Part shown: positions 1 through 64,000 of the stretch, in pieces
How the letters are laid out: every line of letters starts with the position of its first letter
Numbering within the stretch: position 1 is the stretch's first letter
Made by a program: the position numbers and the translations under genes
Notes under the pieces: model-generated
What the model was told of the DNA's origin: nothing
What the model saw: the letters and a program-made list of their open reading frames with translations, nothing else
Database searches by the model: none
NCBI GenBank assembly: GCA_964017065.1
Contig: OZ024786.1
Coordinates: 13,445,469 to 13,509,468, forward strand
DNA: 64,000 nucleotides
Source of the DNA: Haliclona indistincta
Lineage: Eukaryota > Porifera > Demospongiae > Haplosclerida > Chalinidae
Reading direction: 5' to 3'

Positions 1-1137
1 AGTACCACTTCTGAAAGAATTCTTAACATAAGAAAATAAATTATAATTATTGAAAAATGCAATGTCATCGTCAGCAAATCTTGATTACTCTATCTAAGAA
101 ACAACTCAGCAGAATTTAGTATACAATTCATTTGTTGCAATTACATGAGGCTACACAGCTCTGTACAGTTCCACTGGGCTTACCTACATGAACATCTTGC
201 AATACAGGCAACCCTTGTCACTCTTGCAGCCACATTTTACCAGTTCACTGCAGGCTGCAGAGGATAGTGGCAGTGTGTACCACACTGGCATCCAAGACAA
301 ATTCTCCTTATTCAATGTCCGACCGTACTCTTGTGGTGAGGGTGCTTCTTGTTGTGGCTGGTCGCTGGTAGTCCAAATTCCAGCCTGATAGGATACACTT
401 TACGGTTTCGAGTGCTGTTGCAGAGCATCTTGCATTGGAGGTACTGCAGTTTTAAAGAATCTTGCAAAATGTATTGTGCACGAAACGCCCTTTGCACATG
501 CGCAATAGCTAGAAATAATACTAAAAAGTTACTTAACTAGCTATTGCGCATGTGCAAGGACGTTGACATGCTTAGCAAATTTTGCAAGATTCACTAAAAT
601 TGCAGTATGTTTTCCATTGTTCGGTCCTTTTGACAAAACAGCTCTCTTCATGCTTCATTTATACATACTCCAAACTGCTTGTCCTATCATATAAATTGCA
701 ACAGTAAAGCGTTCGAGGCATCGAAAAACCCCACTGTTAATGTTGTACTTCGAAACTTGTACCCTATCAGACTGGAATTTGGACTACCAGCGACCAGCCA
801 CAAGAATCACCCTCACGAGAAGAGTACCGTTCGACATTGAATGAGGAGAATTTGTCTTGGATGCCAGTGTGGTACACACTGCCACTATATCCTCTGCAGC
901 CTGCAGTGAACTGGTAAAATGTGGCTGCAAGAGTGACAAGAGTTGCCGGTAGTGCAAGATATTCATGTAGGAAAGCCCAGTGGAACTGTACAGAGCTGTG
1001 TAGCCACATGTAATTGCAACAAATAAATTGTATACTAAATTCTGCTGAGTTGTTTCCTAGACTACAGTGCCGTGACAATTTTTAATAATTATGATTTCTT
1101 CTCCTATGTTAGGAATTCTTTCAGAAGTGGTACTTAC
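1..1137. repeat. Large foldback (inverted repeat) element, left end possibly cut by window
   Basis: The left arm (1 to about 402) is the reverse complement, with some divergence, of the right arm (about 748 to 1137). For example, the first 20 bases return inverted near 1112-1132, and the stretch around 210-290 matches 850-940 inverted. The centre holds a second small palindrome (about 485-560, TGCACATGCGCAATAGCTAG and its complement). Short open frames in the two arms encode the same peptide only because the arms are copies; I do not regard them as genes. Long arms with no transposase fit a non-autonomous foldback element. Confidence 0.8.
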
Positions 1138-1510
1138 CATGGAATTACTTGATATGTACTAGTGAATAAATTTGCAAAGTTTGGTGCCTTTATCTGCAAC
1201 ATCACCAGAATTTCTTATAATTTTTGCTGACGCTGCAAATTGTTCAATTAATTATTTTCCTATGTTAAGATTGGTTTCAGAGGTGGTACCTACCCTGAAA
1301 TTACTTGATATGTACTAGTGAATAAATGTACAAAGTTTGGTGCTTTTCTCTGCAACATCACCAGAATTTCTTGTAATTTTTTGCTGACACTGCAAATTTT
1401 TTAATTAATTATTTTCCTATGTTAAGATTGGTTTCAGAGGTGGTACCTACACTGAAATTACTTCATATGTACTAGTGAATAAATGTACAAAGTTTGGTGC
1501 TTTTATCCGC
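1094..1510. repeat. Tandem repeat, about 156-bp unit, ~2.7 copies
   Basis: The block beginning AATTACTTGATATGTACTAG occurs at 1143, 1299 and 1456 (periods 156 and 157). The preceding part of the unit (CCTATGTTA..TTTCAGA.GTGGTAC) occurs at about 1104, 1260 and 1417. The first unit overlaps the right end of the foldback element, so the terminal sequence of that element seems to have been amplified in tandem. No coding content seen. The following 1511-2284 holds nothing I recognise. Confidence 0.8.
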
Positions 1511-2286
1511 AACGTCCCCAAAACCTGAAAATTTGGACATAAGCCACCTGACTAGTAGTAAAATTCATTACCAGAAATAAAGGACATCACACGGAATTAC
1601 GTTTATGCACAGAACACGATTTACTTGTAATGTAACACGATGAATATAACGGGTTGCTAATGACAACCGCTCCGTTCCGTGAAGGTCACCTTAGATCATA
1701 GTTCACTGTGTGTCTTCTTGCACAGTTTCTACTGGTCCCAGTAGCGTCTGTGGTACTGAAAAGGACTCCTATTGGTGCGCCTTGAACGTCTGTTTCCTTC
1801 GCTCTGAACCACAAAGCCTTGTCGCCGTTCGCTAGCATGGTGCAGGTAGGCAACTTCACAGCTCTACAACGCTTGCAGTAGACGTCCACTGTTTCAACAC
1901 GGTTGTGTATAGCTATGCTAAGAAGCTCAAGCTTATGTATTACCTGCAACAATGTTCTTTTCAGAACAGAAAGTAAGCAGCGCGACGAAATCAGAACTCA
2001 TAGAGAATGGCGGTCGGAGTGACTTCTGGCTCCCTCCTGAGCCTTTGCTACACTAGAATTGCCAAGTACTAGCTTCTAGACAGTCTAGGGATAGTCTGAG
2101 ATACTAGCGCTACAGTTTAAACAGAATAAACCATGCTCAAACTGTCCTAAACGCAACTGCTGTACTTCATTTCTTCCCGTGCAAAACTTGTTTCTTACCT
2201 AACTTCACCTCAAAAGTGGAACCTACTTTTTTCTTTGGATTTCAATTTTGAACACACCATTCAAATCTTCAGACCCTGTTCTATTA

Positions 2287-3232
2287 AGGTAACCGCGCCT
2301 AATTCCGGACGGTTCCTAATTCCGGACACTCTACTTTTCATGCTGCATTTCTCAAGAACGCGTTGACGTAGTTTAGCCATTTTCACTACGCAGGTAGAGC
2401 TATCATAGGAGCATCATCTCACTGAGTTTTAAGTACTAAACTATTACCAGTGGTGCAGGAATACGGGTAGAACTAGCACTACTAAATAATTGATCGAAAC
2501 CGCACCCAACGTGATTTGGTTTTGTCCACCAAGCTTAGCTACTGTTGCTTCGGCGAGTGATCTTGCACGCCGACAGACTTCAATATCACTACATCTAACT
2601 TTTTATGATAGCAATGAGCGGCAGTAAAGTAGTTGAGTCAACTACTGCTGTAAATTTTAGTCAAAATTCAACCTACGTCGATTTCTATCTTATTTTGCAC
2701 TGCAGTTCTGTTGAATACTTCAACTGTGGTTGATGTTACGGTGCTGAGTATGCAGCAGCAAGGTTGTTCAACCACTCACTGATAATTTCTGTCATGCAAA
2801 CAGCAGTTACAGGCATTTTACACAAAAATTTCGTTCCCAGCCTGATTCGGTTGCTCAATAATCTAAAGTCAAGCCTGGACTAGTAGTCTTGGGAACTGCA
2901 GTGAGTTGATTGAGTCTTTCATCGCTTAACATCGAAAGTAATAGCTTTGGCAACTTGCACCATGCTTGCAGGGTTGCACAGACCAACCTGTAGAAGTCGA
3001 GGTAGAAGTGTCCGGAATTAGGGTCCGCCCCCTAAAATTGAAGAGTTCCAAAAAGCGGTAAACAAACCTGCCGCTCGTTTACAAATCGAACAATTACTGC
3101 TAGAATTGTACAGTGTCGTCAAGAAGAAGGCCTAAGGATTCTACTAAGGTATAACACTTGGAACTTTCGCCCGTAGAAATTACTGAAATTCCGATAATAG
3201 CACAACGTGTCCGGAATTAGGGGCGGTTACCT
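2287..3232. mobile_element. Non-autonomous DNA transposon with TIRs and TA target duplication
   Basis: Ends are inverted: AGGTAACCGCGCCTAATTCC at 2287 and its near-perfect complement ending at 3232 (GGGGCGGTTACCT). Both ends are flanked by TA (2285-2286 and 3233-3234), suggesting a TA target duplication as in Tc1/mariner-like elements. The motif CCTAATTCCGGAC is repeated just inside the left end and again near 3010. No long open frame, hence non-autonomous. Confidence 0.75.
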
Positions 3233-3639
3233 TAGACCTGGGGTCGACCAACTCAAAATCGAGTTTAGTTTTTTAGTTACAGTCGCTCAAAAATCGATAA
3301 AAATCATATTTTGACATCAGCTAATACATTAGCAATTGGGCGATAGTCGCGACTTTGAAGTGCGTTTTGGAACGGACTTTTTTCAACTCTACTGCAACAT
3401 TTTTAGCTCAATCGATAGCTAATAGGCTGAAGTTTGCTATCCTGGGTCGACCAAGTGAAAATCTAGTTTGTGGAAGTCAGGACGCCGAGTAGAAGTTCAT
3501 CTTCCAATGAACACAATACATTAACTAAAGTGAATATACGGACCTAAGTTTTGATAGTATACGGAAATTGTAACAGGATGTCGTTATTAGCTGGCAATGT
3601 CTAACCTATCAGCTTCCAGGCAGTCAACTGTGGACAGCT

Positions 3640-3892
3640 TTGCCTTTGGAGAAGTCCAGATCGCCAGCAACGGTAAACAAAGTAAGCAAACCGCGCCATA
3701 ACTCTAGAACAAAGCTTTGCATCGAACTTTCGCTAGTTCACAACCGAGATAATATCGAGTTCTACCTGCATTGCAAGTTTCAGAGCTTACCTTTCAGCGT
3801 GCGCCGCAAAAATGGTGTAACAGACAGACAGACAGAATGAATGACAGACAACGCGATTACAGTATGCCTCGTGGCTCCGCCCACCGAGGCAT
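3640..3892 (+). repeat. Retroposon-like 3' end with (ACAG)n and terminal hairpin
   Basis: A block CCATAACTCTAGAAC..AAGC (about 3698) is followed by a GACAGACAGACAGA run (3821-3840) and a strong hairpin (TATGCCTCGTGG..CCACCGAGGCATA, about 3863-3893). The same order recurs at 53985-54245 with a different hairpin. This arrangement suggests a dispersed non-LTR-derived or SINE-like family. The 5' limit is unclear; related low-complexity text extends back to about 3240. Confidence 0.55.
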
Positions 3893-4189
3893 AATGACAA
3901 ACAAACGAACTGCTGTACAGTGTTTCTCTTCTAAAGAGTCCATTTTTTAATTTTCAATAATTGGAAACATATTAACTCATAAAAACATTTTGCTTAACAC
4001 TACAGTACTAAAACTTAATATTTACATTAATTCACCTTTCTTGAGTATGTTTGTCAAGTATTTAGCTTATCTTTTATTTCAGTCTGAAAATATCAGCAGC
4101 GAAATGGACGCCATTGAATTCATTAGTTTTAACCAAATAAAAATTGTAATCCTGCTAGTTAAGAAAAAACATAAGACGTGCAGTTGAGT

Positions 4190-4580
4190 ATGTAGGTCAG
4201 CTATTATGTGGGTTAAAATGGAAGTCTAACTCTCACATATGCTATTGTTAGCTTGCAAAATCTCTCAGCTGTCAAAGTACGAAACAGTTAACCAACTAAC
4301 TCCATTAATTTTGTTAGTTAAGAAAAAGCGCTCCGCAGGCAAGTAGCCTTATGCCATAGCTAATCACAACTCTTCGCTCGTGGCTGTAACTTACACCGTC
4401 GGCGAATACGAGGTGCTGGTAGCAGCAGCACTCGCCCGCTCTGTTCGTCTTCGTCTTAGTTATGACGTGCCAATGACTGTTGCCAGATTGATGACCGTCA
4501 ATTTATCTGCATATCGATAGAATATGCGGGAATGTACGGTCATCAACTTGGTAAACGTCATTGATACGTCATTAACTAAG
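4190..4580. other. No gene or repeat recognised
   Basis: I see no supported coding frame and no repeat shared with the rest of the window between the retroposon-like tail and the assembly gap. Confidence 0.4.
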
Positions 4581-4780
4581 NNNNNNNNNNNNNNNNNNNN
4601 NNNNNNNNNNNNNNNNNNNNNNNNNNNNNNNNNNNNNNNNNNNNNNNNNNNNNNNNNNNNNNNNNNNNNNNNNNNNNNNNNNNNNNNNNNNNNNNNNNNN
4701 NNNNNNNNNNNNNNNNNNNNNNNNNNNNNNNNNNNNNNNNNNNNNNNNNNNNNNNNNNNNNNNNNNNNNNNNNNNNNNNN
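4581..4780. other. Assembly gap (200 N)
   Basis: Exactly 200 N, the same length as the second gap, so it is probably a placeholder rather than a measured gap. Open frames crossing it are artefacts. Confidence 0.99.
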
Positions 4781-5051
4781 CTGTTGCAAGAACTTCCGAG
4801 ACGGTACTAAGCACGCACAAACAGAGCGCTAACTGCTAACTGTCGCTAAGAGTCGAGAATGCACCATTATTTAACCCCGAGGTCAAAGGTCACGAAAGTT
4901 GCCGATTTCAGCTAGCGATTGCAGAGCAACGAGCAAAGATTTCAGAGATTTGAATATGCAGTTGTTTGTTACGTATATAGTGTTGTTTGTAACTGCAGTA
5001 AAGGCTAGATTCTCTGACTTTTATTTTTTCCATTGCAGACCCTACCTACAC

Positions 5052-5076
5052 AGGGAGGCACTACCGTGCCTCCCTA
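5052..5076. repeat. Terminal palindrome of the composite repeat family (solo)
   Basis: A 25-bp near-perfect palindrome of the type AGGGAGGCAC..GTGCCTCCCT, preceded by CCCTAC. The same palindrome bounds the composite repeats near 27600, 41000, 41130 and 55800. Here it lies immediately outside the left end of the inverted-repeat element that follows. Confidence 0.75.
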
Positions 5077-5582
5077 GGCTAAAGCCTAGTTCACAATGAG
5101 TCGCATTGACTGTGCCGCGACGCGACGCTAGAAATAGAACCAGGTACAAGGTTCTATCCACGCGTCGCGTCACGCGGCAGAAAAAAACATGCGTTTCGCC
5201 GCGCCGCTTCGCTTTGCGACGTATTGTTGAACGAATCGCATTATGTACCGAGAAGCCCCGACCGGAAGTCACGTGCGCGAGCCGCCTTCGGCGGCTTACT
5301 GTTGATTCCGCGTTTGTTCGAACAGCGTGGAATTTTCCGTGGTCGCGCGTAGAGAGCAACATTCTTATTTTATTTTATAGACAACACCACGAAATAGTTG
5401 CCCAGCTTCTAGAGAAAGCTTTAGTGATGTCAGAATTCGAATAACCAGCACTCTTAGCCAACAACGCGACCACGGAAAATTCCACGCTGTTCGAACAAAC
5501 GCGAAATCAACAGTATATTATCTACGCGCGCGCACGTATAGAAGCACTATAAAGGCTTGTTTGGTGGATTGAACAGCCAACA

Positions 5583-5652
5583 GGTTTCGGTGGCTCAGCG
5601 GTTTAGTGCGTGGTTTGTAGTGTATACGCTCCGGGTTCGATTACCAATCATG
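5583..5652 (+). other. tRNA-like sequence (box A and box B), SINE-type core
   Basis: TGGCTCAGCGGTTTAG matches the pol III box A consensus (TRGYNNARNNGG). About 45 bases later GGTTCGATTACC matches box B. The flanks do not pair into an acceptor stem, so this is a tRNA-derived sequence rather than a working tRNA gene. Confidence 0.65.
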
Positions 5653-5705
5653 GTGTCTTTTTTATTATTTTTTTTCTCTACAAAAACTAAGTTTTTTTGT
5701 CCATT

Positions 5706-5870
5706 TACAACGCTCTAGACGATCTTTAGCAAGGGCAGAAGGCCCGCTTTAGGACGACCTTCTCGACGATCCTTAGGCTTACCAAGGGCCGAAGGCCCGG
5801 GTTAGGACACCCTCCAGACGATCCTTAGGCTTACCAAGGGCCGAAGGCCCGGGTTAGGACACCCTCCCGA
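5706..5870. repeat. Tandem repeat, ~58-bp unit, ~3 copies
   Basis: Three units of the form GACGATCCTTAGGCTTACCA.. with an internal hairpin GGGCCGAAGGCCC and a GTTAGGACACCCTC end. The second and third copies are nearly identical and the first is diverged. Confidence 0.8.
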
Positions 5871-5892
5871 CTTTGCACAGTTAGGAGAAGGT

Positions 5893-5925
5893 TTTTAGGG
5901 TTTAGGGTTTAGGATTTTAGTTGTT
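5893..5925 (+). repeat. Short telomere-like run (TTTAGGG)2-3
   Basis: TTTTAGGGTTTAGGGTTTAG followed by degenerate copies. Only about three units, so chance or transposon origin is as likely as a relic of a telomere. Confidence 0.5.
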
Positions 5926-6139
5926 AGGCTAATGTTTCCTAGTGTGTGCTCAGACTAGAGTCCATATTTATCACGTGATTGCCATGGCAACCAATCGGGG
6001 CTTCTCGGTACATAATGCCGTTCATTGTGAACGAGTCTCGTTAAGCGGAGACTTCCTAATTAATAGGGTTCTCGCGTTGTGCGCGCGCGTACAGAATTAC
6101 TATAAAGGCTTGTTTGTAGCACCTACAGGTCAGTTGGTT

Positions 6140-6205
6140 CGGTGGCACAGCGGTTTAGTATGGTGGCTTGTGATGCAGACGGTCAGGGTTCGATTCCTAT
6201 TAATT
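6140..6205 (+). other. Second tRNA-like sequence (box A and box B)
   Basis: TGGCACAGCGGTTTAG (box A) is followed by GGTTCGATTCC, an exact box B match. It is similar to the 5583 copy in the A box and its upstream GGTTCGG. Flanking arms do not form a tRNA cloverleaf. It is part of the inverted-repeat element. Confidence 0.65.
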
Positions 6206-6301
6206 AGGAAGTCTCCGCTTAACGAGACTCGTTGTGAACGATTTGCCGCGTCGCGAGGGTCGCGTCGCTAAGCTCTGCGACTCATTGTGAACTAGGCTTA
6301 A

Positions 6302-6591
6302 TACATGTACATAGGCATAGCATGTTGTAGTGTATCTACATGTATGAACAGTGTTATGGGGATGTTGTCATAACATTACTACAGTAGCTCATGCATGACT
6401 GTCTCAGATTAAAAAAACAACATATCAAAAGTGACTATACTTTACTAAAGTGACTATACACTGTACATGTATTATAGAGTTTTCTGAATAACACAAGCTG
6501 CATGTAATAGCTATACCACATGATCTGTTGTACACATCACTATCTGTACATGTACATTTACAAAGTAACTATATAATTAAGCACAAAAGTG

Positions 6592-6659
<68 letters not shown>

Positions 6660-7575
6660 TGTGTGTGTGTGCGCGTGTGTATGTGTGTGATGCTAATAGG
6701 TATGGATGCTGGTGAATGAGGTACCAAAGATGCTTAGGGGCTCTGCTTTAGAGATCAGGCAGCACTGAGATACCAATTTACTCATACACTTCTGCTGGGA
6801 CATCACAGCTAGGTGGGTGTGCACAAGCCTTGATCTGTTAGAGTCTGCTCTCACCTTCCAGAGAAGAATCCTATCCTAAAACTGAGGCCCTTGGAGAGGA
6901 GCCATGTCAAGCTCTTACATTCAGGCAACTGTCTAACGTAGACCAGAACACAGATACGGTTCGCTAGCACTTCTAATACTCGTTGAACGTGGTTGAACTG
7001 ACAAAAGTTGCAAAACACAAGAGAACTTATTAATTTTGTGACTTTTGACCTCAGTTGAATGTCTGCTCATAATGGGACTCTGAACATTGACTGAAAATAA
7101 TATACTGTTTTTCCTGTTGACGTAAGTATAAAGGTTAAGTTGTTATGTCTAAATCAATAGGTTATGTCACAAGATGATGAAACAGCTTCAGTCTCAGTTC
7201 TCTTTAATTTGCTGTCAATGTCTGTTCCTGTCTTGCTAGGACTATCATTGTCATCTTCTCCTCTTTCCTGTTCTCATTCCATATGATAATTGTACTTGGT
7301 TTAGTTGCTGTGCACCCTCTTCACCAGTAGGCTCTCATGTATGTGCAAGCAACATACCTCACAACATAATTATACTTTCTGCTCCATTCTGCATCGAGTG
7401 TATGCATGACCTCTATAGCTCATCACATTATACTGTTAATGGCAAAGTTGCTTGAATCTATGAACACTTGTGTCCATGGGATTATGTTTCTAATATCTAT
7501 ACATGTACATGCACAGCATGTTGTAGTGTATCTATGAACAGTGTTATGAATTCCTCATAATGTGGGATGTTGTCA
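6302..7575. repeat. Pair of diverged direct repeats and surrounding intergenic DNA
   Basis: The text ACATGTACAT..GCATGTTGTAGTGTATC..ATGAACAGTGTTATG occurs at 6302-6385 and 7498-7555. Each is followed by GGATGTTGTCATAACAT. The second forms a palindrome (TGTGGGATGTT..AACATCCCACA, 7561-7588). The DNA between them, apart from the microsatellite at 6589, shows no gene. Confidence 0.55.
6589..6690. repeat. Microsatellite (GT)n(GCGT)n(GT)n
   Basis: An interrupted GT run flanks about 14 GCGT units. The long open frame across it is a repeat artefact. Confidence 0.98.
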
Positions 7576-7925
7576 TAACATCCCACATCCCACCTGTCAC
7601 ATAGCACTAGAAATCTAATTTTAACTACACTTACATGTGTCTAAAGCATTATGATAGCTACATGTACTACTCTCTGACTTTGATGCTTGCCGAGAATTAT
7701 AATTGAATTCATAGCGACAACACTAGCAGGTTAATTACATTAAGTAATGATATTCATTGATAGTAGAGTCAGTGTAGTGTATATTAAAAAAAATAATTGA
7801 TCATTAATATTTGGTGCATGAAATAGCTTAGTCAGCATTCATGCAGCAACATGCATGATTTTAAATCTTTTATTGATTCAGAAATAGAATGTAGAAACAA
7901 TGAATGTAAAAATAGCCGTTTTATA

Positions 7926-8138
7926 CTAAAGGAGATATTTTGACAAAGCACTGATTATTTCTAGTTTATAATTAGTAGCGTTTGTCCCTCTCTGCAACCA
8001 TGCTACCAACATCTCTCGCTTGCATTCCTCAACTCGTTCCCTTCGCTCAATCTCTATGGTCTCCAGTGAAGCATGACTCAATCCCAAGTGCAGCCCAAGA
8101 TCAAACCACTTCATAATTATTGGTTTCAGAGCTATCAT
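7926..8138 (-). CDS. Death domain exon downstream of gene 1's stop
   Basis: Acceptor TTGATGATAG at 8139 opens a frame to a TAG at 7926. The peptide has the death-domain pattern WFDLGLHLGL..L..IE..R....CK..ML..WLQ, followed by a hydrophobic helix, and stops before a full sixth helix. It resembles the first death domain of gene 3 more than the tryptophan-containing C-terminal ones. It lies about 620 bp past the stop codon of gene 1, so it is either an alternative last exon, an exon of a separate gene, or a relic. No initiating exon was identified. Confidence 0.5.
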   Translation of the reverse strand: MIALKPIIMKWFDLGLHLGLSHASLETIEIERRERVEECKREMLVAWLQRGTNATNYKLEIISALSKYLL

Positions 8139-8564
8139 CAACAAAGACAAGTGACAAAATTTATAGTCAACTAATTCCAAAGCTCAATTTCATATTCATT
8201 GATTTCGTAGCTACACTCACATAGTTGTCCATTAGGAAGTGAAGACCATTAGTTGTCCATGCTTTTTACACCTCATTGGTCTATAACTACTACAACACGA
8301 TGACACTTGGTAGCTAACAATGGTGTAGTATGTGCAACACTATTAACGCCCACACACAATCATTTAGATTTGGCAATTAAAAATTGGTGATCCTGACCTA
8401 ATTCGCCAAAATTGTAGTCCACCAAAATTTTTAGCTATATGATAGTCGACTCATCATAACATTCATCTGAATTATTTTAAAATAAATTGATTTTTTCAAT
8501 GATTATAGTGATAAAATGCAATGATTAATTAATTTTGCTTAACATGTCCTAATGATACATGTAG

Positions 8565-8720
8565 TCCAGGAGAGAATTCCAAATGCCGGCCTACAGAAAT
8601 AATTAGATGGACAATTTTTCATGCATTGTATAATACATCTCGTGTGATACTTACAGGGTATTCTGGTGATGTGCATGTAAGTGTTCTGAGCATGAAAGCA
8701 TGAACCTTGCAGATTCCTGA
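8565..8720 (-). other. Conserved block downstream of the gene 1 death domain (possible extra exons)
   Basis: On the minus strand the text CACCAGAATACCCT is followed by a donor-like GTAAGTATC, and about 60 bases later an acceptor-like TTTCTGTAG precedes GGCATTTGGAATTCTCTC. The same two blocks with the same splice signals occur downstream of gene 3 (26295-26470). Conservation of position and splice signals suggests exons used by alternative transcripts, but no reading frame is proven. Confidence 0.4.
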
Positions 8721-8758
8721 ACGATCTTCCAGCACTAGTGTTATATTATCTTGCTAAG

Positions 8759-11700
8759 TTAGCTGCTTGTTGCACAGTACCTATCTTCAATGATCTTAGC
8801 AGCACGATTTTCATCCATATACCTCAATGCTGATACAACATCTTCCCAAGCTGCATCGGGTTTGTATTTTAGCCATCGAGTTAACATATCACTCATCATG
8901 TCTGTAACTTCATGATTATTAGTGTTCCGCTGCACACTTTTGAGTATTCGATCTTCCATTCCAAGATTAATTCCAAAGTTATACCAATCAGTTACATCCT
9001 TTAGTTCATTGATAAGTCTCTTCAGATCATCATTGGGGTTCTAAAAAATAATTATTGTGTGTAAATAATTTTATAAACTACTTTGTGCTTGCATCACATG
9101 CTCACCAATAGATGACTGCTAGGCTTAGGTCTTCTTTCATCTATATTTGGGACTTCATTCACTCTACTCTTTTCTTGAAAATAATGATGAATAGTGAAAG
9201 AGCAATCCTCTTCAGTAGTTCCCAAAATTGGTAATATGTGGCTTTTTAGTGGTTTTGCTTTACCTTCTTCACCTTTCCATTGTAAAAGAATAATGCAACT
9301 TATAGAATCATCACATTTTTGAAGGTTGTAGTTGTCAACATCACACTTACATATCTGGAGAAAATATTATTGTTGTGTATACATTGTATTTATTAATACT
9401 TTAAGAGGAGTTGATTCCGGAGAAATCATCCAGTTATCAGCACACAAAGGTTGCTTCAACTCAAGAGTGATGTGTTCACCACTGAACTTAATCGGTTGCA
9501 TACGACCACGCATTTCCCATTGTTCCATTATTTTTTGATACTGCAAGAATAAAACAAAGTACACATTATGCTTTGCAATACAGAGATATTGCCAAGCAAT
9601 ATTATTGCTATAATATTATGCAATTTTCAGAGCATATGCAATTTATACCTCACTAATTGTAACGTCGAGGTCAGTCAAGACAACAAAGTGGAGTTTTGCA
9701 TCAACTGACGAGTCGGATAAATTTTGATAGAACTTCAGTGCTCGATATTTCTTCTCATCAAGTCCAAGGAAATACTTTACAATTGCGAAAAATGAGAAGC
9801 TCTTGCGTTGAATGGTAGCATACTGTGTTTTGACATCAAAAATACCTTCTTTTGAAATAAATTTGTCCTGGTCACTCTCTGCAACAACAAATCTTAGATT
9901 TTTAGTTTCTTTTTCATTTGAAATAACTGCACAATGTTGAATATAGATTGCTACTTCCTTTAGTAACACTTCACTGCATGATATCCAGTAGATTGCACTG
10001 ACCAACTCGCTATCTTCAGGAAGACTGAACTGTCCTCTCAGGATTACTTTAACAGCCACTCTGGCAGTCATCCCAGGAGAAAGGGCACCAACAGGAACAA
10101 TTATTTTAAAGCCATAGCCATGCCACTCTAGGTTTTGTGGTAGTTTGTCACTCATCACTTCAAACACAGTCTCTCCACATACTTCAGCACCTTGAAATTA
10201 ATAATAGTAATAGTAATAACAAGAAAAAAAAAGACAAAATCAAAAGGATGTAGGGATGAATGAAATCTGCTACTGGTCCACAATGTAAACCAACAAGGAA
10301 CTAAGCATGGATTAGTAACACAATTGACTTGCTAACAGACCATAGATCCCTACATCAGTGGCTATACATAAGATTAATATTTTGTTACAGTCTAGTTGAA
10401 TTCAATTTAATGCACTTCAGTGTCAGTCAATAGCAACTAGCTGAATTAGCTATAGTCTGCATGCCACAGCAGCCACTGCTGTAGGGATCTATGGTCTCAT
10501 CCCTACATCCTTTTGAAATCTTTTTATTTCTTTTAGCCATTTAGACTAGTGCAATGAAAATTGAAACGATACCGAACAGACACGTTTTTGTTAGCTACAC
10601 GTCTACAACGTCCATCAAGTTACACTATTAAACTCTTCAGCGCTTTTGAAACTTTGTAGCTCAAGCTGACGAGCTGCCAGATCCTTTGTGGAAGTGTATT
10701 ACTGTATAGCCGGTTATTTTCGCCGGTCAAATATTTCGTCTGTAAAAAACATTTAGATTGGATCTAATTTTCGATACTCATTCGCCATTCGATAATAAAA
10801 TCCTGGCTAAAATTTTTTGCCCTTCATCTCGAACTCAATGGCATCGAAAAGTCGTTAAACCATGCCAGCCACGTTTTATAATTGTTAAATGGAATCACAG
10901 AGTCGAAGATAAGTTGCTGTACTGCGGTGTCCGCCTTTTTGCTCATTGTGTGAGTAGTCTCCAGCTCGCGTGCGGTAGTGAGCATGGCAGACATTTCTCT
11001 AACAGAGGCGCTTGGCATTCAGTTTTACTGCTATCGCAGTACCAAGCTACCCGCTGCTACAGTCAGATTCCGATAAGAAGCGTTGAAAGACAAGTGGGCT
11101 CTAGCCTCGATCTGTTCGCACGTGTTTGCACGATAAATTTTTGGGTGTTCAAATTTTTGGTATGGTTCAAATTTTCGTGGATTTAATTTTCACCTGCAGT
11201 CGGGGATCGAAAATAAAAACCTGTCGAAAATAACCGGCTATATGGTATCAGCACAGATCATGTTCGTCAACGTCGTTACTGTAGCCAATGACAGCGTTTT
11301 TGTTGCAGTGTTTTTCCACAGTAGCTTCCCTGATGTCTTTATTAACAAAAAATTTTTGTTAATAAAGACATGCAGAGACTTGCAGAGTGTTCTGATACTG
11401 CATGACTGCTACATGTGTGAAACAAAATTTTGCGATGTTTTTGAAAAAAAAAATTCTGTGTCTACAGCAGTGCGTGTCAACATTCTACACAGATCGATAT
11501 AAATTATGTTCATGCCAGCAGTCCGCAAGGCCAGTTGAATCATACGCTTCAGGAACATTGTAACACTAAAACCTAGTACCAAATTTCCTAAACTACTGTA
11601 GCCAAAACTCTCTTCTACTTTTATAGATGTGCTAACAAAAAGGCAGCTCAGGATTTATTCATCTTGCGTAGACTAGGCTCTCTTGTGCTAAATGCTTAGA

Positions 11701-14700
11701 ACATCTGATATCGTATTCTCCTTTGTTCCATTATACACTGTATGCACCTTGGTTTGATTCCGACACTTTCTTAGCCACTGCCATAGTACTTTCCAATTGA
11801 TCTTTCTCACGGGCTGCCATCATGCCCGAGACTGCTTTCTCCCTCATTATTGACACTATATGAACAATCAAAATTCAAATCGAACATTCTGTTACAATGA
11901 AACTCACATTCAGTAACTTCCTTCAGTTCTTTTTCACAACATTGTAGTCTAGTCAACAAGTCAGCGTTGTCACTGGTCAGTTTCTCAATATCTGTTTTAA
12001 GTTGCTGTTTCCCTACAACAATAATTTACCATAGACACAGGAGGAATTTTATTTTCGAGGATGAGACCAACCTCGTAAGTTATTATAATGAATAATTATT
12101 AGTGCAATGAAAATTGAAACAATACCGAACAAACACGTGTTGGTTAGCTAGGCAGCAGGCACATCCGCAACGTTCACCTAGTTACACCATTAAACTCTTC
12201 AGCACTTTTCAAACTCTGTAGCTCAAGCTGACAAGCTGCCAGATCCTTTGTCAACATCACTACTGTAGCCAATGACAGAATTTTTGTTGCGGCATTTCTC
12301 CCAAGTAGCTTCCTTTATTAACATCTGGGACCCAGAAGCTGGGTCTTCAATAAAGGCCAGGTATGAATTTATGAAATGAGAAACAAAAAAATAATAATTG
12401 AATCCCAGTATCAGAGTCTTTTACTTGGAAATTGGCCTTTGGTACTCAATAAAGGAATGCAGTACATAATTATGTTGGTTAGCTGATTCCAGCTTAAATC
12501 ATCTGTGAATCGAGTGCAGATGTGAGATCCAAGGTTAAACCCAAGGTTGCTTGTGTAGACATGCTTAGTACTAAAATGTTGCAAAAATATGCAACCACTA
12601 CATTAAATTCATGGTCAATAATAAGTGGTCAATTATTAAATAATACCAAGTTATGGTAATTATTTTGACAGGAAATGAGATGCAGGCAGCATTCAAGTGT
12701 TGTGAAAGCACTGCCGTTGAAGGTGTAAAGTCAGCTATACTAACTTCCGGTGTCGGTGCTTTGAAGAGCAATCAAGCCGACGATTGAACAATATTAATTT
12801 TTTAGAGAGACAGCAACAGTAAACTAGTTATGAGTGGTATAGTCTTTGTCTGTAGTGCTTATGTGTGGCTAGCCCGGCAAGATGGCAGGAAGGGAGGCAA
12901 CGTAGTAGTAGATATGTAGTCCCAGGCTTGCTAAAGCCAAGTGACCGTCATGACCACAGTTAATTCAGGTGATAGTTAGATTATGCCTATACAGTATTGC
13001 AGCGTTGTCACCAACCTAGTAATAACTCTGCAGCATTTGCAGACAGCTCCTGTCTTCCATGAGTCGATTATATTGCTTTCAAAAGCTGTAGCAATGGTAG
13101 AATGCTTAACGTAACTAGTCAACCACACAACCCAGGAAAGTTGGGTACAATATTCTCGACAAACTTTAGACATGAAGAAACCACGCCTACAATGACCACA
13201 CCTGTACCTACCAACTAGGTAAATGCAGACATAAGTGGACAGCATGGTTAGCATTCTAATTTACAAGCTCCTGAACATGCACGGTTCAACTGAAAGGGCT
13301 ATCTATAGATTTGAAATTTATGCCAGATCAAATTGATATTAGCTGTTAGTTTGCACGGCAATAATTAGGCCTATACAGATCTATGGACCACAGCGGTCAT
13401 GCAGTTCTTGTAGCACTAGTTAAATCACCATATCAAAGGCGAGTGCTCTATTTGCCTTTCGACACGCTCCTCACAGTTATTATAATGTGCTTACCTAGCC
13501 ATAACTATATAGTATAATTGCCACACAAACATTCTTCTCCTGTTGCTGCCCGTGGCCCTGCCCCAGCCCCAAGTGCTTGATGAATGGAAAGTGTGCTCTA
13601 TGATATTTAGAGCAATGGAAATGTCTTTAAACTTGAATGTATGGTATGATACCTTAAGCTCCAATAGAGCTCGCAATAATTATAGCTATGCATGTGTATA
13701 CCTTGCTTTGATTTCATCATAGTTGACATTTTCTCAGCCAGTGTCTGCATCTGCTCAACTCGAGACATAGCATTGACAAGTGGTACTAGTATGTGAGGCT
13801 CTTCCTCAAGTCCAAGAGTCTTCAGGAATGAGCTACCAGTGACCTTACTGGAAGATAACTGAGCTATCTTCTCCTCTGATATCAGAGCAGAGGAGCTAAA
13901 TTGAGTTAGAAGAGACTGACATGAGTGCTTATCAGAGACTGCTTCAACCAGACGATGGTAGAAGTCAGTGTAGACCTCCTTAGGAGCAATATTCTATAAA
14001 ATAAAATGCTTCTAATTACAAAGCTAAGAAATTTCGTGAAATATTTTGTGGTTATACATAGTATCACGTAGCCTCGTACCCAGGCTCTCTGGCGGCGATT
14101 TTAATTACGAGTGGGTGTTGAAATGCGGGGGTGGCAATTAAGAGCCTGGTATCTAGCGTTTTGAATTAATGAGCAGAAAAACGTGTCATGACGTATTAAT
14201 AACGTCCACTGAGATATCGTTATGACGTTTTTGTTTTCAACATGGCTATGCCTTCACTGCATTGGTTGAGCGTCTGTGTCTCCCACAAGTCTACCATAAG
14301 AGCACCTAGTGGGACAATGCTTGCACTAAGCCTATGTATGACCCGTGTAGCTCCACAAAGTGCGTTCCAGTTTATCAAGACTAAGGTGTAACCTCGTACG
14401 TCCACGTGTCATACCTGATAGATTCGATCTAGCGTGCGGGCAACTCTCTCCAGTTGTCTGCTCTCTTAACAGCCTAAGAACTATCTGGAATGCGCCGCAA
14501 ATTTACATAGCCAACAGTGCCTTAGTGCATGATCAGAATCAGTCATCCCGTAAACGTGACGCAAAGTAACACAATAGTGAACTAAAATATACGGATTCAT
14601 GGACTTCCATGAATCGTCTGTGCATGTGCGAGTCAGTGGATACCAGGCAGCTCTCAATCGCCACCCCCACATACCAACACCCACGCATAATTAAAATCGC

Positions 14701-16633
14701 CATAAGAGAGCCTGGGTACAAGGCTAAGTATCACGGTACGTTCCTCATTCCAAGGTGAGTACCATGAAAAAAAAATTGCCAGCACTGCTTGAGAATTTTA
14801 CAGTCCCTATGTTTATCCATGGCCATATAAAACTTCCTTATAAGGAGTTTCTGCGATACAAGTATTTTGTGGAATGGCGCTATCTGAAGTTGTTCACTTC
14901 TGGAATAACAAGCTTCTGGAATGTTCACTTGGCCTAACCAAAATAATATTTACTAATATAATAAACACATGCACATTATACTGTAAACGTCATAATTTTG
15001 CGATGCTAATAATTATTTTGCAAATTAGCTCTTTGTTCAGTAAAAAATAGTCAGTTTTTGGCGTTTGCCCTGTAATAAAAGCAGAGTTTATAATAAGAAG
15101 AGTGTCGAACATAGCATACCTGCGTGCAAATCTGTGTATATAAAGTAACGTGACACCCACGACCACGTGAGAAATCGCCATAAAGGAATCCGTAATTATT
15201 TGTTACATAGCATTATGTCATCTGCTATGTTTGCAAGGGGGCGTAGTCAATAATCAGACGTCCTCAATAAGGCCGCGTTAGTCAAACATCGATCCGCACC
15301 ACCCATGGAGCAGCAGGATTCAGCATCAGTAGCTCATGTGCAGCTAACGTTACCGATTTTGTACAAGGTTATGCTACACTCAACACACTTCTTATTATAA
15401 AATCTTGATAAAAGTGATGGGTTAAATTGATAAAATTAATGTTGCAATTGAACAGCGCTCGCAAAAATTAAGCTACCGTGAACATTTCATTTTATTTTCT
15501 TTGAATGCTTGAGGCAGAAGAATTGAACTTCTGGTGCCTTTGGCTTATGCATAGGTAATTTTTGTGTGAACATGATTAGCTTCTTACCTCTTCCAGAGGA
15601 AAAAAAATCTTTCCACCTATTGTTACCTCCTCCACTCCCGATTTTTTGAATACTGCTGCATTCTTTCGAACTGATTTTTCCAACTCACACGAGTGATCGT
15701 CAAGAAGGACCCACGAGATGATGACCGATCCTGTCTTGGCGTGCATGCGTACTAAATACTGCTGACTATCCTCGAATCCCTCAAGTGCTAGATTCTCAAT
15801 ATCTTTAAGAGCACATTTCATCTTTTTGAGGATCTTGATTGTAACAAGCACTTTGCCTTTTTGTAACATTGGCTCCACCTTCTCAACAATAGCACGCTGG
15901 AATTGCGAGACTGTTGTACTTTTAAGAAACGATTCTTTCTCCTCTTCATATTTTTTGATAACTTTGTCCAGCACTTCTTTCTTAGATTCAAATATTTCCA
16001 GAAGACTGTAGAGTCGATACAGGTTGAATGGATCAATGTGATCACGACACAGCTGGTCCAACAGTTCGTCGATGTTTTTACAGTCGCTAAAGTCTCTGCT
16101 ACCACAGGCTCGATTGAGAAATGTTCTTGCTTCAGACAATTCTTCATCACATTCTTTAAGTATTGATCCAAACCTGCTTAACATAAGACAAAATGATGTC
16201 TCTAAATCACGAAGCTGACGGACAACATTAGCATCAGCGTGGACCTCTGTTTCAAGTTCGTCCTCCTCGTCTGTAAATAACAACAACAATCAAATGTTAA
16301 GAGACGCAACAGTACAGTAGCATCATACCTGTATTCTTTCCCAACATATATACTCTCTTCACTCTCGCAGCCAACACACCATAGTCATTTTGCTCCAGTG
16401 CTTGAACTACATCTTTCCACGAAGCATCTGGCTTCAATCGCAGCCAAAAATGGAACAGTTCGATTTTCCAGTTCTCCACTCCTCCATGAGGATCATCCAA
16501 CTTGATATTATTGAGCTTTCTTACAGGAACACCTAGCGACACACCAAACAGTATCCAATCAGTCACTTCCTTGAGCTCTTTTACTAACAACTCAACGGAC
16601 GGGACAGGAATTTCTGTAGACGATAGAGTATCA
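8759..16633 (-). CDS. Gene 1: death domain - adaptor - coiled coil - ZU5 - UPA-like - death domain protein (5' exon unresolved)
   Basis: Nine exons join in phase: 16633-16329, 16270-15588, 13993-13702, 12012-11908, 11855-11748, 10190-9649, 9540-9400, 9354-9106, 9040-8759, giving about 904 residues. In order: a death domain (ELKEVTDWILFGVSLG..WLRLKPDASWKDVVQAL); a helical region followed by a beta-rich segment (VLVTIKILKKMKCALKDIE..GSVIISWVL) of a kind I associate with sponge and cnidarian death-fold proteins; a six-helix, CARD-like exon; two coiled-coil exons; a ZU5 domain (GYGFKIIVPVGAL, YWISCSEVLLKEVAIYIQHC); a UPA-like region (LLQWKGEEG, ILGTTEEDCSFTIHH); and a C-terminal death domain (DVTDWYNFGINLG..WLKYKPDAAWEDVVSAL). 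No ATG lies in the first exon's frame; ATGTCAGACA|GTAAGT at 16675 does not join in phase, so the start is open. Probable cytoplasmic adaptor, by domain content. Its introns hold several transposons. Confidence 0.75.
10233..10530. mobile_element. Solo foldback element, family B (in gene 1 intron)
   Basis: Arms AAAATCAAAAGGATGTAGGG.. and ..CCCTACATCCTTTTGA fold back. The inner ends carry CCCTACATCAGTGGCT and its near complement. Compared with the longer copies at 28423, 37534, 41957 and 54628 it is diverged and lacks the adjoining composite body, so the foldback can move or persist on its own. It lies just upstream of the ZU5 exon. Confidence 0.8.
10553..11370. repeat. Repeat family C, interrupted copy
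   Basis: Two blocks, 10553-10692 and about 11262-11345, match a continuous block at 12104-12330 (TGCAATGAAAATTGAAAC..CAGATCCTTTGT, then ..CTGTAGCCAATGACAG..). The interruption contains the TIR element at 10707-11240. Both copies lie in one intron region of gene 1. Confidence 0.7.
10707..11240. mobile_element. Non-autonomous DNA transposon with TA target duplication
   Basis: Inverted ends TAGCCGGTTATTTTCG and CGAAAATAACCGGCTA are each flanked by TA (10705-10706, 11241-11242). It is 534 bp with no transposase. It lies within repeat family C, which dates it as the younger insertion. Confidence 0.75.
12104..12345. repeat. Repeat family C, continuous copy
   Basis: Uninterrupted counterpart of the 10553-11370 repeat, about 85% similar by eye. 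It is followed by a small hairpin (GACCCAGAAGCTGGGTC, 12329-12346). The rest of this intron (12350-13690) shows no exon or repeat I recognise. Confidence 0.65.
14069..14726. mobile_element. Mutator-like (MULE-type) non-autonomous element with 9-bp TSD
   Basis: Inverted ends TAGCCTCGTACCCAGGCTCT and AGAGCCTGGGTACAAGGCTA extend about 45 bp into the element (GGCGATTTTAATTA and complement). It is flanked by a perfect 9-bp duplication AGTATCACG (14060-14068 and 14727-14735). A 9-bp duplication is typical of Mutator-like transposons. It is 658 bp, has no transposase, and lies in a gene 1 intron. The rest of that intron up to 15580 shows no exon. Confidence 0.85.
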
Positions 16634-16659
16634 CTGCTATAAAAGTCAGCAACTCAATA

Positions 16660-16830
16660 TACTTACTGTCTGACATAGCGCTCAATGCACTGGCGTCCTC
16701 GCTGGCGACAGCCAAGCGAAGTCGTCGCCCCTGGTCAGACTACTCTCTTCTCGTGCCGCCCCTCTCAGCTCAGTGCTGATCGCGCGTGCGCCGCGGCCCT
16801 CACGTGCGCGCCAGCCTACTCTGCATCTGC
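16660..16830 (-). promoter_or_regulatory. CpG-rich probable promoter region of gene 1
   Basis: GC- and CpG-rich stretch (GCGCGTGCGCCGCGGC, CACGTGCGCG) in otherwise AT-rich DNA, immediately upstream of the first recognised exon of gene 1. It contains an E-box-like CACGTG. Assigned by composition and position only. Confidence 0.45.
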
Positions 16831-17394
16831 ATCCCATATCTTCAGCTACTGTACTAAATATGACTAATTAATTTTAAAGTGGAAAGAGGCGGACACAATG
16901 AGTACAGTCATAGAATATCAGAGAGTATACAGCATGAATATCAGAGAATATAATTTTTCTATAGTTAATTAAGTGTCCAACATCAACTGCTTTCGGTTTT
17001 TTTCCATTTTAACATTTTTCCACATTCCAGAGGCCGCAGGGTTCCATAGTACTACTATTGGAGCCAGCAAATGAAGTAGGAAGAAGTACAGGATCGCTGC
17101 AGTTTATGCACTGTGGAAAATACAGAATCAATGAAAACCTTGTCATAATGTATAATAAATATGCAGCCGCTCACATGACCAGCACACTACACACAGTCAA
17201 TATCAGTCAATGCCAGGACCTATATTCTACATTCTACACAGTCAATTCTATAACAGAATGATGAGTCTGTGCTATGTACAGAGTAACAGAGACAAAAACA
17301 GATACCAACAATGAAATAACGTGGGCCTGTATACAATAGTAGGTATAAGAAACTAAGAGTGCCCACTCTACAATCTACTGTGCAAATAGTAGTT

Positions 17395-17690
17395 ATATAC
17401 CGATCAGGAGGTGTTTAAGCGATTTAAAGCCCGCGGGCGTAGCCCAAGGGCTTTAAATGCTTAAACACCGACTGTGAGGTATATAACTACTTTAAACCAT
17501 AGTGCGCTGCTTGACTAACTTCTAGCTGGCTACCTTGCGTCGCAGGAAGACCGCAGGGCAGCCCGAGCGCCGTTTGTTTGTGGATTCTCGAACGTGGCGG
17601 CCATCTTGAAACACGTGCGGGCTGTACACGATTTATAGCCCTCATTAACGCTCGCTACATCAAAGAGAATTATTCATACTATGGTTTAAC
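17395..17690. mobile_element. Palindromic MITE-like element
   Basis: AGTAGTTATATACC (17389) and GGTATATAACTACT (17478) bracket an inner pair GATTTAAAGCCC / GGGCTTTAAAT. A second pair, TTTAAACCATAGT (17492) and ACTATGGTTTAA (17678), bounds the right part. The latter encloses GGCGGCCATCTT, similar to the motif in the composite repeats. Nested palindromes, no coding content. Confidence 0.55.
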
Positions 17691-18104
17691 ATGCAGTAAA
17701 TACCCTATTGTGTCCAACTATTAAATTTTGTGACTGCAAATACATTTTACATTCTTCGCATGTGAACTGAACAATGAATACTGCTACTGCAATCAGAAGT
17801 CTGTCTCTAACCTAGTTAATACTAACATTTTATACACATTGGTCAAACAGATACAAACCAGTATTGATGCCTCTAGAACATGGAGAACTGAGCATTATGG
17901 TACACACACTACTCTCAGCTCAACACAATACAAGGGCCAGCCAGCTTAGACATTGACAAAAAGGCCGGCTGGAGGTTTGACAAGAGGTCAAGGCTATGTC
18001 AGCAGCCTAACCACACACAAAAGAACAGATGTCTTCTGTAAGAATTGCACAGGCCCATGGGTTAGGTTAGAGGCTTGGGAAATTTTGTTTAGGTTACCAC
18101 TTTC

Positions 18105-18450
18105 ACACTTGTGCTGCAAGGTCACATAGTTTTGCAGGTCACTTGTCTCATGGTGAAATGGTAAATCAACAAGGTCATACCCATGCACCAAGCACAACAA
18201 AATGCTTGTAGCACCATGAAGTTACTTTACAAAGTTCGACCTATCCAGTCAAAGAGCAGATTGTCCTCAGATTTATGTAATGGCAAGACATGCTACCTTG
18301 CAGGATACTACAAGCATTTGTTTCGGGAGTTTCTTTTGTGCTTGATGCATGGGCGTGGCCTTGTCGATTTACTGTTTCACCATCAGACAAGTGACCTGCA
18401 AACCTTAGAGATATGGTGTGTAAAGTGTGACCTTGCAGCACAAGTGTGAG
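18105..18450. repeat. Foldback repeat
   Basis: CTTGTGCTGCAAGGTCACA (about 18108) returns inverted as GTGACCTTGCAGCACAAG near 18427-18446. The text between about 18130-18215 matches 18300-18400 inverted with substitutions. No gene. Confidence 0.7.
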
Positions 18451-18692
18451 AGGACTTGTACTTAAGGTGGCGGTATACCCGTTTTTATGAATATTAATGA
18501 GCGACTTTGTTTTATCTGCAGCTCGTGACAGAGCAAGGCTAGCAGCGTGAAACTCGCTCTGATGCATCAATGAGTGTGTCTCAACGTATAATGCAGCTTG
18601 AAACGTTGCACAATATTCTACACCAAGGAAAAATGTAGGAACAATCGACATCGTACGGATACGCATTTTTCTAGCCAAAAATCTCTCCTGAC

Positions 18693-18958
18693 TAACCGTG
18701 CAGCAAAGGTTACCAGCTGAAATTCGACTCTTATAAACCATTTCTAGGTACGTGCAGACGAAGAGTTTTGTTGACCCACGCTGAACATAGCTGTTCTATG
18801 CATCGACAAACATGGACGACACTGCAAAATCAGCCATGATTTAGAATGTAAAAGTTTTTTTCTTAAAATCAGAAAAAGTAAATGCAAAAAATTCTTCGTC
18901 TGCACCTAGAAATGGTTTATAAGAGTCGAATTTCAGCTGGTAACCTTTGCTGCACCAA
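18693..18958. repeat. Inverted repeat with ~70-bp arms
   Basis: GCAGCAAAGGTTACCAGCTG (18701) and CAGCTGGTAACCTTTGCTGC (18934) head nearly perfect arms reaching the ACGAAGAGTTTT / AAATTCTTCGT inner ends. Very similar arms imply a recent element. The surrounding 16870-20340 shows no supported gene. Confidence 0.8.
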
Positions 18959-20439
18959 ATGCAACCTCACTTACCAATAATGCTGAGTGACTCCATTATA
19001 CAAGAGATGATCAGGTGAGATGCTACAGGTGAGCATAAATTATGAAGAGAGTCATGGAGTGATATGAACAGAGTCACTGCGATGTCTTGCGAGAGAGCTA
19101 AGGAGACAAAAAGATAATACCATTGTGCATTGTACACACCCCATTACACACAAAATAGCATGAATACGGTCACGATCAGATAGAGGACCTAGGCGCTACA
19201 TACACACATTATCTCAATGAATAAATAGATGGATACCAAAGTCAATGGTTACTAAACAACGTTCCTTTTAAACAACGTTTTGATATTGCAGCATGTCATT
19301 TTGCTCACATGCTGCTTTCATCACTTTCCCGAGAGTCTCCTTGATGCCCGTTCATTAAAATTATATACCAAACCAACCACACCCACTTTTGCGAAGCACA
19401 GAACTAGCTCTGTTGCTAATAGCGCACTTCAAAGGAGCCAGTATTGGTTCTGGCCACGGTATAAATTAGCACAAGTTCCTATGCTTTATGTAACGTGTGC
19501 ATTTGTATCATACCTTAACATACAGCACTATCACTATAGCTTTCAGAGTCACATTGATTCAAGTCAGCGTACCAGCCCGGCACTGAATAATAAGAGCGCT
19601 CAGTCACAACACGAGCGTCTAAGAGATAGGCATACTTGATCAGAGAGACTCTGTAGCACCATCATCAGTGATCATGACCTCGACCTCCCGATCCCGTCCT
19701 CGTGCGCGCGTTACCCCGAAGTCACGTGCACGCAAACTCCGCAGCTTGCATTTTGAGCTGCGAACTTCATGTCTGCAAGCAGGAGTGTTCCTGCTGCAAC
19801 CAACGAGTATTTAGCACCTTCTATATACGTGAATATCAAACTTTTCAGCATTAAATTTTGTTGATATTAGTTTCATGTTTTAGGCACTGGCATGCACTCA
19901 GGCACTGGCATGCACTCAGTCAGTGACTGTCTACCGTGCTGAAACTAAACTGTAACTGTAAGTCTGTAACTAGTTGCATGCATTTTGGTCAAAAGTATCC
20001 TTCAATAAATATCCTTGGTCTGCTGTAAGTACCAATATGACACTAGTAGTGATGATTTATCCCTACTCTACAATCATCCAAGAAATTCCAAGTTTGGTTT
20101 TCTTGGGATGATAGAGAATTTGGTATTCTCTGCGGGATTATTTTGATATTCTCTGGTAAAGAATATAAGCTAGATGACTGAATAAGGAGAATGTGAAGAA
20201 ATCGGCTGTTGGAATCCTACGGCTATGTTGACATCACCCAAATCTAACACTAACCCTAAATAGAATTTCTGATCTAAAGAACAAAGAAATGTGTTCCCCG
20301 CCCTATCTAGTTAGAATGCATGATTCTTGATCACCACCACAGATGCTAAAATCGTTCTCTACAACGCGTCTAGTGTGACAGCATCTCTCTCAAATACATT
20401 TACCAACTTCGGGCATCTACTTCTCACGATGTACCAAAT

Positions 20440-20970
20440 TGTGACATCACTCCGTCCAAATCTGGTCATCCCATTATTATCGTAACTGGTATTGGTGGAT
20501 TCACATTCAACTCTGACATGCAAGCATGGACAGAACTGTATTCTTCCTCAGAAATGTCTTCAATTCACAATTCTTCATTCACCCTCTCTTCCACTCTAAC
20601 TGAAGCCACACCTCTCAGCTCTATTCAACAAGGCACTGGTCTCTCTATATCATTTCCTTCCTCTTCTAGTACATTGTCCGGTCGAGCACAGACTCTTACC
20701 TTCCTTGAGAACCAGATATCAAGATGCTTGTCACTGCAGCTACTCTAGAGTATCGTCATTGGGCATGTATCTATGTACAGTATCTATTGAAGGAAGATGA
20801 AGAAGAGAGACTGAGAGAGTTTGTGGGTGAGTTTGTTAGACAGCAGCAGCAGCAATGTGTTCCACAGAGCGTTTCAGCATTCAGATCTTGCTAAGCAGTT
20901 CCTCTCTCTCATTGCTAGTAGCACTAAGATGCAGCGACTCTAATGTGAACTAAGAGAACTAGTCGACTCA
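20440..20970 (+). pseudogene. HIRA C-terminal pseudogene fragment
   Basis: The + strand encodes broken pieces matching my knowledge of the HIRA C-terminal domain (histone H3.3 chaperone subunit): PIIIVTGIGGFTFNSDMQAW, then TLTFLENQISRC, then LEYRHWACIYVQYLLKEDEE ERLREF, then DLAKQFLSLIASSTKMQRL. A frame change lies near 20729, another near 20875, and an in-frame TAA near 20941 where the 26094 copy has TAC. No introns are visible across about 500 bp. It lies about 300 bp downstream of gene 2's stop on the opposite strand. Not functional as it stands. Confidence 0.7.
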
Positions 20971-21281
20971 TCTTCAGACTGACTTTATCAAGGAAAATAT
21001 TATTTAAGGCTCTTAATAATTGATAACATTATCATTAATTTCTGTGTAATTGTCTCTCAACCTGTTTACATAAATTTCATAAAGTATAAAAAATTGATAA
21101 TAATTGTTATTTTTGGTCATGCCGTGTCCAGGAGAGATTGTCCATCTCTCAGAATTTCCATGTAAATACCAGTCTGTACAGAAAGAGACAATAAAATTTG
21201 TTAATTCAACAGTGCTGATAGCTAAACTCACAAGATTGCTGACAAGAATCATCCTCTGAATCTCAAAATTTCAGGTCTTCA

Positions 21282-23910
21282 CTATGATGCTACGTTATAT
21301 TTTTCCTTTATGACTTTTGCAACACTGTTATGCTTCATAATAGTTAATGCTGACACTACATCTTTCCATGATGCTTCAGGAGTTGATTTTAGCCATTCAG
21401 CCAGCATACTATACTTCATTAACTCAACTCTTGCATTCTCTTGCTTTATGTTGTCCAGTGTAGTTGGTGAAGTACCGAGATATACTCCAAGCAGTTCCCA
21501 GTCAGAGACATATTGCAGCTCCATCATAAGCATATTCAATTTCTGCATTATAGATTGAAGTAAATATGCATGATTGTATGATTATTTCGTCTGACGCACG
21601 TAACTCACCATAACAGAAGGCATATTCATTACATCCTGTTTGATTTTCTGAACAACTTGACCCTTCTTTACTTGTCTTGGATTGTGGTATATGATGAAGG
21701 ATGTATCAGGTTTAGTAGTCCCCAAGACCTTCACTCGATATGCCTTCAATGGAGTCACCTCTGAGCCAGGCTCACCAGTCCATTGTAACAGAATAGTGCA
21801 CGAAGGAGCAAAAACTTCAACAGATGTATCATCTTCAGATTTGTCTAATTCATATCCATCAACTTCAGCTTTGTCAATCTGCAGCAGTATTAAGATAAGC
21901 TATAGCTAATGATTGTGTGTACATACCTCAAGTGGTGTTGAATGGGGAATTATTTCCCAGCCATCCACAATTGGAGGTGGATTTCCAGGTATTTCTAAAG
22001 TGATATGATCAATTTCAAATATGAAACGTTGACTGTCATGATCTTCTGTCCATTCTTCCTCTTTTATCTGCTTCTTATACTGTACAATAATTATTACAGA
22101 CATTCGTGCAATCCTCATTGTATGTTAGTCATACCTTGTTAACTTTAAAGGCAATATTAATTAAGACCACAAAACGAAAGCTCATGTTAACTGAGTTAGG
22201 AATTGGCTTATAAAACTTCAGTGCAACATAGTACAGCTTGGTATCATCTGGACCAGTTGCTCCAATAAATGATAATCTCTTACGCATGACAGTAGCGTAT
22301 TGTGTGTCAGCATTGAATATTCCGTCTCTCTCTACAAACTTGTATGGTGGATCTTGGGAACATTTAGCTATGACGAACTTGAATTTTGTAGTATCTTCTT
22401 CATTTGATATCACTGCACAGTGTTGAATATTGATAGCAACATCTTTTAAGAACAATTCACAGCATGATATCCAGTAGATTGCACTGATTAACTTTCTATT
22501 CTCTGAAAGACTAAATTTTCCTCTACTGATCGCCTTAACAGAAATACTAGCAGTCACTCCAGGAAGAAGGGCTCCAGCAGAAACATCGATGTGGAATCCA
22601 TATCCAGGCCACACCAGCTTCTGTGGTAATCTGTCACTGATCACATCAAACACGATCTCTCCACACACCTTAACACCTCTTAGCTCTAACAAGTCAAGTG
22701 TCAAAATCTAATAATAATGACAATTCTTGCTTACTTGGTGTTATATCTAAGTAGCTTGTTTGTATAGACCATTTTAGTCGCTGATCATTTTCCCGCGCAC
22801 GCCCGTACAACACCGGACATGACCGTGTCGACGCCACCATTTTGTCGGTATTGTGCTGCAGGCAAAACACAAGGTTTCGTCGTTTTGCGTGCTTAGCTAG
22901 GTACTTTGCACACACAAGCGAAAGTATATTGCTTATAATGAGTCACTAGATCTTGAAAACGCGCGTTTCAATCTCTCGAACGGCCAGCAAAGCGGGAAAT
23001 ATGGAACGAAACTACTGACATTTTGTTCGATTTTACTGGCACACTGTGTCTACGCGTAATCTACATCAGGGTAGCAAACAATACTGGATAGCCGCCTTGA
23101 TCGAACAGTCCAATCGATAATAGCTTGGCTGATACAGAACAGCAGCAAAACTGGACCGGTTTCTAGCAGTCAACTGCTTGTTAACGTCGCTTTCTTGACC
23201 GAGATTGTGGCAGTAATGTTCGTTTGTAAACTCTTAAGCATGCTTAAGCTTGCACAGTAACGGATCCAGGAAAACAAGATTGGGTGGGCCAATGTGCGGC
23301 GCGGAGCGCCACCGAAAAATTTAGCTAATTAATATTCATTAGAGGCGTAAATAATTGACTCTGACACGCTTCAAAGCGATAGTCGATGCGTACAGCTAGG
23401 AAGCTATACAGCACAGCGAGCGCGCTAGTCAGTAGTGAGAACTCTGCTCAGAACGGTAAGAGTTTTGCACTATAGTTAAAACTTTCAAAATTTTAGCTGG
23501 GCTAGTTTGGGTGGGCCAGGCCCTACCTGGCCCACCCCTGGATCCGCCACTGAGCTTGCAATGCAATGTTCTATCGCTTGCAAGTGGAAATTAGCCTGCC
23601 AAGCGCGCAAAGAAACGAATATCTTGTGATTTGCCAGCAGCACGATACCGACAATATGGCGGTCCAAAGATTCGCGTCTATTAGCGCCTAAAATGGTCTA
23701 TAGCAATGTGTCTCTTGGTTGAGTCAGATTGTGAAAGAGCTAATAATGTAACAAATAATTAGTTACTACATAGCTATGTAATGACAATTCAATTCTTGAC
23801 AATAATGACAATTCTTGACAATAATGACAATTCTTGCTTACTTGGTGCAATATCTAAGTAGCTTGTTTGTATAGCAATGTGTCTCTTGGTTGAGTCAGAT
23901 TGTGAAAGAG
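21282..23910 (-). CDS. Gene 2: ZU5 - UPA-like - death domain protein, 5'-truncated duplicate of gene 3
   Basis: Exons 23910-23842, 22676-22135, 22079-21927, 21878-21609 and 21542-21282 join in phase and match exons 9 to 13 of gene 3 in length, phase and sequence. They encode the short QTSYLD exon, ZU5 (VWPGYGFHIDVSAGALLPG, IYWISCCELFLKDVAINIQHC), UPA-like region (LLQWTGEPGSE, VKVLGTTKPDTSF) and death domain (YVSDWELLGVYLGTS..WLKSTPEASWKDVVSAL). Homology to gene 3 continues upstream only to about 24040, at the donor of the coiled-coil exon, then stops. No start codon or ankyrin-ROC part is present upstream, so this is either a truncated gene with a new 5' exon or a pseudogene whose module stays open. 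The intron after the first exon contains a second, transposon-split copy of that exon. Confidence 0.65.
22767..23698. mobile_element. Long-TIR DNA transposon inserted in an exon of gene 2, 4-bp TSD TATA
   Basis: Inverted ends GACCATTTTAGTCGCTGAT and ATTAGCGCCTAAAATGGTC continue as diverged long TIRs (CCACCATTTTGTCGGTATTG near 22848, complement near 23650). Flanked by TATA (22763-22766, 23699-23702). Comparison with the intact exon copy proves the empty site. It encodes no transposase and is itself interrupted by a hAT-type element. Confidence 0.85.
23255..23552. mobile_element. hAT-type MITE with 8-bp TSD, nested
   Basis: Ends CAGTAACGGATCCAGG and CCTGGATCCGCCACTG (complement CAGTGGCGGATCCAGG). 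A perfect 8-bp duplication AGCTTGCA flanks it (23247-23254, 23553-23560). CAGTGGCG-type ends with 8-bp duplication are typical of the hAT superfamily. It is 298 bp, without coding capacity, and contains GCTAATTAATATTCATTAGA, a motif also present near 39512 and 43207. Confidence 0.88.
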
Positions 23911-24064
23911 CTAATAATGTAACAAAAATTGCATGTTGTTACTGCGTAGCTATACTCATACATGAATAAAATTGAATAATTATGCATTAATATAATACAT
24001 GGTTATTATTGCGGCCATTACTGTGCATACCCTTCAGTTGTTTAGGGTATGCCCACTCCCAGTG

Positions 24065-24691
24065 TAGTCAGGCGTGGCCTGACCCATCACGTGCCGTATG
24101 GGTCAGGAGACACTAGTACAGCGGTTTTCGAAGATCTTGCATAAACGAGGCAAAAGCGGAAGTATGACGTTGACCAATCAAACGCACGTAAGTGAGATAC
24201 ACGTGCCTAGCTGAAGCTGTACACGTGACGAAAAGTGAATTTGATTGGCCAACGTCACACTTCCGCTTTTGCCTCGTTTATGCAAGATCTTCGAAAACCG
24301 CTGTATCATCGAGTTGTACACTTTGCATGAAATCGTGCAATCCAATCAGATTGCAGCAAAGGTCGCGTCACGTCCGGGTGGGTGGTAACTTAACTAACCA
24401 CAGCGCGAGAACTCACCTCTATAGATGCAAGCAAGACCGCGATTGAGCGACGAAGATATTGAAAGAGCAGCCACCAAGGCATGTAGGAGATTGGGCTACG
24501 ACTACGACAGGCTCTCGGACGGGCTGAAAGGAGAACAGTTATTACAACGTGGTTATTAACAAACGACACGTGATTAACTTTATTCATCACTCAATTATTG
24601 CGTAGTGCACATTCCAGAATGACAACTCGATGATACTAGTGTCTCCTGACTCATACGTAGACGCGATGGGTCGGGCCACGCCTGACTAGCT
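24065..24691. mobile_element. MULE-like element with ~60-bp TIRs and 10-bp TSD
   Basis: TAGTCAGGCGTGGCCTGACC (24065) returns inverted as GGTCGGGCCACGCCTGACTA (ending 24688). Similarity extends to GTCAGGAGACACTAGT. ACTCCCAGTG flanks it at 24055-24064 and 24692-24701. Inside, a second inverted pair (24117-24170 and 24245-24304) shows a nested foldback. It sits exactly where gene 2 loses homology to gene 3. Confidence 0.8.
24425..24559 (+). CDS. Small ORF (44 aa) inside the MULE-like element
   Basis: ATG to TAA, with RLSDEDIERAATKACRRLGY and RLSDGLKGEQLL. The look of the sequence (an arginine-rich start, LGYDYDRLSDGLKGEQ) reminds me of the segment before the helicase motif I in some RecQ-like proteins of invertebrate repeats, but there is no motif I here. 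It may be a captured gene fragment or chance; expression is unknown. Confidence 0.3.
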   Translation: MQARPRLSDEDIERAATKACRRLGYDYDRLSDGLKGEQLLQRGY

Positions 24692-24821
24692 ACTCCCAGT
24701 GTGGGCAGTCCCATTTGAACCTCTAGACACATGCCAATATTGCTCGGTATAGGACTCAATCATTTTCACATACCTTTGAATAGAATATCATATTCTCCCT
24801 CTGGCTTTACCATTGTGAAGC

Positions 24822-24823
<2 letters not shown>

Positions 24824-24877
<54 letters not shown>

Positions 24878-25148
24878 GGAGGGAGGGAGGGAGGGAGGGA
24901 GGNNNNNNNNNNNNNNNNNNNNNNNNNNNNNNNNNNNNNNNNNNNNNNNNNNNNNNNNNNNNNNNNNNNNNNNNNNNNNNNNNNNNNNNNNNNNNNNNNN
25001 NNNNNNNNNNNNNNNNNNNNNNNNNNNNNNNNNNNNNNNNNNNNNNNNNNNNNNNNNNNNNNNNNNNNNNNNNNNNNNNNNNNNNNNNNNNNNNNNNNNN
25101 NNGGGAGGGAGGGAGGGAGGGAGGGAGGGAGGGAGGGAGGGAGGGAGG

Positions 25149-25174
<26 letters not shown>
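24824..25174. repeat. (GA)n/(GGGA)n microsatellite with internal 200-N gap
   Basis: GAGA run, then GGGA units, then 200 N (24903-25102), then GGGA units and GAGA again. The gap was almost certainly left because the repeat could not be assembled. 25175-25690 shows nothing recognisable. Confidence 0.97.
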
Positions 25175-25179
<5 letters not shown>

Positions 25180-25698
25180 GGAACGCTTTCTCCAACAACC
25201 AGCTAACCTTTACTGACGCGGCTAAGTACTTGGGCCTAGTCCTACTCGTCTTCTAGTCTAGAGAGAAGATGACAGAAACGGCTAGTCGAGACGTGCAGCT
25301 AGCGAGACTGACACGTGACAATTTCCCGCGCGAGATTTAAATTTCAAACACATTTTTAGAGTATAGAGTGAGTCACTACTGTTTACAATAAACAGAAAAC
25401 AATAGATCAGTCATAAAGACGTAATTCTTGAAACTCAGGCTAAAGAGAAGAGAATTCAAAGTGTTTGAGTCGACGTATGAAATGACCAACTTGGCTACAG
25501 TTGGTTCTTAGTTATCTATATGTCAGTCATAGTCGCATGTTTGCAAGCTGCGGTGAAAAACATGAGTGTCAAATTGATCTAATTACTTTGACTGCATAAT
25601 GATTTCATTTATTTTTATGAAGATCGTTATTATAATATGTAGTTCAAAAACTATATTTCACGCAAGGTTTGATCATCAAACTATGGCGAGGGCTTGAG

Positions 25699-26045
25699 TC
25701 AAATGATCATAGAGCACTGGGCTATAGAATATACCATTTCTTCTATCCTTGTTGCTACGTGTCTAGTAGTTGGTTGTGAGAGATGAAAAAATGGAGCTGG
25801 AACTGTAAGAAAATAAAGAATTGAAAATTGACATTGTCTATGTGACACACCTCTTGCTCTGAGGTCATACATTGACTGATTACTGATGTGTCTGATCAGG
25901 TGCTCTCCTGGGTTAGCTGAATAGACTGTCACTGTGCAGGAGTAGGTTGTAGCATCAGCTGGACTCAAGTTGGGTAGCACTAGTTCCTGTCCACTGCCTC
26001 TTGTCACACCATTAGAGGACCACTGGTACTGGATGGTGAGGATGG
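25699..26045 (-). CDS. Ig-like domain gene fragment (two exons)
   Basis: Exon 26045-25851 encodes an immunoglobulin-like C-terminal half (YQWSSNG, ELVLPNLSPADATTYSCTVT, with the DxAxYxC pattern in the form DATTYSC). It ends in AGAG|GTGTGT and joins in phase 1 to 25802-25699 (VPAPFFHLSQPTTR.., stop TGA). No signal peptide, first cysteine strand or membrane segment is present, so it is a fragment of a cell-surface type protein, probably a remnant, lodged between genes 2 and 3. Confidence 0.5.
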
Positions 26046-26093
26046 TGAGCTAGCTGAACTGAGGATGGAGTGTAACAGCAGTTTAGTCTAGTA

Positions 26094-26192
26094 CAATCAG
26101 ATCTTGCTAAGCAGTTCCTCTCTCTCATTGCTAGTAGCACTAAGATGCAGCGACTCTACTGTGAACTGAGAGAACTAGTCGACTCATCATAG
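26094..26192 (+). pseudogene. HIRA C-terminal tail, second partial copy
   Basis: Open frame SDLAKQFLSLIASSTKMQRL.. to a TAG. It is nearly identical to the end of the 20440-20970 fragment but without its premature stop. Upstream homology ends near 26090. It lies about 430 bp downstream of gene 3's stop in convergent orientation, as the other copy does to gene 2. Confidence 0.65.
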
Positions 26193-26294
26193 CATGTATG
26201 TGTAATTATTATTCACATTCTATTGTAACAAACCACTCTTTTTAAAAATTTCTCAATAAAAATAATACATCAAATAAAATCATAATTATGATAT

Positions 26295-26470
26295 CCTAAA
26301 AATTGTCCATGAGAGAATTTCCAAATGCCGGTCTATAAAAATTATAATAAATTTTTGTAGTTTAGCATTATCATGTAACATGATACTCACAGGGTATTCT
26401 GGTGCAGTTATTTTGAAGTGATCCATAATGGTACATGTAGGAATAAGTGTTCTGAAATAACGAAGTACCA
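26295..26470 (-). other. Conserved block downstream of gene 3 (possible extra exons)
   Basis: TTATTTCAG|AACACTTATTC.. to CCAGAATACCCT|GTGAGT, then TTTATAG|ACCGGCATTTGGAAATTCTC. It is the counterpart of the block at 8565-8720 after gene 1, including splice-like signals. Coding use unproven. Confidence 0.4.
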
Positions 26471-26621
26471 ACACTGCTGTACATGTACAGCAATAAAATA
26501 ATTTCATCTGCTTCTTATAAGTTTAGCTACTCTCAAGATATCTTCTACAGAAGGGAATATAATATACAATAATAATTATATCATGTTGCAATTACATTAC
26601 CATTGTTGTACTCTTGTTGCC

Positions 26622-29600
26622 TCAACAATATTTCTGCTCGATGGTTTTAGCAACAGTGTTTTCATTCATATCTTTCAATGCTGATACAACATCTTTCCAC
26701 GATGCTTCAGGATTGATTTTCAGCCATCGATTCAACATACTGCTCTTCATGTTTGCAACATCACGGTTATTGTGTTCCACTTCATCTAGTATAGCTTTTG
26801 AAAGAGAAAGCAGAATTCCAAGCTGTCTCCATTCAGTAACATTTTGAAGTTCACATACAAGTGCTCTTATTGTCTAAAGGTAAGCATGATAATTAATGTA
26901 TAATAATTATTACATAGCTATACCAGTTTTTGAAGATGAGATGTATCCAATACTGCAGCTGATTGTTTGCTTGTTGCCTGCTCATCTTTAACTGCACCTG
27001 TACTGTATTGACCTGGATGGTAGGAGATAGTGAAGAAACAATCAGGCTCATCGGTCCCCAAGATCACTACGTCATGAAACAGTGACTTCAGTTCTGAGCC
27101 AGGTAGTCCAGTCCATTCCAAGTGAATATTGCAGCAAGGAGCTATTACTTTCATAAACAATGGTCTAGATGTGTTTTCCAATTTATCATCTTTCACTTGA
27201 TAATCATCAACTGAAGTTTTTTTAATCTATGTAAGTATACAAATCAACTTAATTTTACTATAAATGTACATAATAGACTCTTCATGCATGTATGATAAAA
27301 CTTTGATTTCATTATGCATGCACCAAACTGGTTTCAGTAACAGTGAAACGTGCTAGCTACTTATACCATGCATCCTTGACTAGTTTGATTTCATGCTTTG
27401 TACCATGGGAAGCCTTATTTTCAAAGGCACGACCAGTGGTATATCAGATATTCCACAGTAAATCATGATTTCCTGTGGTATGGACATATGACTACTGGGC
27501 AAAAAAGATCAATGAAATGATCTTCCTTCCAGAGAGAAAGATAGGAATGTCTGGAGTCAAAGTTGTGAGTACACCTCACCAGCTAGTAGACTATTAGGGA
27601 GGCACAGTAGTGCCTCCCTATGTAGGGTTGAACGAGAAAACAAGATGGCGGCTACATACAATGTATTAGCGTTCAAACGCTGATATTTCGCCTGGTGATG
27701 AATTTTAAACGTCCAAAGACACTTAGATCTGCTCTCTGGCGTTGCCCAGATCTGCTCTCTGGCGTTACAGTAGCAAGGAGAGTGCTCGAAATTGTTACTA
27801 AAGTGACGAACCTGGAAACGGTGAAAATCGACTTTCGTCATCTTCGTTTTCTTCTTCTTCTTCTTTCTTCAACTCGCCTAGCGCCTTTACGCGAGCAGTG
27901 ACGAGACCAAAACACCCACGAACAGTCGTGAAATTCTCCTGGCAGGTACCTTTTGAACTTTGTTTTTAGCGAAACGGCGATATAAATTCCGCAATTACTC
28001 GATCGTGATCCATCGTCAGCTAAGTGTTAGACGCCATTATTGTGATTGCGCAATACGCACGTGACCAAGCAGTGGTTAGCGCACGTGACCAAGCACAAGC
28101 TTGAGTATCGCCACGCCGTATGGATCACGGAGAACACATATTTGTCTGGAGTATTCGAAGAACGGTAGGATCACCATTCTGCGCTTGCCAGATAATTATA
28201 ACCGCCATACAGGTACAAACAAGTGTGGGCGGGGCTGGTATGCATGCATGCGTAGGCGAGCTGATAAGTACACTATTTTTAGCTACAAGTTTAAAATTGT
28301 TAATGATAAAGAAAAGCCATAAACAACAGGAAAACTAAACCAATGGAGGAAACAAAGACGGCTCTGTACAAGGATAATATTGAACTTCATTGAAAAAGAA
28401 AAAAGGAAACAAACAAGAAAATAAAAAAGATTTCTATCGAAATCAAGAGGATGTAGGGTTGTGAAATCTACCACTGGTCCACAATGTAAACTAACAAGGA
28501 ACAAGCATGCAATGGTAACACGATTGACTTGCTAACAGACCATAGATCCCTACATCAGTGGCAGTACATAAGATCAATAATTATTCAAGCTCAATGCATG
28601 TCAGGTGTCAGCAGTCAACAGCAACTAGCTGAACTAGCTTTAGTCAATCACAATTAACAGCCACTGATGTAGGGATCTATGGTCTGTTAGCAAGTCAATT
28701 GTGTTACCATTGCATGCTTGTTCCTTGTTAGTTTACATTGTGGACCAGTGGTAGATTTCACAACCCTACATCCTCATGATTTCGATAGAATTTTATTTTA
28801 TTTTCTTTACAGGGTGCGCTTACTTATCCTATAGAAACCAACGGACATCAGTGGGCATTGTGGTTGCCACTATGGTAAACCATGCCTACCCATGGTGTAT
28901 CATGAATACACCACGGGTAGGCATGCTATAACTTACGTAAATCATGATAAATTATATCGATACCTTAAGAGGTGATCGTGGAGCAATTTTCCAGTTGTCT
29001 ACTACCAATGGTGGATTTCTCCGTATTTCAAGAGTGATGCAATCTTCTTTAAATTTAATGATCTGGTAGTCATCATCCTCTGTCCACTGATCATTGATCA
29101 TTTGTTCCTTATACTGTAAAAATAATAATAATGCATGTATGCAGACATGCTTAATAATTACCTCATTAATTCTAACAAGTAGTTGAGTTAGAACCACAAA
29201 GCGAAGGCTCACACGGTCTAAATTAGTGTTTGGCTTGTAGAACTTAAGAGCAACATAGTACATTTCTGTATCAATTGATGCAATTACTCCAACCATACAG
29301 AATCTTTTACGCAAGATAGTAGCATATTGTGTATGGGTGCTGAACACACCATCTTCTTCAACTACTTCATATGGTGGATTTTGGGAGCTTCTGGCAATAA
29401 TAAACCTAAAATTGCTATCATTAGAAAAGATTGCACAGTGCTGAATGTTGAGTGACACATCTTTTATGAACACTTCACTGCATGATATCCAGTAAACTGC
29501 ACTGATCAGCATGCTATTTTCAGGAAGACTGAACTTTCCTCTACTGATTGCCTTAACAAAAATACTAGCAATCACTCCTGGAGGAAGGGCTCCAGCAGGA

Positions 29601-32600
29601 ATCTCTAGAAAGAATCCATAGCCAGGCCATACCAGCTTTTGTGGTAATCTGTCACTGATCACATCAAACACAATCTCTCCACACACCTCAACACCTCTTA
29701 GCTCTAACAAGTCAAGTGTCAAAATCTAATACAAATGACAATTCTTGCTTACTTGGTGCACTATCTAAGTAGCTTGTTTGTGTAGCAATGTGTCTCTTGG
29801 TTGAGTCAGATTGTGAAAGAGCTAATAATGTAACAAATAATTAGTTACTGCATAGCTATACTCATACATGAATAGTTATGCATGCATTTATGCATGGTTA
29901 TTATTGCGGCCATTAATTTGCATAATATTATGTGCGAGAATTTCTGTGCTTACCCTTCAGTTGGTTAGTCTGTAATTCCTCTTCTAATAATGATATTTGC
30001 TGTCGAGCAGCTTCCAGTTCTGTCTGCAGAGCATCTGAACTTTCCCTTAGCTTCACCATTTCCTCTTTCAGCTTGTCACTGTCATTCAATTCTGAGTTAG
30101 TAGACCGTGCACCGCTAACATATGCACCTATATCAATTAAAGTGGCATAGCATTAGTATTTTCTCTAACCCAACATACTTTCTGACATAGTAGGATCATC
30201 TGTTAAGGAAAGTTGTTGTTCAGAATTGACGTTTGTTTCTATCAACAAAATTGGTCTATCTTTCACCTCATCAGCAGTTTCTACACTTGTCATTTCCTCA
30301 TGATCATTGCGTTCTCTTATTGGTTGCATATCTAAAATAATTATTTTATTATGGTAGTATAATTATTATGCTGTTGTCTTACACTTTATTTCTTCCATCA
30401 CTACAGCCATCTCTTGTCTTAATGTGTGATCACTTGGCTCAGTTATATCACTTGCACTTTCCAGTAGTGAATTTGAATGTGATTTTCTATTTAGATCTGC
30501 ACTAGATAATACTGCATCACCTGCATCATCACCTACATCAACTGCATCTGTGCAATCTCCTGGAGAAGGAAATAATATTGACTTAAAATATTAGTCACTA
30601 GCTGCTCACCTGCAAATATGTCTTCATGATATGGTATCAAATGGTGTGGTACAGCAGATGATGGTATTTCAGTGATTGGAACAGACCTGTCTAAAGTTGT
30701 ATCAGTTGACTATTAGTATAGAGCAGTATGTAATTAAAATTAATTGACGAAGCAATAAAATTGATATTACTTACTCTTGATGTAAAAACAAGGTCTTGCT
30801 TTGTGTGGCTAAGATCTTCTTTGGACTTCTTTAACCAAGCAGTTAGCATCTTTTTTTTGCAATCTTCAACAGATTCTCCATGGGTTTCCTTTATATTTTT
30901 AAGTGTCTCACGATTCACTTCTAATATCTCTCCGAGATTATACCAATCATAAACAGGTTCAAGAGCTGCCATTAATGAAGGTATGTGACTTTCATCTACA
31001 GTAGTGAGATTATTGCACATACATGTGACATTATTCTGATTATCATGATATGGTACTGAAAATCTCACCTAGTTCATCAGACAGCAGAACATCAAATAAT
31101 ATTTTTTCACGTACACCTTTAAGCAGATAATAAAAATGCACATCAGTGCATCGTAGCAAATTTGACATGCATAACTATACCTGTTTCAATGGCTGTATTA
31201 ACTTCAAGATTTGCTTTTTCCTACAGACAAAATAAAGACAATAATATTGTTGGAAAGTTTATTGTCATCAACTTACAAAAGGGTTTCTGCCTGTGAATAT
31301 GCTCATTTCATCAATGAACTGCTTCAGATGAAAGCGATTTTTTGTCCCTATCTGTTTCTGATTTAACTGACAAATTGTGTTGATCTCATCAAGGTAAGAT
31401 TGAGAGACATGGTCATCAAGTTTACTGTTATCCATTAGTTCACACAAAGAGGAGGAGCTCAATTGATAGTATGGTTCAAATTCCAGTACATCTCTGGTAG
31501 TAAATTCACCACTGATTCTATCTGTTGAACTGGAAATATACGGCTTGTGGAGAAGCATTGATTTTGCTACATTCTTGATTGGAAGCAAATCATTGTCTAA
31601 TGGGCATACAATGTCAGCTGGCCAGTTTCTGAGTAGAGTGGGAGAGATCAGGCATTCAGCTATGTCTTCATGAGGGCAAAGCTGTTGCTGTAGGTCCAGT
31701 ACTAGTCTAATCACTGCACTACGATGCTTGCAATAATCCACTGGTCTGGTTTCTGTTTCATGAGACATCAGTACTACCAAACGTCGGTTGTAATCAATGA
31801 GTTCAATCATAGTTTGGATACCTGCTTCATTTTCCCAAAATATTCCACTCATCCAAACAAAGCATCTTGAAGTTGGTACATTTGAATGAGGTACGTCAGT
31901 GTGATTCTCACTGGGGCTTGAAAATGTGCAAAGTAAGCGAAGAAGAAGAACATGAAGAAATCTGTTTGTGAAGAACTGATATTCATCTGAACTACATATA
32001 GACCAGCCAAAATTAAAACTGCCTTTATCAGATAGTATGCTTGTTGGCTTTTTTACATCTGACATCAATGAAGGAAAGTATAGCAAAGTATCATGATCAC
32101 TCGGCACAATAAGATGTGATGGAACTTCAATGCTTTCGAGATTCGTTGTCATCTCAGACAAGTTAACACAATGGCAGAGTTCAAGAGATTGTAGAAAGTC
32201 AACAAGCATCTCTTGATTGTGCTGTGGAAATAAATGTTTAAGAGAAGACGAGTGTACAATTCCAGTGTCACTGGCAATTTGACTATGGTCTGAGAAGTCT
32301 TTTGGAGCAAAAATAGTTCCATTGATTTGTTCAAGTAATAGACTAGGCTGTGTGATTATCCAACTCTTCTCTAATAATGTCTGATTTTTTAGAAAAATGA
32401 TAATGCCTTTGTCATTAAGTGATTTAAGAAGTTCAGTGACAAACCATAAATGTGCTGGAATGTAAGTATCTTCATCATCTTTAATTAAAGAAAGGAGGTT
32501 TTGAAGTGAGAAGACAGTCTTTCGTTTTGATTTTAAGAACGCAAGCAATATGTGACAGTAGTAGCTGATTGGCGGTGATCTATCGAGTATAGCTCGATGA

Positions 32601-35600
32601 CTCTTGTCCAATAAAGATACAAACTCACGAGTACTAGCAGAATCAATCTTGCGGCAATCCATCATAACAACTCCTTTAAACTCATGCCTCTTTACTCTTC
32701 TAAGCACTAAGTTGTTAATAAGAGTTAATTTGCTTTGAAGTTGCTCCTCATTAAGCTGGTCAGCATGACTGCCAACAATTAATAAACATGATTTAATACC
32801 TATTTTACAGGTAGTACTGTCAATAAAATTGATCCAATAGTGAAATTGCTGCATCATCTCAAGTTCGGTGTTCCTAAGGTCTATAACATTAACAAATGTG
32901 GCAGGTGAATGCTGCATCACTGTCTCTATGACAGCAGAGTGACTGGAATGGTATGATGAAAGTCCTGCTAAATCACAACAAAGACATCGGCTTGCTGAAG
33001 TTGATCCTTCCAAATATACGTATGAAATTCCAGATGAAATTCCAGATGCCAAGTTGTAAACAAGAGTTTTTCCTATTTCCCAGCTATTAATATCAGAGTA
33101 GACAATTCCAGATGTGGAGGTAGTTATTTTTTCAACCTGGGATATGAATCTTAAGAAATTCAAGTATGTGTATGTAGTAGCTCTTTTAGTGATAACTTTA
33201 GTTAAAGTGGTTTTGCCTGCATTACTATTACCAACAAAGAAAATTTTGCTGTAGATATGGATTGGTAAAACTTTTGATGCAGTAATAAAGCGTTGAAGCA
33301 GATTTATTAATATAAAAGACTTCTTACCTCGCCATTTTGTCATATCTGAGCATGTAGAAGAAAACTTGTTTCTAGCATTTATGTCAACTCTTCCATTGTG
33401 TAACAACCACCTTACAATATGTAAATGACCACCATAACTAGCCAAGTGTAGCAATGTATTACCGTATTGATCGACAATCAAAGGATCACACTTTTGTTCA
33501 TATTTGTCAGGAGATTTTGGATCGCAACCAAGTTCAGTGATTAGATATTGGATAATGTTCAAGTGACCATTTTCAGCAGCATAATGTAAAGGAGTTGAAC
33601 CGTTCTTATTTCTTTGATTGGAATCACAGCTTAGTTCAGTTGTGAGATACTTTGTAATATTCAAGTGACCATTAAGACAAGCAATGTGTAATGGAAGATC
33701 ACCATTGTTGTTAGAAATTGTTGGATCACAACCTAGTTCAGTGATAAGGTATTGGATGATGTCCATGTGACCATTTTCAGATGCACAGTAAAGAGGTGTA
33801 GATCCGTTTTTGGTTTGACTGTTTGGGTCACATTTCTGTTCACTGATGAAATATTTTACAGTGTTCAAATGACCTTGAAGACTAGCAATGTGTAATGGTT
33901 GATAGCCATCGTTGTTTGAAATTGTTGGATCACAACCTAGTTCAGTGATCAGGTATTGGATGATGTCCATGTGACCTTTTGCTGAAGCACAGTAGAGAGG
34001 TGTAAATCCATAGTTAGTTCGACTGTTTGGGTCACATTTCTGTTCACTGATGAAATCTTTGACTGTATCTGAATGACCATTAAGACTAGCAATGTGTAAT
34101 GGTAGATAGCCATCGTTGTTTGATATTGTTGGATCACAACCTACTTCAGTGATAAGGTATTGGATGATGTCCATTTGACCATTTTGAGAAGCACAGTAAA
34201 GAGGTGTAGATCCGTTTTTGGTTTGACTGTTTGGGTCACATTTTTGTTCACTGATGAAATATTTTACAGTGTTCAAATGACCTTGAAGACTAGCAATGTG
34301 TAATGGTTGATAGCCATCGTTGTTTGAAATTGTTGGATCACAACCTAGTTCAGTGATCAGGTATTGGATGATGTCCATGTGACCATTTTGAGAAGCACAG
34401 TAAAGAGGTGTAGATCCGTTTTTGGTTTGACTGTTTGGGTCACATTTCTGTTCACTGATGAAATATTTTACAGTGTTCAAATGACCTTGAAGACTAGCAA
34501 TGTGTAATGGTTGATAGCCATCGTTGTTTGAAATTGTTGGATCACAACCTAGTTCAGTGATCAGGTATTGGATGATGTCCATGTGACCTTTTGCTGAAGC
34601 ACAGTAGAGAGGTGTAAATCCATAGTTAGTTCGACTGTTTGGGTCACATTTCTGTTCACTGATGAAATCTTTGACTGTATCTGAATGACCATTAAGACTA
34701 GCAATGTGTAATGGTAGATAGCCATCGTTGTTTGATATTGTTGGATCACAACCTACTTCAGTGATAAGGTATTGGATGATGTCCATTTGACCATTTTGAG
34801 AAGCACAGTAAAGAGGTGTAGATCCGTTTTTGGTTTGACTGTTTGGGTCACATTTTTGTTCACTGATGAAATATTTTACAGTGTTCAAATGACCTTGAAG
34901 ACTAGCAATGTGTAATGGTTGATAGCCATCGTTGTTTGAAATTGTTGGATCACAACCTAGTTCAGTGATCAGGTATTGGATGATGTCCATGTGACCATTT
35001 TGAGAAGCACAGTAAAGAGGTGTAGATCCGTTTTTGGTTTGACTGTTTGGGTCACATTTCTGTTCACTGATGAAATATTTTACAGTGTTCAAATGACCTT
35101 GAAGACTAGCAATGTGTAATGGTTGATAGCCATCGTTGTTTGAAATTGTTGGATCACAACCTAGTTCAGTGATCAGGTATTGGATGATGTCCATGTGACC
35201 TTTTGCTGAAGCACAGTAGAGAGGTGTAAATCCATAGTTAGTTCGACTGTTTGGGTCACATTTCTGTTCACTGATGAAATCTTTGACTGTATCTGAATGA
35301 CCATTAAGACTAGCAATGTGTAATGGTAGATAGCCATCATTGTTTGAAATTGTTGGATCACAACCTAGCTCTGTGATAAGGTATTGGATGATGTCCATGT
35401 GACCATTTTGAGAAGCACAGTAAAGAGGTGTAGATCCATTTTTGGTTCGACTGTTTGGGTCACATTTCTGTTCACTGATGAAATATTTTACGGTGTTCAA
35501 ATGACCGTTAAGACTAGCAATGTGTAATGGTAGATAGCCATCGTTGTTTGAAATTGTTGGATCACAACCTAGTTCAGTGATAAGGTATTGGATGATGTCC

Positions 35601-37333
35601 ATGTGACCTTTTGCTAAAGCACAGTAGAGAGGTGTAAATCCATAGTTAGTTCGACTTTTTGGGTCACATTTCTGTTCACTGATGAAATATTTGACTGTAT
35701 CTGAATGACCATTAAGACTAGCAATGTGTAATGGTAGATAGCCATCGTTGTTTGAAATTGTTGGATCACAACCTAGCTCTGTGATAAGGTATTGGATGAT
35801 GTCCATGTGACCATTTTGAGAAGCACAGTAAAGAGGTGTAGATCCATTTTTGGTTCGACTGTTTGGGTCACATTTCTGTTCACTGATGAAATATTTGACC
35901 ACATTCAAATGACCATTAAGACTAGCAATGTGTAATGGAAGAAGACCATTGTTGTTTGAAATTGTTGGAACACAACCTAGTTCAGTGATAAGGTATTGGA
36001 TGATGTGCATGTGACCATTTTGAGAAGCACAGTGAAGAGGTGTAGATCCACAGTTAGTTCGACTGTTTGGGTCACATTTCTGTTCATTGATAAAATATTT
36101 GACAGTATTCAAATGACCATTAAGACTAGCAATGTGTATTGGAAGACAGCCGTCATTGTTTGAAATTGTTGGATCACAACCTAGCTCTGTGATAATGTAT
36201 TGGATGATGTCCATGTGACCATTTTGAGAAGCACAGTAAAGAGGTGTAAATCCATAGTTAGTTCGACTGTTTGGGTCACATTTCTGTTCACTGATGAGGT
36301 ATTTGACCGTATTCAAATGACCATTAAGACTAGCAATGTGTAATGGAAGAAGACCATTGTTGTTTGAAATTGTTGGAACACAACCTAGTTCAGTGATAAG
36401 ATATTTGATGATGTCTATGTGACCATTTCGAGAAGCATAGTAAAGTGGTGTAGATCCATATTTGTTTCGACTATTTGGGTCACATTTCTGTTCACTAATA
36501 AAATATTTTGTAGCATTTACTTGACCTTTCCTGCAAGCATCATGTAATGGAAGATCACCATAGTTGTCTAAAGGTTTTGGATCACAAGCTAGTTCGGTGA
36601 TTAGGTACTGGATAATGTTTATGTGACCGCCTTGAGAAGCACAATGTAGAGGTGTGGATCCATGTTGACCACGACTATTATGATTGCAATTTTTCTCTGA
36701 AATAAAGTATTTTAAAACATCGAAGTGTCCATTGTAACAAGCTATGTGTAGTGGGAGATCACCATCGTTGTTTGAAGAGTTTGGATCACAATTTTGTTCA
36801 GCAATAAGATACTGGATTATGTTCATGTGACCATTTTGTAAAGCACAATGTAGAGGTGTCCATCCATTGCTAGTTTGAACATTTGGGTTACAGTTATGTT
36901 CTGTTATGAAATATTTAGCAGTGTCTAAGTTACCATGACGACAAGCAATATGTAACGGGAGACTTCTTCTTGTGGTTTTAGCATTGGGATCACAGCCTAA
37001 TGTACTAATTAAGTAATTTATCATTTCTAAACTATTTTCTGATGAAGCAGCTGCAGCATAATGCAATGGAGTGAGACCTTCACTGTCTCTGACATCATAC
37101 ATTGAGATATGTTGCTGTATAGTCTTGCTGATGTCTAGCCAGCCATGATAAGCAGCAAGATGGAGTAGTGTCACACCTTTGTTTGGTGGTAAGATTTTTT
37201 CATTGAATTCAAACTCAGTAGTAACATCACCAGGTTGCTGTAGTTGTGGTAGTAGTTGTACTGCCTGGTCATGGTTGCCTTGCTTGAATGCTGTCACACA
37301 CTGCTGCTCTAGATCCAGCTGAGACACAGCCAT
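26622..37333 (-). CDS. Gene 3: giant ankyrin - ROC-COR - death domain - coiled coil - ZU5 - UPA-like - death domain protein
   Basis: Thirteen exons, all with GT..AG and matching phase: 37333-31277, 31220-31181, 31116-31069, 30995-30775, 30709-30610, 30559-30383, 30331-30179, 30127-29954, 29821-29753, 29694-29162, 29113-28964, 27226-26924, 26873-26622. Total 8277 nt, 2758 residues. About 37 ankyrin repeats (residues ~50-1320); ROC GTPase with P-loop GNSNAGKTT (~1370), DLAG (~1457) and SHAD in place of NKxD; COR region to ~2000; death domain (2049-2122, YDWYNLGEILEV..MLTAWLKK); acidic linker; coiled coil (2266-2323); ZU5 (2347-2524, VWPGYGFFLEIPAGAL); UPA-like (2525-2675); death domain (2676-2758). 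The ATG at 37333 follows an in-frame TAA 12 bases upstream. ANK-ROC-COR-DD matches DAPK1 without kinase; ZU5-UPA-DD matches PIDD1, UNC5 and ankyrins. Likely a cytoplasmic death-fold scaffold with a nucleotide switch. The intron 28963-27227 holds a composite repeat. Confidence 0.85.
27595..28800 (+). mobile_element. Composite repeat, copy A (in a gene 3 intron)
   Basis: Order: terminal palindrome TAGGGAGGCAC..GTGCCTCCCTA (27595-27620), TGTAGGGTTG, AAGATGGCGGC (27642-27652), CTT-rich tract, CTAGCGCC, CACGTGACC repeats (28060-28100), then a long foldback (28423-28796) with arms of about 150 bp meeting at CCCTACATCAGTGGC. No coding capacity. It accounts for most of the longest intron of gene 3. 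Confidence 0.85.
33790..35337 (-). repeat. 612-bp higher-order repeat within the ankyrin exon
   Basis: Blocks of six ankyrin repeats (204 codons, 612 bp) recur in tandem about 2.5 times and are nearly or fully identical at the nucleotide level. For example, the text from 33831 and from 34443 is the same for over 150 bases. Flanking ankyrin repeats (35340-37000 and 33400-33780) are clearly more diverged. This is recent tandem duplication or gene conversion inside the coding exon, with frame kept. Confidence 0.92.
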
Positions 37334-37529
37334 GAACCACAATTACACAATAACATTCAGACTGAAAAATAAGTAATAAGTTGATTATGAGTAAACCATA
37401 CAGATTAATAGTTTTTATAACATTTAAAAGTATAATTTTCATGTGACATGACTGCAAGATCATGTGATACATACTGCAATACAAACATATTCAATGTAGT
37501 AAGTACTAACATGTACGTTTCTAATTCCA

Positions 37530-38463
37530 AAGAAAATTAAAAAGATTTCTATCGAAATCAGAAGGATGTAGGGTTGACCACTGGACCACAATGTAAACTA
37601 ACAAGGAACAAGCATGGAATGGTAACACGATTGACTTGCTAACAGACCATAGATCCCTACATCAGTGGCTGCTGTGGTTGATTATAGCTAGTTCAGCTAG
37701 TTGCTGTTGACTGACACCTGACTTGCATTCAGCTTGTGACAAAATATTGATCTTATGTACAGCCACTGATGTAGGGATCTATGGTCTGTTAGCAAGTCAA
37801 TCGTGTTACCATTCCATGCTTGTTCTTTGTTAGTTTACATTGTGGACCAGTGGTAGATTTCACAACCCTACATCCTTCTGATTTCGATAGAAATCTTTTT
37901 AATTTTCTTGTTTGTGTCCTTTTTTTTTTTTCAGTGAAGTGCAGTTCAATATCATGCACGTACTGAGCCGTCTTTGTTTCCACCATTGGTTTAGTTTATC
38001 TGTTGTTGATGGCTTTTCTTTATTATTAACAATTTTAAACTTGTATCTGAAAATAATTGTTATGCTGTACATATCAGCTCGCCTACGCATGCATGCATGC
38101 AGTGCATACAAGCCCCGCCCGCACTTCTTTGTAGAGTGGTTATTATCTGGCAAGCGCAGAAAGGTGATCCTATTCGAGCTTATCGTTCTTCGAAGACTCC
38201 AGACATTTCTCCGTGTCGACGCAGCGATTAGTGCTTGGTCATGTGCGCTAACCACTGCTTGGTCATGTGCGTATTGCGCAATCACAATAATGGCGACTAA
38301 CACTTAGCTGACAATGGATCACGGTTGAGAACTCTCGGAATTTATATCGCCGTTTCGCTAAAAACAAAGTTCAAAAGGCACCTGCCAGGAGAATTTCACG
38401 ACTGTTCGTGAGTGTTTTGGTCTCGGCACCGCTCGCGTAAAGGCACTAGGCGTGCTGAAGAAA

Positions 38464-38504
<41 letters not shown>

Positions 38505-38608
38505 AGAAGACGAAGATGACGAAACTTGATTTTCACCGTTTCCAGGTTCATCACTTTAGCAACAATTTCGAGCAATCTCCTTGCTACTGTAAGATGGGGC
38601 AACGCCAT
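37530..38608 (-). mobile_element. Composite repeat, copy B (upstream of gene 3), truncated
   Basis: The foldback (37534-37910) is followed by the composite body in reverse, including the (GAAA)n tract at 38465-38505. It ends near 38608 without its own palindrome, abutting the palindrome of the next element. It lies in the 5' flank of gene 3, about 200 bp from the coding start. Confidence 0.8.
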
Positions 38609-38618
38609 GTAGCATATT

Positions 38619-39170
38619 ATCATTGCCGATAGGCAATGATATGTAGGGATGACCACGAATTAAGATGGCGGCTACTCATGTGTGAAAATTAGTTTTCGCA
38701 CATATCTCTTTTGTTATACGTTTCTACTGCATTTTAACTATCTTTGAGGGAATCTGAAGTGTAAGCGCTTGTAGGAAGTCCATGAAAGTCGCCGGGATTG
38801 CTTGCTCGACGACGAAAATCAAGATGGCGACTCTCAGGGAGCACGTTGCAGATCTTCGCTGTTTTAGCGTTTATCGAAATTCCAGACGTCTAGGATTGAT
38901 CAGGCGATTGTTCTGAGCATGAAAATACCTTTGGCGAAGCTGGCAGACGTTTCTAAAGAGGTAAAACAAAATCGCCGCCCACGCGCATTGTTCATCTTCT
39001 TTCTTCTTCTTCTTCTTCTTTTGACAAGCCTAGCGCTGTCCTGAAGGAACGAATCACTATCAAACCTGCACCATCGCACGTGTATATATCTGGGGTAGTG
39101 CACTTAGTGCTTAGATAGGCATCAAACACTACCAGAAGCGAGTAATCCTTGAAAAACATGGTTTTTGGAC
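38619..39170 (+). mobile_element. Composite repeat, second subfamily
   Basis: A different terminal palindrome (ATCATTGCCGATAGGCAATG.., 38619-38640) is followed by the shared order ATGTAGGGATG, TTAAGATGGCGGCTAC, a CTT-rich tract (38995-39020), CCTAGCGC and a TAGTGCACTTAGTG segment. The right boundary is uncertain. 39170-39480 shows no gene. Confidence 0.65.
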
Positions 39171-39499
39171 CGTTTTGGGCTGTTAGAGCGACTCCATTAA
39201 TTAACCCTCTTGTCGCTGCTAATCATTGACTCCGCCCACATCAGTTTTGAAAGTGAGCTCGGTTCTCGCTTTCTCTCTGCTCATGGGCGCTTCAGCGCGC
39301 AAGCTAGAGCCTAGAGGTATGAACAAGCAGTATACCTTACCCTGGGTAACACTGATCTGTCTATGCTGTCATTATGACACACGGCAGGCGCGAATCGGAC
39401 GACGGTGATGCAGTACCCGATCTACGGGCATCTAGGCTAGGTTTCTTACACTACGTGGCGTGAGCTGTACCTATAGGACCCCTGTGCTGTTGACAACTG

Positions 39500-39825
39500 G
39501 ACGAAATTTTTTTGCTAATTAATATTCATGAGATGCACGTTTTTTAACCAGCCACACGTACACGTGTAAACAAGCCACGCCTCGCATTGGCCACGCCTAA
39601 AATGGCTGCAGCAAGTCACAGATCGACCGTCAGTCAGACAGATCAGCCCAGTATTGCTTATAAGTCAGCTAAGTGCGTTCAGCTAGACTAACTGATCATG
39701 AAGACAAGTATGTGCTATAATTAACTGATGAATTTTAATTAGGAGACTTGATTTTGGAGTGGGGCACTAGTGAAACTTGGTGGGGCACAGGCCCCACTAG
39801 GCCCCACTCTGGCTACGCCACTGAT
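39500..39825. mobile_element. hAT-like remnant (one clear end)
   Basis: The right end reads CCACTCTGGCTACGCCACTG (complement CAGTGGCGTAGCCAGAGTGG), a hAT-type terminus like the one at 23255. GCTAATTAATATTCATGAGA lies at 39512, the same internal motif as in that element. The left terminus and target duplication were not found. 39830-40200 shows nothing recognisable. Confidence 0.5.
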
Positions 39826-40199
39826 CGTGATATCGACATCAACAAGGCTCTACTAGGGGTGTCTACTCACGAATCCTGCAGGCGGACTAGTCTTCCAGCC
39901 ATGATCACCATAGTGTTCCACTGAGTTGTCAGTGTTAGTCTCTTCATCCATTACAGTGCTAGGAAATGTCATGTTGTCAACTCAACCTCTCTAACTAATT
40001 TAAATCTTTCGTGATTGCCGATAATAACATTCCATGTTCCTTGACTCTCTGACTATAGAGGCTATGCACCTTCTCATCTACTAGCTAGTAACTGCTGCTC
40101 ACAGAGTTGTAAAAATGAAACAACAGCTAGCATAGAATACAGCTGATAATTTTAAACTGATAGTGATCAAAAAAGTAACAGGAACAAGTAAAGTAAAAA

Positions 40200-41013
40200 A
40201 GTTTTAATAAAAAAAAAACTAAAAAGTGTAGGGATGACTCTTGCAAAAGTAAAGGAACAAGATGGGATGATGCTTGCAAAAGTAAAGGAACAAGATTGGA
40301 TGATGCTTGCAAAAGTAAAGGAACAAGACGGAATAATGCTTGCAAATGTAAAAGTCCCAAGTATCCCTACATCAGCGGCTTGCTGCGATGACGTGCAACT
40401 GACAAAATTGATGCGGAATCCTCTTCCTACACCTTTTACAACCATCAATTACTTCATCGGACTGCGTCCTCCAAGTACAGCTACCTGCAGCTTATTTACA
40501 ACTGTCAACTACTTCATCGGACTGCGTCCTCCAAACACAGATACGTCTAGTTATTTACAACTGTCAACTACTTCATCGGACTGCGTCCTCCTAAAAACTG
40601 ATACCTCTATTTATTTACAACAGTCAATTACTTCATCGGACTGCGTCCTCCTTCAAGCCGCTGATGTAGGGATACTTGGGACTTTTACATTTGCAAGCAT
40701 TATTCCGTCTTGTTCCTTTACTTTTGCAAGCATCATCCAATCTTGTTCCTTTACTTTTGCAAGCATCATCCCATCTTGTTCTTTTACTTTTGCAAGCATT
40801 ATCCCATCTTGTTCCTTTACTTTTGCAAGAGTCATCCCTACACTTTTTAGTTTTTTTTTTATTAAAACTTTTTTACTTTATCTAAGTGTCTTTGGACGTA
40901 TAAAATTCACTACCAGGTGAAATATCAGCGTTTGAACGCTAATACATTGTATGTAGCCGCCATCTTGTTTTTCCATTCAACCCTACATAGGGAGTCACTA
41001 CCGTGCCTCCCTA
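40200..41013 (-). mobile_element. Composite repeat, copy C, with a tandem-repeat foldback
   Basis: The palindrome (40988-41013), CCCTACA and GCCGCCATCTT (40956-40966) are shared with the other copies. The body is shortened, and the foldback is a different one: arms 40230-40375 and 40660-40850 are made of a 33-bp unit (CTTGCAAAAGTAAAGGAACA..) repeated about four times. They meet at ATCCCTACATCAGCGGCT, with a ~60-bp unit repeated four times in the loop (40435-40650). It faces copy D head to head, 110 bp apart. Long frames in the arms are repeat artefacts. Confidence 0.8.
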
Positions 41014-41122
41014 ATACAGACCATGCCACACACGATTTTGTTTTTGATAGTGCTTTTAGAGAATTCATATCCTTGACATTTTTACTGGTACTTCCGTGAT
41101 CTACACGTATTGTTCAGAGTAT

Positions 41123-42345
41123 TAGGGAGGCACGGTAGTGCCTCCCTATGTAGGGTTGAACGAGAAAACAAGATGGCGGCTACATACAATGTATTAGCGT
41201 TCAAACGCTGATGTTTCGCCTGGTGACGAATTTTATACGTCAAAAGACACCTAAATTTGCTCTCTGACGTTGCCCCATCTTACAGTAGCAAGGAGATCGC
41301 TCAAAATTGTTACTAAAGTGACGAACCTGAAAAATCGAGTTTCGTCATCTTCGTTTTCATCTTTCTTCTTTCTTCTTTCTTCAGCGCGTCTAGCGCCTTT
41401 ACGTGAGCAATGCCGAGACCAAAACACCCATGAACAGTCGTGAAATTCTCCTGGCAGGTGCCTTTTGAACTTTGTTTCTAGCGAAACGGTGATATAAATT
41501 CAGCGATTTCTCGATCGTGATCCATCGTCAGCTAAGTGTTAGACGCCATTATTGTGATTGCGCAATACGCACGTGACGAAGCAGTGGTTAGCGCACGTGA
41601 CCAGGCACTAGCTTGAGTATCACCGCGCCGTATGGATCACGGAAAACACATAGTTTGTCTAGAGTCTTCGAAGAACGGCAAGCTCGTATAGGATCACCAT
41701 TCGGCGCGTGACAGATAATTTCTACTGCCGTACTGGTCTACAATCAATTGTGGGCCGGGCTCGTATCCACTACATGCATGCATGCGTAGGCGAGCTGATA
41801 TAACGAATATTTTTAGCTACAAATTTAAAATTCTTAATAATAAAGAAAAGCCATCAGCAACAGGAACACTAAACCAATGGTGCAAGCAAAGACAGCTCAG
41901 TACGTGCATGATATTGAACTGCACTTCACTGAAAAAGAAAAAAGGACACAAACAAGAAAATTAAAAAGATTTCTATCGAAATCAAAAGGATGTAGGGTTG
42001 TGCAATCTACCACTGGTCCATAATGTAAACTAACAAGGAACAAGCATGGAATGGTAACACGATTGACTTGCTAACAGACCATAGATCCCCACAACAGTGG
42101 CTGTACATAAGATCAATATTTTGTCACAAGCTGAATGCACGTTAGGTGTCAGTCGACAGCAACTAGCTGAACTAGCTATAGCCAACCACAGCAGCCACTG
42201 ATGTAGGGATCTATGGTCTGTTAGCAAGTCAATCGTGTTACCATTCCATGCTTGTTCCTTGTTAGTTTACATTATGGACCAGTGGTAGATTTCACAACCC
42301 TACATCCTTTTGATTTCGATAGAAATCTTTTTAATTTTCTTGTTA
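41123..42345 (+). mobile_element. Composite repeat, copy D
   Basis: Palindrome 41123-41148, AAGATGGCGGC 41170-41180, CTT tract about 41365-41390, foldback 41957-42345. Same order and length as copy A. Confidence 0.85.
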
Positions 42346-42581
42346 AAATACGCATTGGACAAGAGTTTATAACTCTTAATTGCCTCACTGATAATGAATG
42401 TATTGCAAGTAGAGGGTAATGTGTATACATATATGAATGTATTACAGTGACCCTGGTACTAGTGTCTCTACTACAGTGACGTAGGGGCGGAGCTTTGTGA
42501 TGAAGCAACAGTACTAAGTCTCTGTGCATATCCAGCACTACTAACCTCCCAAGAGTCTCTGGTCGCTCTTTCTAGTCGACG

Positions 42582-45500
42582 ATGCCGTCGTGTTGCCCGT
42601 GTAATGGCAACGGAGTCTGCATAAAGTGTGCCTGTGCGCTAACGGGAAGGCGATGTACTAACTGTGCGCCACAGAAAAGATAATGTTGCTGCAACCAAGC
42701 TCTACCCGGCGACCCAAAGTCCCGTATCTCCGATCTTACTAAAAACACCGAGTCCACATCTACACATCCAGCCTCTGTCCCCGAACTCGACAACGCTAAC
42801 CCTATTAAACCAAACTCAGCCGTCACCGATCCACCGTCCAGCCGCTACGTGAACTCCGGCGACAACAACAGCAAGCCAACGCCCAAACCTCAACTAGCCA
42901 CCCAAAACAACAAACATTCTATCGGCAAACAATCTCAACACTCGACCAAAATCCCTCCACTCCCAGCACACGAGTCTATCATGGCGCCAAACTACACATG
43001 CATGGGACAGCTGCAAGGAGTTGATTTTTTACAAGTCGTAGAAGCAGCATACACTGAAGCTGTTCACTGGCGCCAAAACCTCTTCAAAATACCGCTTGGA
43101 TGAGTTGGAAAAAATTTTGTGTATGAACTAGCTCGCCTTCCCAAGAGCTATGCTGAGGCTTCAGCTCTAGAACCTGTGTCTCTTAAGGTGACGGTTACCA
43201 GTCTGAGCTAATTAATATTCACAGAATGTAAACGTCTGTAGCAGCAAAAGGAAGCATGCTATAACGTTGTGCAGACCATCATTCGATGCGCCAAAGTCAG
43301 CTGTTCTCCAAAAGCAGCTGTTCAAAGTCAGCTGTTCTCCAAAGTCAGCTGTTCTCCAGGACCTCCTCAAGGGACGTACGATGAGATATTTGCTAGAAAA
43401 TTATCCGTTCACTAGTTATGCAGTGAAATGTCCGCGAGGACGCCATAAAATCACTGCGAGTTTGGACTAATGATAGAGGGTAAAACCCATCAGGCTCTTC
43501 GACTTCTCACCAAAGAGGGACGAGGAAGCGTGCTCTAAGTCAATCAACCTCTAGACAAATCCAACCCCACAGCTGGATCAGTGTTAGACACCCTAAGATC
43601 AAAGCACTCTCCTTCACAGCCAATCCATCCTGATGCCCTCTTATAACACCCGACCAAACGGCAGCACCAAAGTCACATCCAGTTATCTTTGAGGAAATAA
43701 CTGGTCTTCCATCCAGAGAGCAGCCTTGAGATGCAATGGTTCAGCCGGCCCATCATGTCTAGAAGCTGTTGCCTGGAGACATATCTGCAATTCCTTTAAG
43801 ACCGCCTCTTCTGACCTCTGCAACGCATTGGCACTGCTAGCACGACGTCTATGCACAGAGTTTGTAGCACCTCAAGGGTTATCTGCTTTCACTGCTTGCA
43901 GGCTAATTGCACTTGACAAGTGTCCAGGTGTGAGACCAATTGGTGTTGCTGAAGTGGTACGAAGGATAATAGGCTAAACTATCTTGTCAGTGATTGGCAG
44001 TGATATCCAACAAGCAGCTGAATCTATTCTCAACTGTGCGCAGGACAAGAAGCAGGGAGTGAGGCTGCCATTCACGCAATACGAAAGGCCTACAACAAGG
44101 ACGATGCTGAAGGGGTCCTCCAGATAGACGCCTCAATTGCCTTCAACCAGCTAAACCGTCGAGTTGCTCTACACAATATACAAGAACTCTGTCCCCCCTT
44201 TGCAACTATCCTCATCAACACTTACAGAGACAATGCTCAGCTGTTCGTTGATGGCGAAACACTTTTCTCTCGCGAAGGAACAACCCAAGGAGACCCTCTA
44301 GCCATGCCTTTCTATGCGCTTGCCACCATTCCACTGAATAGTGCTTGCAAAAGTGACTTATCGAGTGAAGTATGGTTTGCCGATGATGCTACAGGCTGTG
44401 GGAACCTAACCTCTTTGCAAAGCTGGTGGGACAAGCTAAACACCTATGATCCCCAATTTGGCTACCACCCAAATGGCTGCAAGACCTGGCTAATAACCAA
44501 ACAGGCCCTAGAACAGACTGCAACTAACGTCTTCGCCAACACCAATGTACATGTGACGACTGAGGCCAGGAAACATCTTGGAGCACCTCTGGGCAGTGAG
44601 TCCTACATAAACTCTAAAGTTTCGGAGGAAGTAAAAGAATGGACAGAAGAGTTAGACACCCTCTCAGAAATCGTGCGTATACATCCCCATGTCGCATACT
44701 GTGCCTATATTCATGGTCTTAAGAGCAAATGGCTTTACTTGACACGCACTACACCCGACATCTGCGATCTGCTAGAGCCAATCGAAACCACCCTGAGGCA
44801 GAGGTTCATACCTTCTCTTACCAGCAAGCCATCACCTGGTGATCAGATGAGAGAGGTGCTGTCACTTCCTGCCAGACTTGGAGGCCTCGCTATCACAAAC
44901 CCTAAAGCAACTGCTAAAGAGGAACATCAGGCTTCACTACAGCTGACAGCTTCTTTAGTATCAAGCATTGATGAGCACAGCAACCCATTCACTTCAAACC
45001 TCGCAAGACTACAAGCAAAGTCCCACCTCCGGCAGACAAGACGTGCCAAAGAAAAACAGCGCGCAAACACCATCACTGAACAGCTCCCTGAAGTCCTAAA
45101 GCATGCAGTACTGCTAGCCAGCGAAAAAGGAGCATCCAGTTGGCCGACAGCTCTACCACTACACCAACATGGCTTTTCCCTCCACAAGAGTACGTGATTT
45201 CAGAGATGCAATTTGTCTCAGGTACGGCTGGACCCCCGACAGACTACCATCTAACTGCGTATGTGGCAAACAGTTTACTTCCGACCATGCACTCAGCTGC
45301 CCCACTGGAGGTCTCTCCACCAAGCGTCACAATGAAGTTCGTGACCTACTGGCTACTCTAATGACTAAGGTCTGCTATGATGTGGCTATTGAACCGGTTC
45401 TGCAACCCCTCACCAGTGAAACTTTCCAAAAAAAGGAGCACCACCACTGACGACAACGCTCGCCTAGACATCAGAGCAAAGAGTTTCTGGAGCAACAGTG

Positions 45501-45900
45501 AACAAAACACCTTTTCGACGTCATCATATTCAACCCAAATGTGGCATCAAAAAGGACCCAGCAATCACTACCTGCTACAGACAGCATGAGACAGCAAAGA
45601 CAAACAAGTACGAGGAGAGAGTGCTCGAGGTAGAAAAAGCCTCATTTACTCCACTGGTCTTTAACACCTCAGGAGGAACAAGCCCACTAACGACCACTTT
45701 TCTAAAACATCTGGCCTCCCTTCTAGCAGGCAAGCGTGACCTAGAGTACAGCACAGTCCTGTGCTGATTAAAAGCTAGACTAAATTTTAGCCTCTTGCGC
45801 TCTTCCATTACCAGCATCCGTGGATCCCGCTCTACAAGAGGCCACGCACGTTGGGACAACAATCCAGATTTAGTAGTCAACGAGACCAGGCTGTCATCTG
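42582..45900 (+). pseudogene. Decayed non-LTR-type reverse transcriptase with probable restriction-like endonuclease
   Basis: Fragments in several frames, in order: a cysteine-rich N-terminus (42582-42683, C..C.G.GVCIKCACALTGRRC); a proline/serine linker; RT parts from 43720 (LSAFTACRLIALDKCPGVRP) and 44304 (QGDPLAM upstream, FADDATG near 44377); a CVCGKQFTSDHALSC zinc motif (about 45255); and ARLDIRAKSFW / FDVIIFNP pieces (45450-45530) that look like a restriction-like endonuclease. At least five frame changes or stops. About 43190-43360 is an insertion (CTTAAGGTGACGG end, CAGCTGTTCTCCAAAG tandem repeats). The family is one I know from cnidarian and sponge genomes, probably R2-like; the clade is inferred. 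Confidence 0.7.
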
Positions 45901-46013
45901 ACTAAACTATATATCACTATTCAACACTGTTAAAAACTATTATTATTCACTCATCACAATTAAATCATCATAGACCAATAATCACTGTGTACTATACAAT
46001 GTTATATAATATT

Positions 46014-46620
46014 ATGCCACGCGGTAGTCGTGGCATATTTAGGGTTGGGCGGAAAACAAGATGGCGGCTACACTTAGGCTAAACGCAATAATTCACTTAT
46101 ATCTTGCTGTTGACCATATCAGGGTTTTTTAACTACCTAGGGGCTATCCTAAGAGGTAAGCGCTTACAACAAGTCTACTAATAAAGACTATAAGGCCAGG
46201 TGCTATGGGCATGACAAGATGGCGTCTCGCCTGGAGGCACTACTACGGCACTGCCATATCTTCGCCGTATGGGCGTTTCAAGCTAATCTAACGTTCTGAA
46301 GCTCTTTGCACGATTTTTGCAATTACAAAGAGACCTTCAGAAACAGAAGAAACCAGGTCTAAGGTGGTAAACCAGAGTTCACGTGGTCACCCGTTTGTTC
46401 ATCTTCTTTCTTCTTCTTCTTCTTATTCTTCAGAGAGCCTAGCGCCGTGGCTAGTGAGCTATTCAAGACAAAACCTACACAGAAACTACACTAGTGGTTG
46501 GGAGCAGTGCACTTGATATCTATTTAAGCCTAAAACACTAGCAGAAGCGAGTATTTTCAGGAAAACAGCGATTTTTGGTCCATAATCAGACTCAATTCCA
46601 TCATTCTTTTGAACTCCGTT
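46014..46620 (+). mobile_element. Composite repeat, third subfamily
   Basis: Terminal palindrome ATGCCACG..CGTGGCAT (46014-46036), then ATTTAGGGTTG, ACAAGATGGCGGCTAC (46058-46068 core), CTTCTTT tract (46400-46430), CCTAGCGCCG, AGTGCACTTG and AACACTAGCAGAAGCGAGTA, the last also found near 39128-39150. Right end unclear. Confidence 0.7.
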
Positions 46621-47140
46621 ACTAGGTTACGCCTACTCGCGTACGCCCGTGTATGTAATTATTCTAATACAAGCGCACCTTAGTACAAATTGCTTGGAAT
46701 GCGAGTGCTGCTGCCACTAGCAGTGTTCACAGCAGACAATGAGCAAATTGTCACTGTTACACCGGATTTGTCTGTTCAGGCTATAAGAATGCTAGCTTAA
46801 GCTTAGCTAATGTTGCATGGTAGTGGTACGTGTTGCATGCAGTGCAGAGTCGATTGAGTGCATAGTGCGGAGCTGCCCGGCACTTAGTTCTCTAAGTCAT
46901 TAATAAAAAATAAAAGAAACAAGTAATAAAAACATTTTAACCAAAAATGGAAGAGATTTAGGGCTGGTAAATTTATCGAAAAAGTTCGGAAACAAGATTT
47001 TGAAATGAAAAGGATTGTAACAATAGCAGTGTAATGCTACCTCCCTAAATTAACTGCTTTCGATAGTTGTGGTTAATTTAATAGGGAGGTAGCATTACAC
47101 TGCTATTGTTACAATCCTTTTCATTTCAAAATCTTGTTTC

Positions 47141-47259
47141 TGTAGCGTGCAACAAAAATAGCTCTGTTCTTATTTTACATACATGCACTCTTTATAGTGA
47201 TACAAGACAGGAAGTGAATAGTTAGTCTCTGAGTTAGTGCTACTTTATTGTTCGTCACA
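47141..47259 (-). repeat. 3' LTR of the Ty3/gypsy element (119 bp)
   Basis: TGTAGCGTGC..GTTCGTCACA on the + strand (TGTGACG..CTACA in element sense, so TG..CA ends). By eye it is identical over all 119 bases to the copy at 51941-52059. A purine-rich tract AAGGAGGGGAGCAG abuts it (47260-47273). 119 bp is very short for an LTR. Confidence 0.95.
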
Positions 47260-47273
47260 CTGCTCCCCTCCTT
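47260..47273 (-). other. Polypurine tract
   Basis: AAGGAGGGGAGCAG in element sense, directly upstream of the 3' LTR; the expected plus-strand primer site. Confidence 0.8.
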
Positions 47274-47300
47274 AAAAAAATATTGTGTCCACACAATTCA

Positions 47301-49796
47301 TCAATGTTTGACAAACGGTCCAAAATCTCTTAGTTTTCGTACTCTAGTAGACCTTCGAACTGGAGCTGGAGGAAGTGCAGGTAAGATATTTGGAACAAAC
47401 TCTTCACCGGAATCCGTATCATCACGTGAGTCCTCTTCAGAGTTTCTATTCGTGTCTTCTGAATCGCTTGGATCAGTATCTTCACATGATTCGAAGTCAT
47501 CGGATGACGATGATGATGCTCCTGATGAAGAGGTATCGTGCTCTGACTCTTCCTCTGAGTGGTGATTGAATGGAAATATAACTGTATCTGGTACTTCTTC
47601 TGCTGGAGCTGGAGCAGCAGGAGTAGATCTTTCTTTGAATGGCTTAAGTCTGTCAAAATGTACGACAAGGCGTCGTCGAGGAGGTTCGATGCTTGTGATT
47701 CTGTAATGGGAATCACTCAAGACCTTGACAATCTTAAATGGACCTCTCCATGGACGGTGAAATTTATGTGCTTGTCCCCGTGGTACAGCAGGATGATGTA
47801 ACCAAACAAGATCATCCAGTTTAAAAGGATTGCCATATGCCCTCTGATCATATAAATCTTTTTGCCGGTGTTGTTGTGCCCGAGTATGCTCACGAGTATG
47901 ATGATATGCTTTCTCTAACCTCTCTCTCAACCTGAGTGCATACTGATTAGTGTTGGGAGAAGTATCAGTCTCTGGCAATCCAAACATGAGATCCACTGGC
48001 AAACGTAACTCTCGTCCAAACATCAGACTGTAGGGCGAGGCTCCAGTTGTTTCATGTTGACTCGATCGATATGCCATCATTAGCATGGGGAGCTTAACAT
48101 CCCAGTGAGTCTCATCTTCCACTGCTGCGAGGCTTAGCATTGTCAACAGAGTCCTGTTGAATCGCTCGATCATGCCATCAGATTGGGGATGATAAGGTGT
48201 AGTCCTAGTTTTTTTTATCCCCAAGAGCTCACAGGTTTGCTTGAGTAAACAAGACTCGAAATTACGGCCTTGATCTGTATGGAGATATTGAGGTGAACCA
48301 AAACGACACACAAATTGGTTAACAAAAATATGAGCAACAGTTTGAGCCTCCATATTTGGCATGGGGAAAGCCTCTGTCCATTTGGTAAAATAATCACCAA
48401 TGACCAATATGTATTTATTACCAGCCTGTGTCATAGGTAAAGGTCCCAAGATATCCATAGCTACTCGTTGCAGAGGTACCCCTACTTGCTCTATTTGCAT
48501 TTGTGCTCGTGGTTTCTTGGAAGGACTCTTTCTGGAGATACACAATGGACAACAACGGCACCAATCTTCGACATCTCGTCGCTGACCAGTCCAATAAAAT
48601 CTCTGTCGGACTTTTTCCAAAGTCTTGGTCACTCCAAGATGACCCCCAGTGGTTGAGTCATGTAGCTCCTCCAAAACAACAGGAACAAGAGTTGCCGGAA
48701 GGACCAATTGAAGTCTCTTGCATGCTCCTCCATGTGGAACATCCTCCCACTGACGATAAAGTAAGTCGTCTCTGAGGACAAGTTGTTGTCTTTGCGACCA
48801 AAGGGTTTGAAGACGATGGCTAACATGTCTTGGAAACTGAGAAGGGAGACTATCAGTTTTCAACCAAGTGATCATCTGTGACAGATCGGGATCAGCCTGC
48901 TGTTGTTGCAATAGATCTACTGTCGGAAACCAATTACTTGGTACAATCATTGCCACCGCAGGCTGATCTTGAAACAAGGAGTCACCTTCACCGCATTGAG
49001 AGCAAGGTCTTCGGGATAAAGCATCTGCATTTCCATGTTTTTGCCCAGCACGATGGCTGACAGTAAAATCAAATCTTGAGAGTAGCTCTAACCATCGTGC
49101 CACTTGACCCTCAGGCTCTTTAAATGACTGTAACCACTTGAGAGCATGATGATCTGTACGAGCAAGAAAAGAGCGACCAAGAAGATAACACTGAAAATAT
49201 TGAGCACCCCAGACTAATGCCAGCATTTCTCTTCTGGTTGCGCAGTATCGTCGCTCAGATTTTGTAAGCCGCCGACTTGCATATGCCACAGGTCTCTCTA
49301 TCCCGTTATCGCACTGAGATAGTACTGCACCCAATCCTTCACCGCTAGCGTCACAATCCAAGATAAAATTTTGATTAAAATCAGGAAAGGCTAGTACAGG
49401 TGATGAGGTAAGTTTGTCCCTTAAATCTTGAAATGCTGTTTCACATTTTTCTGTCCACAACCATTCTTTATTCTTCTCTGTGAGGGTATATAGAGGTGCA
49501 GCAATCATGGCAAAATTTTTAACAAACCTCCTATAGTACGAGGCAAAACCGAGGAACTGTCGAAGTTCTTTCGTATTGCAAGGTGTCGGCCATGTTGTGA
49601 CAGTCAGGGTCTTCTCTGGGTCTGTCTCCACTCCACGATCACTGACGACGTGGCCAAGGTATTTGACACTTGTTCGAAGCAACTTGCATTTACTCGGCTT
49701 CAACTTCAGACCTGCATCTCGAAGTCGTTGAAAAACCTCTGCAAGCCGCAAAAAATGGTCTTCCACTGTTCTGCTGAAGATGATTATATCATCCAA
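47301..49796 (-). CDS. Ty3/gypsy pol, 3' part: end of RT, RNase H, integrase
   Basis: The frame opens inside the RT catalytic motif (LDDIIIF) and continues through the RT thumb, RNase H (FILDCDASGEGLGAVLSQ, RTDHHALKWL), the integrase zinc-binding HHCC region (HLGVTKTLEKVRQRFYW..CRCCPLC), and the integrase core with MDILGPLP, TDQGRNFE and the glutamate in SDGMIERFNR. It then runs through a GPY-like region into an acidic serine-rich tail (EEESEHDTSSSG..). No chromodomain seen. It overlaps the upstream frame by 13 bases in another phase. Residues normally found between FKVMP and the catalytic motif are missing, so the RT palm is broken at this junction. Confidence 0.85.
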   Translation of the reverse strand: MDDIIIFSRTVEDHFLRLAEVFQRLRDAGLKLKPSKCKLLRTSVKYLGHVVSDRGVETDPEKTLTVTTWPTPCNTKELRQFLGFASYYRRFVKNFAMIAAPLYTLTEKNKEWLWTEKCETAFQDLRDKLTSSPVLAFPDFNQNFILDCDASGEGLGAVLSQCDNGIERPVAYASRRLTKSERRYCATRREMLALVWGAQYFQCYLLGRSFLARTDHHALKWLQSFKEPEGQVARWLELLSRFDFTVSHRAGQKHGNADALSRRPCSQCGEGDSLFQDQPAVAMIVPSNWFPTVDLLQQQQADPDLSQMITWLKTDSLPSQFPRHVSHRLQTLWSQRQQLVLRDDLLYRQWEDVPHGGACKRLQLVLPATLVPVVLEELHDSTTGGHLGVTKTLEKVRQRFYWTGQRRDVEDWCRCCPLCISRKSPSKKPRAQMQIEQVGVPLQRVAMDILGPLPMTQAGNKYILVIGDYFTKWTEAFPMPNMEAQTVAHIFVNQFVCRFGSPQYLHTDQGRNFESCLLKQTCELLGIKKTRTTPYHPQSDGMIERFNRTLLTMLSLAAVEDETHWDVKLPMLMMAYRSSQHETTGASPYSLMFGRELRLPVDLMFGLPETDTSPNTNQYALRLRERLEKAYHHTREHTRAQQHRQKDLYDQRAYGNPFKLDDLVWLHHPAVPRGQAHKFHRPWRGPFKIVKVLSDSHYRITSIEPPRRRLVVHFDRLKPFKERSTPAAPAPAEEVPDTVIFPFNHHSEEESEHDTSSSGASSSSSDDFESCEDTDPSDSEDTNRNSEEDSRDDTDSGEEFVPNILPALPPAPVRRSTRVRKLRDFGPFVKH

Positions 49797-51915
49797 GTAG
49801 AAGGCATAACTTTGAACTGAAAGAGCCCTCTGTAAGTAGAGAAAGCAGTTTTCTCCTTGTCTGCCTCTTCCATTTCCACCTGCCAGTAACCACTTGTCAG
49901 ATCAAGTGTAGAAAACCAACGAGAACCAGATAGAGCATCGAGAGTATCGTCAATTCTTGGAATTGGATGAGCATCTTTGATGGTGAGATCGTTGACTTTC
50001 CTGAAATCGACACAGAAACGTGAGGAACCATCTTTTTTAGTGACGAGAACTATCGGAGATGACCAAGGACCACAGGCTGGCTCAATGACTCCTTGAGACA
50101 GCATGTCATCTAGCATCTTGTCCACCTCTTCTCGCTTATGATAAGGAAGTCTTCTCAATGGTTGTCTGACTGGAGCAGAGTTGCCTGTGTTAACTTTGTG
50201 CTTCAGTAACTTTGTACGCCCAAGGTCTCCTGGCCCTGTTGATATGACATCAATGTGATCGCTGAGTAAATTGTGTAGTTTAGATCGTTGTGATGTTGAC
50301 AATCCATCAACGTCTGCCTCCATCTGTTGCAAAGCAGCCTCTTTCTCCATACTTGGTAGATGGATAGTTTCTGTAGACTTCTGCGGAGACAAGGCAAGAA
50401 CTTCGGTCGACTGTAGTACTTGCAGATTTCCAAGTTTTTCTCCTTTATGAAAAGTGGCTTGTGAAGGATTTGGATTCAAAATACACACGACACTCTTCAT
50501 AGATCTGTCTATAGTGGAAAGAGAATGAGCAGCTAAAACACCATGATTCTCAAGGAACTTGGGTTCTGGAATCAGCATACCTATCTGTTCAGAGGTAACA
50601 GGTCCATCTCCAGATGACAAGCATACACGGACTTGTTGTTGATGTTGTGCAGGGACTTGTGTGGGTTCAGCCACGAATACACAACAGTTACAAGAGGACT
50701 CTGTTTGTTGAAGAGGGACAGTCTGCTGTCCTATGGAGAGACACATAGTCTGCAAGTTAACAATACAGCCATGTTCAGTAAGGAAATCTGCTCCTAATAG
50801 GCACCCCTGAGTTAGCTCTCTGGCTACCAGTACTTGGTGATCAATTTTAAATTCTCCCAAAGTAATAGTAACCCTCGTTTGACCCAATAACCTCAGCTCC
50901 TCTCCATTAGCAGCAACCACTGGCCGGTGAAGAGCCTCTATTGGAGGGCTTCCTGCTCCCTTCCAGACCTCTTCACGAAGGATAGTGACAGCTGAACCAG
51001 TGTCCACTAACATGCGGGTCACCCTTGATCCGACCAGCCCTTGAACTGCAAGTGTGGATTCTACTGCTGAGTTTCCCAGTCCACGGTGCTTTGGTTGACG
51101 TGTTGGTGGTTGTATTTGCTGTTGTTGAGGGCAGTTTCGTCTGACATGTCCACGTTGATGACATGACCAACAAACAGGTCCTTGTTGACCTTGTTGAAAT
51201 TGACCTCGGTATCGACCTTGATATTGTGGACGTCGTCCACGAGTTGGTGTAGCCTGCAAGCGAGCAACTGCTTCAGTTAGTTGCTTAACCTGATGACTTA
51301 GCTCCTGAAACTGCCCAGTCGGAGGAGTTTGAAGAACATTGACCTCGTTTTCTTTCACGGTAGCAGTTCGCATACGCTTCTGTGCTGTTTGTACGGCTTC
51401 CGTTGCTTGAGCTAGCTCCAGAGCCCCTGCGAAGTCTTTCGGTTTGTCTTTCATGAGGACAAGCTGCGTGGTAGAAGAGTGTATCCCTTGAATAAATTGG
51501 TTCCTTGCCAACTCCAGCCGCTGTTTAGGCTCCCAGTCAGGGTAAGCTCTATCCACCAGCATGCGCAACTGTCCGGCGAATTCAGCCAAACTCTCCTCAG
51601 GTTTCTGACGCCGCGACTGTAGCTTGAACTGCCATTCGGTTTCAGTTCCCGTTGGACTGAACTGCTGCTGTAGCGCTTTCTTGATGTCTTCATAAGCAGT
51701 AGCTGCGCTCACCAGCCCCAACTGACTAACCACTCGAAATGGCTCGTCCTCTAACAGCGACAGTAGCTCGCTCGACTGTTTTTCTGCGGGAAGACCAGCT
51801 TCCAAAATATAGAGCTCGAATCTCTGTGTCCACAGGTGAAAGTCTGAAGTAGTGCTGAACTTGGCCGGTGGTCGGGCACTGAACGGACGCGGAGCAGGAG
51901 GGTCTCCATCCACCA
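49784..51915 (-). CDS. Ty3/gypsy gag, protease and N-terminal RT
   Basis: Start chosen at ATG 51915 (MVDGDPPAPRPFSARPPAKF); the frame is open further upstream only because it runs through the LTR. Gag core with LWTQRFELYI, then a CCHC knuckle CWSCHQRGHVRRNC, protease MLVDTGSAVTIL (DTGS active site), RT motifs (GPWSSPIVLVTKKDGSSRFC, LDLTSGYWQVEM, TAFSTYRGLFQFKVMP). It ends after five out-of-frame residues at 49784, where the deletion described for the pol frame begins. Confidence 0.88.
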
Positions 51916-51924
51916 TAGTGAATC

Positions 51925-51940
51925 CCACTTCTGACACCAG
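51925..51940 (-). other. Primer-binding-site region
   Basis: In element sense the LTR is followed at once by C and then TGGTGTCAGAAGTGGG. TGG complements the CCA end of a tRNA; which tRNA cannot be told by eye. Confidence 0.6.
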
Positions 51941-52059
51941 TGTAGCGTGCAACAAAAATAGCTCTGTTCTTATTTTACATACATGCACTCTTTATAGTGA
52001 TACAAGACAGGAAGTGAATAGTTAGTCTCTGAGTTAGTGCTACTTTATTGTTCGTCACA
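51941..52059 (-). repeat. 5' LTR of the Ty3/gypsy element (119 bp)
   Basis: Identical to 47141-47259. It contains TATAAAG-like and AATAAAG-like motifs in element sense (CACTATAAAGAGTGC; ACAATAAAGTAGC), candidates for promoter and polyadenylation signals. Confidence 0.95.
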
Positions 52060-52159
52060 TTTCCATACTTTTTCGAAAAATTGACCAGCCCTAAATCTCT
52101 TCCATTTTTGGTTAAAATGTTTTATTACTTGTAATAATTATTTTAATCAGTAAAAAAGT

Positions 52160-52590
52160 GTCTCAACTACAGTGACGCTGGTACTAGTGTCTCTACTACA
52201 GTGATGCTGGTACTAGTGTCTCTACTACAGTGATGCTGGTACTAGCGTCTCTCCTACAGTGATGCTGGTACTAGTGTCTCTACTGCAGTGACACTGGTAC
52301 TAGTGTCTCTACAACAGTAATGCTGGTACTAGTGTCTCTAGTACAGTGCTGCTGGTACTAGTGTCATTACTACAGTAAGGCTGGTACTACCGTAAACCTG
52401 GAAATTTTCAGCATCAAAATATTTTCGACTTTCGTCCTTGCGATGAAAATTAAATATGCAAAATTTTACGCGCATAGGATTAATCAATACGCACTATTTG
52501 TGCACCAAAGCTAATGGCCAAAATTTGATAGAACAAAATTTGGATACGCGAAAATTCCAGATCTACGGTAGTATCACTACAGTCACTGAG
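52160..52590. repeat. Minisatellite, ~29-bp unit (~8 copies), split by a MITE
   Basis: Units of the type CTGGTACTAGTGTCTCTACT run to 52387 and resume after 52570. A related 1.5 units lies at 42443-42485. Confidence 0.9.
52390..52568. mobile_element. Short MITE with TA duplication inside the minisatellite
   Basis: CCGTAAACCTGGAAATTTTC and GCGAAAATTCCAGATCTACGG are inverted ends flanked by TA. Removing the element and one TA restores a minisatellite unit. 179 bp, AT-rich. Confidence 0.75.
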
Positions 52591-52678
52591 AGGTAAGATA
52601 TTGTATATTTTTCATCTACAGTGGTGACCCAGGCAAGACCAAATAAGAAAACGCAATTGCTTTCCAGGACACTGGAAT

Positions 52679-53255
52679 AGTCAGACCAGGAGCGCATAAT
52701 GAGTTTGAGCGCGGTAAGAGAGCAGGAGCGTGATCACGACACTCCCACACACTTGATTAAAAATCGCACCTCTACACATGATGGCCGTGTTTCTAAAGAT
52801 AGACTTGTGATGGCCGACGGTATGCGTACGTATACAGTTTCGTATTAGATGGAACTTGGCAGTTAAAGGCTCGTTGAGGTAAGAAACAGCTCGTAGAAGC
52901 TTTCTAAATCCACGTCAACGTACAGACGATCTCCACGTGCTCGTATACCAGCTGTAGAAAAACAGCATGACGGTCCACCATCACAGATTTGACTCGTTTC
53001 TTGCTTTACCAGTATCTACTGAAGCTAGAAGACAAGCATGATTGTCCTGGGATAGTGGAAAGCTGCTTCATACCTTCTAGAAGGCCAGTTCCATCCAATA
53101 CGAAACTGTACGTACGCGCACCGTCGGTCATCACAAGTCTATCTTTAGAAACACGGCCATCATGTATGGAGGTGCGATTTTTAATCAAGTGCGTGGGAGT
53201 GTCACGCTCCTGCTCTCTTACCGCGCTCAAACTCATTATGCGCTCCTGGTCAGAC
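52679..53255. repeat. Inverted repeat with coding-like arms (~190 bp)
   Basis: Arms 52683-52860 and 53070-53253 are inverted copies (GACCAGGAGCGCATAATGAG in each). Both arms carry an ATG frame with the same start, MSLSAVREQERD..THLIKNRTS.HDGRVSKDRL. The minus-strand arm stays open for 76 codons (53236-53006) while the + arm stops after about 50. Function unknown; possibly an exon fragment caught in a foldback. Confidence 0.65.
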
Positions 53256-53289
53256 TTGCACTACATGTATATGTAGCACATGCATATAA

Positions 53290-53984
53290 TACACAAACAT
53301 AGTGCTCTAAATAGGGGACAAGCAGAATTTGAAACGAGTCATCAGGTAGAAATGATCACTTATATACATTTTGTACACAGTGTGACTCACAGTAAGCCAC
53401 GAGAAGCACAAGGACCAGGAAGGTGTGAGGGCCAAGAAGGACCTTTGGAGAGAGAGAAAACAAGTTTAGCCAAGAGAAATACAACTACAAGGACCCCGCT
53501 ACCAAACATAAATAATTATTACAAAAAAGACTTGCACTTGTCTTACACTTGCCATCTAAGTAAATACCCTGTAGGCCGTTGACAGACACGCAGTTTGACT
53601 TCTATATGAGGCGCTAGCAGACAACAAATATGCTGGGAGATGCAAATAGAATTAAAATTATATTAATTTTGTTATGAGCTGGCTACTATGTGCAAGCACT
53701 GGTGAAATGAAAGATTTCACGAAACCCTCGGCGTGTTGCACATCGTAGAATTAGCTCCTTAGTTGAGCTTTGCAGCTAAAGCCAACCTGAAACTATACTG
53801 CTAACCATAAGACAGCAAAGTGCTGACCACAACCGAGACAAGGTGTGTCAAGTGGGCGTGACCGTGAAAACTGAGTAGATAGCCATTGCTCTTGGCTTTG
53901 ATAGGCTTTTTCTTGAGATGTCTACGCACCCCCAGAGCTGTCCTGAAGTTTAGATGGAATCTACAAGTACCTAGGTAGTCAACT
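53290..53984. other. No gene recognised
   Basis: Only short open frames; no repeat shared with other parts of the window that I can see. Confidence 0.4.
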
Positions 53985-54245
53985 ATGGGCGCTTTTGTCG
54001 TCAGAGACGTCAAAGACGGCCGTCAAGGTGAGCCAGCCATAACTCGAGAACGAAAGCACTTTAGATCCACGAGTCACATTGCAAGCCATTGTCATGCTAA
54101 GCCTGTTCATACCTTTACCGAGTTTCAGAGGTGAGCGATGGTCTCTGCAGCTCATTGGACAGACAGAATGAACGAACGATCGAAAGACAAACCAAGTACC
54201 GTAACCCTCGCACATGCGCCAAGGGTTAACAATGCTTGCAGTGTC
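53985..54245 (+). repeat. Retroposon-like 3' end, second copy of the 3640 family
   Basis: GCCATAACTCGAGAACGAAAGC (about 54037-54058), then GTTTCAGAG, then TTGGACAGACAGAATGAACG and a terminal hairpin TAACCCT..AGGGTTAA (54202-54230). Same order as 3640-3892 with a different hairpin stem. Confidence 0.55.
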
Positions 54246-54441
54246 ATGACCACTTGTTGCTCTCATGGCATCATTAACTCGTGTCGATCCCTATCTTCTA
54301 TGATAATATCTTTTCATTCCATGAAAGAGGTGTACACATATCAATTTTAAATGAGTACCTACACAACATGGAGTGTCACCACAACACCCCCGTTTTAACA
54401 GAGTACATGTAACTGAGTACAGATTGTGACAAAAATTAATA

Positions 54442-56502
54442 CCGTATTTCTTCTAAAATTCGGCACCTCTTATTTTTCGGCACCTTGTCGCTAAAATGCA
54501 TACTAAACCTCCAAATTTCGGCAAACGCTTTGGTTCTTCGTCATAGTAAGCCAACTGCCTGACATGAAAAGTCCTGTATCTCATAGAAAAGAGCTTTAGA
54601 CGTGTTCTCGTTCAAAACATAGATATTAAAGAAAATAAAAAGATTTCTATCGAAATCAAAAGGATGTAGGGTTGTGAAATCTACCACTGGTCCACAATGT
54701 AAACTAACAAGGAACAAGCATGGAATGGTAACACGATTGACTTGCTAACAGACCATAGATCCCTACATCAGTGGCTGCTTTGGCTGACTATAGCTAGTTC
54801 TGCTAGTTGCTGTTGATTGACACCTGACGTGCATTCTTATGTACAGCCACTGATGTAGGGATCTATGGTCTGTTAGCAAGTCAATCGTGTTACCATTCCA
54901 TGCTTGTTCCTTGTTAGTTTACATTGTGGACCAGTGGTAGATTTCACAACCCTACATCCTTTTGATTTCGATAGAAATCTTTTTATTTTCTTGTTTGTGT
55001 CCTTTTTTCTTATTCAGTGATGTGCAGTTCAATATCATGCATGTACTGAGCCGTCTTTGTTTCCACCATTCGTTTAGTTTTCCTGTTATTGATGGCTTTT
55101 CTTTATTAACAATTTTAAACTTGTAGCTAAAAAATAATTGTTATGCTGTATATCAGGTCGCCTACGCATAGTGCATGTATGCAGGCCGCTAGGCATGCAT
55201 TCGAGCCCCGCCCACACTTGTTTGTAGACCATACGGCGGTTATAATGATCTGGCGAGCGCAGAATGTTGATTCTACACGAACTTACAGTTCTTCGACGAC
55301 TCCAGACAAATATGTGTTCTCCGTGTGCTCGGTGGTCACGTGCGCTAGCCACTGCTTGGTCACGTGCGTATTGCGCAATCACACTAATGGCGTCTAACAC
55401 TTAGCTGACAATGGATCACGATCGAGAACTCGCGGAATGTATATCGCCGTTTCGCTAAAAACAAAGTTCAAAAGGCACCTGCCAGGAGAATTTCACGACT
55501 GTTCGTGGGTGTTTTGGTCTCGGCACTGCTCGTGTAAAGGTGCTAGGCGAGTGGAAAGAAAGAAAGAAAACGAAGATGACGAAACTCGATTTTCACCGTT
55601 TCCAGGTTCGTCACTTTAGTAACAACTTCGAGCAATCTCCTTGCTACTGTAAGATGGGGCAACGCCAGAGAGCAGATTTAAGTGTCTTTTGACGTATACA
55701 ATTCATGACCAGGCGAAATATCAGCGTTTGAACGCTAATACATTGTATGTAGCCGCCATCTTGTTTTCTCGTTCAACCCTACATAGGGAGGCACTACCGT
55801 GCCTCCCTAATAATTATTTCCTACGGACTGGGATTGGACACTGGGCATTTCCGTGTACACTCCGCGTTGCGCCGGAAGTGAATCTTGTCCTTGGATACAG
55901 CGTGGTTCAGCATGGTTACAGTAGTACTTAATACAAAAACTGCCCGAATCAAAGGCGTTTTGTGAAGAGATAACACTTTGTCTGCATACAGATTATAGCC
56001 TAAACCATATTCGAATCATCGAACAGTAGCTCCAAGGTATTGAATTTATTCTGATATTTGTCATGTTGCGTCCAGAGGTACACTAAAAGGTCACTAGCAA
56101 GTACGAATTCTGCACTGCAGTATCTCCCTAAGCGCTGAAAAACATGCCTACACCACATCGATCAACGTGAATAACAATTATAAAGCAACAGCGCGTACAC
56201 TAAAAACAGTTCGTATTTGCAGTAGAGGTACACAAAGTTCACTACTTTCTGCTCGCTAATAATTATATTGCGGCATTTTGTTCAAGCGCAACGCGGAGTA
56301 CACGCACCAAAATGTATTGTTATATGCGCTCACGTGAGCTAGTGTCCAATCCCAGTCTGTAGGCAATATAATATCTATGTTCAAAACAAGTGCTCGTTGC
56401 CACACCTTATTTGGCGCTTCTGCAACTTCTGCCATAATTACTTCCAAATATTGGGCAAGCAAATTGAAATTATATATTTTGTGCCGAATTTTTAGAAGAA
56501 AT
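54442..56502. mobile_element. TIR element carrying the inserted composite copy E
   Basis: Ends ATTTCTTCTAAAATTCGGCA (54447) and its complement ending near 56502. Internal arms CTACGGACTGGGATTGGACA (55824) and TGTCCAATCCCAGTCTGTAG (56343) are also inverted. The left arm is interrupted after AACATAGATATT (54630), where composite copy E was inserted. Confidence 0.7.
54628..55809 (-). mobile_element. Composite repeat, copy E
   Basis: Foldback 54628-54990, composite body, GCCGCCATCTT (55752-55762) and terminal palindrome (55784-55809) in reverse orientation. The right arm of the host element supplies an approximate empty site, so both ends of the composite are defined here: foldback at one end, palindrome plus TAATA at the other. 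Confidence 0.85.
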
Positions 56503-57016
56503 ATGATAGGTCAGTCATAGAATAGTTCATGTGGCATACAGTGTAGTGAGTGAAACCTCTGACACAACAACAAGTAACTGAGGAAAATGAAGGGGAAATC
56601 AAACTGGAGAAAATGAATTACATGCAGCTTCTCCACTTGTATCATTCCGAAGACTGGAGTATTTGAGACAAAGGCATATTCAAATCATAGCGAAATTATT
56701 CTAGAACACTTCATACTGCACAGCAGTTACATGTAAATGAGGTGTAGGGGCAATTAGAATTAATGTGCCAATTATTACACTAAACTGCATTGTACTACAG
56801 TGTTCCACACGAAGAGAGTAGAAAAATAGTTTTTGCACATTTTGCTTCATATCTCAGTAACTAATGATCCTACTGGCATGTTGCATGTATCAGAATGATC
56901 CTCTATCCTTACTGAACACCCTGATTTATATGGCTTCAAGTCACGAGACATGGGCGTGGCACAACATGGCGGGATATCGGACCCTCTGGAAGGACAACCT
57001 TTAGGAGAGAACTTTT

Positions 57017-58591
57017 GAATTACTGGTAGTTAAGATTTCTTAAGGGTGCAGACCCTAACAACCATTAACTTATTCAGGAATGTACAAGTTGGACATTATT
57101 ACACACCACAAATGATATTCACTGTTTATACAAGCACATTAACAATACTAATAAGTGACAGTAGCCACGCAAGATCACGAGCAATACATTCCTCAATAAA
57201 ACTCTGTCTGTGGCCTTCAGAATAGACCCAAACTTGGATATATGACTATTAGCGACCAGATAAAGACCTTAACGTAGAGTTTTTTTTAATAAACACACTC
57301 TGAGTAGGAAAACCACGAGGTAAGCAGCTCATAATCGCACTTTCAAGCACAATACACGAAAAAGCTCTACGTTACTGCCTTCGCCTTGTTGAAGTACGTA
57401 TATATCCCAAATCTGAAGTTCTACTGCCTGAGTGAACGAAAGTTTTATTAGCCTAAGCGTTGTATCTAGCCGCGCCCGTCACGTTTCCGTCTGGCACTTT
57501 CAGCGCTCATAGTTTGCAATGTGTACAGCCTTCGCCAGTCTTGTAGCATAGGTCTTTGGTTTCTTAGAATATCAGCAGTAGTTTCTGAGATACAGTCCCC
57601 TAGCAACCAGCCAAAAATACATGCGTGGGCGTGACACTGCACCCTTAACGCTGCATTAAAACCCTCACCCAGGGCGCCTACCTGTGGGCGGAGTGTTTTG
57701 CCTTAACTTTCATTAGTTCGGCGTCTGGGAGCAAATAATAGCGTCCGCGACCGACCAAAAGCTTTAGGACGGGAAATCCGATTCTCTGGTAGTTAAGGTC
57801 CAAGATTAGGAACTTACATTGCCAATACATTCATCTTTACTTTAGAACTTGCGCAGAGTATGTAGAAATACGCACATCGACAAACGCGACTGGTCTCTGC
57901 TGGAGAGCTGTTTTCTGACCGCCATCTTGCTAGTTAATGGATTTTTGTAATGTCACACGTTGGTTATTAACCAGTGATGAGTCATAACTACCAAACTGAT
58001 TCAATGTATTTTGTATTAGGTATGACTCATTGCATGATAATAACTTACTTATTATGCGTGACATCACAAAAATCCATTTAACTAGCAAGATGGCGGTCAG
58101 AAAACGGCTCTCCAGCAGAGACCAGTCGCGTTTGTCGATGTGCGTATTTCTACAGACTCTGCGCAAGTTCTAAAGTAAAGATGAATGTATTGGCAATGTA
58201 AGTTCCTAATCTTGGACCTTAACTACCAGAGAATCGGATTTCCCGTCCTAAAGCTTTTGGTCGGTCGAGGACGCTATTATTTGCTCCTTGACGCCGAACT
58301 AATGAAAGTTAAGGCAAACACTCCGCCCACAGGTAGGCGCCCTGGGTGAGGGTTTTAATGCAGAAATCTTAACTACCAGTGTTCACGCGTATATAACCCT
58401 GCCCACTTTTATGATTAATAATGATTTCAAAATGTCTGACAGTGCATGGTGTTTGCGCGCTATTTGTAAATCCATCGCCATCAAAGCTCAAACATAATTT
58501 GGTCCTTCGAAACGGATACTAGAGATAGTCTCTAGTTATCCTTGCATATTGATTGCTTCTTGTTCTTCGTTGATCGTCGACGAAGAACAAG
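57017..58591. mobile_element. Foldback element with a nested TIR element
   Basis: The left arm (ACTGGTAGTTAAGATTTC at 57018, resuming at 57656 and reaching 57935) is the inverted copy of 58075-58388. The left arm is interrupted by a ~620-bp element (57036-57655) with ends TTAAGGGTGCAGAC and CACTGCACCCTTAA. The central part has another inverted pair (TTAATGGATTTTTG.. and complement, 57934 and 58077). AAGATGGCGGT lies in each arm. 56510-57016 holds nothing recognisable. Confidence 0.8.
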
Positions 58592-59241
58592 TTAATGGAT
58601 TTTTGTGATGTCACACGTTGGTTATTAACCAGTGATGAGTCATAACTACCAAACTGATTCAATGTATTTTGTATTAGGTATGACTCATTGCATGATAATA
58701 ACTTACTTATTATGCGTGACATCACAAAAATCCATTTAACTAGCAAGATGGCGGTCAGAAAACGGCTCTCCAGCAGAGACCAGTCGCGTTTGTCGATGTG
58801 CGTATTTCTACAGACTCTGCGCAAGTTCTAAAGTAAAGATGAATGTATTGGCAATGTAAGTTCCTAATCTTGGACCTTAACTACCAGAGAATCGGATTTC
58901 CCGTCCTAAAGCTTTTGGTCGGTCGAGGACGCTATTATTTGCTCCTTGACGCCGAACTAATGAAAGTTAAGGCAAACACTCCGCCCACAGGTAGGCGCCC
59001 TGGGTGAGGGTTTTAATGCAGAAATCTTAACTACCAGTGTTCAAGCGTATATAACCCTGCCCACTTTTATGATTAATAATGATTTCAAAATGTCTGACAG
59101 TGCATGGTGTTTGCGCGCTGTTTGTAAATCCATCGCCATCAAAGCTCAAACATAATTTGGTCCTTCGAAACGGATACTAGAGATAGTCTCTAGTTATCCT
59201 TGCATATTGATTGCTTCTTGTTCTTCGTTGATCGTCGACGA
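57934..59241. repeat. 658-bp tandem duplication
   Basis: TTAATGGATTTTTGT.. at 57934 restarts at 58592, and the two units are nearly identical to the end of the second at 59241. Differences seen are single bases, for example CACGCG/CAAGCG near 58385 and 59043. It includes one foldback arm and adjacent DNA up to GATCGTCGACGA. Confidence 0.93.
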
Positions 59242-59252
59242 GCGACACGTAC

Positions 59253-59700
59253 TTCTATAGTCGCTACCTCTCTCACTGGGCTGGACTACTCGTCGCTCAC
59301 ACTCGGACTATTAGTCGCTACCTCTCTCACTGGGCTGGGCTGGACTACTCGTCGCTCACACTCGGACTATTAGTCGCTACCTCTCTCACTGGGCTGGGCT
59401 GGACTTCTCGTCGCTCACACTCGGGCTATTAGTCGCTACCTCTCTCACTGGGCTGGGCTGGACTACTCGTCGCTCACACTCGGACTATTAGTCGCTACCT
59501 CTCTCGCTGGGCTGGACTACTCGTCGCTCACACTCGGACTATTAGTCGCTACCTCTCTCTCTGGGCTGGACTACTCGTCACTCACACTCGGACTATTAGT
59601 CGCTACCTCTCTCGTCGCTCACACTCTGACTACTAGTCGCTACCTCTCTCACCCGCTGGACTCTGGACTACTCGTCGCCTACACTCGGACTACTAGTCGC
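59253..59700. repeat. Minisatellite, ~60-bp unit, ~6-7 copies
   Basis: Units CTACTCGTCGCTCACACTCG..TAGTCGCTACCTCTCTC with variable GGGCTG insertions. It lies directly upstream of the BEL/Pao gag and may be part of its LTR or 5' untranslated region. Confidence 0.9.
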
Positions 59701-59835
59701 TAACTCTCATTTGAACCGAACTATAAGTCACTCGCTCCAGGACTACTAGTCGCTACCTCTCTGCAGACTACACGTGTCTCACAATTTCGTGAGTTCAGTT
59801 TGTCATAATTATTGTGTACGCTATATCTAATCACG

Positions 59836-60771
59836 ATGTCATTGACCGCCTTGAGACGTCGTAGAGGTACCGTACAAGCCTCCATTACACGCATTGTGAC
59901 AAAACTGACAGCATTAGAAAAGAAGCCTGACCCTGCATCTCTGAGTATTGTCGATAACATGCAACGACAATTAGCATCTTATGATAGCGAGTTTCGCAAA
60001 CATCACTACAGTGTTGTTGACGCTGTTGATGAGGGTGATGATGCAACAATGGGTTCGGAGCAAAAGACACTAGACGCGCATGATGAAGAAATGGAACTCC
60101 TAACGGCTCGCATTAAGCAGTACATATTAGCCTACTCCTCCTCTCAGAATCCCGAGCTTTACAAAATCACAAAGCGCAAAGTGTCACGTATTGAGAAGTG
60201 TGTTGCAGCAATAAGCCATGCTATTAATGTATCTCCCCCTTTGACAGACACATGTCTGTTAGCTCAATATGAAGAACAGCTAAGAGATCTAAAGTCTGAG
60301 TTGGCCTCCATTCTCGATAACATTGCGACTATGGACCTACCTGATTCCGATGACATCTCTATTTTGCATGAAACGTTGGAAAATGAAACGTTTAGCTGTG
60401 GTCTCAAGTTAAAACAGCTAATTGCTGCCATCCTTACTCCATCAGGTGGTCCTACCCCATCAGCAGTTACCAATCATTCACCGTCGACAGCAGAAAAAGG
60501 CATGAAATTACCTAAGTTAGAAGTTCCCACTTTCGACGGTCAAACTATTAATTGGAACTCATTCTGGGAACAATTTGAGATTGCAATCCACAATCGACGA
60601 TCTCTTGCTGACTCAGAAAAGCTAGTCTACTTGAAGCAGGCACTCAAAGGAGGGACTGCTAAGAATGTAATCGAAGGATTGTCTCGTACAGGTGACCAAT
60701 ATTTGGAAGCGGTTGAGAGCCTCAAGGATCGATACAATCGACCAAGACTAATTCATCAGACGCATGTGTGA
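59836..60771 (+). CDS. BEL/Pao retrotransposon gag, ended by in-frame TGA
   Basis: Start at ATG 59836 (MSLTALRRRRGTVQASITRI); helical N-terminus, then the DUF1759-type gag signature KLPKLEVPTFDGQTINWNSFWEQFE and DSEKLVYLKQALKGGTAKNVIEGL. The frame stops at TGA 60769-60771 and carries straight on in the same frame into pol. The TGA sits where members of this family have a conserved basic residue, so a CGA to TGA change is likely; programmed readthrough is the alternative. Confidence 0.85.
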   Translation: MSLTALRRRRGTVQASITRIVTKLTALEKKPDPASLSIVDNMQRQLASYDSEFRKHHYSVVDAVDEGDDATMGSEQKTLDAHDEEMELLTARIKQYILAYSSSQNPELYKITKRKVSRIEKCVAAISHAINVSPPLTDTCLLAQYEEQLRDLKSELASILDNIATMDLPDSDDISILHETLENETFSCGLKLKQLIAAILTPSGGPTPSAVTNHSPSTAEKGMKLPKLEVPTFDGQTINWNSFWEQFEIAIHNRRSLADSEKLVYLKQALKGGTAKNVIEGLSRTGDQYLEAVESLKDRYNRPRLIHQTHV

Positions 60772-63700
60772 ATGATTCTTCAAGCTGTCAGCTTAAAGGA
60801 AGGCACTGGAAAAGAGCTCAGACGTCTCCACGACACAACTCAGCAACATCTCCGTGCCTTGTCTGCCATGGGATACCAACCGTCTGGTCCGTTCGTCACC
60901 TCAGTCATCGAGTTGAAGTTGGACGCTACCACAATGATTGAGTGGCAGAAACACAGCCAATCGTCCAAAGACGTTCCCGACTACAAAGACATCCTTAGCT
61001 TCATTGATCTAAGAGCTCGTGCTGCAGAGACATCAGTCAGTGAAGTCAACCATCCACAGCAACGGTACCGTAGGCAGCAGCCAGAAAGAGTTTTGCCATC
61101 CTTTGTGAGTAATCCAAATTCTAGTGGTGACAGCTGTACGTTGTGCAAGAATGAGAAGCACCCCCTGTACATGTGCACGAAATTCAAGTCACTGTCTCAC
61201 GATGAAAAACTCTCTGTACTGAAGTCACAGAACCGATGCCTTAACTGTTTACGTACCGGACACATTGCCAAGCATTGCAAAACTCTACACCACTGTCGTA
61301 AGTGTCAGAAGCCTCATCACACTATGTTACATGTAGAACTACCCAATGACACGAAGCCAAGTTCAACTCCTGGACTACCTGCACCAAGTCAAATTCCGAG
61401 TCATCCTGCCACCACAGTCCCTAAGAGTATCTCACGCACACTACTGATGACAGCTCGTGTTCGAATTCGTGGCCCACAAGGATCGTCACAAGCATGTCGA
61501 GCACTTCTCGACTCAGCCTCGTCTACTTCATTCATTTCGGAACGACTGACACAAAGTCTTTGTCTGACTCGTACGCGATTGCAAGCCAAGATAGTGGGGA
61601 TTGCGGGAATTGCACATGATTCTACATCACAAGCATTTACTGAGCTGAGCATATCTCCCGTGCATGATCCAAGTGCAGACATACAGACAAGGGCAGTCAT
61701 CATACCTCAGGTCACATGCAACTTGCCAGTTCAACATGTTCCCTTTGACCCAGACTGGATGCACCTTGCCGATCTCACGTTCGCTGATCCAGATTTCGGG
61801 CAGCCTGATCATATTGACCTGTTACTAGGAGTAGATGTGTTCGTACAAGTGATGCGCCAAGGCCGGCGGCATGGACCACCAGGAACACCAACAGCCTTTG
61901 AGACTGACTTTGGTTGGGTCCTAGCTGGTGGAACCAGTAATCCTGTCGATTGCTCCTCTCTCATGACTATCTTCACTCATCACACTACGGTGGCTACAGG
62001 AGACCAAATACTACAACGTTTCTGGGAAATTGAAGAAGAACCAGGCGATAGTTGTAACTTGTCTGTTGAAGAAAAAACGGTCGTTGAACACTTCAAGAAC
62101 AGTCATTCTCGAACTAGTGATGGTCGCTTTGTTGTTCCATTACCAAAGAAAGAACATCATCCCGCCATAGGGGAATCCAGGTCCAAGGCAGTGAGAAGAT
62201 TCCAGTCTTTAGAACGCTCTCTACACTTTAAGGGTCAGTTCGATGAGCTTTCTACCGTGATGGAAGAGTATTTTGAGAAGAACCACGCTGAGCGTGTGTC
62301 CATGTGTCACATGGAGAAGGCAGTCAATGAAGTGTACTATCTACCAATTCAAGTGGTAAGCAAGGAATCTAGCAGTACGACTAAATTACGTGCTGTGTTT
62401 GACGCATCCGCTCCATCATCGACTGGAACGTCACTCAATGACATTTTACTAGTCGGACCCACAGTGCACTCGTCACTGTTTGATGTTTTACTTCGATTTC
62501 GAACTCATCGGGTCGCTCTCATGGCCGATGTTTCTCGAATGTACCGTGCTATATTGTTGGACGACACTGACAAAGACCTACACAGATTCGTGTGGAGATC
62601 ATCCCCGTCAGAACCTCTTTGTGACTACCGAATGAACCGTATTACATTTAGTGTAGCTGCATCCTCTTACGCTGCCAACATGGCTATTAAACAAAACGCG
62701 ATTGACTTAGCCGAGCAGTTTCCCTTAGCAGCTACTGCTGTTCACCAATCATTCTACGTAGATGACGTCCTTACCGGTGCAAACACAGTTGATGAAACCA
62801 TCACTCTCCAAAGACAACTACACGAATTATTCAGCAGAGGTGGGCTCGTTCTACGTAAATGGAACTCCAGTAGTCCAGACGTGCTCCATTGCATACCAGA
62901 TGAATTGAAGGATGCGCAAGTGCAGTGCAAGCTCCCTGAGACAATGGAGTACACTAAAACGCTCGGTATAGAATGGAATACTGTACTGGACCATTTCCGT
63001 CTCACTCTTACCACGGCTCCTATCCCAGATGCAGTGACCAAGCGAGTGCTAATTTCCGATGTTAGTAAAGTTTTTGATATTTTCGGTTGGTTCGCACCAT
63101 GTACCATTAAAATGAAAATCTTGTTTCAGCAGTTGTGGGCTGTCAAGATGGATTGGGATGATACAGTACCAGAGGATACATGTGAGTCTTGGAAACGCTG
63201 GAGGTCAGAACTCAGTATGTTATCTAAGAAGTTGATTCCACGTTGCATCTTTGACAAGCAAGCCCAAGTCTTATCAGTACAGCTTCATGGGTTTTCGGAC
63301 GCATCGGAAAGGGCTTACTCTGCTGTTATCTACCATCGTGTCGAATACGTGAGCAACCACGTTCAAGTATATATTTTGTCTTCAAAGACCAAGGTTGCGC
63401 CCATGAAGAAGGTCACAATTCCCCGTTTAGAGCTCTGCGGAGCCAAACTGCTGGCTCAGATCGTTCACCACGCCTCATTGGTACTCAGTATTCCACTTTC
63501 GTCTATCTATACCTGGACGGACAGTGAGATTGTGTTGTGTTGGATTAACGGTAACCCTAGGTGACTGAAGACATATGTTGGAAACTGGGTAACTGAAATA
63601 TTGGAGTTGACGAAGCCACAATGTTGGAGACACGTCAGCGGTGCTGAAAATCCTGCAGATTGCGCCTCAAGGGGATTATTTCCGGCAGAGATTATCAATC

Positions 63701-64000
63701 ATCATTTGTGGTGGGAAGGTCCAGAATGGCTCAAGCTACCATCTTCACAATGGCCCGCTCAGTCGTACTCCAAACGTGTGATCGTTGAGGAAGAAAAAGA
63801 GGTGTCGCTCTACACTTCGCTAGACAAGGAGCTTCTACCACTTATCCCAATTGACAGGTATTCTAGCTACTTGTTAGTCAAGCGTATTACAGCATGGGTT
63901 ATCAGATTTACCACCAATTGTCGTGCTACAGCTGCAAAGAAGCTCGATTCTTGTCTGACTACTCAAGAATTGTACGAAGCAGAAGTGTATTGGTTTGCTT
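60772..64000 (+). CDS. BEL/Pao pol: zinc knuckles, protease, RT, RNase H (runs off window)
   Basis: Same frame as gag. Zinc knuckles CTLCKNEKHPLYMC and CLNCLRTGHIAKHC; aspartic protease-like LLDSASSTSFIS; DUF1758/Peptidase A17 region; RT with VALMADVSRMYRAILL and YVDDVLTG; RNase H-like LHGFSDASERAYSAVIYHR and TWTDSEIVLCW. A second in-frame TGA at 63562-63564 (after GNPR) interrupts RNase H. The frame then stays open to the window end (VSGAENPADCASRGL, WWEGPEWL). The integrase and 3' LTR lie outside. Confidence 0.85.

Follow-up and report, generated by a model that had tools for sequence, protein, structure and literature searches.

The window, that is, the whole 64,000-nucleotide stretch of Haliclona indistincta DNA analysed here, carries on its minus strand (26622..37333) a fusion gene combining ankyrin repeats, a ROC-COR block and a death domain with a coiled coil, a ZU5 domain, a putative UPA and a second death domain (Table 1). 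Its structure is established by re-splicing as 13 exons with a coding sequence of 8286 nt, 2761 amino acids and no internal stop. The start (ATG 37333), the stop ending at 26622 and the 12 introns, all GT-AG, of the preliminary description were independently reproduced together with its open frame, while its length of 2758 residues is short by 3. The introns measure 48-132 nt, except one of 1737 nt. When only the donor at the end of COR and the beginning of ZU5 were supplied, a splice-chain search returned the identical nine introns and the same lengths for the eight exons lying from COR to ZU5 (40, 48, 221, 100, 177, 153, 174 and 69 nt).

Table 1. Features of the fusion gene in window coordinates
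Feature	Position	Strand	Basis
Ankyrin-repeat array (exon 1, first part; aa 1-1340)	33314..37333	-	Pfam Ank and self-similarity
ROC GTPase domain (exon 1)	32579..33262	-	AlphaFold model, PDB matches, motifs
COR domain (exon 1), ending at phase-0 donor	31277..32566	-	Same AlphaFold model; donor at same place in 7 paralogs
Death domain 1, exons 2-4 (31220-31181, 31116-31069, 30995-30775; Pfam 30987-30814)	30775..31220	-	Pfam Death
Linker, exons 5-7 (30709-30610, 30559-30383, 30331-30179)	30179..30709	-	Splice model; exons 5 and 6 also present in L062
Coiled coil and linker, exons 8-9 (30127-29954, 29821-29753)	29753..30127	-	Exons conserved in six paralogs
ZU5 domain, exon 10	29162..29703	-	Pfam ZU5 22.1 bits; fold of relative P0087
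Candidate self-cleavage triplet RFC	29297..29305	-	Aligned with RFS/QFS/SFS/HFS of paralogs
UPA position, first part, exon 11	28964..29113	-	Position only
Inverted repeat, intron 11 (151-nt arms, 96% complementary, 91 nt apart)	28415..28807	.	Arm complementarity
UPA position, second part, exon 12	26924..27226	-	Position only
Death domain 2 and stop, exon 13	26622..26873	-	Pfam Death 37.9 bits, E 2e-9

Exon 1 is a single open frame holding the ankyrin repeats, ROC and COR. The ankyrin block previously proposed is borne out by 36 stretches matching Pfam Ank (E 2.4e-282), and the array has a period of 204 bases, with self-similarity at 204, 408 and 612 bases. As to ROC-COR, the assignment is clear from predicted structure, whereas the Pfam scores stay below their cut-offs (Roc 18.6 bits against 27; COR-A 17.7 bits against 35.3). 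The fold is established by the AlphaFold model, computed from an alignment of 34 of 83 database relatives, which matches LRRK1/2 and prokaryotic Roco proteins in the PDB; a PDB sequence search with ROC-COR gave nothing significant. ROC is followed directly by COR, as in Roco proteins, and both the P-loop (GNSNAGKTT) and the G4 motif (GSHAD) are present. The G3 motif reads DLAGL instead of DLAGQ/H (among 35 aligned sequences, comprising 34 relatives and the fusion gene, 22 have Q here and 11 have H), so that GTP hydrolysis by this ROC may be weak or absent. Among the paralogs, L038 has the P-loop GNSSAGKIS, in which the usual S/T after GK is missing, and L037 has GNSGAGKTI; some ROC-COR paralogs may thus not bind nucleotide.

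Both death domains are established, the first by a score of 23.7 bits for the exon ORF, against a cut-off of 22.6, and of 21.2 bits for a longer piece, and the C-terminal one, as already claimed, by a far stronger Pfam Death match (E 2e-9). In L037 and L038, neither the first death domain nor linker exons 5-7a turned up between COR and the later linker; L062 has matches to linker exons 5 and 6, and part of exon 6 is also matched at C4:13661032. The coiled coil of exon 8 was judged by eye. The ZU5 domain, a feature of PIDD/FIIND-type proteins, scores 20.1-22.1 bits, on either side of the Pfam cut-off of 21, and Pfam ZU5 is matched by 24 of the 25 aligned ZU5 exons (fusion gene and 24 paralogs), as compared with 2 for FIIND. 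Its fold is established through the relative P0087, for which ankyrin, NLRP1, CARD8, ZO-1 or UNC5b account for 14 of the first 15 structure matches, the remaining one being a GAIN domain. The ZU5-UPA model of P0087 is poor (pLDDT 44.5), its UPA part staying below 50, and searches of the fusion-gene pieces against Pfam and PDB sequences gave no match to UPA. Of the ZU5-UPA-DD block first described, ZU5 and the death domain stand, while UPA is a putative domain placed by its position after ZU5. Neither the ZU5-UPA-DD tail nor the ZU5 alignment drew a significant match from PDB sequences.

Conservation of a candidate self-cleavage triplet is likewise established. Its third position is S, C or T in all 25 aligned ZU5 exons of the same genome, preceded by F in 24, and xF(S/C) occupies the aligned place in 63 of 68 database ORFs. 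The RFC version is carried by the fusion gene, four paralogs and five database ORFs; other paralogs show RFS, QFS, SFS, HFS and more. The presumed register to CARD8 F296/S297 is set by sequence position at the ZU5 end and by the shared fold, not by residue-level structural alignment. According to the passages available of PMC3210808, the ZU5-like domain of CARD8 and NLRP1 cuts itself between F and S, with the F and the second S needed and the residue before F hardly so, and self-cleavage of such kind may in general use Ser, Thr or Cys. Judged by its residues, the RFC of the fusion gene may cleave weakly or not at all.

Whether the front and the tail belong together was addressed with 25 other ZU5 loci, fetched with 1.5-kb flanks by a search with the fusion-gene tail; six Pfam-ZU5 loci, without COR matches, are not counted among them. 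COR lies upstream on the same strand in seven (L008, L009, L010, L014, L016 and L017 on C4; L024 on C6), in no other orientation in any of the 25, and is absent from the 1.5-kb flank of the other 18. All seven keep the donor at the COR end, which in L014 is the only element found of the chain from COR to ZU5. In the six others, a spliced open frame leads from COR to ZU5 via four small exons, with length differences in multiples of three only and a first intron of 46-63 nt. Ankyrin repeats precede ROC-COR in both of the two among the seven that were read further (L037, L038). As a control covering five paralogs, the fusion gene itself not being among them, the interior from COR to ZU5 was swapped for window segments (140, 144, 140, 141 and 141, giving 706). 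Some open chain appeared in 93 of the 706, with a best score of 19.2, and none reached the 22.5-27.0 of the observed paralog chains; a chance open frame between COR and ZU5 is thereby rejected for these five.

A different junction is found in L062, which shares its ankyrin start with the fusion gene (dS 0.078 over 160 codons). There, an ankyrin repeat runs in frame into the tail of fusion-gene exon 4 (KQDLVFT), with an identical donor, and matches to the linker, ZU5, UPA position and death domain follow downstream; ZU5 can be reached through an open splice chain, which differs from the homology-expected one at exon 6, and a full frame is not claimed. Together with the six conserved frames, this join argues that front and tail belong to a single transcription unit in relatives, whether these carry ROC-COR or lack it, in support of the single fused gene originally proposed; the recurrence of the fusion is in itself established. 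We consider it very improbable that two adjacent head-to-tail genes, ANK-ROC-COR-DD and coiled coil-ZU5-UPA-DD, were wrongly joined by the splice model. Such a reading could draw on three AATAAA motifs between COR and ZU5 (intron 1, exon 6 and intron 6), on the differing divergence of COR and tail, and on L039, where matches to DD1-linker-UPA-DD occur with no ROC-COR in the 1.7 kb upstream, but in the six paralogs an intron of 46-63 nt after COR leaves no room for two gene ends, and L062 makes the join through ankyrin repeats. With the AATAAA motifs, shorter or truncated isoforms are possible, and the 18 ZU5 loci lacking COR in their flank also weigh against the single-gene reading; in five of the seven paralogs, no such motif lies less than 700 nt from the COR end. 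L039 (C4:14369495-14377400) holds a DD1-linker-UPA-DD2 set of matches without ZU5 or ROC-COR, then a second set, linker-ZU5-UPA-DD2.

Database protein searches retained 83 ROC-COR ORFs from 7987 candidates, 69 ZU5 ORFs from 1203 and 3 UPA ORFs from 3, the fusion gene's own ORF being counted in the latter two sets. None of the 83 matches the linker or ZU5, although bare ORFs cannot show a fusion. Contigs of the same size recur in the ROC-COR and ZU5 sets (70823, 142111, 640145, 68782) and in the ROC-COR and UPA sets (70823, 148808), which at most hints that ROC-COR and the tail lie together on contigs elsewhere.

The divergence of the gene is clearly mosaic. Against five paralogs, dS amounts to 1.0-1.6 over the last 200 COR codons and to 0.13-0.39 over the shared linker; for ZU5, L008-L010 give 0.13-0.16, and L016 and L017 give 0.71-0.76. 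The first 160 codons differ from L038 by a dS of 0.12, and among the five paralogs themselves COR shows 0.21-0.35. The dN/dS ratio is 0.22-0.32 in COR and 0.43-0.59 in the linker. Such a contrast indicates that the central block has a history other than that of the ends, through either a cassette swap or a conversion of the ends. The suggestion that the gene could be ancestral to the ankyrin and DAPK families has to be abandoned, since the sequence on both sides of COR is young (dS of 0.08-0.4 to the nearest paralogs, whereas COR has 1.0-1.6) and paralogs of the same genome vary. With paralogs having ROC-COR without the first death domain, or neither, the young flanks point to a lineage-specific shuffle.

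The family is large. Searching the genome with the fusion-gene tail gave at least 112 matches, of which at least 95 cover the ZU5 exon and 17 only later exons; as 101 of 1070 candidates were scored, these counts are lower bounds. The number of fusion genes is a minimum as well. The Pfam ZU5 model finds 6 places in the same genome at E 0.001, so ZU5 families of this kind are probably under-annotated. Two further members lie downstream on the same strand in the window, one at 21297-23917 (-) with matches to linker pieces, ZU5, UPA position and death domain, the other at 7989-10197 (-) with ZU5, UPA position, death domain and a further partial death domain. Between them, 15576-16599 (-) holds a death domain matched only weakly, at 16.8 bits against a cut-off of 22.6, then a 237-residue ORF without Pfam match, which by resemblance we take to be possibly a DD-TRADD-N type gene. 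On C8 (9576347-9579962, +), nine death-domain matches follow one another within 3.6 kb of one strand, as a tandem death-domain gene or array. The intron-11 inverted repeat is probably a small transposable element, and a stretch resembling it by eye lies just upstream of the fusion gene (~37540-37600). Long ORFs at 44022-45197 (+), 47301-51991 (-) and 59809-63564 (+) resemble, also by eye, retroelement gag-pol pieces. A GA/TC-rich simple repeat at ~24800-25200 surrounds a run translating to X, either an assembly gap or withheld letters.

We lean, with little better than even confidence, towards a joint reading in which a single gene encodes the ankyrin array-ROC-COR-DD-coiled coil-ZU5-(UPA)-DD chain, belongs to a large family of this genome whose members recombine, exactly at conserved exon borders or close to them, their ankyrin fronts and ZU5-UPA-DD tails and, where present, ROC-COR and a death domain, and works as follows. 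The ankyrin array would bind a partner or some cue derived from an invader. ROC-COR would act as a nucleotide-dependent switch keeping the chain closed, and ZU5, which may cut itself at F/(S,C) as in PIDD, NLRP1 and CARD8, would restrain the UPA-DD tail. Engagement of the array and a changed nucleotide state of ROC-COR would then free or expose this tail, whose UPA and death domains might nucleate a death-fold assembly. The family may thus act in cell death or immunity, and the fusion gene looks like a member of such a reshuffling set of possible sensors.

Two other readings concern function. That the gene is a decaying or decoy copy, with GTPase and self-cleavage site inactive and the protein a scaffold or dying duplicate, appears unlikely: DLAGL in place of DLAGQ/H, RFC where others have S/HFS and the linker dN/dS would fit it, but the P-loop and GSHAD are intact, the COR dN/dS is low, 2761 codons are open, RFC is common to the four paralogs and five database ORFs, and Cys can act as nucleophile in such reactions (PMC3210808, as far as available). 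An ankyrin-like membrane-skeleton adaptor, in which membrane proteins are anchored to spectrin through ANK and ZU5-UPA-DD, with ROC-COR inserted as a regulator, seems improbable. Ankyrins (ANK-ZU5-ZU5-UPA-DD) share the ANK front and the ZU5-(UPA)-DD tail; the fusion gene has one ZU5 stretch in its tail, without the tandem ZU5 preceding UPA and DD in that family, an inserted ROC-COR-DD1 and a large, recent family.

The join of ANK-ROC-COR-DD with ZU5-(UPA)-DD, unfamiliar to the preliminary description, had no counterpart that we recognised in the full-text literature searched, which excludes most subscription papers and preprints. The words ZU5, Roc, COR, ankyrin and Death co-occur in PMC8195603 and PMC9573974, whose available passages treat other architectures. 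The Amphimedon TRADD-N/death-domain families are similar in their lineage-specific expansion, many architectures, death-like domains and ankyrin repeats, and include UPA-ZU5 fusions within one TRADD-N clade, but the ROC-COR cassette is absent from the passages available (PMC8195603). The scanned fusion-gene pieces have no Pfam match to TRADD-N, at limited sensitivity. Brown-algal ROCO genes likewise form an expanded, exon-shuffled family and have been put forward as immune receptors, but have an LRR front, and the abstract names no ZU5 or death domain (PMC11378527). NACHT-Zu5 and NACHT-Ank genes are named for early animals in the part available of PMC12909245.

The DAPK1-like block first recognised holds for the ANK-ROC-COR-DD order, as in the tail of DAPK1 (kinase-ANK-ROC-COR-DD), but not for the kinase: ATG 37333 opens on ankyrin-type sequence, and the exon-1 frame has no kinase match. 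Unlike DAPK1, the fusion gene further has a long ankyrin array, a ZU5-(UPA)-DD tail and a ROC-COR whose PDB matches are LRRK1/2 and prokaryotic Roco. LRRK2 belongs to the Roco GTPase class mutated in Parkinson's disease; compared with it and other Roco proteins, the fusion gene lacks a kinase, ends in ZU5-DD and has G3 DLAGL. Finally, PIDD1, NLRP1 and CARD8 share with it a ZU5 fold then a death domain, with a candidate F-S/C/T triplet at the presumed matching place; they differ by an LRR or NACHT front, where the fusion gene has ankyrin repeats and ROC-COR, and by its Cys triplet, its UPA and cleavage being putative. A Roco-gated counterpart of NLRP1/PIDD receptors, in which an animal lineage would have fitted a self-cleaving ZU5-UPA-DD receptor with ankyrin repeats and ROC-COR instead of NACHT or LRR, with a cysteine nucleophile in some copies, and would diversify it by moving the ROC-COR cassette into and out of genes, is a tentative and still doubtful proposal. 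Natural genes with and without this cassette offer a ready comparison of the GTPase contribution. If the proposed working is true, a single chain would unite the Roco switch with the self-cleaving ZU5-UPA-death-fold device known from PIDD and from the NLRP1/CARD8 inflammasomes.
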